A stretch of 33,404 nucleotides of DNA. It comes from a virus. Location: positions 1 to 33,404 of the IMG/VR virus record IMGVR_UViG_3300030328_003146; one strand, 5' to 3'. Positions within the stretch are counted from its first letter, which is position 1. The number at the start of each line of letters is the position of its first letter. The position numbers and the translations under genes were made by a program. The notes under the pieces were generated by a model. That model was not told the origin of the DNA. It did no database searches and saw nothing but the letters and a program-made list of their open reading frames with translations. Of the stretch, positions 1 through 33,404 are shown piece after piece.

Positions 1-5
1 ATACA

Positions 6-19
6 CGCCCTAGCGGGCG
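6..19 (-). terminator. Hairpin just after the stop of the first leftward gene
   Basis: A GC-rich stem of five pairs (CGCCC with GGGCG, four-base loop) lies seven bases beyond the TAG stop of the leftward gene at 26-277. It is very GC-rich for this genome. The window ends before any T-tract can be seen on the minus strand, so it could equally be a terminator for a rightward gene coming from the left. Confidence 0.5.
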
Positions 20-25
20 AAGCAA

Positions 26-277
26 CTACTTAACAAAGCGTAGTTGCGTTTCATACAGTTGGGATTGTGCATCCCACATTTCACTGACCTCGTCAGCACC
101 ATCGAGCATATCCTCGAAGTCATTATTTTTATACAGATCAAAGCTATGCTTTATTATACAGTAGATCTGATCCTGATCTTCTTCGATCCATGAACAGCTA
201 TCGAAAGCCCTATTTTTAATCATTAATTCCAAATTATTACCTAGTAATTCTTTCATTTTATTATTATAATTTATCAT
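26..277 (-). CDS. Small acidic hypothetical protein (83 aa)
   Basis: The function is not recognised. The product is short and acidic, with clusters such as EEDQDQ and DFEDMLDGADE and no membrane segment. A second in-frame ATG at 256 (giving MKELLG...) has the more A-rich leader AATAATAAA and may be the true start. It is supported as a gene by its context: a promoter-like element at 315-349, an AAAT-rich leader, and a hairpin immediately past the stop, an arrangement shared with the neighbouring leftward gene at 355-591. Small leftward genes with individual promoters beside a rightward structural block are typical of early, host-directed phage genes, but that role is inferred only. Confidence 0.62.
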   Translation of the reverse strand: MINYNNKMKELLGNNLELMIKNRAFDSCSWIEEDQDQIYCIIKHSFDLYKNNDFEDMLDGADEVSEMWDAQSQLYETQLRFVK

Positions 278-314
278 AGTAGTTTATTTATTTATTTATT
301 AATTTATTTATATT

Positions 315-349
315 TATTATCCTATTTAATTAGTATTTATTTTATAAAA
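315..349 (-). promoter_or_regulatory. Promoter-like element, copy 1
   Basis: Read on the minus strand this is TTTTATAAAA, then 17 bases, then GGATAATA. The same two boxes at exactly the same spacing recur at 662-696 and 739-773. The GATAAT core and 17-base spacing resemble a -10/-35 layout, and it sits 37 bases upstream of the leftward gene ending at 26. TTTTATAAAA is a perfect palindrome, so a dimeric regulator site is an alternative. Confidence 0.6.
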
Positions 350-367
350 GGAACTCATACGAGCTCC
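340..367 (-). terminator. Intrinsic terminator of the second leftward gene
   Basis: On the minus strand GGAGCTC, loop GTAT, GAGTTCC form a seven-pair stem (one G-U) followed directly by TTTTATAAAA. The TGA stop codon of the gene at 355-591 lies across the loop and the 3' arm. The T-tract is also the upstream box of promoter copy 1, so termination and re-initiation signals are fused. Confidence 0.75.
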
Positions 368-591
368 TTCATATTCCTAACAAATACCGGTAAGTTATTG
401 GTATTGGTGTAGGATTTATACTTAGCAAAGCAAGGCATAGCTTCGAAACGTTGTTTGTGAGCGTTATATACCTTATCGTGATTGTAACTTACCTTTTTAC
501 CTTTATTGGTAGTGAAAGTTATAATGGTATTAGTACCTATTAACGTTTTACGAATCACAAATCTTTTAGTAGTTATTTTATTAGTAGTCAT
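355..591 (-). CDS. Small basic hypothetical protein (78 aa)
   Basis: The product is not recognised. It is short and Lys/Arg/Thr-rich with alternating hydrophobic and polar residues suggesting a small beta-rich fold (KTLIGTNTIITFTTNKGKKV), and no membrane segment. The start at 591 follows an A/T-only leader (AAATAAATT before ATG). Two promoter-like elements (662-696 and 739-773) lie upstream and an intrinsic terminator overlaps its stop, making it a self-contained transcription unit. It may be an early host-takeover protein by analogy with small phage genes in such units, but nothing in the sequence fixes the function. Confidence 0.62.
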   Translation of the reverse strand: MTTNKITTKRFVIRKTLIGTNTIITFTTNKGKKVSYNHDKVYNAHKQRFEAMPCFAKYKSYTNTNNLPVFVRNMKELV

Positions 592-661
592 AATTTATTT
601 AATTTAAAGTTTAAAATTTATTTATATAATTTATTTAATTTATTTATTTATTTATTAATTA

Positions 662-696
662 TATTATCCCTTTATATTAGTATTTATTTTATAAAA
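662..696 (-). promoter_or_regulatory. Promoter-like element, copy 2
   Basis: Minus-strand TTTTATAAAA-N17-GGATAATA, identical in both boxes and in spacing to copies 1 and 3. It lies 70 bases upstream of the leftward gene starting at 591, separated by an AAAT-repeat leader like that of copy 1. Confidence 0.62.
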
Positions 697-738
697 ATTC
701 TTAATTTTAAAAAAAGAGATAAGTTATTTATTTATATA

Positions 739-773
739 TATTATCCATTAAAAGTCGTAATTATTTTATAAAA
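739..773 (-). promoter_or_regulatory. Promoter-like element, copy 3 (no gene of its own)
   Basis: Minus-strand TTTTATAAAA-N17-GGATAATA with the same spacing as copies 1 and 2. Only a 42-base AT-rich segment separates it from copy 2, and no open reading frame lies between. It either adds a tandem promoter for the gene at 355-591 or is what remains of a lost gene unit. Confidence 0.55.
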
Positions 774-789
774 ATGCTATACACAAAAG

Positions 790-816
790 TTAGTTAGTAA
801 GTAAGTGAGTGAGTAG
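790..816 (+). repeat. Degenerate tetranucleotide ladder (TNAG)n
   Basis: Six consecutive tetramers read TTAG TTAG TAAG TAAG TGAG TGAG, then TAG. The second base changes in pairs (T,T,A,A,G,G). The stretch contains TAG, TAA and TGA stop codons and closes all three rightward frames. Confidence 0.75.
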
Positions 817-854
817 TATTTATATTGTAAATGGCAAAAACTATGTGTGTGTGC

Positions 855-912
855 CTTTACAAAGTATGGGGCCCAGTTTGTAGAAAGAAGTTTTGTTTTT
901 ATTTTTATTTTT
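855..912 (+). terminator. Hairpin followed by T-tract; terminator or small-RNA 3' end
   Basis: The arms CTTTACAAA (855-863) and TTTGTAGAAAG (877-887) pair with a two-base bulge, enclosing a GGGGCCC-centred inner stem. The stem is followed after three bases by a T-rich run (891-912). The shape fits a rightward intrinsic terminator, although no clear gene precedes it; a short untranslated RNA starting near 820-835 would explain it. Pairing was judged by eye. Confidence 0.4.
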
Positions 913-996
913 AAATTATATGGTGCAATACAAACTATCTCTACATCTAATAATAATATGTGACATTAGCTAATTATAGTATAGAGTAACAGGCTA

Positions 997-1026
997 TTGT
1001 CATACTTTTTTAAAAAACCATTTTTG
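997..1026 (+). promoter_or_regulatory. Candidate Bacteroidetes-type promoter for the rightward genes
   Basis: TTG at 997-999 is followed after 19 bases by CATTTTTG at 1019-1026, one base away from the flavobacterial -7 consensus TAnnTTTG, with the expected -33 TTG spacing. It lies about 40 bases upstream of the first rightward gene at 1068. Confidence 0.42.
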
Positions 1027-1067
1027 CATGTAATAATAATCCTATAGACAAAAAAGGTAAAAACATT

Positions 1068-1352
1068 ATGGCAAAACCTAAAAAGAAGGGTGGGCCTAAG
1101 CAAAAACTTAGTCCAAAAGCGGCAGCTGATAAGAAGGCTAGGGATAAGAAAAGAGCGATGAGGGCTGATCGGCGTGCTAAAAAGGCTGATTCACAGAAAA
1201 AGCATCGACAAAACCCGTCTATGAAGGGTAAGGACTACGATCATAAGGATAAAAAGTTTAAGAGTGTTAAGGCTAATAGAGGAAATGATGGAAAAGGGAC
1301 GAAAAAAGAGGGTAAAAGACGTTTTAGCATTAAAATAATGAAAACAACTTAA
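1068..1352 (+). CDS. Very basic Lys-rich small protein (94 aa)
   Basis: The product is dominated by Lys and Arg throughout (MAKPKKKGGPKQK, KKARDKKRAMRADRRAKKAD), with a more structured C-terminal part containing DYDHKDKKFKSVK and NRGNDGKGTKKEG. No membrane segment is present. The start follows AAAAACATT without a Shine-Dalgarno sequence. It is the first gene of the rightward block, just after the candidate promoter at 997-1026. The composition suggests nucleic-acid binding, for example a virion DNA-condensing or early DNA-associated protein. I believe the C-terminal motif recurs in other marine phage small proteins, but no named family can be given. Confidence 0.68.
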   Translation: MAKPKKKGGPKQKLSPKAAADKKARDKKRAMRADRRAKKADSQKKHRQNPSMKGKDYDHKDKKFKSVKANRGNDGKGTKKEGKRRFSIKIMKTT

Positions 1353-1357
1353 TAGAA

Positions 1358-1468
1358 ATGGTAGCTTTAATTAATGCAGACGCTTTTATAGCCATGATTA
1401 TAGGATTATGTTTATTATTAGTCTCAATAAAAATGCTAAGTGTTATGATTAGCGACAAAAACAAATAA
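1358..1468 (+). CDS. 36-residue single-span membrane peptide
   Basis: ATG at 1358 opens a 36-codon frame closed by TAA at 1466-1468. The peptide has a short N-terminus with one Asp (MVALINADAF), one hydrophobic span of about 20 residues (IAMIIGLCLLLVSIKML) and a charged tail ending SDKNK. It begins five bases after the preceding stop and has the A-rich leader usual here. The layout is that of a small phage membrane peptide, such as a holin-like or superinfection-exclusion peptide; which one cannot be told. A chance frame is possible because it is so short, but a clean transmembrane pattern with a charged end is unlikely in random AT-rich DNA. Confidence 0.5.
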   Translation: MVALINADAFIAMIIGLCLLLVSIKMLSVMISDKNK

Positions 1469-1478
1469 AAAAACATTA

Positions 1479-1516
1479 AAAGGTAAAAAACCTTAAAGAA
1501 AACCGCGATATTGCGG
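1479..1516 (+). promoter_or_regulatory. Two small hairpins in the leader of the next gene
   Basis: AAGGT/ACCTT around an A-loop, then CCGCG/TGCGG (1503-1507 with 1512-1516, loop ATAT) occur in the 103-base gap before the gene at 1572. Neither is followed by a T-tract, so they are weak terminator candidates or leader structures. Confidence 0.3.
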
Positions 1517-1571
1517 CTTAACCATGTAAATACATAAAACCATGACTTATTTTTATTACCGTTCAAACACA

Positions 1572-1832
1572 ATGAACAACCAAACACAAATAAATCCAGA
1601 AGTAATTAAGAAACTCAAGCATGTTGCTGAGAAAGGTAACTGGAGGATTACACAATTACCCAATGGGTTTTATCAAACCGAGCACCGAGACATCGATAAT
1701 GAAGATGTTTGGTATGACGTTACAAGACGAGAGACCTTAGATGGCGCGGAAGCTGCTATCGATGGTAGTATCGAACATTATAATAAAAAGCTTGAGGCTA
1801 CAAAAGGGCCTAAAGTAGTTAAAACATTTTAA
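1572..1832 (+). CDS. Conserved-looking small hypothetical protein (86 aa)
   Basis: I prefer the start at 1572 (MNNQTQINPEVIKKL) over the in-frame ATG at 1542 because the ten extra residues (MTYFYYRSNT) look unlike a protein N-terminus and 1572 has the A-rich leader TTCAAACACA. The product has an N-terminal helix, then beta-like segments (NWRITQLPNGFYQTE), a WYDVTRRETLDGAEAAID helix region and a basic tail ending GPKVVKTF. It has no membrane span or recognised catalytic motif. It sits alone between two leader hairpins and a strong terminator, so it may be a monocistronic unit. Function unknown. Confidence 0.68.
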   Translation: MNNQTQINPEVIKKLKHVAEKGNWRITQLPNGFYQTEHRDIDNEDVWYDVTRRETLDGAEAAIDGSIEHYNKKLEATKGPKVVKTF

Positions 1833-1841
1833 ACAAAATCT

Positions 1842-1866
1842 AGGCTAGCCTTCGGGCTAGTCTTTT
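1842..1866 (+). terminator. Intrinsic terminator with UUCG tetraloop
   Basis: A nine-pair stem (AGGCTAGCC with GGCTAGTCT, one G-U) closes on a TTCG loop flanked by C and G, the very stable cUUCGg tetraloop. It is followed by TTTT and lies ten bases past the stop of the gene ending at 1832. Confidence 0.85.
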
Positions 1867-1880
1867 AAATTCTAAAAATT

Positions 1881-2306
1881 ATGCCAGTAGTAGCAGGAAA
1901 AGATTACGCTTATAACGCAGCAGGTAAAGCAGCTGCAAAAAAAGCTAAAGAAAAGGTTAAAGAAAAAAAGAAAGCAGTTAAAACTGCTAAGAATGAGAAA
2001 AAAACAGTTGATGCCATAAACAAAGCAGGTAAAACTATAAACAAAACTTCTAAAGGTCAAACCGGCACTGTTAAAAATAAAGATGGTCAAACTTCTACAG
2101 CAAAGCAAAGGCAACAATTAAAAGCAGGTGCTAGGTCGCTTAAGTCTAAATTAAAAGCAACGGAAAAATCAAAGAAAAAAGAAGCTGCTAAAAATAAAAG
2201 ACTTGCAACAAGAAATACTATCAAAACAAGCAACCAATCAACTAGGGATCAAAATCAAAGAAATAGAAAAAGTAATAGAGCTAATAAGAAAAGTATTAGA
2301 TCATAA
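1881..2306 (+). CDS. Lys/Ala-rich basic protein (141 aa)
   Basis: The N-terminus MPVVAGKDYAYNAAGKAA is followed by a long, charged and low-complexity body of Lys, Ala, Thr, Asn and Arg (KAKEKVKEKKKAVK and similar), predicted mostly helical or disordered, ending in an Arg/Asn/Ser-rich tail. No membrane segment is visible. It starts 14 bases after a terminator, so a promoter or read-through must feed it. The composition suggests binding to DNA or to the capsid interior. It is the second strongly basic protein within 1.3 kb (the other is at 1068-1352), but the two share no obvious alignment. Function unknown. Confidence 0.7.
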   Translation: MPVVAGKDYAYNAAGKAAAKKAKEKVKEKKKAVKTAKNEKKTVDAINKAGKTINKTSKGQTGTVKNKDGQTSTAKQRQQLKAGARSLKSKLKATEKSKKKEAAKNKRLATRNTIKTSNQSTRDQNQRNRKSNRANKKSIRS

Positions 2307-2360
2307 CAAAACAATCAAATACAAATAAGTAAAATATACAATTTAATTTAATCTAATTTA

Positions 2361-3923
2361 ATGGAATACAATCAACCCAGTGAGATTGTCAAAGATTTGA
2401 ACTTTGGTGACTCAGCTAAAAACAGAATATCAACTGGGGTAGAAAAACTAGCAGGCGCTGTTAAATCTACTCTAGGTGCATCAGGTAAATGTGTAATTTA
2501 CGAAGATGCTAGAGGTAAACCAGTGATCACAAAAGACGGAGTAACCGTAGCGGAATCGGTTGTCTTGTTTGATCCAGTGGAGAACATAGGAGCAACTCTT
2601 ATTAAAGAGGCTTCTAGGAATACAGTAAGGGAGGCAGGTGACGGTACTACTACAGCTATCGTACTTGCTGAATCCCTTTTAAATGAAGTTAACAAAAGTC
2701 CTGAATACACTACAAGACAAATTAAATTAGGTATAAACTCTGCTCTAAGCAAAGTGAATGAATATCTAGATAAAAATAGTGTGGACGTTTCCGGTAGAAT
2801 GTTAAGTAATGTTGCCACTATATCTTGTAATAATGACGAGAATTTAGGTGATACAATTGCTGAGGCATACAACGTTGTTGGTAAAAATGGTGTTGTATTG
2901 ATGGAAGAATCGGAAACAAACGAAACTTACGTAGAAACTGTTGATGGTGTACAGATTGATTGTGGTTTAAAATCACCTCATTTTGTTACAGATAAAGATA
3001 GAGAGACTGCAACATTAGAAAACCCGTTAGTATTAATAGTATCATCAGAAATACCAAGTATTAGAAAGATACAATCCATACTAGAACACGTTATAAAACA
3101 CAAGCGGGCTTTGTTGATAGTAGCTCCAGTAGTGCAACAAGTTCAATCTGCTTTGATGATGAATAAGGTTAAAGGTAATATTAATGTTAATATTATTGAA
3201 ACACCTGGATTTGGACCTACTAAGCAAGATGCTATTGAGGATTTAGCCATACTTACTGGTGCTAAAGTTATTAGTGAAGAACTTGGTGATGATTTAGACT
3301 TGATACAACCTGATTGTTTAGGTGAGGTATTAAAATCAGTTACAGATAATAAAAACACTGTACTTACTATAAAAGAAATTAATAGTGATATTGGTGAAAG
3401 AATATCTGAAGTTGAAAAGAAAATAGAAAAAGAAAAAAACGAATTTATAAAAAGAAAATTACAAGATAGACTTAGTATGCTATCTGGTTCTGTTGGTATT
3501 GTAAGAGTAGGCGCGGACTCAAAGGTTGAGTTAAAAGAAAAGAAAGATCGTGTTGAAGATGCAATACATGCTGTTAAAGCGGCATTAAAAGAAGGTATAG
3601 TTTCTGGTGGTGGTATATCCTTACTGAACGCATCACAAAAAACAAAGCCTTCTAACGAATGTGAAAATATATTATTAAGAGCAATACGTTCACCTTATAA
3701 CACTATACTAGAAAATGCAGGTATAGAAGACTCAGTTGAACCTTTAAAAAAGGGTTGGGGCTTTGATGTCGTTTCTGGTGAGCATGTTAATATGGTAAAA
3801 AGTGGGATCATAGATCCTGTATTAGTTACAAAGACAGCTTTAAAAAATGCAGTTAGCGTGGTATCCACCATCATATCTGCAGATTGTGTTATATCTAATA
3901 TGAGGACTAATGAAAGCAATTAA
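2361..3923 (+). CDS. groEL: Phage-encoded GroEL-type chaperonin (520 aa)
   Basis: Group I chaperonin (Cpn60), an ATP-driven folding chamber acting in the cytoplasm. Family signatures are clear: ITKDGVTV (Lys58/Asp59, equivalent to E. coli Lys51/Asp52), GDGTTTA at 93-99, RVEDAIHA with the catalytic Asp400 (E. coli Asp398) and VSGGG at 414-418. It is shorter than E. coli GroEL (548) and lacks the GGM-rich tail, ending MRTNESN. By-eye alignment of the apical domain shows changes at GroES/substrate-binding positions: E. coli Tyr199 to Leu203, Tyr203 to His207, and Leu234 and Leu259 both to Gln, while Phe204 is kept. At the ring interface Arg452 is Asn, whereas Glu461, Ser463 and Val464 match. It starts after an A/T-only leader and overlaps groES by 14 bases. 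It is likely used for folding virion proteins. Confidence 0.96.
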   Translation: MEYNQPSEIVKDLNFGDSAKNRISTGVEKLAGAVKSTLGASGKCVIYEDARGKPVITKDGVTVAESVVLFDPVENIGATLIKEASRNTVREAGDGTTTAIVLAESLLNEVNKSPEYTTRQIKLGINSALSKVNEYLDKNSVDVSGRMLSNVATISCNNDENLGDTIAEAYNVVGKNGVVLMEESETNETYVETVDGVQIDCGLKSPHFVTDKDRETATLENPLVLIVSSEIPSIRKIQSILEHVIKHKRALLIVAPVVQQVQSALMMNKVKGNINVNIIETPGFGPTKQDAIEDLAILTGAKVISEELGDDLDLIQPDCLGEVLKSVTDNKNTVLTIKEINSDIGERISEVEKKIEKEKNEFIKRKLQDRLSMLSGSVGIVRVGADSKVELKEKKDRVEDAIHAVKAALKEGIVSGGGISLLNASQKTKPSNECENILLRAIRSPYNTILENAGIEDSVEPLKKGWGFDVVSGEHVNMVKSGIIDPVLVTKTALKNAVSVVSTIISADCVISNMRTNESN

Positions 3924-4167
3924 TTACTACTTAATAGTAAGTGATATAAAAGAAGAGCAAAAAAAGATTGCTGGACTTATTTTCACAGAAAAGACAGACC
4001 TAGATAATCGTTACATTAGAGCTAAGGTTATCAGCTGCGGCAGTAAGGTCGAGGGTGTCGACAATAATGACATAGTATATTATGACAAGCATGCAGGACA
4101 TGGTATCAGCTATGAAGACACCCTTTATAAAATTATAAGAGTACAAGACGTAGTTCTTGTCGAATAA
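3910..4167 (+). CDS. groES: GroES-type co-chaperonin (85 aa)
   Basis: Cpn10-like lid of the GroEL chamber. The N-terminal strand (YYLIVSDI), a mobile-loop region at about 16-33 containing AGLIF (equivalent to the E. coli GGIVL hydrophobic tripeptide), AKVISCG, DNNDIVYYD and the closing VQDVVLVE all fit the family in order. It is 12 residues shorter than E. coli GroES (97), mainly because the roof hairpin between the AKVISCG and DIVYY segments is short. The ATG lies inside the end of groEL, so the two are translationally coupled, in the order EL-ES instead of the usual bacterial ES-EL. The hydrophobic loop edge is intact, so it should be able to dock on a chaperonin. Confidence 0.85.
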   Translation: MKAINYYLIVSDIKEEQKKIAGLIFTEKTDLDNRYIRAKVISCGSKVEGVDNNDIVYYDKHAGHGISYEDTLYKIIRVQDVVLVE

Positions 4168-4171
4168 AAAA

Positions 4172-4189
4172 ATTCTATTAATATAGAAT
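4172..4189. terminator. Weak symmetrical hairpin after groES
   Basis: ATTCTAT and ATAGAAT pair around a TAAT loop four bases after the groES stop. The rightward 3' side lacks a T-tract, but on the minus strand it is followed by seven T residues, so it would serve better as a leftward terminator. It may be a processing hairpin only. Confidence 0.3.
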
Positions 4190-4265
4190 AATCCACAAAC
4201 CTTAATCCAAAATCCAATAACCACAAACGGTAAATTAATTTTAAAACTTAAAACAAATAACAATT

Positions 4266-4625
4266 ATGAAAAAGTTTTTATATTTTGCAAGTGGAGCTCC
4301 TGATTCAACAACATCAACTGAGCAAGTAGCTTGTTTTCCTGCTGATAAATTATCTCATCTTGAGATGCACACAGCAACTGCTCTTAGACTTTATTTTAGT
4401 TCTAATCAAGAGTTAGATGAAGATTCAGGTATAGATGCACCTGTTGTAGCTCTTACTATTACTTCTGGTAAACATAAAGAAGTTATAGAATCTATAACTG
4501 GTGCTATTGCTAGTGCTAATGCTATTAACAGTCCTTTTATTGTTGTAGCTGATAGTGAAAACAGTGTTTTCTTAAATGGCAATATTACAGCTTGTGCTTC
4601 AGTAGCAGTAGTTGATGCATCATAA
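4266..4625 (+). CDS. Small probable virion protein (119 aa)
   Basis: The product is uncharged over long stretches, rich in Ala, Ser, Thr and Val, with alternating patterns suggesting beta strands (DAPVVALTITS, SPFIVVADSENSVFLN). MKKFLYFASG at the start is not followed by a typical signal-peptide cleavage region. The leader AATAACAATT before ATG fits the A-rich start context used here. Composition and neighbourhood (upstream of holin and fibre genes) suggest a small structural or decoration protein. No family name can be assigned. Confidence 0.68.
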   Translation: MKKFLYFASGAPDSTTSTEQVACFPADKLSHLEMHTATALRLYFSSNQELDEDSGIDAPVVALTITSGKHKEVIESITGAIASANAINSPFIVVADSENSVFLNGNITACASVAVVDAS

Positions 4626-4628
4626 TAA

Positions 4629-5069
4629 ATGCGATTAACAGCACAAGATCTTCGTGATCTTAACATCCTTAAGTATTACAGGCTCACACGTAAGTGGGTC
4701 TGTAAAACTTATGGATTAAATGATGCTGATCTTGAATTATTAATATACTTAGATTGTAAAGGAAGATTTACACGTAATGAATTTATAGATGGTGCTTATA
4801 CATATACTTGGGATAAGCACAGGTGGGAGAGATTAAAAAGAGAGGGTTGGATAGAGGTTTGGAGACAAAGAAATAGGACTACTATAAAATACAGTGTATT
4901 TAAAACATCGTTTAAATGTAGTCAAGTAATAAGTAGAATATATAGAATACTACTAGGTGAAGAAGATCCACCATTTACAGAAAGAAATGTTTTTCATAAA
5001 AACAAAACATATACTGATAAAGTAATGAATAAAGCTTTAGATGATATGATAAAAGATAAAGACAGATAA
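4629..5069 (+). CDS. Putative winged-helix DNA-binding protein (146 aa)
   Basis: The order of elements suggests a winged helix-turn-helix: LNDADLELLIYLDCKGRFT (about 29-48, helix 2 and turn), a recognition-like helix TWDKHRWERLKREGWIE (about 60-76) and a wing VWRQRNRTTIKYSV (about 77-90), in the style of MarR-like folds. A basic helical region (SRIYRILLG) and a Lys/Asp tail follow. It begins three bases after the previous stop and ends two bases before the next start, so it belongs to the same operon. A regulator among late genes may control the late transcription programme or bind the phage genome; both ideas are inferred. The fold call needs structure prediction. Confidence 0.6.
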   Translation: MRLTAQDLRDLNILKYYRLTRKWVCKTYGLNDADLELLIYLDCKGRFTRNEFIDGAYTYTWDKHRWERLKREGWIEVWRQRNRTTIKYSVFKTSFKCSQVISRIYRILLGEEDPPFTERNVFHKNKTYTDKVMNKALDDMIKDKDR

Positions 5070-5071
5070 TT

Positions 5072-5776
5072 ATGCCAGTAAGTACAGATCCAAATAGAAA
5101 ATTAAGTAAAAGAAAAACTAAGTTACAAACTAGTTCTAAATACTTACAAAAAAGATTTAAAGAAATTCAAGAATATAAAAATAGCTTTAAACCTGTAGAA
5201 AGCAAGGTTTTAGCTGATAATAGAACTTTTTTATCAACTAAGCAAACTGGTACTGGTAGTGCTAAAAGTGCTCAAAATGTTTATAGTGAAGGTATTGTAG
5301 AAAAAAAATATGGAGGTAGTAGGCCTGATAGTAAATTTGTTAGTGTTATTGTTAATTCTCAAACTGGACCTACAACAGCAACTGGTGGTCAGGCATTTGC
5401 AACTATAGAAGGTGATAAGTTTCAACGTGGAAATATTAAAACTACAGGTTCTCCTAATGTTACTTTTTTAAGTTACGAGCAAAGACAAAGAAATATAGAA
5501 CAATATAATAAAGAATTAAAAAAATTTAGAGAAGACCAAAAACAACTTACCAGAAAAGATTTTAAAAAACTATATGGTGATGAATCTAAAAGTCAAGCTA
5601 AAAAAGGCTATGGTAGAGATTTTACACCTAAAGGTTTGAGAAAAATGCAAAGTTTTTATGGAGAAGGCGATTTAAGAGATATAGATGCAGGAACATTATT
5701 GTTAGGTAATAAAGGATTAAAAACTTTTAAAACAAAAGTTCAAAAATTAAGAGATCAAGGTAAAGGACTGACATGA
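5072..5776 (+). CDS. Hypothetical basic protein (234 aa)
   Basis: The function is not recognised. The N-terminal 45 residues are Lys/Arg-rich and probably helical (NRKLSKRKTKLQTSSKYLQK), the middle (about 50-130) is Gly/Thr/Ser-rich and probably beta, and a second charged helical segment (QYNKELKKFREDQKQLTRKD) precedes a Gly/Lys tail with DAGTLLLGNKG. No membrane span is present. Start and stop overlap neighbours tightly (two-base gap before, ATGA-type four-base overlap with the holin-like gene after), so its translation is coupled to theirs. It may be a minor virion protein. Confidence 0.68.
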   Translation: MPVSTDPNRKLSKRKTKLQTSSKYLQKRFKEIQEYKNSFKPVESKVLADNRTFLSTKQTGTGSAKSAQNVYSEGIVEKKYGGSRPDSKFVSVIVNSQTGPTTATGGQAFATIEGDKFQRGNIKTTGSPNVTFLSYEQRQRNIEQYNKELKKFREDQKQLTRKDFKKLYGDESKSQAKKGYGRDFTPKGLRKMQSFYGEGDLRDIDAGTLLLGNKGLKTFKTKVQKLRDQGKGLT

Positions 5777-6219
5777 GTGAAAAGAAAAAATTTAAAGATA
5801 CAAAGTTAGGTGGATTGCTAAAAAGCTTAGCACCTAAGATATTAGATGTCGCAGGTGATCTATTACCAGATGCTGGAGTTCTTAGCATGGTAGGTAAAAT
5901 GATAGACGATGATCCTAAAATATCACCTGAAGATAAAAAAGTATTACATGAGCAACATGCTGAAATGTATAAACTAGAGGTAGCTGATAGAGACTCTGCT
6001 AGAAACAGAGAGATAGAAGTTGCTAAAACTGGTAAAAAAGATTTTATGATGACGCTAACAGGTATTGTTGGTTTGTTGTCATTTGCTTTTATAATATATG
6101 CCGTAGTTTATGTACCCTCTGTAACGGACAATGATTTATTTGTACACTTAATGGGTATGGTTGAAGGTGTTGTTATAAGTAACATATTTGCATATTATTA
6201 CGGAACAAGCGCGAAATAA
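5773..6219 (+). CDS. Holin-like membrane protein (148 aa)
   Basis: Holins form the inner-membrane lesion that triggers lysis. The sequence has a soluble N-terminal part with an amphipathic helix (GGLLKSLAPKILDVAGDLLP), a DRDSAR motif at 72-77 and an EVAKTGKKD linker, then two hydrophobic spans at about 92-113 (MMTLTGIVGLLSFAFIIYAV) and 123-143 (FVHLMGMVEGVVISNIFAYYYG). This architecture with RDSAR before the membrane part resembles the three-span holin family found in gene-transfer-agent-like and many tailed phages. It overlaps the upstream gene by four bases and precedes the fibre genes. No endolysin is recognised nearby, so the lysis role is inferred from the topology. Confidence 0.68.
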   Translation: MSEKKKFKDTKLGGLLKSLAPKILDVAGDLLPDAGVLSMVGKMIDDDPKISPEDKKVLHEQHAEMYKLEVADRDSARNREIEVAKTGKKDFMMTLTGIVGLLSFAFIIYAVVYVPSVTDNDLFVHLMGMVEGVVISNIFAYYYGTSAK

Positions 6220-6225
6220 AACTAA

Positions 6226-6951
6226 ATGGCTAGAATATCAACGTACACGTTAGACGGGACTGTTTCTAATACCGATAAAGTAATTGGTACAGATTCTGAA
6301 AATACAACTACAAAAAACTTTAAAATACAAGATTTAAAAGAGTTTATATATGCTGGTATTAGTGGCAATATGACCGTAGCTTCTAACGGTACTGCGACAA
6401 CAAGTAGTTCCGCTACTTTAACTACAGCTAGAAATATTGGTGGTGTATCTTTTAATGGATCAACCAATATTACTTTACCTGGTGTAGATGCAACAGGTAA
6501 TCAAGATACAACTGGCACAGCGGCTATTGCCACAACTATAACAGTTGCTGATGAGTCTAGCGATACAACATGCTTCCCTATATTTGCTACTGCAGCAACG
6601 GGTGATTTAGCACCTAAAAGTGGTAGTAACTTAACCTTCAACTCTAGTAGCGGTGCTTTAACAGCAAGCAACTTTGTAACAACTTCAGATAAAAGATTAA
6701 AATCTGAAATACAACCCATCAAAGAAGGTTTAGAAATAATCAAACAATTTACATCTTATAATTATATTAAAGACGGTGAAAAAGAATCTGGGTTTATAGC
6801 TCAAGAAGTTCAAAAAGTTTTACCACACAATATTAAAGAAGATTATAGAGGATACTTATCTATGAGTGATAGAGGTGTTTTAGCGCATATGCATAAAGCA
6901 ATACTTGAATTAGAAGAAAAATTAGTAGCAATAGAAGAAAAACTTAAGTAA
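6226..6951 (+). CDS. Short tail fibre with S74-type self-cleaving chaperone domain (241 aa)
   Basis: Residues 1-150 form a Ser/Thr/Gly-rich fibre stem ([21 protein letters not shown]...). The C-terminal 90 residues match the intramolecular chaperone/peptidase S74 domain, which trimerises the fibre and then cuts itself off: the SDxRxK motif is present at 154-159 (SDKRLK, with the Ser-Lys catalytic dyad), followed by [22 protein letters not shown] at 189-200 and a terminal coiled-coil helix ([16 protein letters not shown]). Cleavage before Ser154 is expected from the family. It directly precedes the DUF285 fibre with one base between stop and start, suggesting coexpression as parts of one fibre apparatus. 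Confidence 0.88.
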
Positions 6952-6952
6952 T

Positions 6953-8443
6953 ATGGGTGTACCTACTAGTGGTAGTTTTAGTATGTTTGGAAACAGTGAT
7001 AACACTACAATACAAGGTGCTATAACTGAAGGCGGTGGATCTGTAGCTAGTGTTGATAATTTAAATGCTTTAATAGCCGCATCTAATGTTTCTTTATTTA
7101 ATACAACTTACTCTGGAGATTTAAGTGGTAGTTTAAGTAATGTAACTAACGCCAATCAATATAGAGGTTATCCTACAGTAACATCACCAGCCTTTGCATT
7201 TACTTACACATTTCCTGCAGGTCAGACTTATAATGCAAGCATTCTTTTATTTGGTACTTCTAGTGAATATAATGCTACTTGGACTTGGGGAGATGGTACT
7301 ACAACAAGTATAACTGATAACAGTGCACTTAGCAGAACCATAGCAGACAATAGTGGAGGTGGATCAACAAGCACATATAATGGAAATGTAGTAGGGGCAA
7401 CAACTGAAGGGTTTCCAGAATGGTATTTAAATAATTTGAATGTAACTGATATCTCGGCTTGGGGTAACTTAAAGTGGAAAAAATTAGTATTGGGAAAAGC
7501 AGATAATAATTTAAATATAAGTGCTAGTGACACACCAGATCTTTCAAGATGCACAAGTTTAGAGGGTTGTTTTTCTAGTGTAACAAATTTTAATGACAGC
7601 AATGTTACTAGTTGGGATGTTAGCAATGTACAGTTATTTACTAGTATGTTTTTTGGTGCTTTTGCTTTTAATCAAAATATAGGTGGTTGGAATACAGGAA
7701 GTGCCACTGATTTCCTACAAACGTTCATGAATGCTACATCTTTTAATCAAAGTATTAATTCTTGGGATACTGCAGACGTTACTAGTATGGTGAATATGTT
7801 TAGAGGAGCTACATCTTTTAATCAAACTTGTAATTCTTGGAACACGAGTAATGTTACAAATATGGGAGCAATGTTTAAAGGAGCTACTTCTTTTAATCAA
7901 GATCTAAATTCTTGGGATGTAAGTAGCGTTACAAGCATGAGTAGTATGTTTGATGGAGCAACTGCTTTTAATGGAAATATTACTAGTTGGAATGTAAGTG
8001 GTGTTACTAATAGTATGACTGTTATGTTTAAAAACGCACAATCTTTTAATCAAAATATTAGTTCTTGGAACGTTAGTAATGTTATTAGTATGGCTAGTAT
8101 GTTTGAAGGTGCTGAAAGTTTTAACCAAGATATTAGTGGTTGGAATACAAGTAGTGTTACAAGTATGAGGAGTATGTTTCAGGATGCAACCGCTTTTAAT
8201 CAAAACCTTGCTAGTTGGGATATAGCAGATGTAACAGATATGACAAGTATGTTTCAAGCTACTGCTTTATCTGATGCTAATTATAAAGCTACAATTATAG
8301 GTTGGGCAGCACAATCAACACAAAGTAATGTAACAGCACACTTTGGTAGTGCAAACTTAACAGACTCTGCAGGTCAAGCCGCTAGAACAACATTAGTTAG
8401 TAGAGGTTGGACAATAACAGATGGCGATGGTACACATACTTAA
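6953..8443 (+). CDS. Fibre/adhesin with nine DUF285 (BspA-like) repeats (496 aa)
   Basis: The N-terminus ([14 protein letters not shown], 1-60) looks like a phage fibre attachment segment. Residues 75-150 form a beta region with a PKD-like WTWGDGTTT motif. Residues 213-438 hold nine near-perfect 25-residue repeats of the type FNQ-x-I-x-SW-[DN]-x-S-x-VTSM-x-x-MF-x-GATS, the DUF285 leucine-rich-repeat family known from mycoplasma and flavobacterial surface proteins. The C-terminal segment ([12 protein letters not shown]... and [16 protein letters not shown]) is the ending often seen on such proteins in Flavobacteriia, but no secretion-sorting domain follows. A receptor-binding role is the natural inference. 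The repeat block suggests acquisition from a host-type gene. Confidence 0.88.
7589..8266 (+). repeat. Nine tandem 75-bp repeats encoding the DUF285 units
   Basis: Units begin at the FN pair and are 25 codons long, except the first and sixth (26) and the last (24). At DNA level they share TCTTTTAATCAA and AGTATGTTT-type segments, with third-position drift between units. They could exchange or change number by recombination. Confidence 0.85.
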
Positions 8444-8503
8444 AAAGTAAACTATACGTGTGATACTATTTACAACAAGTACAATTTAATTAAATTTAAA
8501 ATT

Positions 8504-8758
8504 ATGGGTAAAAATAAAAAAATTAAAAAAGACGAGTTAGAAGCAATACAAGGTTTGGTAAAACAAATAAACAATGGTCAATCACAAATTGGTCAACTTG
8601 AAACTCAAAAACACGTGCTACTTCATCAAATAGGTGAGGTTCAAAAAGGTCTTAAAGATTTTCAAGAAACACTTGAAAAAGAATACGGTAAAGTAAACAT
8701 TAATATTGTAGACGGAACCATAACCCCAATTGAAGATGAGCAGCAAGCTAATACGTAA
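8504..8758 (+). CDS. Small coiled-coil protein (84 aa)
   Basis: After a Lys-rich start (MGKNKKIKKDELEAI) most of the protein is one amphipathic helix (VKQINNGQSQIGQLETQK, then LLHQIGEVQKGLKDFQETLEKE) with heptad spacing, followed by a short strand-like end (YGKVNINIVDGTITPIEDE). The leader is A/T-only (ATTTAAAATT before ATG). I believe the YGKVNIN ending occurs in a family of small conserved proteins in marine tailed phages, without a known role. Its end overlaps the start of the next gene by 29 bases. It is located at the head of the packaging block. Confidence 0.72.
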   Translation: MGKNKKIKKDELEAIQGLVKQINNGQSQIGQLETQKHVLLHQIGEVQKGLKDFQETLEKEYGKVNINIVDGTITPIEDEQQANT

Positions 8759-8960
8759 AATTAGCATTGGTAAAGATTATAAAAATGAATCTATGCATTA
8801 TTCCGTAGGTCAAGAGGTCTACGGAGGGCATAAGATTTCTAATATAATTGAAGAGGATGAAGGATATGACATCTATATTCAAAAAGATAAAGATGTTATT
8901 ATTTGGAAGAACTTCAATAAAAACATGGCTATATCAGTAGAGTATAATCTAGAATATTAA
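8730..8960 (+). CDS. Small hypothetical protein (76 aa)
   Basis: The product is not recognised. It reads as a small beta-rich domain (HYSVGQEVYGGHKISNI, GYDIYIQKDKDVIIWKNF, AISVEYNLEY). A second in-frame ATG lies at 8736 (MSSKLIRK), which may be the real start; either way the gene begins inside the upstream coding sequence in another frame. Its TAA stop shares its last base with the ATG of the next gene, so translation is likely coupled. The tight packing among packaging genes argues that it is real and coexpressed. Confidence 0.68.
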   Translation: MKMSSKLIRKISIGKDYKNESMHYSVGQEVYGGHKISNIIEEDEGYDIYIQKDKDVIIWKNFNKNMAISVEYNLEY

Positions 8961-9565
8961 TGCGAAGTATATATGATTTTATTATATCACCTAAAATATC
9001 AAGATATAATAATAGTAAAAAAGTAGGGGATAAAAATCTCATACTTAACACAGAGATATACAACCATCAATATGTTAGTAGAAAAGCTATAGTTAAATCA
9101 ATACCTATAGCTGTACCTACTAAAATACAGGTTGGAGATGAAATAATAGTTCATCACAATGTGTTTAGAAGATGGCATAATGTAAAGTCTGAAGAAAAGA
9201 ATAGTAGAAGTTATATAGATGAAAACACTTATTGTGTAAAAGAAGATCAAATATTTTCTTACAAAAGAAATAATAAGTGGATAGCTACAGATGGTTTTTG
9301 TTTTGTAAAACCAATAAAATCTACAGACAAGTATTCTTCTAATCAAGAAAAAGAGTGTGTAGGTGTTTTAAAACAAAGTAACAAAGCACTTTTAGAGTTT
9401 GGTTTAAAAGAAGGTGACTTAGTAGGATTTACACCTGTTAGCACTTATGAATTTATTATTGACGGTGAAAGACTATATAGAGTTTTAACTAGTCAAATTA
9501 CAATTAAATATGAATATCAAGGAAACGAAGAAGAGTATAATCCAAGCTGGGCAAGTAGCAGTTGA
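8960..9565 (+). CDS. Probable tandem GroES-like (Cpn10) protein (201 aa)
   Basis: Two halves show the same pattern, resembling duplicated Cpn10 barrels. Half one (about 1-102) has VSRKAIVKS, the VGDEIIVHH turn at 58-66 and TYCVKEDQIFSY at 90-101. Half two (about 103-185) has GFCFVKPI, ECVGVLK, the EGDLVGFTP turn at 151-159 and LYRVLTSQITIKYEY at 162-176. The VGD/EGD turn and the closing strand are where GroES has VGD and ESDILAIV. I recall similar proteins in marine phages annotated as co-chaperonin, but cannot verify it. The canonical mobile-loop tripeptide is not evident. It ends in a Glu-rich tail whose last 56 bases also encode the next gene. Possible roles: capsid-specific co-chaperonin or a virion barrel protein. 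Confidence 0.55.
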   Translation: MRSIYDFIISPKISRYNNSKKVGDKNLILNTEIYNHQYVSRKAIVKSIPIAVPTKIQVGDEIIVHHNVFRRWHNVKSEEKNSRSYIDENTYCVKEDQIFSYKRNNKWIATDGFCFVKPIKSTDKYSSNQEKECVGVLKQSNKALLEFGLKEGDLVGFTPVSTYEFIIDGERLYRVLTSQITIKYEYQGNEEEYNPSWASSS

Positions 9566-9788
9566 GGAATTAATTAAAGTAGCTAAAGAAGCTATTGTTG
9601 ATTCAGATGATGATATATCGGCAGACAGATTAAAAAATGCTGCTGCAACAAAAAAATTAGCTATCTTTGATGCGTTTGAAATACTTAAAAGAATAGAAGA
9701 AGAAGAAAACATAATAGAAAACAAAATACCAGTTGATATAAGCAAAGATGTATCATTTGGTGGTTTTGCAGAAAAAAAATCTAAATAA
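9510..9788 (+). CDS. Helical acidic protein; candidate small terminase subunit (92 aa)
   Basis: It is a mostly alpha-helical protein (AVEELIKVAKEAIVDS, SADRLKNAAATKKLAIFDAFEILKRIEEEEN) with an acidic middle and a Lys-rich end (GGFAEKKSK). There is no internal Met, so the start at 9510 stands and its first 56 bases overlap the upstream gene in another frame. Its position two genes before the large terminase, its size and its helical character make it the best candidate for the small terminase, which recognises phage DNA and loads the motor. No helix-turn-helix is obvious, so this is inference. Confidence 0.6.
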   Translation: MNIKETKKSIIQAGQVAVEELIKVAKEAIVDSDDDISADRLKNAAATKKLAIFDAFEILKRIEEEENIIENKIPVDISKDVSFGGFAEKKSK

Positions 9789-9794
9789 AAAAAT

Positions 9795-10154
9795 ATGGCA
9801 ACATTAACACCTACATTAACATTAGTAAGTACAGATTTAAGTAGTGATAGTTTATCTATAACCGCTACTGATAGTTTAACTGTAACACAACCTAATATTA
9901 GTACAGCTAAAATCTCAGTCAGTCATTCAAGTAAAACTAATATACTTGAAAACAATGCAACTACAACTTATGTATATGTAAAAAATACAGATAGTTCAAA
10001 TCACGTAAAATTATTTAATGATAGTGATCAAGAGTGGGGTATTATATGGCCTGGTGAGTTTGCTTTTTTTGGAGTAACTGATAATCTTGGATTTAGGATG
10101 CAAGCTAATAATGCAGCTTGTGTAGTTGAGTATGCTTATTTTACAAAAGGATAA
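9795..10154 (+). CDS. Small beta-rich virion protein (119 aa)
   Basis: The Thr/Ser/Leu-rich N-terminus (MATLTPTLTLVSTDLSSDSL) is followed by alternating strand patterns (TTYVYVKNTDSSNHVKLFND, IWPGEFAFFGVTD, CVVEYAYFTKG). There are almost no charged clusters and no membrane span. The composition is that of small head or fibre-associated phage proteins. It lies between the candidate small terminase (six-base gap) and the large terminase (three-base gap), within a co-transcribed block. I believe similar proteins are common in marine phages next to terL, but their role is unnamed. Confidence 0.7.
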   Translation: MATLTPTLTLVSTDLSSDSLSITATDSLTVTQPNISTAKISVSHSSKTNILENNATTTYVYVKNTDSSNHVKLFNDSDQEWGIIWPGEFAFFGVTDNLGFRMQANNAACVVEYAYFTKG

Positions 10155-10157
10155 TAT

Positions 10158-12380
10158 ATGTACAAACAAACCTTATATAAGGTTATAACTCCAATTAAAT
10201 TAAATACAATAGCAAGACTTAATAAGTCTAAAAAATGGGAGTATGGTTACAATAAGGAACATGATATTATTGTAATCAGTAAAACCGGTCAAATTGGTGA
10301 TATATATGAGATACAAAATCTTAAAATAGCTTTACCAAAACAAAGTAATATTGTTAAGTTTAAAAGTAATAAGTGGGAATATACCGAATATCCCAAGGAG
10401 CTTAATAAAATTAAAACAATATTTGACTGGAAAGAATACCCTAATAGTTTTAAGGAAAGATACATAGAATATATAGAGAATGAGTTCAAAATTAGAGAGG
10501 AAGGCTTATGGTATTATAACAACAGTAATCCTACTTATATTACTGGCACTCATTACATGTACTTGCAATGGAGTAAAATTGACGTCGGCAAGCCAGATTA
10601 TCGTGAAGCCAATAGATTATTCTACATCTTTTGGGAAGCCTGTAAAGCCGATTTTCGATCTTATGGGATGTGTTACCTTAAGAACAGACGATCCGGCTTC
10701 TCATTCATGGCGTCAGGTGAAGTTGTTAACCTTGCAACAATATCCAGTGATGCGCGTTACGGGATACTGTCCAAGTCCGGTCCCGATGCTAAGAAAATGT
10801 TCACCGACAAAGTGGTGCCTATATCCGTCAACTACCCTTTCTTCTTCAAACCAATACAGGATGGTATGGACAGACCAAAAACAGAACTCGCTTTTAGAGT
10901 ACCAGCATCAAAACTCACAAGACGGAGTATCAGTAGCACCGACAGGCCAGAGGATTTACAGGGCTTGGACACCACAATCGACTGGAAAAATACAGGAGAT
11001 AACTCCTATGATGGAGAGAAAATCAAACTACTGGTACATGATGAATCCGGGAAGTGGGAAAAACCAAACAATATCCTCAACAACTGGAGAGTCACAAAAA
11101 CAACCTTAAGATTAGGTAGTAGAGTAATCGGAAAATGTATGATGGGTAGTACATCTAACTCATTAGACAAAGGTGGTGGAAATTTTAAGAAACTATACAG
11201 AGATTCCGACGTAACTAAAAGAAATAGAAATGGGCAAACAAGTTCTGGCCTTTATAGTCTTTTTATTCCTATGGAATGGAATTACGAAGGGTTTATTGAT
11301 GAGTACGGTCAGCCAGTATTTGATACTCCTGAGACAGAAGCTAAAGGAGTTTATGGAGAAATCATAGATACAGGTATATTAGAGCATTGGCAGAATGAAG
11401 TTGATGGATTAAAAAATGATCCCGACGCGCTAAATGAATTTTATAGACAATTCCCTAGAACAGAGGAACACGCATTTAGAGATGAAACTAAGAACAGTAT
11501 ATTTAACTTAACTAAAATATACGAACAAATAGATTATAACGAAGGTGTTGGTAATAGTACGTCTGTTACTACTGGAAATTTTCAGTGGATTAATGGCATA
11601 AAAGATTCTAAAGTTATTTTTTATCCAGATCCTAAAGGAAGATTCAATATTAGTTGGATACCACAAATACACTTACAAAATAAAATAATAGAAACTAATA
11701 GCGGTAAAAAACCTGGCAATGAACATATCGGTGCTTTTGGATGTGATAGTTATGATATATCTGGTACTGTTGATGGTCAAGGTTCTAAAGGTGCTTTACA
11801 CGGATTAACTAAGTTTTCTATGGAAGATGCACCATCTAATAGTTTCTTTTTAGAGTATTTAGCTAGACCTCAAACTGCTGAAATATTTTTTGAAGATGTA
11901 TTAATGGCATTAGTATTTTACGGTATGCCAATATTAGCAGAGAATAACAAACCTAGACTTTTATACTATTTAAGACGTAGAGGTTATAGAGGTTATTCTA
12001 TGAATAGACCAGATAAAGTTTGGAATAACTTATCTAACGCGGAAAAAGAAATAGGTGGTATACCTAACTCTAGTGAAGACATAAAACAGTCTCATGCTGC
12101 TGCTATTGAAATGTACATACAAAACCACGTCGGTTCAAAAGGTAATGGTAGTTATGGTAACATGTATTTTAATAAAACATTAAATGATTGGTCAAGGTTT
12201 GACATAAACAATAGAACAAAGTTTGATGCGTCAATAAGTAGTGGTTTAGCCGTTATGGCTTGCAATAGGAATTTATATGCACCAAATGTGCAAAGAGAAA
12301 AACAAAAAATAAATATTGGATTTGCTAGATATAAAAATGAAGGCATGTCATCTAAAATAATAAAAGAACAATATGGCTAA
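10158..12380 (+). CDS. terL: Terminase large subunit, ATPase-nuclease (740 aa)
   Basis: TerL powers DNA translocation into the prohead and cuts the concatemer. The N-terminal extension (about 1-130) is followed by the ATPase part: the Walker-A-like KNRRSGFS at about 174-181 and a Walker-B-like LLVHDESGKW at about 290-299 with the DE pair. An arginine-rich segment with HAFRDE at about 435 follows, and the nuclease part begins with FGCDSYDIS near 526-534, the first acidic metal-binding position. It is longer than many TerL proteins. The ATPase-coding stretch 10561-11100 is about 44% G+C by hand count, against about 27-37% just outside. It overlaps the portal gene by eight bases. The upstream gap is three bases. 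Confidence 0.88.
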   Translation: MYKQTLYKVITPIKLNTIARLNKSKKWEYGYNKEHDIIVISKTGQIGDIYEIQNLKIALPKQSNIVKFKSNKWEYTEYPKELNKIKTIFDWKEYPNSFKERYIEYIENEFKIREEGLWYYNNSNPTYITGTHYMYLQWSKIDVGKPDYREANRLFYIFWEACKADFRSYGMCYLKNRRSGFSFMASGEVVNLATISSDARYGILSKSGPDAKKMFTDKVVPISVNYPFFFKPIQDGMDRPKTELAFRVPASKLTRRSISSTDRPEDLQGLDTTIDWKNTGDNSYDGEKIKLLVHDESGKWEKPNNILNNWRVTKTTLRLGSRVIGKCMMGSTSNSLDKGGGNFKKLYRDSDVTKRNRNGQTSSGLYSLFIPMEWNYEGFIDEYGQPVFDTPETEAKGVYGEIIDTGILEHWQNEVDGLKNDPDALNEFYRQFPRTEEHAFRDETKNSIFNLTKIYEQIDYNEGVGNSTSVTTGNFQWINGIKDSKVIFYPDPKGRFNISWIPQIHLQNKIIETNSGKKPGNEHIGAFGCDSYDISGTVDGQGSKGALHGLTKFSMEDAPSNSFFLEYLARPQTAEIFFEDVLMALVFYGMPILAENNKPRLLYYLRRRGYRGYSMNRPDKVWNNLSNAEKEIGGIPNSSEDIKQSHAAAIEMYIQNHVGSKGNGSYGNMYFNKTLNDWSRFDINNRTKFDASISSGLAVMACNRNLYAPNVQREKQKINIGFARYKNEGMSSKIIKEQYG

Positions 12381-14790
12381 TTCTATTAAAAATTATTTTC
12401 CTAGCCAAGTAGCTAGTGATCTTGAAAAAATAAGTCCAGAGTATGGACTTAAGGTTGCTAAAGCTATAGAGAGTGAATGGTTTCATGGTGATAACAGCAC
12501 GGATAGATTTAAAACTAATTATAATAGTTTTCGCAAACTTAGACTTTATGCTAGAGGTGAACAACCAATACAAAAGTACAAAGATGAATTGTCTATAAAT
12601 GGTGATTTGTCTTATCTTAATTTAGACTGGAAACCAGTACCTATTATTCCTAAGTTTGTTGATATAGTTGTTAATGGTATATCTGAAAGAACTTATGATA
12701 TAAAAGCTTATTCTCAAGATCCGTATGGAGTTAGTAAAAGAACTAAGTACATGGAAGATATACTTACGGATATGAGAACAAAAGAGTTAGATGCTTTTGT
12801 ACAAGAAAGCTTTGGAATAAACATATCTAACTTTAATAAAGAAGAATTACCAGACTCAAGAGAAGAATTAGAACTACACATGCAGCTGACATACAAGCAA
12901 GCTGTTGAGTTAGCTGAAGAACAGGCGATAAATACTATTTTAGAAACAAACAAATACGATTTAACAAGAAGAAGAGTAAATTATGATCTAACTGTTTTAG
13001 GTATTGGTTGTGTAAAAAATAGCTTTTCTAAATCTGAAGGTCTTAAAGTAGAATATGTTGATCCAATTAATTTAGTTTATTCTTACACTGATTCACCTTA
13101 TTTTGAAGATATTTATTATGTTGGTGAATTAAAAACAGTGCCAATTAATGAATTAAAAAAAGAATTTCCAAATCTAACAAATGAGGATTTAAAAGAAATA
13201 GAAAATTCTTCAAGCGTAACACAAACTCACAATAGTAGACACTCTTACGATAAAAAAGATAACAACCAAATAGATGTTTTATATTTTAATTATAAAACAT
13301 ACATGAATGAGGTTTATAAAATAAAAATGACAGGTAGTGGTGGTAGTAAAGTAATAATAAAAGATGACAACTTTAATCCACCAACTGAAATTTTAGATGA
13401 GAATTTTGAAAAAGTCTCTAGATCTTTAGAAGTATTATACGAAGGTGTTTTGGTTTTAAATAGCAGTAAGTTATTAAAATGGGAGATGGCTAAGAATATG
13501 ATGAGGCCTAAAAGCGATAATACTAAAGTTAAAATGAATTACAGTATTGTTGCACCTAGAATGTATAACGGTAGAATTGAATCTTTAGTTAGTAGAATAA
13601 CTGGATTTGCCGATATGATTCAGCTAACTCATTTAAAGCTACAGCAAGTAATGTCTAGGATGATACCAGATGGTGTTTACTTAGATGCTGATGGAGTTGC
13701 AGAGGTTGATCTTGGCAATGGAACAAACTATAATCCGCAAGAAGCGCTTAACATGTTTTTCCAAACTGGTAGTATTATAGGTAGATCACTTACTTCAGAT
13801 GGTGATATTAATAGAGGTAAAGTACCTATCCAAGAAATAGCTAGTGGTAATGGTGGAGCTAAAATGCAAAGTCTAATAACAACCTATAATTATTATTTAC
13901 AAATGATAAGGGATGTTACTGGTTTAAACGAAGCTAGAGACGGTAGTACACCATCAAAAGACGCTTTAGTAGGTGTTCAAAAACTTGCTGCGGCAAATTC
14001 CAATACAGCAACAAGACATATACTGCAATCAGGTTTGTTTTTAACTTCAGAACTTGCAGAGTGTATTTCACTTAGAATATCTGATATAATAGAGTATTCT
14101 CCTGCAAGGGATGCGTTTATTCAAAGTATAGGTGTTCATAATGTAGCTACACTAGAAGAAATGTTTAATCTTCATATACATGATTTTGGTATATTTATAG
14201 AACTAGCACCTGATGAAGAAGAAAAACAAATACTTGAAAATAACATACAAGCAGCTGTTGCTCAAAAAGGTATAGATATTGAAGATGCTATTGATTTAAG
14301 AGAAATAAAAAATATAAAATTAGCTAATCAATTACTTAAGATAAGAAGAAAAAAGAAACAACAAAGAGATCAACAAATTGCTCAAGAAAATATACAGGCT
14401 CAAGCTCAAGCAAACGCACAATCCCAGCAAGTAGCAGCACAAGCCGAGGTTCAAAAACAACAAGCATTAATTCAAATTAATAGTGAATTAGAACAATTAA
14501 AAGGTCAAATAGAACAACAAAAAATGCAACAAGAGGTTGCTGCTAAAAAAGAGTTAATGCAGTTGGAGTTTCAAATGAACATGCAATTAAAGCAAATGGA
14601 AGTTGAAGCTCAAAAAAGTAAAGAAACAAACAAGGAAGATAGAAAAGATAATAGAACAAAAATACAAGCAACTCAACAATCTGAGTTAATTGATCAAAGA
14701 AAAAATGAAAAACCACCTAAAAACTTTGAGTCAGCAGGTAATGATATAATTAGTGGTAATTTCAACTTAGGTGTTTTTGATCCTAGATAA
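12373..14790 (+). CDS. Portal protein (805 aa)
   Basis: The portal ring occupies one capsid vertex, docking TerL and the tail connector. It follows terL with an eight-base overlap. The first about 120 residues include FRKLRLYARGEQP and a WKPVPIIPKFVDIVVNGISER segment typical of portal N-domains; a long helical region and a FADMIQLTHLKLQQVMSRM segment correspond to the stem and crown body, and VTGLNEARDG at about 515-524 matches the conserved portal motif. Residues about 650-765 form a Gln/Ala/Lys-rich coiled coil (QANAQSQQVAAQAEVQKQQ), then a disordered tail. The length is large, as in portals of crAss-like and other podovirus-type phages. There is no sign of truncation. Confidence 0.85.
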   Translation: MANSIKNYFPSQVASDLEKISPEYGLKVAKAIESEWFHGDNSTDRFKTNYNSFRKLRLYARGEQPIQKYKDELSINGDLSYLNLDWKPVPIIPKFVDIVVNGISERTYDIKAYSQDPYGVSKRTKYMEDILTDMRTKELDAFVQESFGINISNFNKEELPDSREELELHMQLTYKQAVELAEEQAINTILETNKYDLTRRRVNYDLTVLGIGCVKNSFSKSEGLKVEYVDPINLVYSYTDSPYFEDIYYVGELKTVPINELKKEFPNLTNEDLKEIENSSSVTQTHNSRHSYDKKDNNQIDVLYFNYKTYMNEVYKIKMTGSGGSKVIIKDDNFNPPTEILDENFEKVSRSLEVLYEGVLVLNSSKLLKWEMAKNMMRPKSDNTKVKMNYSIVAPRMYNGRIESLVSRITGFADMIQLTHLKLQQVMSRMIPDGVYLDADGVAEVDLGNGTNYNPQEALNMFFQTGSIIGRSLTSDGDINRGKVPIQEIASGNGGAKMQSLITTYNYYLQMIRDVTGLNEARDGSTPSKDALVGVQKLAAANSNTATRHILQSGLFLTSELAECISLRISDIIEYSPARDAFIQSIGVHNVATLEEMFNLHIHDFGIFIELAPDEEEKQILENNIQAAVAQKGIDIEDAIDLREIKNIKLANQLLKIRRKKKQQRDQQIAQENIQAQAQANAQSQQVAAQAEVQKQQALIQINSELEQLKGQIEQQKMQQEVAAKKELMQLEFQMNMQLKQMEVEAQKSKETNKEDRKDNRTKIQATQQSELIDQRKNEKPPKNFESAGNDIISGNFNLGVFDPR

Positions 14791-14819
14791 ATAAAAATTA
14801 AAAATAAAACAAAAATAAA

Positions 14820-15188
14820 ATGAGTATAAACTTCGGAACAGGTTATGACTTCGGGCAAAACGGATCTATATTTACTGATCATACAGATCAAGTAGTTCCA
14901 CCAGATGATCGTAAAATAATTGCAATACAATTTTTAGCAGATACAACATTTAGTGAACTTTCACCTACTAATGGTACAGCTGGTATTTGCGTGGGTAATG
15001 CTTCAGGAGAAGTAGGTGCTGGTGGTACATCAACACCAAATCCTGGAGATAGTCCGGGTCCTTCTGGAGGTAAAATTATAGATTCATCTAATGTATTTCC
15101 AAAAGGTCTTACAATATTTGGCAGGTGGGATACTTTTACAATAGCAGCTGATGCTGATGGTGGTGTAATTGCTTACTTAGGATACTAA
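14820..15188 (+). CDS. Small probable virion protein (122 aa)
   Basis: The start follows an A/T leader (AAAACAAAAATAAA before ATG). The protein has a Gly/Asp/Phe-rich N-terminus (SINFGTGYDFGQNG), a Gly/Pro/Ser-rich flexible middle (TSTPNPGDSPGPSGGK) and a compact C-terminal beta segment (TIFGRWDTFTIAADADGGVIAYLGY). It is acidic and lacks membrane spans. Position after the portal and before fibre genes suggests a head or fibre-associated protein. The C-terminal pattern GRWDTFT...GGVIAYLGY seems familiar from marine phages, but no name can be given. Confidence 0.72.
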   Translation: MSINFGTGYDFGQNGSIFTDHTDQVVPPDDRKIIAIQFLADTTFSELSPTNGTAGICVGNASGEVGAGGTSTPNPGDSPGPSGGKIIDSSNVFPKGLTIFGRWDTFTIAADADGGVIAYLGY

Positions 15189-15427
15189 TGCCGGGTTTAG
15201 GATTAAGCATAGATTTATCTTCTGTAACTAGTGGCGCATCGGCTGCTGCTGCAATAGAAGATTATCTTTGGAGCATTAGTGGGAGTGATTTAAGTCCATT
15301 AGATGGTATTGCTTATGACTTTAGTGATTCATGGGATACTACAAGTACGGAAATAACACCTGCGGTATCACCTAGCGAAGAAGGTTATTGGAATGTAGAT
15401 GGTAATGGAGATTTAACACCAAAATAA
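15188..15427 (+). CDS. Small acidic protein (79 aa)
   Basis: Its ATG shares a base with the TAA of the upstream gene, indicating coupled translation. The product is acidic with almost no basic residues, Ser/Ala-rich near the start (SIDLSSVTSGASAAAA), and ends GYWNVDGNGDLTPK. It has no membrane segment or known motif. It is probably a small structural protein accompanying its neighbours. Function unknown. Confidence 0.66.
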   Translation: MPGLGLSIDLSSVTSGASAAAAIEDYLWSISGSDLSPLDGIAYDFSDSWDTTSTEITPAVSPSEEGYWNVDGNGDLTPK

Positions 15428-15439
15428 AATAATAAAACA

Positions 15440-15772
15440 ATGGCAATAACATATACATGGGATACAAAAACTGTAGATACCTACCCAACAAAAAGTGGTA
15501 AATCAGATGTAATATTTAAAGTTTATTGGAAGCTAGAAGGTGTAGATGATACAGCAGAAAAAAACTCATCAGTAACAACTGGTGTTGCAGAAATAGACAC
15601 CTCAGATCTTTCTAGTTTTACAGAGTTTGCAGATTTAAAAGAATCTGATGTAATTGGTTGGGTTGAAACTTCTCTTGGTACAGATCAAATAAATCACTAT
15701 AAAAGTGTAATTGAAGAAGTAATACAAGAAAAAGCAACACCAACTGTTGTTAAAAAATATATTAGTGAATAA
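15440..15772 (+). CDS. Small conserved phage protein (DUF7936-like, 110 aa)
   Basis: The beginning MAITYTWDTKTVDTYPTK and the order of elements (VIFKVYWKLEGVD, a TTGVAEIDTSDLSSFTEFADLKESDVIGWVE middle, then a C-terminal helix ending VVKKYISE) recall a family of about 100-130 residue proteins found beside fibre genes in marine tailed phages; I recall it as DUF7936 but could not check. The role is unknown, possibly fibre assembly or decoration. It starts with an A-rich leader (AATAAAACA) and is followed by the long fibre gene after 12 bases. Confidence 0.68.
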   Translation: MAITYTWDTKTVDTYPTKSGKSDVIFKVYWKLEGVDDTAEKNSSVTTGVAEIDTSDLSSFTEFADLKESDVIGWVETSLGTDQINHYKSVIEEVIQEKATPTVVKKYISE

Positions 15773-15784
15773 AAAAAATAAAAC

Positions 15785-17317
15785 ATGGCAACAAAAAATA
15801 TAGTACCTAATGCCGACAGTGAAGGTCAATTAGGAACATCAAGTAAATTTTGGTCTTCAGCTTATTTGGATGGATTAAATATTGGTAATGATGCAGCAGC
15901 TAATTTGGTATTTACACCATCTGCAAGTGACACTATTACTCTTGCAGCAGCCGCTAATGGAGCTTTTACAATTACAACTGTAGATGCAGCTGCAGCAGCA
16001 GCTAATATTGGGTTTGTTGTAGATGGTAATTTTACTGTAAGTAATGTAACCTCAACAATAACATCTTCATCTTCTGATATTACTACTTTTGCTACTACAA
16101 ATGCAACTTCTGGTTACACTGAGTTTGCTTACAATACTAGTACGGTTGCAGGTTATATAGGTAATGGTACTTCTTTATTAAGTGGTGCAGCTAATACTGA
16201 TTTTATAATGAGATCTGAAAGTGGTGCTCTTAAATTTACAACAGGTGGTGGTAATTTAGCGTTAACTATAGATTCTAGTCAAAATTCAACTTTTGCAGGT
16301 AATATATCGGCTACTGATACAGGAGCCACGGTAACTATAGAAGATAATGCTGACAGTACAAGTGGTGGAACTTTAGCTTTGAAAAATTCAGACACTGGTG
16401 CAGATAATCATGAAAGTGGTAGAATTTACTTTTATGGAGATAATGACGGTAATACAGTTAAGGAAGCTGTTTTAATGAGGGGTATTATGACTGATGCTTC
16501 TGCTGGAACTGAAGACACTAAGTTAGAAATAATGACATTAGCTAATAGTGGTCAAGTATCATCACTTAACATAGCTGGTAATGGAATTGCAATACCAGAT
16601 GCTGGTACAATTGGGTCTGCCTCTGACGCTGATGCTTTAAAAATTGAAGCTGATGGAGTTGTAATTTCTACACAAGGCATAGAGTTTGAAGGAACTGCTT
16701 TAGCTAGTGGTCAGTCTGGAATTTCATCATCTGGAAATGGAGGTGAAATAAGAATTTATACTAATGGTAATCAAGCATTTACTTTTGGTGCAGATGGTAG
16801 TGGAGGAGATTTAACTATAGCAGACGGTAATCTTGTAGTAGCGTCAGGTCATGGTATTGATTTTAGTGCTGCTAAAGCTTATGATGCTGGAGACTCCTCT
16901 ACGTTATTAGATGATTATGAAGAGGGACTTTATACTCCTTCATTTACACCACAAACTAATGGTAGCATAACTCTTTCTGGTGCTCTTAATGAATTCTCTT
17001 ACACAAAAGTTGGTAGATTAGTTACTATAGTAGGTAAGGCAGAAGTAACTAGTGTTAGTAGTCCTCAAGGGATAGTAAGAATAAGTATTCCTATAGCTGT
17101 AGGAAGTTTAAGTGGTAAAGCGGCTGATTTTGCTGGAAGTATAATTGTTGCAGAAGGAGCAAACAATGCCACAACTACATTTGCCATGTTTGGAAGTGAA
17201 GGTAATAGTTATGTAGAAATTTATGAAGGAGATACAACAAGTTTAGCAAGTAATGTTGGTCAAGAGTTTCAAGCAAATACACTTGTTTGGATTTCAATGA
17301 CTTACGTAGGAGCATAA
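15785..17317 (+). CDS. Tail or head fibre protein (510 aa)
   Basis: The start MATKNIVPNADSEGQLGTSSKFWSSAYLDGLNIG is a pattern typical of marine phage fibre N-termini. The body (about 40-370) is Ala/Ser/Thr/Gly/Asn-rich beta-repeat material with recurring segments such as NSTFAGNIS and TGATVTIEDNADSTSGGTL. The C-terminal domain (from about 376) begins DDYEEGLYTPSFTPQ and contains FSYTKVGRLVTIVGKAEV and a closing TLVWISMTYVGA, a module that caps many marine phage fibres. It probably forms a homotrimeric fibre used in host recognition. No S74 autocleavage motif is present in this one, unlike the fibre at 6226-6951. Confidence 0.84.
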   Translation: MATKNIVPNADSEGQLGTSSKFWSSAYLDGLNIGNDAAANLVFTPSASDTITLAAAANGAFTITTVDAAAAAANIGFVVDGNFTVSNVTSTITSSSSDITTFATTNATSGYTEFAYNTSTVAGYIGNGTSLLSGAANTDFIMRSESGALKFTTGGGNLALTIDSSQNSTFAGNISATDTGATVTIEDNADSTSGGTLALKNSDTGADNHESGRIYFYGDNDGNTVKEAVLMRGIMTDASAGTEDTKLEIMTLANSGQVSSLNIAGNGIAIPDAGTIGSASDADALKIEADGVVISTQGIEFEGTALASGQSGISSSGNGGEIRIYTNGNQAFTFGADGSGGDLTIADGNLVVASGHGIDFSAAKAYDAGDSSTLLDDYEEGLYTPSFTPQTNGSITLSGALNEFSYTKVGRLVTIVGKAEVTSVSSPQGIVRISIPIAVGSLSGKAADFAGSIIVAEGANNATTTFAMFGSEGNSYVEIYEGDTTSLASNVGQEFQANTLVWISMTYVGA

Positions 17318-17371
17318 AGAAAATACATCTAGTGGGTTCTAGGTGCGGACAAACAAATAAACAATAATACA

Positions 17372-17656
17372 ATGGCAATAACAAAAGAAGTAAAGGTAGA
17401 CAAAATAGAAGTAGTTAGTGATTGGACTGTTCAAGTTAGAACAGCTACAATTATTAAAGAAGATAGTGTTGAATTAACAAGGTCTTTTCATAGACACGTG
17501 TTACAACCATTTACCTCATCTCAAGCAGAAGATAACAGTTGGACACATACAGCCACTGATATTTCAGGTGAGGCAACTAATGTACAAGCAATAGCAAATG
17601 CTGCATGGACAGATGATGTAAAGGCTGCATACAAAACTTGGAAAGAAGCTCAATAA
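17372..17656 (+). CDS. Small fibre-adjacent protein (94 aa)
   Basis: Beta strands (EVKVDKIEVVSDWTVQVRTAT) lead into TRSFHRHVLQPFTS and a C-terminal helical segment (NAAWTDDVKAAYKTWKEAQ). The protein is compact with no membrane span. Small proteins of this type, with a strand-rich front, an RSFHRH motif and WTxxVKAAY near the end, accompany fibre genes in many marine phages as far as I recall; their role is not established. The leader is AACAATAATACA. It is followed by the scaffold gene after 36 bases containing the repeated TATATT leader. Confidence 0.72.
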   Translation: MAITKEVKVDKIEVVSDWTVQVRTATIIKEDSVELTRSFHRHVLQPFTSSQAEDNSWTHTATDISGEATNVQAIANAAWTDDVKAAYKTWKEAQ

Positions 17657-17675
17657 GAGATTACAATTTTTTAAT

Positions 17676-17692
17676 TTATATTATATTATATC
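17676..17692 (+). promoter_or_regulatory. Repeated TATATT leader before the scaffold gene
   Basis: The 17-base string TTATATTATATTATATC sits directly against the ATG and is identical to the string before the gene at 20492. A related form precedes 31872. It may be a late promoter -10 region giving a near-leaderless transcript, or a translation-initiation element. Confidence 0.5.
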
Positions 17693-18940
17693 ATGGAAGA
17701 AAAAACAATAGAAGAAGTAGTGGTGGATAAAAACGAGTCTACTACTACTACTACACAGGAAAAACCTGTGGAAGAAAAAGTACAGGTTAAAAAGAAGAGG
17801 GGTAGACCTTCAATGAAAAAAAAATCAACTGATGATATTATAAAAGTTGATTTATCTAAACCTAAAAAAGAAGAAGAAGAAAATGTCGTTGAAGAACAAC
17901 AACAACCAGTGGCAGAAGAGCCAGCAACAAGTGAAGCAGTGGGAGAACAAAACCCCCAAAGCGAACCTGAACAAAAAAATGAAGAACAAGTTTCCACGAA
18001 TGAGCAAGACAGCGTTCTCGAGGAGGTAACTGAAGAAGAAGTTCAAGAAAAAACGGAAGAGTTAACTGAAGAAGTTAAGGAAGCTGTTGAGGAACGACAG
18101 GAAACAGGAGTTGACTTACCTGAAAATATACAAAAGGTGGTTGACTTTATGAACGAAACTGGAGGAAGTTTAGAAGATTATGTTAGACTGAATCAAGATT
18201 ACAGTAAGATTGATGATAACTCGTTATTATTAGATTACTATAAACAAACAAAACCTCATTTATCAAATGATGAAATAAATTTTTTGATTGAAGATAATTT
18301 TCTTTATGACGAAGATTTAGATGATGAAAGAGATGTTAAAAGAAAAAAACTAGCATTTAAAGAGCAAGTTGCTAATGCTAGAACCCACTTAGACGGGCAA
18401 AAGTCTAAATACTACGAAGAAATCAAAGCAGGTTCTAAGTTAGCACCTGAGCAACAAAAAGCAATTGATTTTTTTAATCGTTATAATAAAGAGACTGAAG
18501 AGTCTCAGAAAGTAGCAGAAAAACAAAAGTCTTTATTTAATAAAAAAACTAATGAAGTTTTTTCTGACAAATTCAAAGGTTTTGAATATAATGTTGGGGA
18601 TAAAAGATATAGATTTAATGTTAAAGAAGCTGATAAAGTAAAAAATACTCAAAGCGACATTAATAATTTTATTAGAAAGTTTCTAAATGAAAAGAATGAA
18701 ATGTCAGATGCTAAGGGTTATCATAAATCTTTATTTACAGCAATGAACTCTGATGCTATAGCTAAACATTTTTATGAACAAGGTAAAGCTGATGCTATCA
18801 AGGATAGTGTTTCTAAATCTAAAAACATAAATATGGACTCTAGATCATCTCATACTGAGATTGATACTGGAGGTATGAAAGTTAGAGTATTGGGTGATGA
18901 TTCTGCTAGTTTTAAATTTAAACTTAAAAACAATAAATAA
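17693..18940 (+). CDS. Putative scaffold protein with AT-hook (415 aa)
   Basis: It lies immediately upstream of the major capsid gene, the usual place for a scaffold. The first about 140 residues are Glu/Gln/Val-rich and low complexity (acidic, disordered), interrupted by a basic KKKRGRPSMKKK segment at 33-44 whose RGRP core is a classic AT-hook. The rest (about 145-415) is charged and alpha-helical (KRKKLAFKEQVANARTHLDG, QGKADAIKDSVSKSK), with a basic C-terminal end (FKFKLKNNK) as scaffolds use to touch capsid. An internal chaperone for shell assembly is the best call; the AT-hook suggests contact with AT-rich DNA and is unusual. Confidence 0.72.
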   Translation: MEEKTIEEVVVDKNESTTTTTQEKPVEEKVQVKKKRGRPSMKKKSTDDIIKVDLSKPKKEEEENVVEEQQQPVAEEPATSEAVGEQNPQSEPEQKNEEQVSTNEQDSVLEEVTEEEVQEKTEELTEEVKEAVEERQETGVDLPENIQKVVDFMNETGGSLEDYVRLNQDYSKIDDNSLLLDYYKQTKPHLSNDEINFLIEDNFLYDEDLDDERDVKRKKLAFKEQVANARTHLDGQKSKYYEEIKAGSKLAPEQQKAIDFFNRYNKETEESQKVAEKQKSLFNKKTNEVFSDKFKGFEYNVGDKRYRFNVKEADKVKNTQSDINNFIRKFLNEKNEMSDAKGYHKSLFTAMNSDAIAKHFYEQGKADAIKDSVSKSKNINMDSRSSHTEIDTGGMKVRVLGDDSASFKFKLKNNK

Positions 18941-18969
18941 ATTTAAAAAACAATTAAAAATATAAAATT

Positions 18970-20406
18970 ATGGCAATTACAAGTCCAACTATTTCCGCAA
19001 AAGCCAATGTACAACAAGCTATTGGTGCGGATAATTATTTAGACATCCAAAATAACGGATGGGCACAACAGTATTTACCTGAGTTGATTGAACAAGAAGC
19101 TGAGGTATATGGTAAAAGAACTATTTCAGGTTTTTTATCTCAAGTTAGTGCTGAAGAGCCTATGTCAGCTGATCAAGTTATTTGGTCAGAGCAAGGCAGA
19201 TTACATTTATCTTATGAGTGTACAATAACAGCAGCAAATCTTAGTACAATTAAAATAGCTAAAACTATTGATGGTGTAGCTCAAACTACTGATCATGGAG
19301 TTCGAGTTGGTGATATGGTATTATTTGCTGGTGGTGGACAAACTATCACTGCTCGTGTATCTGTTGCTGCAGCTGGTAGTGAGGATGTTACTTTACAACC
19401 TTATGCAGTACAACATTTAGATGATGCTGGCTTTGCTAATGGAGATGACACATGTAAACTTTTAGTTTTTGGTTCTGAATTTGGTAAAGGAACTGAAAAT
19501 CAAACTAGATCAAATGAGCCTGTTTTTGTATCACACGTTAACAAGCCAGTTATAATTAAAGATATGTATGAGGTTTCAGGATCTGATGCAGCTCAAATTG
19601 GTTGGGTTGAAGTAAGTGGCGAAGAAGGACAAAATGGTTATATGTGGTATTTGAAAGCTGAAGGTGATACTAGAGCTAGATTTAATGACTATTTAGAAAT
19701 GACCTGTATTGAAGCTGAAAAAACTGCAGCTAACTCTGATATTGACACAGGTGGTGGAGATGCTGGAGCTGGTTTAGCCGGTACTGAAGGTTTGTTTAAA
19801 GCTATCACTACTCGTGGTCATCAGTCTTCTGGTGTTAGTGGAGTAAATGCTGCTACTGATCTAGCTGAATTTGATGCTTTACTAGCTGCTTTTGATGAAA
19901 ATGGTGCTATTGAAGAAAATATGATGTTTGTGAATAGAGCTACATCTCTTGCTATTGATGATATGCTTGCTTCAATGAACTCATATGGATCTGGAGGTAC
20001 TTCTTACGGTGTATTTAGTAACAGTGAGGAAATGGCTTTAAACTTAGGGTTTTCAGGATTTAGGAGAGGTTCTTATGACTTCTACAAGTCTGATTGGAAA
20101 TACTTAAACGATAAAGCTACTAGAGGCGGTATTAATGCTGCTGCAACTGGTGGAGAGGCTGTCAGAGGCGTTGTTATACCAGCTGGTGTATCTTCTGTTT
20201 ATGATCAGTCTTTAGGTCAAAATATTAAAAGACCATTTTTACATGTTAGATATCGAGCTTCTAATCTAGAAAGCAGAAAAAACAAAACTTGGATTACAGG
20301 TTCTGTTGGGGCTGTTACATCGGATTTAGATGCAATGACTGTCAACTTTCTTTCTGAAAGATGTATGGTTGTTCAAGGTGCTAACAATTTCTGTTTGTTA
20401 AACTAA
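18970..20406 (+). CDS. Major capsid protein (478 aa)
   Basis: The gene follows the putative scaffold and is closed by a strong terminator, as expected for a highly expressed product. The protein has an N-terminal helical arm (ANVQQAIGADNYLDIQNNGWAQQYLPELIEQEAEVYG), a beta-rich middle with few charged repeats, a helical segment (FDALLAAFDENGAIEENMMFVNR) and a C-terminal domain with SVYDQSLGQNIKRPFLHVRYRASNLESRK. Length and composition suit an HK97-fold shell protein, as does the position between portal/scaffold and connector genes. The assignment rests on context and familiarity with marine phage capsids; no catalytic motif exists to confirm it. Confidence 0.84.
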   Translation: MAITSPTISAKANVQQAIGADNYLDIQNNGWAQQYLPELIEQEAEVYGKRTISGFLSQVSAEEPMSADQVIWSEQGRLHLSYECTITAANLSTIKIAKTIDGVAQTTDHGVRVGDMVLFAGGGQTITARVSVAAAGSEDVTLQPYAVQHLDDAGFANGDDTCKLLVFGSEFGKGTENQTRSNEPVFVSHVNKPVIIKDMYEVSGSDAAQIGWVEVSGEEGQNGYMWYLKAEGDTRARFNDYLEMTCIEAEKTAANSDIDTGGGDAGAGLAGTEGLFKAITTRGHQSSGVSGVNAATDLAEFDALLAAFDENGAIEENMMFVNRATSLAIDDMLASMNSYGSGGTSYGVFSNSEEMALNLGFSGFRRGSYDFYKSDWKYLNDKATRGGINAAATGGEAVRGVVIPAGVSSVYDQSLGQNIKRPFLHVRYRASNLESRKNKTWITGSVGAVTSDLDAMTVNFLSERCMVVQGANNFCLLN

Positions 20407-20417
20407 TTATTTTTAAA

Positions 20418-20468
20418 AAAAGAAGAGTAGTTTGTTTTATAACTCTCTACTCTTCTTTTATTTTTTTT
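20418..20468 (+). terminator. Strong intrinsic terminator after the capsid gene
   Basis: A 13-pair stem (20418-20430 with 20447-20459; core GAAGAGTAG/CTACTCTTC) with a 16-base loop is followed by a long T-tract (TTTTATTTTTTTT). It begins 12 bases past the capsid stop. Confidence 0.9.
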
Positions 20469-20474
20469 ATTAAC

Positions 20475-20491
20475 TTATATTATATTATATC
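20475..20491 (+). promoter_or_regulatory. Repeated TATATT leader after the capsid terminator
   Basis: TTATATTATATTATATC, identical to 17676-17692, directly abuts the ATG at 20492. Only 23 bases separate the terminator T-tract from the ATG, so any promoter for the downstream genes must overlap this string or the terminator, or else transcription depends on read-through. Confidence 0.52.
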
Positions 20492-21331
20492 ATGGCTAAG
20501 AAAACAACAAAAAAAGTTGAGGTTAAAAAACCTCAATTAAAAGAAGAAGTAGTAATGGATACTACTGAGGTTTTAGAACAACCAAAAAAAGTTCAACAAA
20601 AATCAAAAAATGATTGGGAGATAAAAGATCGATTTTATCTACTAAAAGGAACTGACAAACCATTAAGCAAACTAATTAAAGGTTGTAATATTTATTGGTT
20701 TGATGAAGAACAAGGTTACGAAAGAGAGTTAAAATATACATCTAATCAAAGAACTTGCTTTGTTGATGAAATGAAGGGTGAACAAAGATTAGAGCATATT
20801 ATCTTTAGACAAGGTGTTTTAAACGTACCTAAAAACAAAACAATTCTTCAAAAATTACTTTCTTTGTATCATCCACAAAGAGATAAAATATTCTATGAAT
20901 ATAAGCCTAGCGCTGTAGCTGCTGATGAAGTTGAGGTTATAGAAACTCAAATAGAAGCACTTAATATTGCTAAAAATCTTGATATTGAAATGGCAGAGGC
21001 TGTAATGAGGGTAGAAATTGGTTCTAAGGTATCAGAGATGAGTTCTAAGGAACTTAAAAGAGATTTGCTTATATATGCTAAGAATAGTCCTGAATTGTTC
21101 TTAGATCTTGTCAATGATCCAAATGTTCAACTTAGAAATATGGGTATAAAAGCCAATGAACTTGGTATTATAAAACTTTCTCAAGATCAACGTACTTTTA
21201 GTTGGGGTTCTAATGATAGAAAATTAATGAATGTTCCTTTCGATGAACATCCATATTCTGCATTGGCATCTTGGTTTAAAACAGATGAAGGTATGGAGAT
21301 ATATTCAAATATAGAAAAACAATTAAGGTAA
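20492..21331 (+). CDS. Conserved phage structural-block protein (279 aa)
   Basis: A disordered Lys/Glu/Val N-terminus (about 1-42) is followed by a compact domain: DRFYLLKGTDKPLSKLIKG, a strand-rich part with LKYTSNQRTCFVDEMKGEQRLEHIIFRQGVLNVPKN and ILQKLLSLYHP (about 46-130), then a helical second half (SAVAADEVEVIETQIEALNIAK, SSKELKRDLLIYAKNSPELFLDL) ending near ASWFKTDEG. No enzymatic motif is recognised. It has its own upstream leader and a downstream terminator, forming a separate unit between the capsid and connector genes. A head completion or capsid-associated role is plausible from position only. Confidence 0.72.
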   Translation: MAKKTTKKVEVKKPQLKEEVVMDTTEVLEQPKKVQQKSKNDWEIKDRFYLLKGTDKPLSKLIKGCNIYWFDEEQGYERELKYTSNQRTCFVDEMKGEQRLEHIIFRQGVLNVPKNKTILQKLLSLYHPQRDKIFYEYKPSAVAADEVEVIETQIEALNIAKNLDIEMAEAVMRVEIGSKVSEMSSKELKRDLLIYAKNSPELFLDLVNDPNVQLRNMGIKANELGIIKLSQDQRTFSWGSNDRKLMNVPFDEHPYSALASWFKTDEGMEIYSNIEKQLR

Positions 21332-21338
21332 TAATTTC

Positions 21339-21381
21339 AATAATAGTGTAATCATTTAATAGGTGGTTACACTATTATTTT
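21339..21381 (+). terminator. Intrinsic terminator before the connector genes
   Basis: A 15-pair stem (21339-21353 with 21365-21379, one G-U) has an 11-base loop; its 3' arm ends in TATT and continues into a short TT then A-rich sequence. It begins eight bases after the TAA at 21329-21331. The short T-tract suggests only partial termination. Confidence 0.75.
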
Positions 21382-21393
21382 AAAAAAATAATT

Positions 21394-22104
21394 ATGGCGG
21401 TAAGCATAGACACAGTATATCAACGAGTTTTGGCAATAGCCAATAAAGAACAGCGAGGTTATATAACACCTCTTGAATTTAACTTATTTGCCAACCAAGC
21501 TCAATTAGCAATATTTGAGCAATATTTTTATGACGTTAACCAATTTAACAGAGCACCAGGTAATGATACTGAATACTCTAATATGTTAGATTTGTTAAAT
21601 GAAAAAATAACAATTTTTCAAAAGCACGAAGTTGCACCTATTGGTATATCAACAAGTACAATAACTTTACCTACAGATTTATATAGATTAGGTACACTAA
21701 AATATATAGGTGGAACATATCCAGTGGAAATAGAAGAAGTTCGACACAATGAACTTTTAGAACTTGAAAAATCTCCTCTTACAAGAGCAACAACTTCAAG
21801 ACCTTACTACGTAAGATTAACTGAAACTACAGCAAAAATATATCCTATAACAATTACTACTATAGGTGATGTAAAATGTAATTATGTAGATAAACCCGCA
21901 ACAGCTTCTTGGGCTTATACCGTTGTTAACGATCAAGCATTATATAATTCTGTAGATACTATTAATTTTGAACTTCACGAATCTGAAGAAACAGAGCTTG
22001 TATTAAAAATATTAGAGTTAGCTGGAGTATCTATAAAAGAACCTCAGTTGTACCAAATATCATCCCAAGAAGAAATTAAAAAATTACAACAAGAAAAAGT
22101 ATAA
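21394..22104 (+). CDS. Putative head-tail connector / ring protein (236 aa)
   Basis: The N-terminal helical domain (TVYQRVLAIANKEQRGYITPLEFNLFANQAQLAIFEQYF) is followed by a beta domain (ISTSTITLPTDLYRLGTLKYIGG, YPVEIEEVRHNELLELEKSPLTRAT, YYVRLTETTAKIYP) and an acidic helical end (ESEETELVLKILELAGVSI). This helical-bundle-then-beta arrangement, coming after the capsid gene and before a large nozzle protein, fits the adaptor or ring proteins stacked under the portal in podovirus-like phages, including crAss-like phages. Assignment is by position and pattern; a specific ring number cannot be given. Confidence 0.68.
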   Translation: MAVSIDTVYQRVLAIANKEQRGYITPLEFNLFANQAQLAIFEQYFYDVNQFNRAPGNDTEYSNMLDLLNEKITIFQKHEVAPIGISTSTITLPTDLYRLGTLKYIGGTYPVEIEEVRHNELLELEKSPLTRATTSRPYYVRLTETTAKIYPITITTIGDVKCNYVDKPATASWAYTVVNDQALYNSVDTINFELHESEETELVLKILELAGVSIKEPQLYQISSQEEIKKLQQEKV

Positions 22105-22107
22105 TAG

Positions 22108-23289
22108 ATGGGATTAATAGGAACAACTACCGAACAAAGTTATTATAGTCAAAGTAAAAGCTGGACAGGAGATGGAACAGGTGGATCTGGAACATTATCA
22201 TTTAATGTAGCATCAACAGATTTTCCCACTAGACCTACACAACAAGGTAATATTGTAGTATTTATTAATGGTATTGAGATAGCTAAAAGTAATTATAGTT
22301 ACAATGGCACTAGTCCTGGTGATACTACAGCTGATAGTAGTTATAATCTTCTTTTTACTAGTTCAGGTATTAATTCAGACGTACAGGAAACAAATGGTGC
22401 TCCAAAATCTGGTTTAGTTATAACATTAAAAGAAAACACCTCAACAGAGGGTTATGGTGGTTATCAACATATAAGTTTAGACGATATAATAAGTAACTTT
22501 ATAATTGCTTATGTTGGTAATGAAAAAATAATCAATAGAGTTAGAAAAGCAGATGTCGCTTTTCATGCTCAAAGAGCTTTGCAAGAATTTAGTTATGATA
22601 CTTTTAAATCAAAGAAATCTTTTGAAGTAGAAGTTTCTACAACTTTAATACTTCCATTACCACAGGATTATGTTAATTATACTAAAATATCTTTTGTTGA
22701 AAGAACAACTGGAATAAAAAGAGTTTTATATCCTGTAAGAAATACAAGTAATCCTAGATCAATATTACAAGATGATAGTTACGATTTTTTATATGATAGT
22801 TCTACAGGGGATTTACTTGAGTCAAATGATTCAAATGCTTGGACAAGATATAAAACTAGTAATGAAATAGATGTAGATACAACTTCAGATGAAGATTTAG
22901 AAAAAAAATCTGAATACCTTTTAGGTGGAAGATATGGTTTAACACCTGAAACTGCTCAGTTTAACGGAAGCTTTTATATTGATGAATTAAGAGGTAATAT
23001 ACATTTTAGCTCTAATCTTTCAGGTAAAACAATAGTAATAGATTATATAAGTGATAGTTTAGGTACTGACGCTGAAATGGTTGTACACAAATTTGCAGAA
23101 GAAGCAATGTATAAATACCTAGCACATGCTATATTAGCAACAAAATCAAATATACCAGAATATTTAGTTAATAGGTTTAAAAAAGAAAGTTTTGCTGCTA
23201 AAAGAGTTGCAAAATTAAGATTATCAAACCTTAAGTCTGAGGAACTAACTCAGACAATGAGAAACAAGTCTAAGATAATTAAACATTAA
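22108..23289 (+). CDS. Putative tail connector / ring protein (393 aa)
   Basis: The first about 120 residues form a Gly/Ser/Thr-rich beta domain (SWTGDGTGGSGTLSFNV, NIVVFINGIEIAKSNYSY). A helical segment with FHAQRALQEFSYDTFKSKK (about 152-170) is followed by the strand LILPLPQDYVNYTKISFV (about 182-199), a pattern I associate with ring proteins next to the nozzle protein in Bacteroidetes podovirus-like phages. The C-terminus is helical and basic (FKKESFAAKRVAKLRLSN). It starts three bases after the upstream stop and ends three bases before the giant gene, so all three are co-translated from one message. Confidence 0.68.
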   Translation: MGLIGTTTEQSYYSQSKSWTGDGTGGSGTLSFNVASTDFPTRPTQQGNIVVFINGIEIAKSNYSYNGTSPGDTTADSSYNLLFTSSGINSDVQETNGAPKSGLVITLKENTSTEGYGGYQHISLDDIISNFIIAYVGNEKIINRVRKADVAFHAQRALQEFSYDTFKSKKSFEVEVSTTLILPLPQDYVNYTKISFVERTTGIKRVLYPVRNTSNPRSILQDDSYDFLYDSSTGDLLESNDSNAWTRYKTSNEIDVDTTSDEDLEKKSEYLLGGRYGLTPETAQFNGSFYIDELRGNIHFSSNLSGKTIVIDYISDSLGTDAEMVVHKFAEEAMYKYLAHAILATKSNIPEYLVNRFKKESFAAKRVAKLRLSNLKSEELTQTMRNKSKIIKH

Positions 23290-23292
23290 AGT

Positions 23293-26200
23293 ATGGCAAA
23301 TATAAAACATCACTTTCGTAGAGGTCGCATGAACAAAGATCTTGACGAAAGATTATTGCCTAATGGTGAATATAGAGATGCCCAGAATATAGAAATAGTT
23401 ACTTCTGAAGGATCTGATGTAGGTTCTATACAAAACGTATTAGGCACTGTTTTAAAAAAAGGTAGAACATACGATGAAAATACTCAAGTATTAACAGAGT
23501 GGTCTGCAGATTCTAATTTATTTGATTTAATAGATCCAACATGCATTGGTTCTTTTGTTGATACTCAAAATGATAATATATATTGGTTTATACATTATTC
23601 TTTTTTAAATACTGCAGGCGATGCAATTACTAATGGAAGTGCTGTCGTAGAATACGAAGATAGTACTGGTGTTATACAACCAATATTAGTTGATGTAAAT
23701 GATATTTTAAATTTTAGTTCTAATTATTTAATAACAGGTATAAATATCATAGATGGTTTACTTTTTTGGACAGACAACCAAACTGAGCCTAAAAGAATAA
23801 ACATAAAGAAATTTAAAGAAGGTACTACCGTAGGTTCAGATCAATTTAAGGTACAAACAAAGTATCTAGGTTCTACTGGTAGCAATTTTACAGAAAAAGA
23901 CATAACTGTAATAAAACTCTCACCAAATGTTAAGCCCGAACTAACCTTATCTGCTTCTAAAAGAACAGGTGCAGGAACAGGTAATGAGCCAATAACTATT
24001 AAATCTCATAGTATAAGTTTTAGAACAAGCAATGATGCTGATGGTGTAGCAAGACCATCTGGTACTGAGCTTTTTTTACAATTTCCAATAGCACCAAACT
24101 ATAAAGTTGGTGATATATTGAAATTATCTCTTACTGAAAAAGATTCAATAGAAGGAGATACTGAATATGAAATAAGAGCAAAAATAACAAAAGGTACAAA
24201 CTCTTTTTTAACAACATTCATAAAAATACTTACAATACCAGAAAATATTCCTTACGGAACAACAAATGATTCAGGAGCTTTTATAAGTGAATATAGTGTT
24301 GTTTTAGTTGAAGAAGATCCATTATTTGAAGATAAATTTGTAAGATTTTCTTATAGATGGAAATATATAGATGGCGAATATTCAACTTTTGCTCCATTTT
24401 CAAACGTAGCTTTTGTTCCGTCAAACTTTGAATATAAATCTTCAGATGGTTTTAATGTTGGTATGTCTAATACTGCTAGACAAATAAAAATACAAACATT
24501 GGAAACACCGCCTGTAGGTGTTATTGAAGTAGATTTACTTTATAAAGAATCAAATAATAATAACATTTATATAGTAGATAGAATAAAGACAGAAGATTTG
24601 TCTACAGAATTTCCTTATGAAATAAAAAGTGAAATAGTTGGTGATGTTGTTGAATCAAATCAAATACTTAGGCCTTGGGATAACGTTCCTTTAAAAGCTC
24701 AAGCTCAAGAGCTTAGTTCTAATAGAATACTATATGGTAATTACACTCAGGGTTATAATATAGAAAACAATAGATTACCTGACATAATAACAACACATAA
24801 TTCAACAGATATAACTACAGTTGAAGCTCCTGAAAAGTCTGTAAAATCACAAAGAACATATCAAGTTGGTGTCGTTTATCTAGACCCATACAGCAGAGAA
24901 ACACCCGTTTTTTCTAAAAAAGAAGCTGCTGTGCAAATATCTAAAGAACATGCTAATAAAGTAAACAGTTTAAGTTGTAAACTCAATAATAATGCACCTG
25001 AATTTGCAACTCATTTTAAACATTTTATTAAAGAATCATCTAGTGAATATTACAATATTGCATTAGATAGATATTATTTAGCAGAAGATGGTAATATATG
25101 GTTATCTTTTCCTTCGTCTGAAAGAAACAAAGTTACAGAAGAAGATTATTTAATTTTAAAGAAAAAACACAATGAAAGTGTTTTTGTAGAAGAAGAAGCT
25201 AAATATAAGATTTTAGATATTAAAAATGAAGTTCCAGATTTTATATCACAACAATTAATATCTAAGGCAACTGCAAACGTTCAAGCTAGATATGATTCTG
25301 GATTAGAAAGCGAACCTACAGTTGGTGCAATTAGTTTTCAATTTGAAGGTCCAACAGATGTTTTAAATCCAAGTTTTTACAATTCATTTTCTTCAGATTC
25401 AGAAATAGCAATCACAACATTACAAGGTAGTAATGAAGTTGCAACAACTCAAAGATATAAAATACAAAAAGGTGGTCCAACTGGAACACAAAATAGTTCT
25501 TTAGAAATATATGAAGTAACACTTAAATCACCCATAAAAGAAGCTGACAAAGATGTATTTGCTGTATATAACACTGATGGAACAGCATCAAGTTCTTATT
25601 TATTAAATACAGCTCAAAACGCAGTTGTTGAATTTAAAATTGAAGTATTACAAAAAGAGAAAAAAATAGATTCTCAATTTTTTGGTAGATTTTTTGTTAA
25701 AATAAATAGAGATTCTATTTTTGATTCAAGTATTATAGAGACTTTTCCTGCGGTACAAACCGAATTTGCTAGTATAAGAAGCGAACAAATATTAGAAAAT
25801 GCTTTAAGTGATCCTGAAAATGACAACAACAACTCTATTCCACCTGCAGCCGCCTTGGCAATAAGTAGTGGTGTACCAGCTATTTTAGTTTTGGGATTTG
25901 CTGTAGCATCGTGGAATTCTAAACCCAAAAAAGATAAAAATGTTGACTGGTGTTGGACAGACACTAATCCAAAAAGTACATACGATAAAGGTGAGCATCA
26001 GCATCCTAAAAGAGGTAGTAAAAATTTTGTACTTTATTTAGCTGGAGTTGATCTACCAGGTGATAAACATGATCCAGATGAGAAATTTCAAGATATTATA
26101 ACTAATCCTATGTCTAGAGATCTTAGACAAGTTGGTAACTTTATTCAATTTGAAAATGCTAAAGGATTAAAAGGTTCTATTTATAAAATAACAAAATCAG

Positions 26201-29200
26201 AAGTAACAACTGATTTTAGATCAAAGAAAAGAAGTTTAAGAAAAAGAACAGTAGGTAGAAGAAGAAATTTTAATATAGAGATTGAAAAAGTAACTCAAGA
26301 TACTAGTAGAAATAAAGGATATGATGATCCTTTTGTGTATGAAGATGCATCTGATACAAGTGATACTGGTAGAATAGCAAAAATTCATATAGTAAGAAAA
26401 CTTGTTTCAACAGATTTTCTTGATGAAAATGATATGTCATCTAATAATCCTGCTGTATTTGAAGTTGAACCTAAAGAATCTATTGATTTAGATATATATA
26501 ATGAAGTTGGTAGTGCAGTACCAATATTAAAAACTGGACTACAAGTAACTGGAACAAATATAGCAGCTAATTCTGTTATAGATTTATACGATACTATAGA
26601 AAACACAATAATATTAAACAATAATACCACTGGGTCAATACCTACAGGAACTGTACTTACTTTTACAGATCCAAAAGGTATATATAGCTTTACACTGACA
26701 ACAACTGGTACTATATCTAGTGGAACAGCTAATATAACAATAGCTGACAGTCAAGTTCATGGCCAAGATCATCAATTAGACTGGTTTAATTGTTATTCTT
26801 TTGGTCAGGGTGTTGAATCTAATAGAATTAGAGATGATTTTAATGCTGTTATAATAGACAAGGGACCAATTGTATCAACTGTGTTGAATGAAAAGTATCA
26901 ACAAGAAATAAAACTAAATACTATAATTTACTCTGGCATATTTAATGCTACGGGTGGTGTAAATAGATTAAATGAATTTATTCAAGCTGAAAAAATTACT
27001 AAAGATTTAAACCCAGAATATGGTAGTATACAAAAGCTACATACTAGGGATGCTGATGTTATAGCTTTTTGCGAGGACAAAGTAATAAAAATACTAGCTA
27101 ATAAAGATGCTTTATTTAATGCTGATGGTAATACTAATTTAACTTCCACAAATAATGTTTTAGGTCAAGCAATGCCTTACTCGGGTGAATATGGTATATC
27201 TAAAAATCCAGAGTCTTTTGTGTCGCATGCTTATAGAGTATATTTCTCAGATAAAGCCAGAGGATCTGTTTTAAGACTATCTAGAGATGGTATAACTGAT
27301 ATAGCTATAAAAGGTATGACAGATTGGTTTAATGACAATCTACCACTGTCTACGTCAATCGTAGGATCTTATAATGAAAGAAAAGGATCTTATAATATAA
27401 CATTAAATAATTATACTCTTTGCTTTGACGAAAGAGTTGATGGTTGGACAAGTTTTAAATCATTTTTACCAGAATCAGGCGTTTCGTTAAATAATACATA
27501 TTACACTTATAAAAATGGTTATTTATATGCTCATACTAACGAAAGAAGAAATTCATTTCATCAAGTTTTAGCAAAAACAGCTGCTGCTTTAACAAATGGT
27601 ACTTCTTTATCTATAGCAACTCAACCTGGTGTAGATAACATTGCTATAGGTGATTATGTGTTAGGTACTGGCGTAGCTGGTGATGTTACTGTAACAAATA
27701 TATCTGTACCAACTACTACTGTAGGTGGTGTAACAATACCTAATAGATCTATTAATACTACAGTTACGCTTTCTTCTAATCAAACTATATCAGATAGCAC
27801 AAATCTTGAGTTTATAAAAACTTCAGATACTTCCGTTACTTTATTAATAAATGATGAATCTTCAACAATTAAAGAATATAAAACTTTAAATTATGAAGGT
27901 AGTGATTCTAAATCATTTACGTATTCTGGTACTATATCTGTTGATGCTAGTGGAAGTTCATTAAGTCCAAACGTGACTATTGGAGCAGGAACAACTCTTG
28001 CTGAATTACAAAAATCTAATTATAATTCTAATCAAATAGCTCAATTAACAGAAACATCAGCAGTAGGTTGGAGTGCTGAATCTGTAACAACAAATTCTCA
28101 AAGTGGAAGTGTTAAGTTATTTAAAAACAAAGAAGGTTTATGGAGCAATATTATATTAGGTGATACTACTTCATTATCTAACATAGACACTAAAGAACTA
28201 TCAGTTCAGGGTTTAGGTTCATTTTCATCTATATCAGGTGCTGCAAGTCCTACTCAAGCAGAATTAACTATAGTATTAGCTAATTCTACAACAGATCACA
28301 ATACAGATGTTTCAGCAACTAAAATAATAACTGGTGTAGCTAATGGCGCTAATTTAAACAGTGTTTATGGTACCTTAGATCTAACAATAGCTCCAAATAC
28401 TGGTTACAATATATCAGCATCAAGCTTTGCTTTTAGCAGTGCGTCTGGAGTTAGTGGAGCAGGTGTTAGTAGTATTTCATTTACTCAAGATGGTGTTAAT
28501 GTAAAAGCTACTATAACTTTTAGTGGAGTAATGCCATCATCAGACGATGAAATGACAGTGAATATTACTGGAGCTGCGTCTGCAAACACTTATACTTTAG
28601 CTGGAACATACGATACTATAGAAGAAAATACAACAACCGCATCAAGTGATAATATTGCTTATTCTGGAACTGGCACCTACAATGCTACTGCAGCTACTGT
28701 TTTTACTAAAACATTTGTAGCAGATGATAATTATTCTTTTAGCACTAAACCAACTGCTTTTATTGAAGAAGAAGATACTAGCGCAATAAGTAGTTACACT
28801 ATAACAGATGATTGGGCAACTACTACTGCTACTGTTAATGGCGCTGTTACCAGTAGCAATGAAGTAACTTTAGATGGTGGTCATACAAGTATAGTTAATG
28901 GTATGGCTGTTGCTGGTGTAGGCTTAGGTCAAGATGCTAGAGTTCATAGTATAGGTGGTAATACTTTAATTTTAACTTCTGCTAAAACAATACCAGATGG
29001 TACAACATTAACTTTTACATCAACATCTGTAACTTTTACAGTTAAATATGTATATGGTATTAATAATCCTAAATTTGACAAACTAATTTTTACGGCTAAA
29101 TCAACTGAAATATTTTCTCCAAATACAGCAGAGCTAACCGCTTTTGACGGTGGTAATAAGACAATAATAGCTGCGGGTGAAACAAAAACAATGGTAATAC

Positions 29201-31497
29201 AAGGTTCAACAGGTTATGCTGATGAAACAAATCCAACTTTTACCTTTTCTAATGAAGCTGAGGGATCTGGAACAATAACATTTAGTCAAAGTTCTACTTC
29301 AGCAGCAACATTAAGTTTTACAACGCTTGTTGGATCACCTCAAGATGATATGATTGTTTATTCTGGTAATAATCTACCAGGACTTGATAATGGTTCAGGT
29401 GGTACTGTTGCTGGTTCAACAAAAATAAGTACCATTAGTGTTAATAAGTTTACAGGAGTTAGAACTTTAAATTTGGTTTTTACTGGAAATTCAGATGGGT
29501 CTTTAAGTGCTCCTACTGGAACAGTAAAATTTAGAAATTTTTATAATAGTGCTACAGGATTATTTCAATCAGATTCTTATACTTTAACTTTACCAGACAC
29601 AGGTAGATTATCTATATCAAAAGAATATGGTGAAATTAGTGTATCTACATATTACAGATATTTTATTAGAGCCGTAGCGCCAGCAGATTTATCTTCTAGT
29701 TTTTCTGGAAATGCTACATTAGATTCTAGTAATGATTTTGCTTCATGCGAAGTTAATCAATACGCAGATCCATTAATATATATAAATGCACATCCTGATG
29801 AAGCTTTTACAGCAAAAGTTAACGGGGCTGTTAGCAGTAGCTCTACATTAAATATTGATGAAGTTGGTGGCGATATAAAAATTGGAGATATAATAACAGG
29901 AACAGGAATTTCTGGAACTGTAACTGTAGCATCAATTACTTCTTTAACGCGTTTAGAAATGTCTAGTAATCAAAGTTTAAGTGATAACGTATTATTAACA
30001 TTTACAAGACCAATAATAACAGATAGTGATGGGGCTCAAATAAACATAAGAAACTTAGATAGCACCGTTACTGTAGGTACTGCTACAGCTAAGGTTAACG
30101 TTGGTGGAGGAACCAGCGCATCTACAGCAGTAGTTGTTGATAATAATAGTGGAACTATACAGGCTGGATTTTTTGTAACGGGAAGTGGAATTTCTGGAAC
30201 TGTCACGGTTGAATCTTTATCTGACCAACAAAATTTGGTTTTATCTTCTAATCAAACGATAGCAGATAATGTAGATTTAACATTTAGTGGAGCTTCTGCA
30301 AATAGCAAAACTATAATACTTCAAGCCGCTAATGCAAACATAAAAACTGGTATGTTAATCAAAGGTACTAACATGCCTGTAGATGGCGATGGTGATCCAA
30401 TAACTAGAGTTGTAAAACCACCTAAAACCGGTACAACTATGACTATAGACCAATTCCCTACTACAGCTCCTACTGGAGAACTTAAATTTTTAGATAGTGG
30501 TAAATACTATGCTTATGGAGATCCAGACGCTGATTCTAACTTTTCTCAAATTCCATTTAAAGTTGTTGCATCTGTAGGTGGTTCAACAACATTAACAAAA
30601 CAAAGAGATATAATTATAGAGGATGATTTTCAATATGTTGAGGCAAAAATTCTTGCTAATACAGTAATAGCTGATACTTCTGCAACCCCTAACGCAGTAG
30701 GTTTATCTGGTACTGTTGCACCAGATTCCATAGGCGTAGGTAGCATTGTTACTTCAGATAGAATAACAGAAAATTATCCAAATAAAATAATAACAGTTAC
30801 TCAAGCACCAGTACCTGGAGTATATTCTGCTGCAGGAAATATTTATGTTCTTATTGCAGAAGATGGTGTTGCTGTTTCTGATGCTACAGATTATGTTACA
30901 TCTGGTGACGAACTTACGTTTTCATCTCCATATGGTTGGGATATTGCTATAAGTAATTTAGAAGATGCTATTACTGGTAGTAGTAAAATATATACTTTAA
31001 CTGGTTTGTTGTCTGTTTCTAGATACGGGTATCAAAAATTACCAATAACGTTAGATTTAAATAATATATTATCACAATCTAGCGGATCGGGTGGAACAAC
31101 AGCAACATATGTATTTATACAAAAAACATTCTCAACAGATACTCATATTTCTGGTTTAGTAATGTATCCTAAGTCAGTAGCCGTTGGTACAGGTACCTCA
31201 ACAAACATAGTGTTTACAGGTACAGTCACTGGTAATTGGTATGGCAATACAATGAGTGGTGTTAGATTGTATTTAGGACCTGCTACAGCAGGGTTTAAAG
31301 ATTCTTCAGGCGGTGTTTTAACAACTGGTACAAGTGGTGATGTTTCTGTAAGTTTAACTTCAACATTAACTACTGCAAACTCTAGTCCTACTGTAACGCA
31401 AGCAACTTTTACATTTACGTTAAGATTAGCGGCTGTAGCGGCGACAGGACAAACATTAATAGTAGAACCAAGAATATCTTTACCAATAGAACCTTAA
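23293..31497 (+). CDS. Giant tail nozzle/stabilisation-type protein with repeated beta modules (2734 aa)
   Basis: The N-terminus (NIKHHFRRGRMNKDLDERL, then GEYRDAQNIEIVTSEGSDVGSIQNVLG) and a domain at about 1190-1360 (KLHTRDADVIAFCEDKVIK, ANKDALFNADG, GQAMPYSGEYGISKNPESF, RVYFSDKARGSVLRLSRDG) are the hallmark segments of large tail nozzle or muzzle-type proteins in Bacteroidetes and marine podovirus-like phages. An unusual hydrophobic stretch lies at 850-874 (PPAAALAISSGVPAILVLG and FAVASW), followed by a basic patch. From about 1080 to 2550 a module with the pattern GxxVTGTGIxG-TVTxI-LSSNQTIxDNTxLTF recurs six or seven times, mixed with Ig-like beta regions. The extra length probably forms a long adhesin-like or receptor-binding extension. 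It is the largest gene here, and no stop or frameshift interrupts it. Confidence 0.8.
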   Translation: MANIKHHFRRGRMNKDLDERLLPNGEYRDAQNIEIVTSEGSDVGSIQNVLGTVLKKGRTYDENTQVLTEWSADSNLFDLIDPTCIGSFVDTQNDNIYWFIHYSFLNTAGDAITNGSAVVEYEDSTGVIQPILVDVNDILNFSSNYLITGINIIDGLLFWTDNQTEPKRINIKKFKEGTTVGSDQFKVQTKYLGSTGSNFTEKDITVIKLSPNVKPELTLSASKRTGAGTGNEPITIKSHSISFRTSNDADGVARPSGTELFLQFPIAPNYKVGDILKLSLTEKDSIEGDTEYEIRAKITKGTNSFLTTFIKILTIPENIPYGTTNDSGAFISEYSVVLVEEDPLFEDKFVRFSYRWKYIDGEYSTFAPFSNVAFVPSNFEYKSSDGFNVGMSNTARQIKIQTLETPPVGVIEVDLLYKESNNNNIYIVDRIKTEDLSTEFPYEIKSEIVGDVVESNQILRPWDNVPLKAQAQELSSNRILYGNYTQGYNIENNRLPDIITTHNSTDITTVEAPEKSVKSQRTYQVGVVYLDPYSRETPVFSKKEAAVQISKEHANKVNSLSCKLNNNAPEFATHFKHFIKESSSEYYNIALDRYYLAEDGNIWLSFPSSERNKVTEEDYLILKKKHNESVFVEEEAKYKILDIKNEVPDFISQQLISKATANVQARYDSGLESEPTVGAISFQFEGPTDVLNPSFYNSFSSDSEIAITTLQGSNEVATTQRYKIQKGGPTGTQNSSLEIYEVTLKSPIKEADKDVFAVYNTDGTASSSYLLNTAQNAVVEFKIEVLQKEKKIDSQFFGRFFVKINRDSIFDSSIIETFPAVQTEFASIRSEQILENALSDPENDNNNSIPPAAALAISSGVPAILVLGFAVASWNSKPKKDKNVDWCWTDTNPKSTYDKGEHQHPKRGSKNFVLYLAGVDLPGDKHDPDEKFQDIITNPMSRDLRQVGNFIQFENAKGLKGSIYKITKSEVTTDFRSKKRSLRKRTVGRRRNFNIEIEKVTQDTSRNKGYDDPFVYEDASDTSDTGRIAKIHIVRKLVSTDFLDENDMSSNNPAVFEVEPKESIDLDIYNEVGSAVPILKTGLQVTGTNIAANSVIDLYDTIENTIILNNNTTGSIPTGTVLTFTDPKGIYSFTLTTTGTISSGTANITIADSQVHGQDHQLDWFNCYSFGQGVESNRIRDDFNAVIIDKGPIVSTVLNEKYQQEIKLNTIIYSGIFNATGGVNRLNEFIQAEKITKDLNPEYGSIQKLHTRDADVIAFCEDKVIKILANKDALFNADGNTNLTSTNNVLGQAMPYSGEYGISKNPESFVSHAYRVYFSDKARGSVLRLSRDGITDIAIKGMTDWFNDNLPLSTSIVGSYNERKGSYNITLNNYTLCFDERVDGWTSFKSFLPESGVSLNNTYYTYKNGYLYAHTNERRNSFHQVLAKTAAALTNGTSLSIATQPGVDNIAIGDYVLGTGVAGDVTVTNISVPTTTVGGVTIPNRSINTTVTLSSNQTISDSTNLEFIKTSDTSVTLLINDESSTIKEYKTLNYEGSDSKSFTYSGTISVDASGSSLSPNVTIGAGTTLAELQKSNYNSNQIAQLTETSAVGWSAESVTTNSQSGSVKLFKNKEGLWSNIILGDTTSLSNIDTKELSVQGLGSFSSISGAASPTQAELTIVLANSTTDHNTDVSATKIITGVANGANLNSVYGTLDLTIAPNTGYNISASSFAFSSASGVSGAGVSSISFTQDGVNVKATITFSGVMPSSDDEMTVNITGAASANTYTLAGTYDTIEENTTTASSDNIAYSGTGTYNATAATVFTKTFVADDNYSFSTKPTAFIEEEDTSAISSYTITDDWATTTATVNGAVTSSNEVTLDGGHTSIVNGMAVAGVGLGQDARVHSIGGNTLILTSAKTIPDGTTLTFTSTSVTFTVKYVYGINNPKFDKLIFTAKSTEIFSPNTAELTAFDGGNKTIIAAGETKTMVIQGSTGYADETNPTFTFSNEAEGSGTITFSQSSTSAATLSFTTLVGSPQDDMIVYSGNNLPGLDNGSGGTVAGSTKISTISVNKFTGVRTLNLVFTGNSDGSLSAPTGTVKFRNFYNSATGLFQSDSYTLTLPDTGRLSISKEYGEISVSTYYRYFIRAVAPADLSSSFSGNATLDSSNDFASCEVNQYADPLIYINAHPDEAFTAKVNGAVSSSSTLNIDEVGGDIKIGDIITGTGISGTVTVASITSLTRLEMSSNQSLSDNVLLTFTRPIITDSDGAQINIRNLDSTVTVGTATAKVNVGGGTSASTAVVVDNNSGTIQAGFFVTGSGISGTVTVESLSDQQNLVLSSNQTIADNVDLTFSGASANSKTIILQAANANIKTGMLIKGTNMPVDGDGDPITRVVKPPKTGTTMTIDQFPTTAPTGELKFLDSGKYYAYGDPDADSNFSQIPFKVVASVGGSTTLTKQRDIIIEDDFQYVEAKILANTVIADTSATPNAVGLSGTVAPDSIGVGSIVTSDRITENYPNKIITVTQAPVPGVYSAAGNIYVLIAEDGVAVSDATDYVTSGDELTFSSPYGWDIAISNLEDAITGSSKIYTLTGLLSVSRYGYQKLPITLDLNNILSQSSGSGGTTATYVFIQKTFSTDTHISGLVMYPKSVAVGTGTSTNIVFTGTVTGNWYGNTMSGVRLYLGPATAGFKDSSGGVLTTGTSGDVSVSLTSTLTTANSSPTVTQATFTFTLRLAAVAATGQTLIVEPRISLPIEP
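26530..30930 (+). repeat. Dispersed VTGTGI / SSNQTI beta modules in the giant protein
   Basis: Recognisable units lie near 26530-26675, 27598-27813, 28828-29020, 29811-30012, 30082-30291, 30301-30492 and 30640-30930. The two central ones share DNA such as AATTTCTGGAACTGT. Each has a GD/GM-x-V-x-GTGI turn, a TVT strand and a closing LTF strand. Confidence 0.72.
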
Positions 31498-31501
31498 TAA
31501 T

Positions 31502-31843
31502 ATGGCAGATTCAATTAACTTAGTATTTAGTAAAGAAGTAAATTCATCAATACAAGTAGGTGATACAGTATATAAATCCGTTGTAACAAGCGGTGTAGCT
31601 GGAGCACCAATAGTTGTTGGAGAATGTACAGCAATTAATGCTACTAGAACTACTGTAACATGCAATATAAATGAATGGGAGGATAGACCAACTGATAGTA
31701 ATTTTATGCTTTTTACAAAAGATAACAAAGCTAATTTATCTTCGTTGAAAGGTTATTATGCTGAAGTTGTTATGAAAAACAACTCCTATAATGCTGTAGA
31801 ACTTTATTCTGTTGGCTCAGAAGTTGCTATAAGTAGTAAATAG
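31502..31843 (+). CDS. Small virion protein (113 aa)
   Basis: The product starts MADSINLVFSKEVNSSIQVGDTVY and has beta-strand patterns (VGECTAINATRTTVTCNI), then FMLFTKDNKANLSSLKGYYAEVVMKNNSYNAVELYSVGSEVAISSK. This small protein with KDNKAN followed by GYYAEV-MKN and ending SSK is a type I recall from marine phages next to tail genes, without a defined role. It has no membrane span. It starts four bases after the giant gene's stop and is probably a tail-associated accessory. Confidence 0.72.
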   Translation: MADSINLVFSKEVNSSIQVGDTVYKSVVTSGVAGAPIVVGECTAINATRTTVTCNINEWEDRPTDSNFMLFTKDNKANLSSLKGYYAEVVMKNNSYNAVELYSVGSEVAISSK

Positions 31844-31857
31844 TTTACAAACAATGT

Positions 31858-31871
31858 AATTATATTATATA
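31858..31871 (+). promoter_or_regulatory. TATATT leader before the cupin-like gene
   Basis: TAATTATATTATATA directly precedes the ATG at 31872, a shorter relative of the identical leaders at 17676-17692 and 20475-20491. It lies in the 28-base gap after the stop at 31843. Confidence 0.4.
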
Positions 31872-32477
31872 ATGAAATTAAATGATATTAACAAACAAGT
31901 AAAAGAAAAACCACTAAGCAAAAAACAATCAAAAGAGCAATTTATAAAGTATACAAAAGAACTAGGATTAAAGCATAGTTTTAATTTTGATGAAGCTTGG
32001 GAAATAGGTGAAGAAATAAGAAAAAGGAATACTTTTAGAGAAAAAATAACTGAAATACAACAGAAAGGTAGTGATGAAGGCTTATGGATGGATGAAAAAA
32101 AGCTTCATGAACGTAATCCAGTAAAACATAGTTTTGCTGATGGTTGTTATGTTAGGGAAATATTTAATCCCGCAAATGAGTTATTAATAACTAAAATACA
32201 TAAAAAAGAACATCCATTTTTTTTAATGCAAGGAGAGATGTCAATATTGACAGAAGATGGAATTAAACATCTAAAAGCTCCATATCATGGTATAACAAAA
32301 CCAGGAACAAAAAGAATTATATATACGCACACTGACTGTGTTTTCGTAACAGTACATGCAACAGAGGAGACAGACGTTGCTAAAATAGAAAAAGAAGTTA
32401 TTGCTGAAAACTTTTCAGATCCATTAATAACTCAAGAAGATTTAAAATTGTTAAAAAATAAAAATAATAAAATATGA
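31872..32477 (+). CDS. Cupin-fold protein (201 aa)
   Basis: The N-terminal 70 residues are Lys/Glu-rich helix (about 1-65). The C-terminal domain (about 90-165) reads as a cupin barrel: YVREIFNPANELLITKIH with KKEHPFFLMQGEMSILTEDG (His110, His114 and Glu122 in the place of the HxH...E metal motif, though spacing is HxxxH) and a second motif YHGITKPGTKRIIYTHTDCVFVTVH (His139, His153 and His162 as possible ligands). Cupins bind metals or sugars; here the gene sits between tail and ejection-type genes, so it may be a virion component or an enzyme modifying a tail part. It overlaps the next gene by four bases (ATGA). Confidence 0.68.
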   Translation: MKLNDINKQVKEKPLSKKQSKEQFIKYTKELGLKHSFNFDEAWEIGEEIRKRNTFREKITEIQQKGSDEGLWMDEKKLHERNPVKHSFADGCYVREIFNPANELLITKIHKKEHPFFLMQGEMSILTEDGIKHLKAPYHGITKPGTKRIIYTHTDCVFVTVHATEETDVAKIEKEVIAENFSDPLITQEDLKLLKNKNNKI

Positions 32478-33331
32478 GTTTTATAGCTGTAGGTGTAGGT
32501 TTGGGTATTGCTGCTGGTGCTAAGACAACTGGCGGTATAATAGCTAAAAACAAAGCTAAAAGAGAAAAATCAATGGCTCAAAATGAGTATAATAGAAGAA
32601 TGAAGGCTTATGAAGGTTTAGATACTTCTAATTTGTATGGTAATATGCAGAACACTATGGAGGATATGACAGTAAACCTACAACAAGCAGAGTTTATGAA
32701 ACAGCAGCAAATGCAAAGTCAAGCTAATGTTCTTCAAACACTTAGAGCATCTGCAGGTGGTTCTGGTATTGCTGCTTTAGCACAAGCATCTCAAGGTCAA
32801 GCTAATATAGCAGCGCAAAAAGCATCGGCTTCTATAGGTCAACAAGAAAGACAAAACCAAATGCTAGCAGCACAACAAGCAGCAAAATTACAGCAGTTAG
32901 AAGCAGCGGGTGCAACTCAAGCTAGATCACTAGATTATAATAAAACATCTACACTACTAGGCATGTCTCAACAGAGATTAGCAGGAGCAAGATTAGCAGA
33001 AGCTCAAGCAGACGCGCAGATAATTGGTGGTATAGCTGATTTAGGTGGAGCTGTTGCAGGTATGGGCATGTCAGGTGCTTTTAGTGGTGGAGGATCTGTA
33101 GCTGGTGGTGTTGGAGATGCCACTAGTTCTTTGACTTCTGGTGGGTTTAATTTTAATCAAGCAAATGCTGGTAACCCTAATAACATATTGAGTTCTGGTT
33201 ACAAACCTAATTTTAGTCCATTTGGTGCTATGCAAGTTGATAATACAGGTAGTAGCTTAGGTCAATCATATTTTAATAGCACTTTAAGTATGGGTACTAA
33301 TAAAAAATTTAATAACCAATATCAAAAATGA
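32474..33331 (+). CDS. Putative internal virion (DNA-ejection) protein, Ala/Gln-rich (285 aa)
   Basis: A hydrophobic Gly-rich N-terminus (MSFIAVGVGLGIAAGAKTTGG) could insert in a membrane. A long helical body rich in Gln, Ala and Met (QQAEFMKQQQMQSQANVLQ, GQANIAAQKASASIGQQERQ) follows, then a Gly/Ser/Asn-rich C-terminal tail. This composition is typical of podovirus internal virion proteins that leave the head with the DNA and build a channel across the envelope. It is translationally coupled to the cupin gene (ATGA overlap) and to the next gene (ATGA at 33328). The sequence alone cannot show which step it performs. Confidence 0.7.
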   Translation: MSFIAVGVGLGIAAGAKTTGGIIAKNKAKREKSMAQNEYNRRMKAYEGLDTSNLYGNMQNTMEDMTVNLQQAEFMKQQQMQSQANVLQTLRASAGGSGIAALAQASQGQANIAAQKASASIGQQERQNQMLAAQQAAKLQQLEAAGATQARSLDYNKTSTLLGMSQQRLAGARLAEAQADAQIIGGIADLGGAVAGMGMSGAFSGGGSVAGGVGDATSSLTSGGFNFNQANAGNPNNILSSGYKPNFSPFGAMQVDNTGSSLGQSYFNSTLSMGTNKKFNNQYQK

Positions 33332-33404
33332 AAGCAGATAAATCATTAATAAGTGGGGCAGCACAATTAGCACAAACTAATTTAATTGCACAACAGCAAA
33401 AGGC
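33328..33404 (+). CDS. Partial gene at right edge, Ala/Gln-rich N-terminus
   Basis: ATG at 33328 overlaps the TGA of the preceding gene (ATGA). The 25 visible codons begin MKADKSLISGAAQLAQTN and continue with LIAQQQK, the same Ala/Gln style as the upstream ejection-type protein, so it is probably another internal virion protein. The gene runs off the window. Confidence 0.66.
   Translation, partial: MKADKSLISGAAQLAQTNLIAQQQK

Follow-up and report, generated by a model that had tools for sequence, protein, structure and literature searches.

On the evidence of conservation among related genomes, the three repeats near the beginning of the window (the whole 33,404-nucleotide stretch of viral DNA analyzed here) are promoters of a phage-specific class, which forms a large family in marine Flavobacteria-type viruses. 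A refined position weight matrix (PWM) recovered 351 unique sites from 43 phage genomes, some of them partial, and the sites share a start-site signature; the suggestion in the preliminary description that the repeats belong to a promoter family preceding early genes is thus upheld. These promoters are probably read by a phage-encoded sigma factor acting on the host RNA polymerase.

Promoter copies in the window

The motif occurs exactly three times in the window, with no mismatches and always on the minus strand (Table 1), and the identical spacing first described was confirmed in every copy. No further copies were found on the plus strand or in a reversed control, in the window as well as in the full 34,909-base record, and chance alone, under a first-order Markov model, would give about 3e-5 exact copies on each strand of the window. 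The 17-base gap that had been described between two boxes is exact in length, but it is not free sequence, as its first bases constitute a third conserved box that reads TAAATACGA in relatives and is degenerate in the window as TAAATACTA or TAATTACGA. The two boxes themselves are conserved exactly in the three copies, but their boundaries had been drawn slightly wrongly when judged by the sites of relatives.

The genetic context is also as it had been described, with small leftward genes behind the copies and AAAT-rich leaders following them. Copy 3, the most upstream, carries TTACGA in its -26 box and stands in tandem with copy 2 before ORF 355-591, the leader of which has no Shine-Dalgarno sequence, as expected in Bacteroidetes. 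The element adjoining copy 3 recurs as (A/G)TGTA(T/C)AGCA a short way 5' of many early promoters in relatives (upstream regions of L084-L117), where it is sometimes doubled and often located just 3' of a G+C hairpin. No promoter copies were found in the rightward late module, in which GroEL was identified by sequence and by its position in relatives. At 6953-8443 and 6226-6951 of the window, a DUF285-repeat protein adjoins tail-fibre-like proteins, possibly as a receptor-binding module.

Table 1. Features of the window and operator copies in the near relative G004 (window positions unless G004 is named)
Feature	Position	Strand	Details
Promoter copy 1	315..349	-	TTTTATAAAA TAAATACTAATTAAATA GGATAATA; -10 box GATAAT at 321-316
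Predicted start, copy 1	309	-	+1 = A at 309, -1 = T at 310; upstream of leftward ORF 26-277
Promoter copy 2	662..696	-	-10 box GATAAT at 668-663; predicted +1 = A at 656, preceded by T; ORF 355-591
Promoter copy 3	739..773	-	-10 box GATAAT at 745-740; predicted +1 = A at 733, preceded by T
Small leftward early ORF	26..277	-	ATG at 277; 83 aa; homologue in G004
Small leftward early ORF	355..591	-	ATG at 591; 78 aa; kept in at least 80 viral contigs
AAAT-rich 5' leader of ORF 26-277	278..309	-	32 nt
AAAT-rich 5' leader of ORF 355-591	592..656	-	65 nt, predicted +1 to ATG
Upstream element GTGTATAGCA	775..784	-	directly before copy 3
Putative palindromic operator	961..1002		TGACATTAG...CTATTGTCA, 42 bp; divergent early/late region of the window
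Rightward late/structural module	1068..33331	+	GroEL, GroES-like, terminase, portal, virion proteins, tail fibres
Operator copies in G004	54152-54193, 55667-55710		early/late divergence
Further operator copy in G004	62885-62927		

The site family and its predicted transcription starts

Sites in relatives were first read upstream of homologues of the 78-aa product of ORF 355-591. Their version of the site is TnACAAAn-TAAATACGA-N9-GATAATA-TAAAT(A/G), also written TnACAAAnTAAATACGA-N9-GATAATATAAAT(A/G), and the invariance of GATAAT across the family is partly due to its use as the anchor of the search. As had been remarked for the window, the sites do not match the Bacteroidetes TTTG/TAnnTTTG consensus and carry GATAATA instead. 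On strand, 355 of 357 PWM sites lay on one strand per genome, while reversed sequences of the 43 genomes yielded none. An independent pattern scan was positive in 48 of 50 contigs, and its reversed-pattern control gave 0 in all 50. Genomes contain approximately 5 to 13 sites each, nearly all on the early/replication strand and mostly just 5' of genes. Random scatter, for which this genome and its relatives had been proposed for searching, was therefore not what emerged: matches were strand-pure and preceded early genes, and the promoter reading was not refuted. Promoters of the late module were not found.

The near relative G004 (68,251 bp), approximately 79% identical in DNA to the window over the promoter region, illustrates this arrangement, as all 13 of its sites fall within 54.4-64.3 kb, on the early/replication strand, and the structural module contains none. 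In the same genome, the 78-aa early protein is encoded twice in similar versions (54565-54801 and 55817-56059), each with its own promoter.

Transcription starts were predicted from conservation, using 158 sites chosen without use of the start region (nothing downstream of GATAAT). Counted 7 positions on from the final T of GATAAT, the base was a purine in 158 of 158 sites, and T or C preceded it in 135 of them. A purine at +1 with a pyrimidine at -1 is the usual start-site preference. Because this signature places the predicted start 7 bases past GATAAT, GATAAT would constitute a -10 box at -12 to -7, with ACAAA at -36 to -32 and TAAATACGA at -30 to -22. The predicted distance falls within the 5 to 10 bases named in the preliminary description, and the three starts predicted in the window on the same grounds are each an A following a T (Table 1). 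An ATG occurred within 60 nt of +1 in 71% of sites, compared to 18% at random positions. Moreover, +1 fell exactly on the A of ATG in 50 of 353 sites, such that approximately 14% of sites would be predicted to yield leaderless phage mRNA. Leaders across the family are 49% A, and 2.8% contain GGAG or AGGA, in agreement with translation in Flavobacterium (PMC6847099).

Candidate readers of the sites

Host core polymerase with a phage sigma factor is favored because the sigma gene and the motif co-occur and because of the geometry of the sites. G004 encodes, at L167:3535-4290, a 251-aa protein of the sigma-70 family with regions 2 and 4 (phrog_351, E 1e-22; Pfam). The profile of this family aligns with FliA (1rp3) over residues 28-242, nearly its full length, and also with SigA, and a structure model of moderate confidence (mean pLDDT 79, pTM 0.47) was matched by Foldseek to SigA chains at probability 1.00. 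The sigma gene was present in 42 of 50 and in 12 of 40 contigs examined, which are often fragments; the contig of G009, for instance, extends downstream from the small gene for about 8 kb only, and in G004 the sigma gene lies at 9 kb. One collection contains 474 contig stretches that encode a relative of this sigma. The window's 34.9-kb contig is itself a fragment without the gene, and a sigma factor is ascribed to its virus by analogy with G004. Two sister genomes were negative for both motif and sigma: the complete genome MW202828 contained 0 motifs, an elemovirus contained 0 in 50 of 59.8 kb, and tblastn and profile searches found no sigma in either. No cultured relative with the sigma was found in the phage collection searched, and literature searches on Bacteroidetes phage sigma factors or promoter motifs returned no title or abstract that reported the motif. 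Three contigs (G006, G039, and G050) each carry two full-length sigma genes; the 129.5-kb record G050 may represent two joined genomes or a duplicated module.

In this mechanism, the host core RNA polymerase would carry the phage sigma (~251 aa), which is encoded downstream in the early module of relatives; opening of GATAAT would fall to its region 2 and recognition of ACAAA to its region 4. In G004, a promoter of this class (62,363) also precedes the sigma operon itself. Following an initial weak round of synthesis by a different route, the sigma would thus boost its own expression, and that initial sigma would have to come from a start read by the host, from read-through, or from a factor carried in the virion. 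It is not obvious which part of such a sigma factor would read the TAAATACGA box at -30 to -22. Nearly every copy in G004 has ATAAA in place of ACAAA as its -35 box, while the sigma recognition helix is unchanged relative to G001-G003.

A second regulatory gene accompanies the sigma gene. It encodes a 208-aa protein with a C-terminal helix-turn-helix (HTH), lies next to or near the sigma gene, and has no fold match in the PDB. The gene was found in all 43 genomes of the first set, adjoining sigma in 30, and at 49 of 50 further loci; elemoviruses, which have no sigma, carry a weak relative of the protein. In most genomes, a 42-44-bp palindrome, TGACAATAGCC...GGCTAATGTCA, spans or closely precedes the HTH start codon. 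Both half-sites were exact at 19 of 82 distinct HTH starts and at least one at 59, with variants recognizable by eye at many others. Copies at the early/late divergence are listed in Table 1. The HTH protein probably binds this separate palindrome, both over its own start codon and at the divergence, and probably serves as a feedback and switch factor rather than as the promoter reader; autoregulation combined with an early/late switch would be the simplest reading of the operator.

The same protein figures in an alternative that we regard as unlikely, in which the -10 box is opened by the primary sigma of the host, and a DNA-binding protein of the phage, such as the HTH partner, occupies the -36/-22 region and replaces -35 recognition, as with T4 MotA/AsiA. 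The near-universal presence of the HTH gene would suit such a scheme, as would the upstream boxes, which vary among phages above an invariant -10 in the manner of MotA boxes, and the position of TAAATACGA at -30 to -22 is near that of the T4 MotA box (centered at -30, 12 bp from the -10; PMC2988021). However, flavobacterial sigma A prefers TAnnTTTG at -12 to -5 rather than GATAAT (PMC9723704), and the conserved palindrome over the HTH start codon, which is unlike the promoter boxes, looks like the HTH target. The HTH protein had at first seemed a likely reader of the upstream boxes, a view weakened by this operator and by a recognition helix that stays constant between G004 and its neighbors while the -35 box changes. 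It is barely conceivable that the sites are not promoters but binding sites for a repressor or another regulator at the TTTTATAAAA palindrome, which is exact in all three window copies. The corresponding position in relatives reads TTnACAAAn, without a palindrome, and the dyad is specific to the lineage of the window, appearing even in G004 in some copies only. Because relatives have ACAAA there, TTTTATAAAA is, by this comparison, a lineage form of TTTACAAAn, and its palindrome is incidental; the underlying C-to-T change is present in 12 of 13 G004 copies and all three window copies. The dimeric regulator once proposed at TTTTATAAAA thus found no support. The fixed geometry to GATAAT and the purine start signature argue for a promoter, and strand purity disfavors regulator binding as the main role.

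The two other alternatives concern different polymerase partners. Recognition by a host alternative sigma factor, with promoters copied by the phages, appears very unlikely. Early promoters must work from the onset of infection, and Flavobacteriaceae chromosomes do contain isolated exact copies, including two homologous ones located upstream of a gene. Nevertheless, a scan of 84,980 genomes found the exact motif at only 8 loci, several of them on small contigs of possible phage origin; 299 Flavobacteriaceae genomes gave 10 matches with up to 2 mismatches versus 6 in the control; and chromosomes with the motif had one or two copies only. Host motifs known from F. psychrophilum are TAnnTTTG variants and sigma-54-like and ECF types (PMC9723704). 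The genome scans thus led us to reject a host regulon. The exact chromosomal copies (L376:317-368, L377:135-186, and L378:4268-4319) precede a TerB-like gene and a small secreted-protein gene common to two genomes, and may reflect chance or host genes switched on by infection.

Reading by a phage-encoded RNA polymerase, whether single-subunit and T7-type or carried in the virion, is highly improbable. Its appeal lies in AATACGACT, whose letters form part of the T7 promoter, and in the many copies with TAATACGACT or AAATACGACT, letters that we take to be those of the T7 promoter at -17 to -8. However, the bases after GACT are variable, the family-wide conservation is TACGA rather than TACGACT, and the conserved start lies 7 bases past GATAAT and not at the T7 position. 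PF00940 matched 0 of 22 contigs, though no control genome matched either. On this start signature and the absence of a detected polymerase from those contigs, a T7-like promoter was rejected. For a virion polymerase within giant proteins, Pfam, PDB, and motif searches likewise yielded no support: both giant proteins of G004 lacked the motifs searched for, and neither one of these nor the 2734-aa protein of the window matched Pfam, the latter matching a virion structural family. A 2577-aa protein with a HEVIH zincin-like motif (L164:6025-13758, minus strand), which has no Pfam or PHROG match, is possibly an ejected polyvalent protein. Of the phage-encoded or phage-modified polymerase that had been envisaged, the modified form, host core with phage sigma, is thus the best reader, and the T7 kind was not supported.

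Promoter dialects and known systems

The form of the upstream boxes differs among phages and is consistent within a genome. ATAAA is used by G004 and the window, ACGGA by L407 and L408, and CCGAA before a few genes of L100; other forms include AAACACGA and a T or C in place of the purine before GATAAT. Between G004 and its ACAAA neighbors, the recognition helices of the sigma and of the HTH protein are the same. By mutual information, sigma residues K120 and I119 rank first and third for base -13 (T), where region 2.4/3.0 would lie, a signal that may follow one clade. Overall, covariation of sigma and promoter was weak, clade-bound, and confounded by descent, and HTH-promoter signals were also clade-bound only. 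We tentatively consider it possible, rather than probable, that a three-box sigma promoter, with the extra 9-bp element at -30 to -22 read as well, has diversified into phage-specific dialects (ACAAA, ATAAA, ACGGA, or CCGAA; TAAATACGA or AAACACGA; R, T, or C before GATAAT) that change together in most copies per genome, giving orthogonal transcription systems among related marine phages.

The closest functional parallels are the T4 gp55 late and SPO1 gp28 middle promoters, where, as here, a phage sigma-like factor is paired with a phage promoter type that is not used as a host regulon. T4 gp55 reads only the TATAAATA -10 box at late genes, whereas the present family, found on the early/replication strand in phages of Flavobacteriia-like hosts, combines a -10 box, a box at the -35 position, and a box at -30 to -22. 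T4 middle promoters, with a MotA box and a sigma-70 -10, similarly combine a phage box at about -30 to -22 with a well-kept -10; however, a TGCTT-like MotA box takes the place of the -35 there, while the phages described here keep a box at that position and encode a sigma. Resemblance to sigma-28/FliA is seen in (C/T)AAA-N19-GATAAT versus TAAA-N18-GATAA and in the nearly whole alignment of FliA with the phage sigma profile, although SigA chains score equally and sigma-28 may not be the nearest group. Relative to the sigma-28 consensus, TAAAGTTT-N11-GCCGATAA (PMC2859248), the phage sites have no GCC before GATAA and add the TAAATACGA box. Promoters of the Bacteroidetes primary sigma (TTTG-N19-TAnnTTTG), from the same host phylum, also have a -10-type box starting at -12, but the phage sites have neither TTTG box and carry GATAATA. 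The T7 promoter, TAATACGACTCACTATAGGG, has the letters of TAATACGACT in common with many phage copies; its start, expected 8 bases past the last T of TAATACGACT, and the conserved downstream GATAATA do not fit.

Little is known of the takeover of transcription by phages that infect marine Flavobacteria-type hosts, whose own promoters obey a different rule. The family described here provides a precise, testable early-gene promoter for an abundant uncultured phage group, together with a candidate reader, a candidate feedback regulator and its operator, and predicted starts that include those of leaderless mRNAs. The coordinated, genome-wide changes in its boxes constitute a natural data set on the co-evolution of promoters and their readers, and the sites may supply orthogonal expression parts for Bacteroidetes. 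Together, the family shows how marine Flavobacteria-type viruses would mark their own early genes.

What the first reader, a model, noticed from the sequence alone, without database searches (positions are those of the whole stretch)
2361..4167. Phage groEL-groES pair in reversed order with a 14-base overlap
Bacterial operons run groES then groEL; here groEL comes first and groES starts inside its end. GroEL lacks the GGM tail and GroES has a shortened roof. A complete two-component chaperonin in a phage is uncommon, and the arrangement argues for long independent evolution rather than recent capture of a host operon.
Basis: partly seen in the sequence, partly recalled or inferred. Interest (0 to 1): 0.7.

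Follow-up and report, generated by a model that had tools for sequence, protein, structure and literature searches.

The report
Phage chaperonin, reversed genes, two lids
A marine bacterial virus carries its own protein-folding barrel and lid with the two genes in the opposite order from bacteria; this is an old, known virus lineage rather than a recently stolen host operon, and the same viruses also carry a second, double-sized lid-like gene for which I found no description.

Summary
groEL (2361-3923) is followed by groES (3910-4167) with a 14-base overlap. GroEL has no GGM tail, and GroES lacks most of the roof hairpin. The order is fixed in a large virus lineage: every locus of the window's clade holding both genes reads EL then ES, overlapping by 14, 17 or 1 base. 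The same order occurs in Flavobacterium elemo phages, phage ctfjg026 and Maribacter phage Panino. In maximum-likelihood trees these GroELs form one clade (88/88; 100/99 without long branches) apart from every sampled bacterial GroEL. An AU test rejects grouping the window's clade with Bacteroidales GroEL (p 0.002). So long independent evolution is supported, but not new: Marine et al. 2017 linked virioplankton groEL/groES order to GroEL phylogeny. The less expected result is a second co-chaperonin-like gene at 8960-9565, near the terminase gene. It is a double-domain protein whose predicted fold best matches chloroplast Cpn20 (Z 10.2). It occurs in 28 of 28 reversed-order records tested and in phi38:1, and in none of the 17 other chaperonin-phage records tested. 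Most likely this is a coupled, phage-own chaperonin for virion proteins. How the second lid works is untested.

The parts
2361..3923 (+). groEL, group I chaperonin, 520 aa, no GGM tail
   Evidence: Pfam Cpn60_TCP1 E 1.7e-53; PHROG 5725 E 2.5e-137; ATPase residues D52, D87, D398, D495 and GDGTTT kept
3910..4167 (+). groES, single-domain co-chaperonin, 85 aa, roof hairpin mostly absent, mobile loop with AGLIF
   Evidence: Pfam Cpn10 above cut-off; AlphaFold2 model pLDDT 87.1 with low-confidence residues at the mobile loop; best PDB match Cpn10 of Thermus Z 11.5
3910..3923 (+). 14-base overlap of groEL 3' end and groES start
   Evidence: kept as 14, 17 or 1 nt in 143 of 143 lineage loci
8960..9565 (+). 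second co-chaperonin-like gene, 201 aa, double Cpn10-like fold resembling chloroplast Cpn20
   Evidence: PHROG 13932 'co-chaperonin GroES' E 2.4e-19 over the full length; AlphaFold2 pLDDT 86.8; best PDB match 7ekq_R Cpn20, Z 10.2, 154 residues aligned over 1-185; C half matches bacterial GroES profile, hhalign 95.8%
10158..12380 (+). terminase large subunit (context: packaging module beside the second co-chaperonin)
   Evidence: PHROG 6681 E 2e-171; nearest named relatives ctfjg026 62.7% and elemo 45.1% identity
12373..14790 (+). portal protein (context)
   Evidence: PHROG 6547 E 1.7e-149
18970..20406 (+). virion structural protein, 478 aa, a candidate folding substrate
   Evidence: PHROG 13704 E 4e-103, head and packaging; the role as substrate is inference

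Best explanation
The pair is a phage-own group I chaperonin system of a Bacteroidota-infecting podovirus lineage. It descends from one old acquisition, and the gene order was reversed once inside the lineage. groEL is translated first; groES, whose start lies inside the end of groEL, is most likely translated by ribosomes that finish groEL and re-initiate (inferred). GroEL hydrolyses ATP, and the phage GroES caps it through a conserved mobile loop (Gly-Leu-hydrophobic-hydrophobic in place of GGIVL) (inferred from kept residues). With no GGM tail and an open, roofless lid, the cage probably suits large virion proteins, as T4 gp31 does for gp23 (inferred). A second, Cpn20-like double-domain co-chaperonin encoded near the terminase gene probably works with the same GroEL, as an alternative or mixed lid (inferred, less certain).
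For: Shown: both genes match their families above curated cut-offs. Catalytic residues D52, D87, D398, D495 are kept. The GroES mobile-loop motif is kept in all 52 representatives and is the low-confidence (flexible) part of the model. All EL-to-ES phages form one clade, 88/88 and 100/99. With phi38:1 the podovirus chaperonins form one clade (99/98), with the reversed order nested inside (95/86). Overlap is conserved. By simple inspection nearly all other window genes have A/T-rich leaders without a Shine-Dalgarno, which favours coupling for groES. The pair lies upstream of, and on the same strand as, fibre, terminase, portal and head genes. The second co-chaperonin co-occurs in 28 of 28 reversed-order records. 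T4 gp31, which also lacks the roof loops, folds the capsid protein gp23 (PMC6318259).
Against: No expression, binding or folding data exist for any member I could read. Some apical residues that bind GroES in E. coli GroEL are changed (203 H, 234 Q, 259 Q by alignment, which is uncertain there), and the R197-E386 salt bridge and the inter-ring residues 452-467 are not kept. The GroES match to Pfam is modest (28.1 bits). Known giant-phage chaperonins (EL, OBP, AR9) work without a co-chaperonin (PMC9598537), so GroES dependence cannot be assumed. No RNA structure supports coupling: the overlap region folds no better than shuffles (z 0.39).
Confidence: 0.72

Rival explanations
1. Recent capture of a host groESL operon followed by local shuffling of the two genes.
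For: Several phage GroELs do nest in host clades: Bacteroides phage DAC16 among Bacteroidales, Vibrio phage Va1 among gammaproteobacteria.
Against: The window GroEL is at most about 42% identical to any named record outside its clade; its clade lies apart from all sampled bacteria; holding the window's clade with Bacteroidales GroEL is rejected, AU p 0.002.
Confidence: 0.04
2. The pair is a degenerate or moonlighting chaperonin: GroEL is retained as a holdase or decoy and GroES no longer caps it.
For: Loss of the R197-E386 salt bridge, changed inter-ring region and changed apical residues; phage EL chaperonin did not interact with E. coli GroES (PMC7185714).
Against: Catalytic residues and the GroES mobile loop are strongly conserved across divergent viruses, and the two genes stay linked and overlapping.
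Confidence: 0.12
3. The second co-chaperonin-like protein (8960-9565) is a virion or packaging component built on a GroES-like fold, not a chaperonin lid.
For: It sits directly before, or one or two small genes before, the terminase large subunit in window, ctfjg026, elemo and phi38:1, where small terminases often lie; its C domain has lost the GGIVL-type loop; it has strongly conserved HHN and FRRW motifs not seen in the single-domain co-chaperonins aligned here.
Against: C half is a recognisable GroES homologue; the whole model matches Cpn20 best; the N domain keeps a hydrophobic loop tripeptide (LIL, LII or LIV) in 38 of 38 representatives; 9 of 13 large records found through this gene also carry Cpn60, and the other four may be partial contigs.
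Confidence: 0.3

Closest known systems
Virioplankton GroEL/GroES of Marine et al. 2017 (ISME J 11:2479; abstract from memory, the gene-order statement repeated in PMC9611531)
   Same: Divergent viral group I chaperonins in marine viruses, gene order tied to GroEL phylogeny
   Different: Full paper not held here, so whether this exact lineage and the double-domain protein were described could not be checked
Flavobacterium phage elemo (Elemovirus) groEL-groES pair
   Same: groEL then groES with a 1-nt overlap; related terminase; second co-chaperonin before terminase
   Different: GroEL only 36% identical; the pair is on the strand opposite the terminase
Cellulophaga phage phi38:1 (Pervagoviridae) Cpn10, GroEL and gp089
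   Same: Same podovirus chaperonin clade (99/98); also has the double-domain protein
   Different: Canonical groES-x-groEL order
Phage T4 gp31
   Same: Phage co-chaperonin without the GroES roof loops; used for the capsid protein (PMC6318259)
   Different: T4 uses host GroEL; gp31 has a longer mobile loop; only 9% identity in structural alignment
Chloroplast Cpn20 (tandem Cpn10)
   Same: Two Cpn10-like domains head to tail; best fold match to 8960-9565 (Z 10.2)
   Different: 12% identity; C domain lacks the GroEL-binding loop; phage, not plastid

Membership tests
Group I chaperonin (GroEL/Cpn60) | Cpn60_TCP1 domain above the curated cut-off over the full length | tested here: met
   182.5 bits vs 34.3, profile 1-488 of 490
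Group I chaperonin (GroEL/Cpn60) | ATPase residues (D52, D87 in GDGTTT, D398, D495) | tested here: met
   all kept by alignment
Group I chaperonin (GroEL/Cpn60) | Double heptameric ring with GroES-dependent folding cycle | not testable with these tools
   inter-ring residues 452-467 are not conserved, so ring state is open
Bacterial groESL operon | groES upstream of groEL and GroEL inside a bacterial clade | tested here: not met
   order EL-ES; phage-only clade
GroES/Cpn10 co-chaperonin | Cpn10 domain and fold | tested here: met
   28.1 bits vs 21.1; model vs Thermus Cpn10 Z 11.5, rmsd 1.6, 75 aligned
GroES/Cpn10 co-chaperonin | Mobile loop with hydrophobic GroEL-binding tripeptide | tested here: met
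   G-L-I-F at residues 22-25; motif in 52 of 52 representatives
GroES/Cpn10 co-chaperonin | Heptamer that caps GroEL | not testable with these tools
   monomer model only
Cpn20-type tandem co-chaperonin (8960-9565) | Two Cpn10-like domains in tandem, by fold | tested here: met
   7ekq_R (Cpn20 co-chaperonin subunit) aligned over residues 1-185, Z 10.2
Cpn20-type tandem co-chaperonin (8960-9565) | Both halves homologous to Cpn10 by sequence | tested here: inconclusive
   C half vs bacterial GroES hhalign 95.8%; N half only 6.6%
Cpn20-type tandem co-chaperonin (8960-9565) | Functional interaction with a Cpn60 | not testable with these tools
   no complex prediction or assay available

The most novel reading that the evidence does not exclude
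The phage builds a mixed lid of seven Cpn10-like domains from its single-domain GroES and its Cpn20-like double-domain protein (for example one single plus three doubles), as chloroplasts are thought to do with Cpn10 and Cpn20. That would be a viral counterpart of the plastid hetero-oligomeric co-chaperonin, which one subunit could tune for virion substrates.
Probability: 0.17. Interest if true: 0.75.

Novelty: new variant of a known kind. Interest (0 to 1): 0.45.

Why it matters
It shows what looks like one reversal of a gene order that is nearly invariant in bacteria, kept over a large virus radiation, and gives an example of a chaperonin that has evolved for a long time inside viruses. The paired single- and double-domain co-chaperonins give a compact system in which to test why a chaperonin would need two kinds of lid, a question otherwise studied in plastids, and cultured relatives (elemo phages, phi38:1, Panino) make it testable.

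Tried and rejected
Recent host capture: rejected by the trees and the AU test. RNA structure at the overlap: no better than shuffles. Promoter or terminator between the genes: promoter-like hits at or below chance, and no + strand terminator. Shine-Dalgarno for groES: the purine-rich stretch upstream (ATGAG) encodes conserved GroEL residues, so it cannot be told apart from protein conservation; simple inspection shows most other genes lack one. The one genome contigs relative at 68% identity (L157, in an alphaproteobacterial MAG) is a short contig that carries the viral-type reversed pair, and that MAG has no other Cpn60: treated as viral contamination. Panino GroEL query found no IMG/VR relative. 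Profile comparison of the whole double-domain protein with the single-domain GroES family was weak (8%); splitting the halves showed the C half matches bacterial GroES. Marine et al. 2017 full text could not be read; Nilsson et al. 2020 does not mention chaperonins.

Full report
Observation. groEL lies at 2361-3923 and groES at 3910-4167, both on the + strand, sharing 14 bases. Both pass curated family cut-offs. The GroEL C-terminus ends NMRTNESN; the GGM repeat tail of bacterial GroEL is absent. GroES is 85 aa, and the alignment places the missing residues at the roof hairpin. Bacteroidales GroES already has a reduced roof, so the phage shortening is partly a further step of a host trend.

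Conservation of the arrangement. Two viral-contig scans gave 151 loci of the same lineage. Of these, 148 held both genes, and all 148 read groEL then groES, with overlaps of 14, 17 or 1 nt (ORF-level recount 143 of 143; some contigs were fetched by both scans). Scans with other phage GroELs gave 13 elemo-like and 78 ctfjg026-like loci with groEL before groES, although in the ctfjg026-like group the two genes are often separated by other sequence. A further 76 immuto-like loci have groES before groEL. Among annotated phages the reversed order is seen in elemo, ctfjg026 and Panino, whose groES is annotated hypothetical. The bacterial order is seen in immuto, DAC16 and, with one gene between, phi38:1. 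A published survey found groES upstream of groEL in all single-copy bacterial operons (PMC5406781).

Phylogeny. A 47-row GroEL tree places all reversed-order phages on one side of a branch (88/88). With six long-branch rows removed, support rises to 100/99. Bacteria of five phyla lie outside. DAC16 and a 735-kb phage nest among Bacteroidales and Va1 among gammaproteobacteria, so the method does detect host capture where it happened. Holding the window's clade together with Bacteroidales bacteria is rejected (AU p 0.00195). Adding phi38:1 makes all podovirus chaperonins one clade (99/98), with reversed order nested inside (95/86), which fits one acquisition in the usual order and one later reversal. 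Bacterial sampling was limited (Pseudomonadota, Bacteroidales, Gemmatimonadota, Chlorobi, Bacillota; no marine Flavobacteriia), so the donor group is not resolved.

Function from sequence. The ATPase residues are kept. The R197-E386 salt bridge is lost in the window clade, and the inter-ring region around 452-467 is not conserved, so ring number and allostery may differ from E. coli (inference). GroES keeps a GroEL-binding loop motif in 52 of 52 representatives, and that loop is the only low-confidence part of an otherwise confident model. T4 gp31 likewise lacks the roof loops, which is thought to allow its large capsid substrate (PMC6318259). Position upstream of fibre, terminase, portal and head genes on the same strand points to virion morphogenesis, but the substrate is not known. 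By inspection, leaders of most window genes are A/T-rich without Shine-Dalgarno, and the nearest named phages by terminase infect Flavobacteriia; a Bacteroidota host is therefore likely. In such a setting, re-initiation from the groEL stop is the simplest way to translate groES.

A second co-chaperonin-like gene. The 201-aa protein at 8960-9565 matches PHROG 13932 'co-chaperonin GroES' over its length. It is conserved through the lineage. It occurs in elemo, ctfjg026, Panino and phi38:1 and in 28 of 28 records of the window, elemo and ctfjg026 groups, but in none of nine immuto-type and six other chaperonin phages, nor in immuto, DAC16 and phi14:2 (the immuto genome is counted in both calls). 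Its AlphaFold2 model (pLDDT 86.8) best matches chain R of 7ekq, named Cpn20 co-chaperonin subunit in the PDB, with both domains aligned (Z 10.2, rmsd 3.6, 154 residues). The C half is a GroES homologue by profile (95.8%) that lacks the loop tripeptide; the N half is not recognisable by sequence but keeps a hydrophobic loop in 38 of 38 representatives and resembles T4 gp31 in fold (Z 6.5, a weak value). In elemo and phi38:1 it is annotated as a GroES and directly precedes the terminase gene; in ctfjg026 it is annotated hypothetical one gene upstream. I found no paper that describes it as a double-domain co-chaperonin in the held library, but the library is partial.

Known or new. Viral GroELs in marine Bacteroidetes phages related to phi38:1 were reported by Nishimura et al. 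2017 (PMC5332604). The link between gene order and GroEL phylogeny was reported by Marine et al. 2017, as restated in PMC9611531. The finding as given is therefore a well-supported example of a known kind. The added points here are the nested single reversal, the conserved short overlap, and the co-occurring Cpn20-like protein.

Noticed in passing
window 8960-9565: Second, double-domain GroES-like gene near the terminase gene, Cpn20-like by predicted fold, present in every reversed-order phage record tested.
   Followed up: yes
window 6953-8443: 496-aa protein made largely of DUF285 repeats (Pfam E 1.8e-87), a family named from Mycoplasma; an elemo phage carries a shorter DUF285 gene upstream of its terminase region.
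   Followed up: no
window 6226-6951: Short protein with a C-terminal endosialidase chaperone (Peptidase_S74) domain, probably a self-cleaving fibre.
   Followed up: no
window 23293-31497: Single ORF of 2734 aa with no Pfam match, between head genes and a tail fibre gene.
   Followed up: no
window, most genes: Almost all start codons are preceded by A/T-rich stretches without a Shine-Dalgarno, as in Bacteroidota.
   Followed up: partly
L157 (DQLC01000067.1): An alphaproteobacterial MAG contains a contig with the reversed viral groEL-groES pair at 68% identity and no other Cpn60 in the MAG; likely a misbinned viral contig.
   Followed up: partly
L160 3724-3990 (Maribacter phage Panino PANI_CDS0109): The phage groES is annotated as hypothetical; it lies after groEL with one small ORF between.
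   Followed up: partly
L172, L173, L174 (phage collection records): Records in the phage collection (Salmonella contigs, Enterococcus phage Efs 1-1-1, Acinetobacter phage MD-2021a) hold ordinary bacterial groESL operons, so counts of phage GroEL in that collection are inflated.
   Followed up: no
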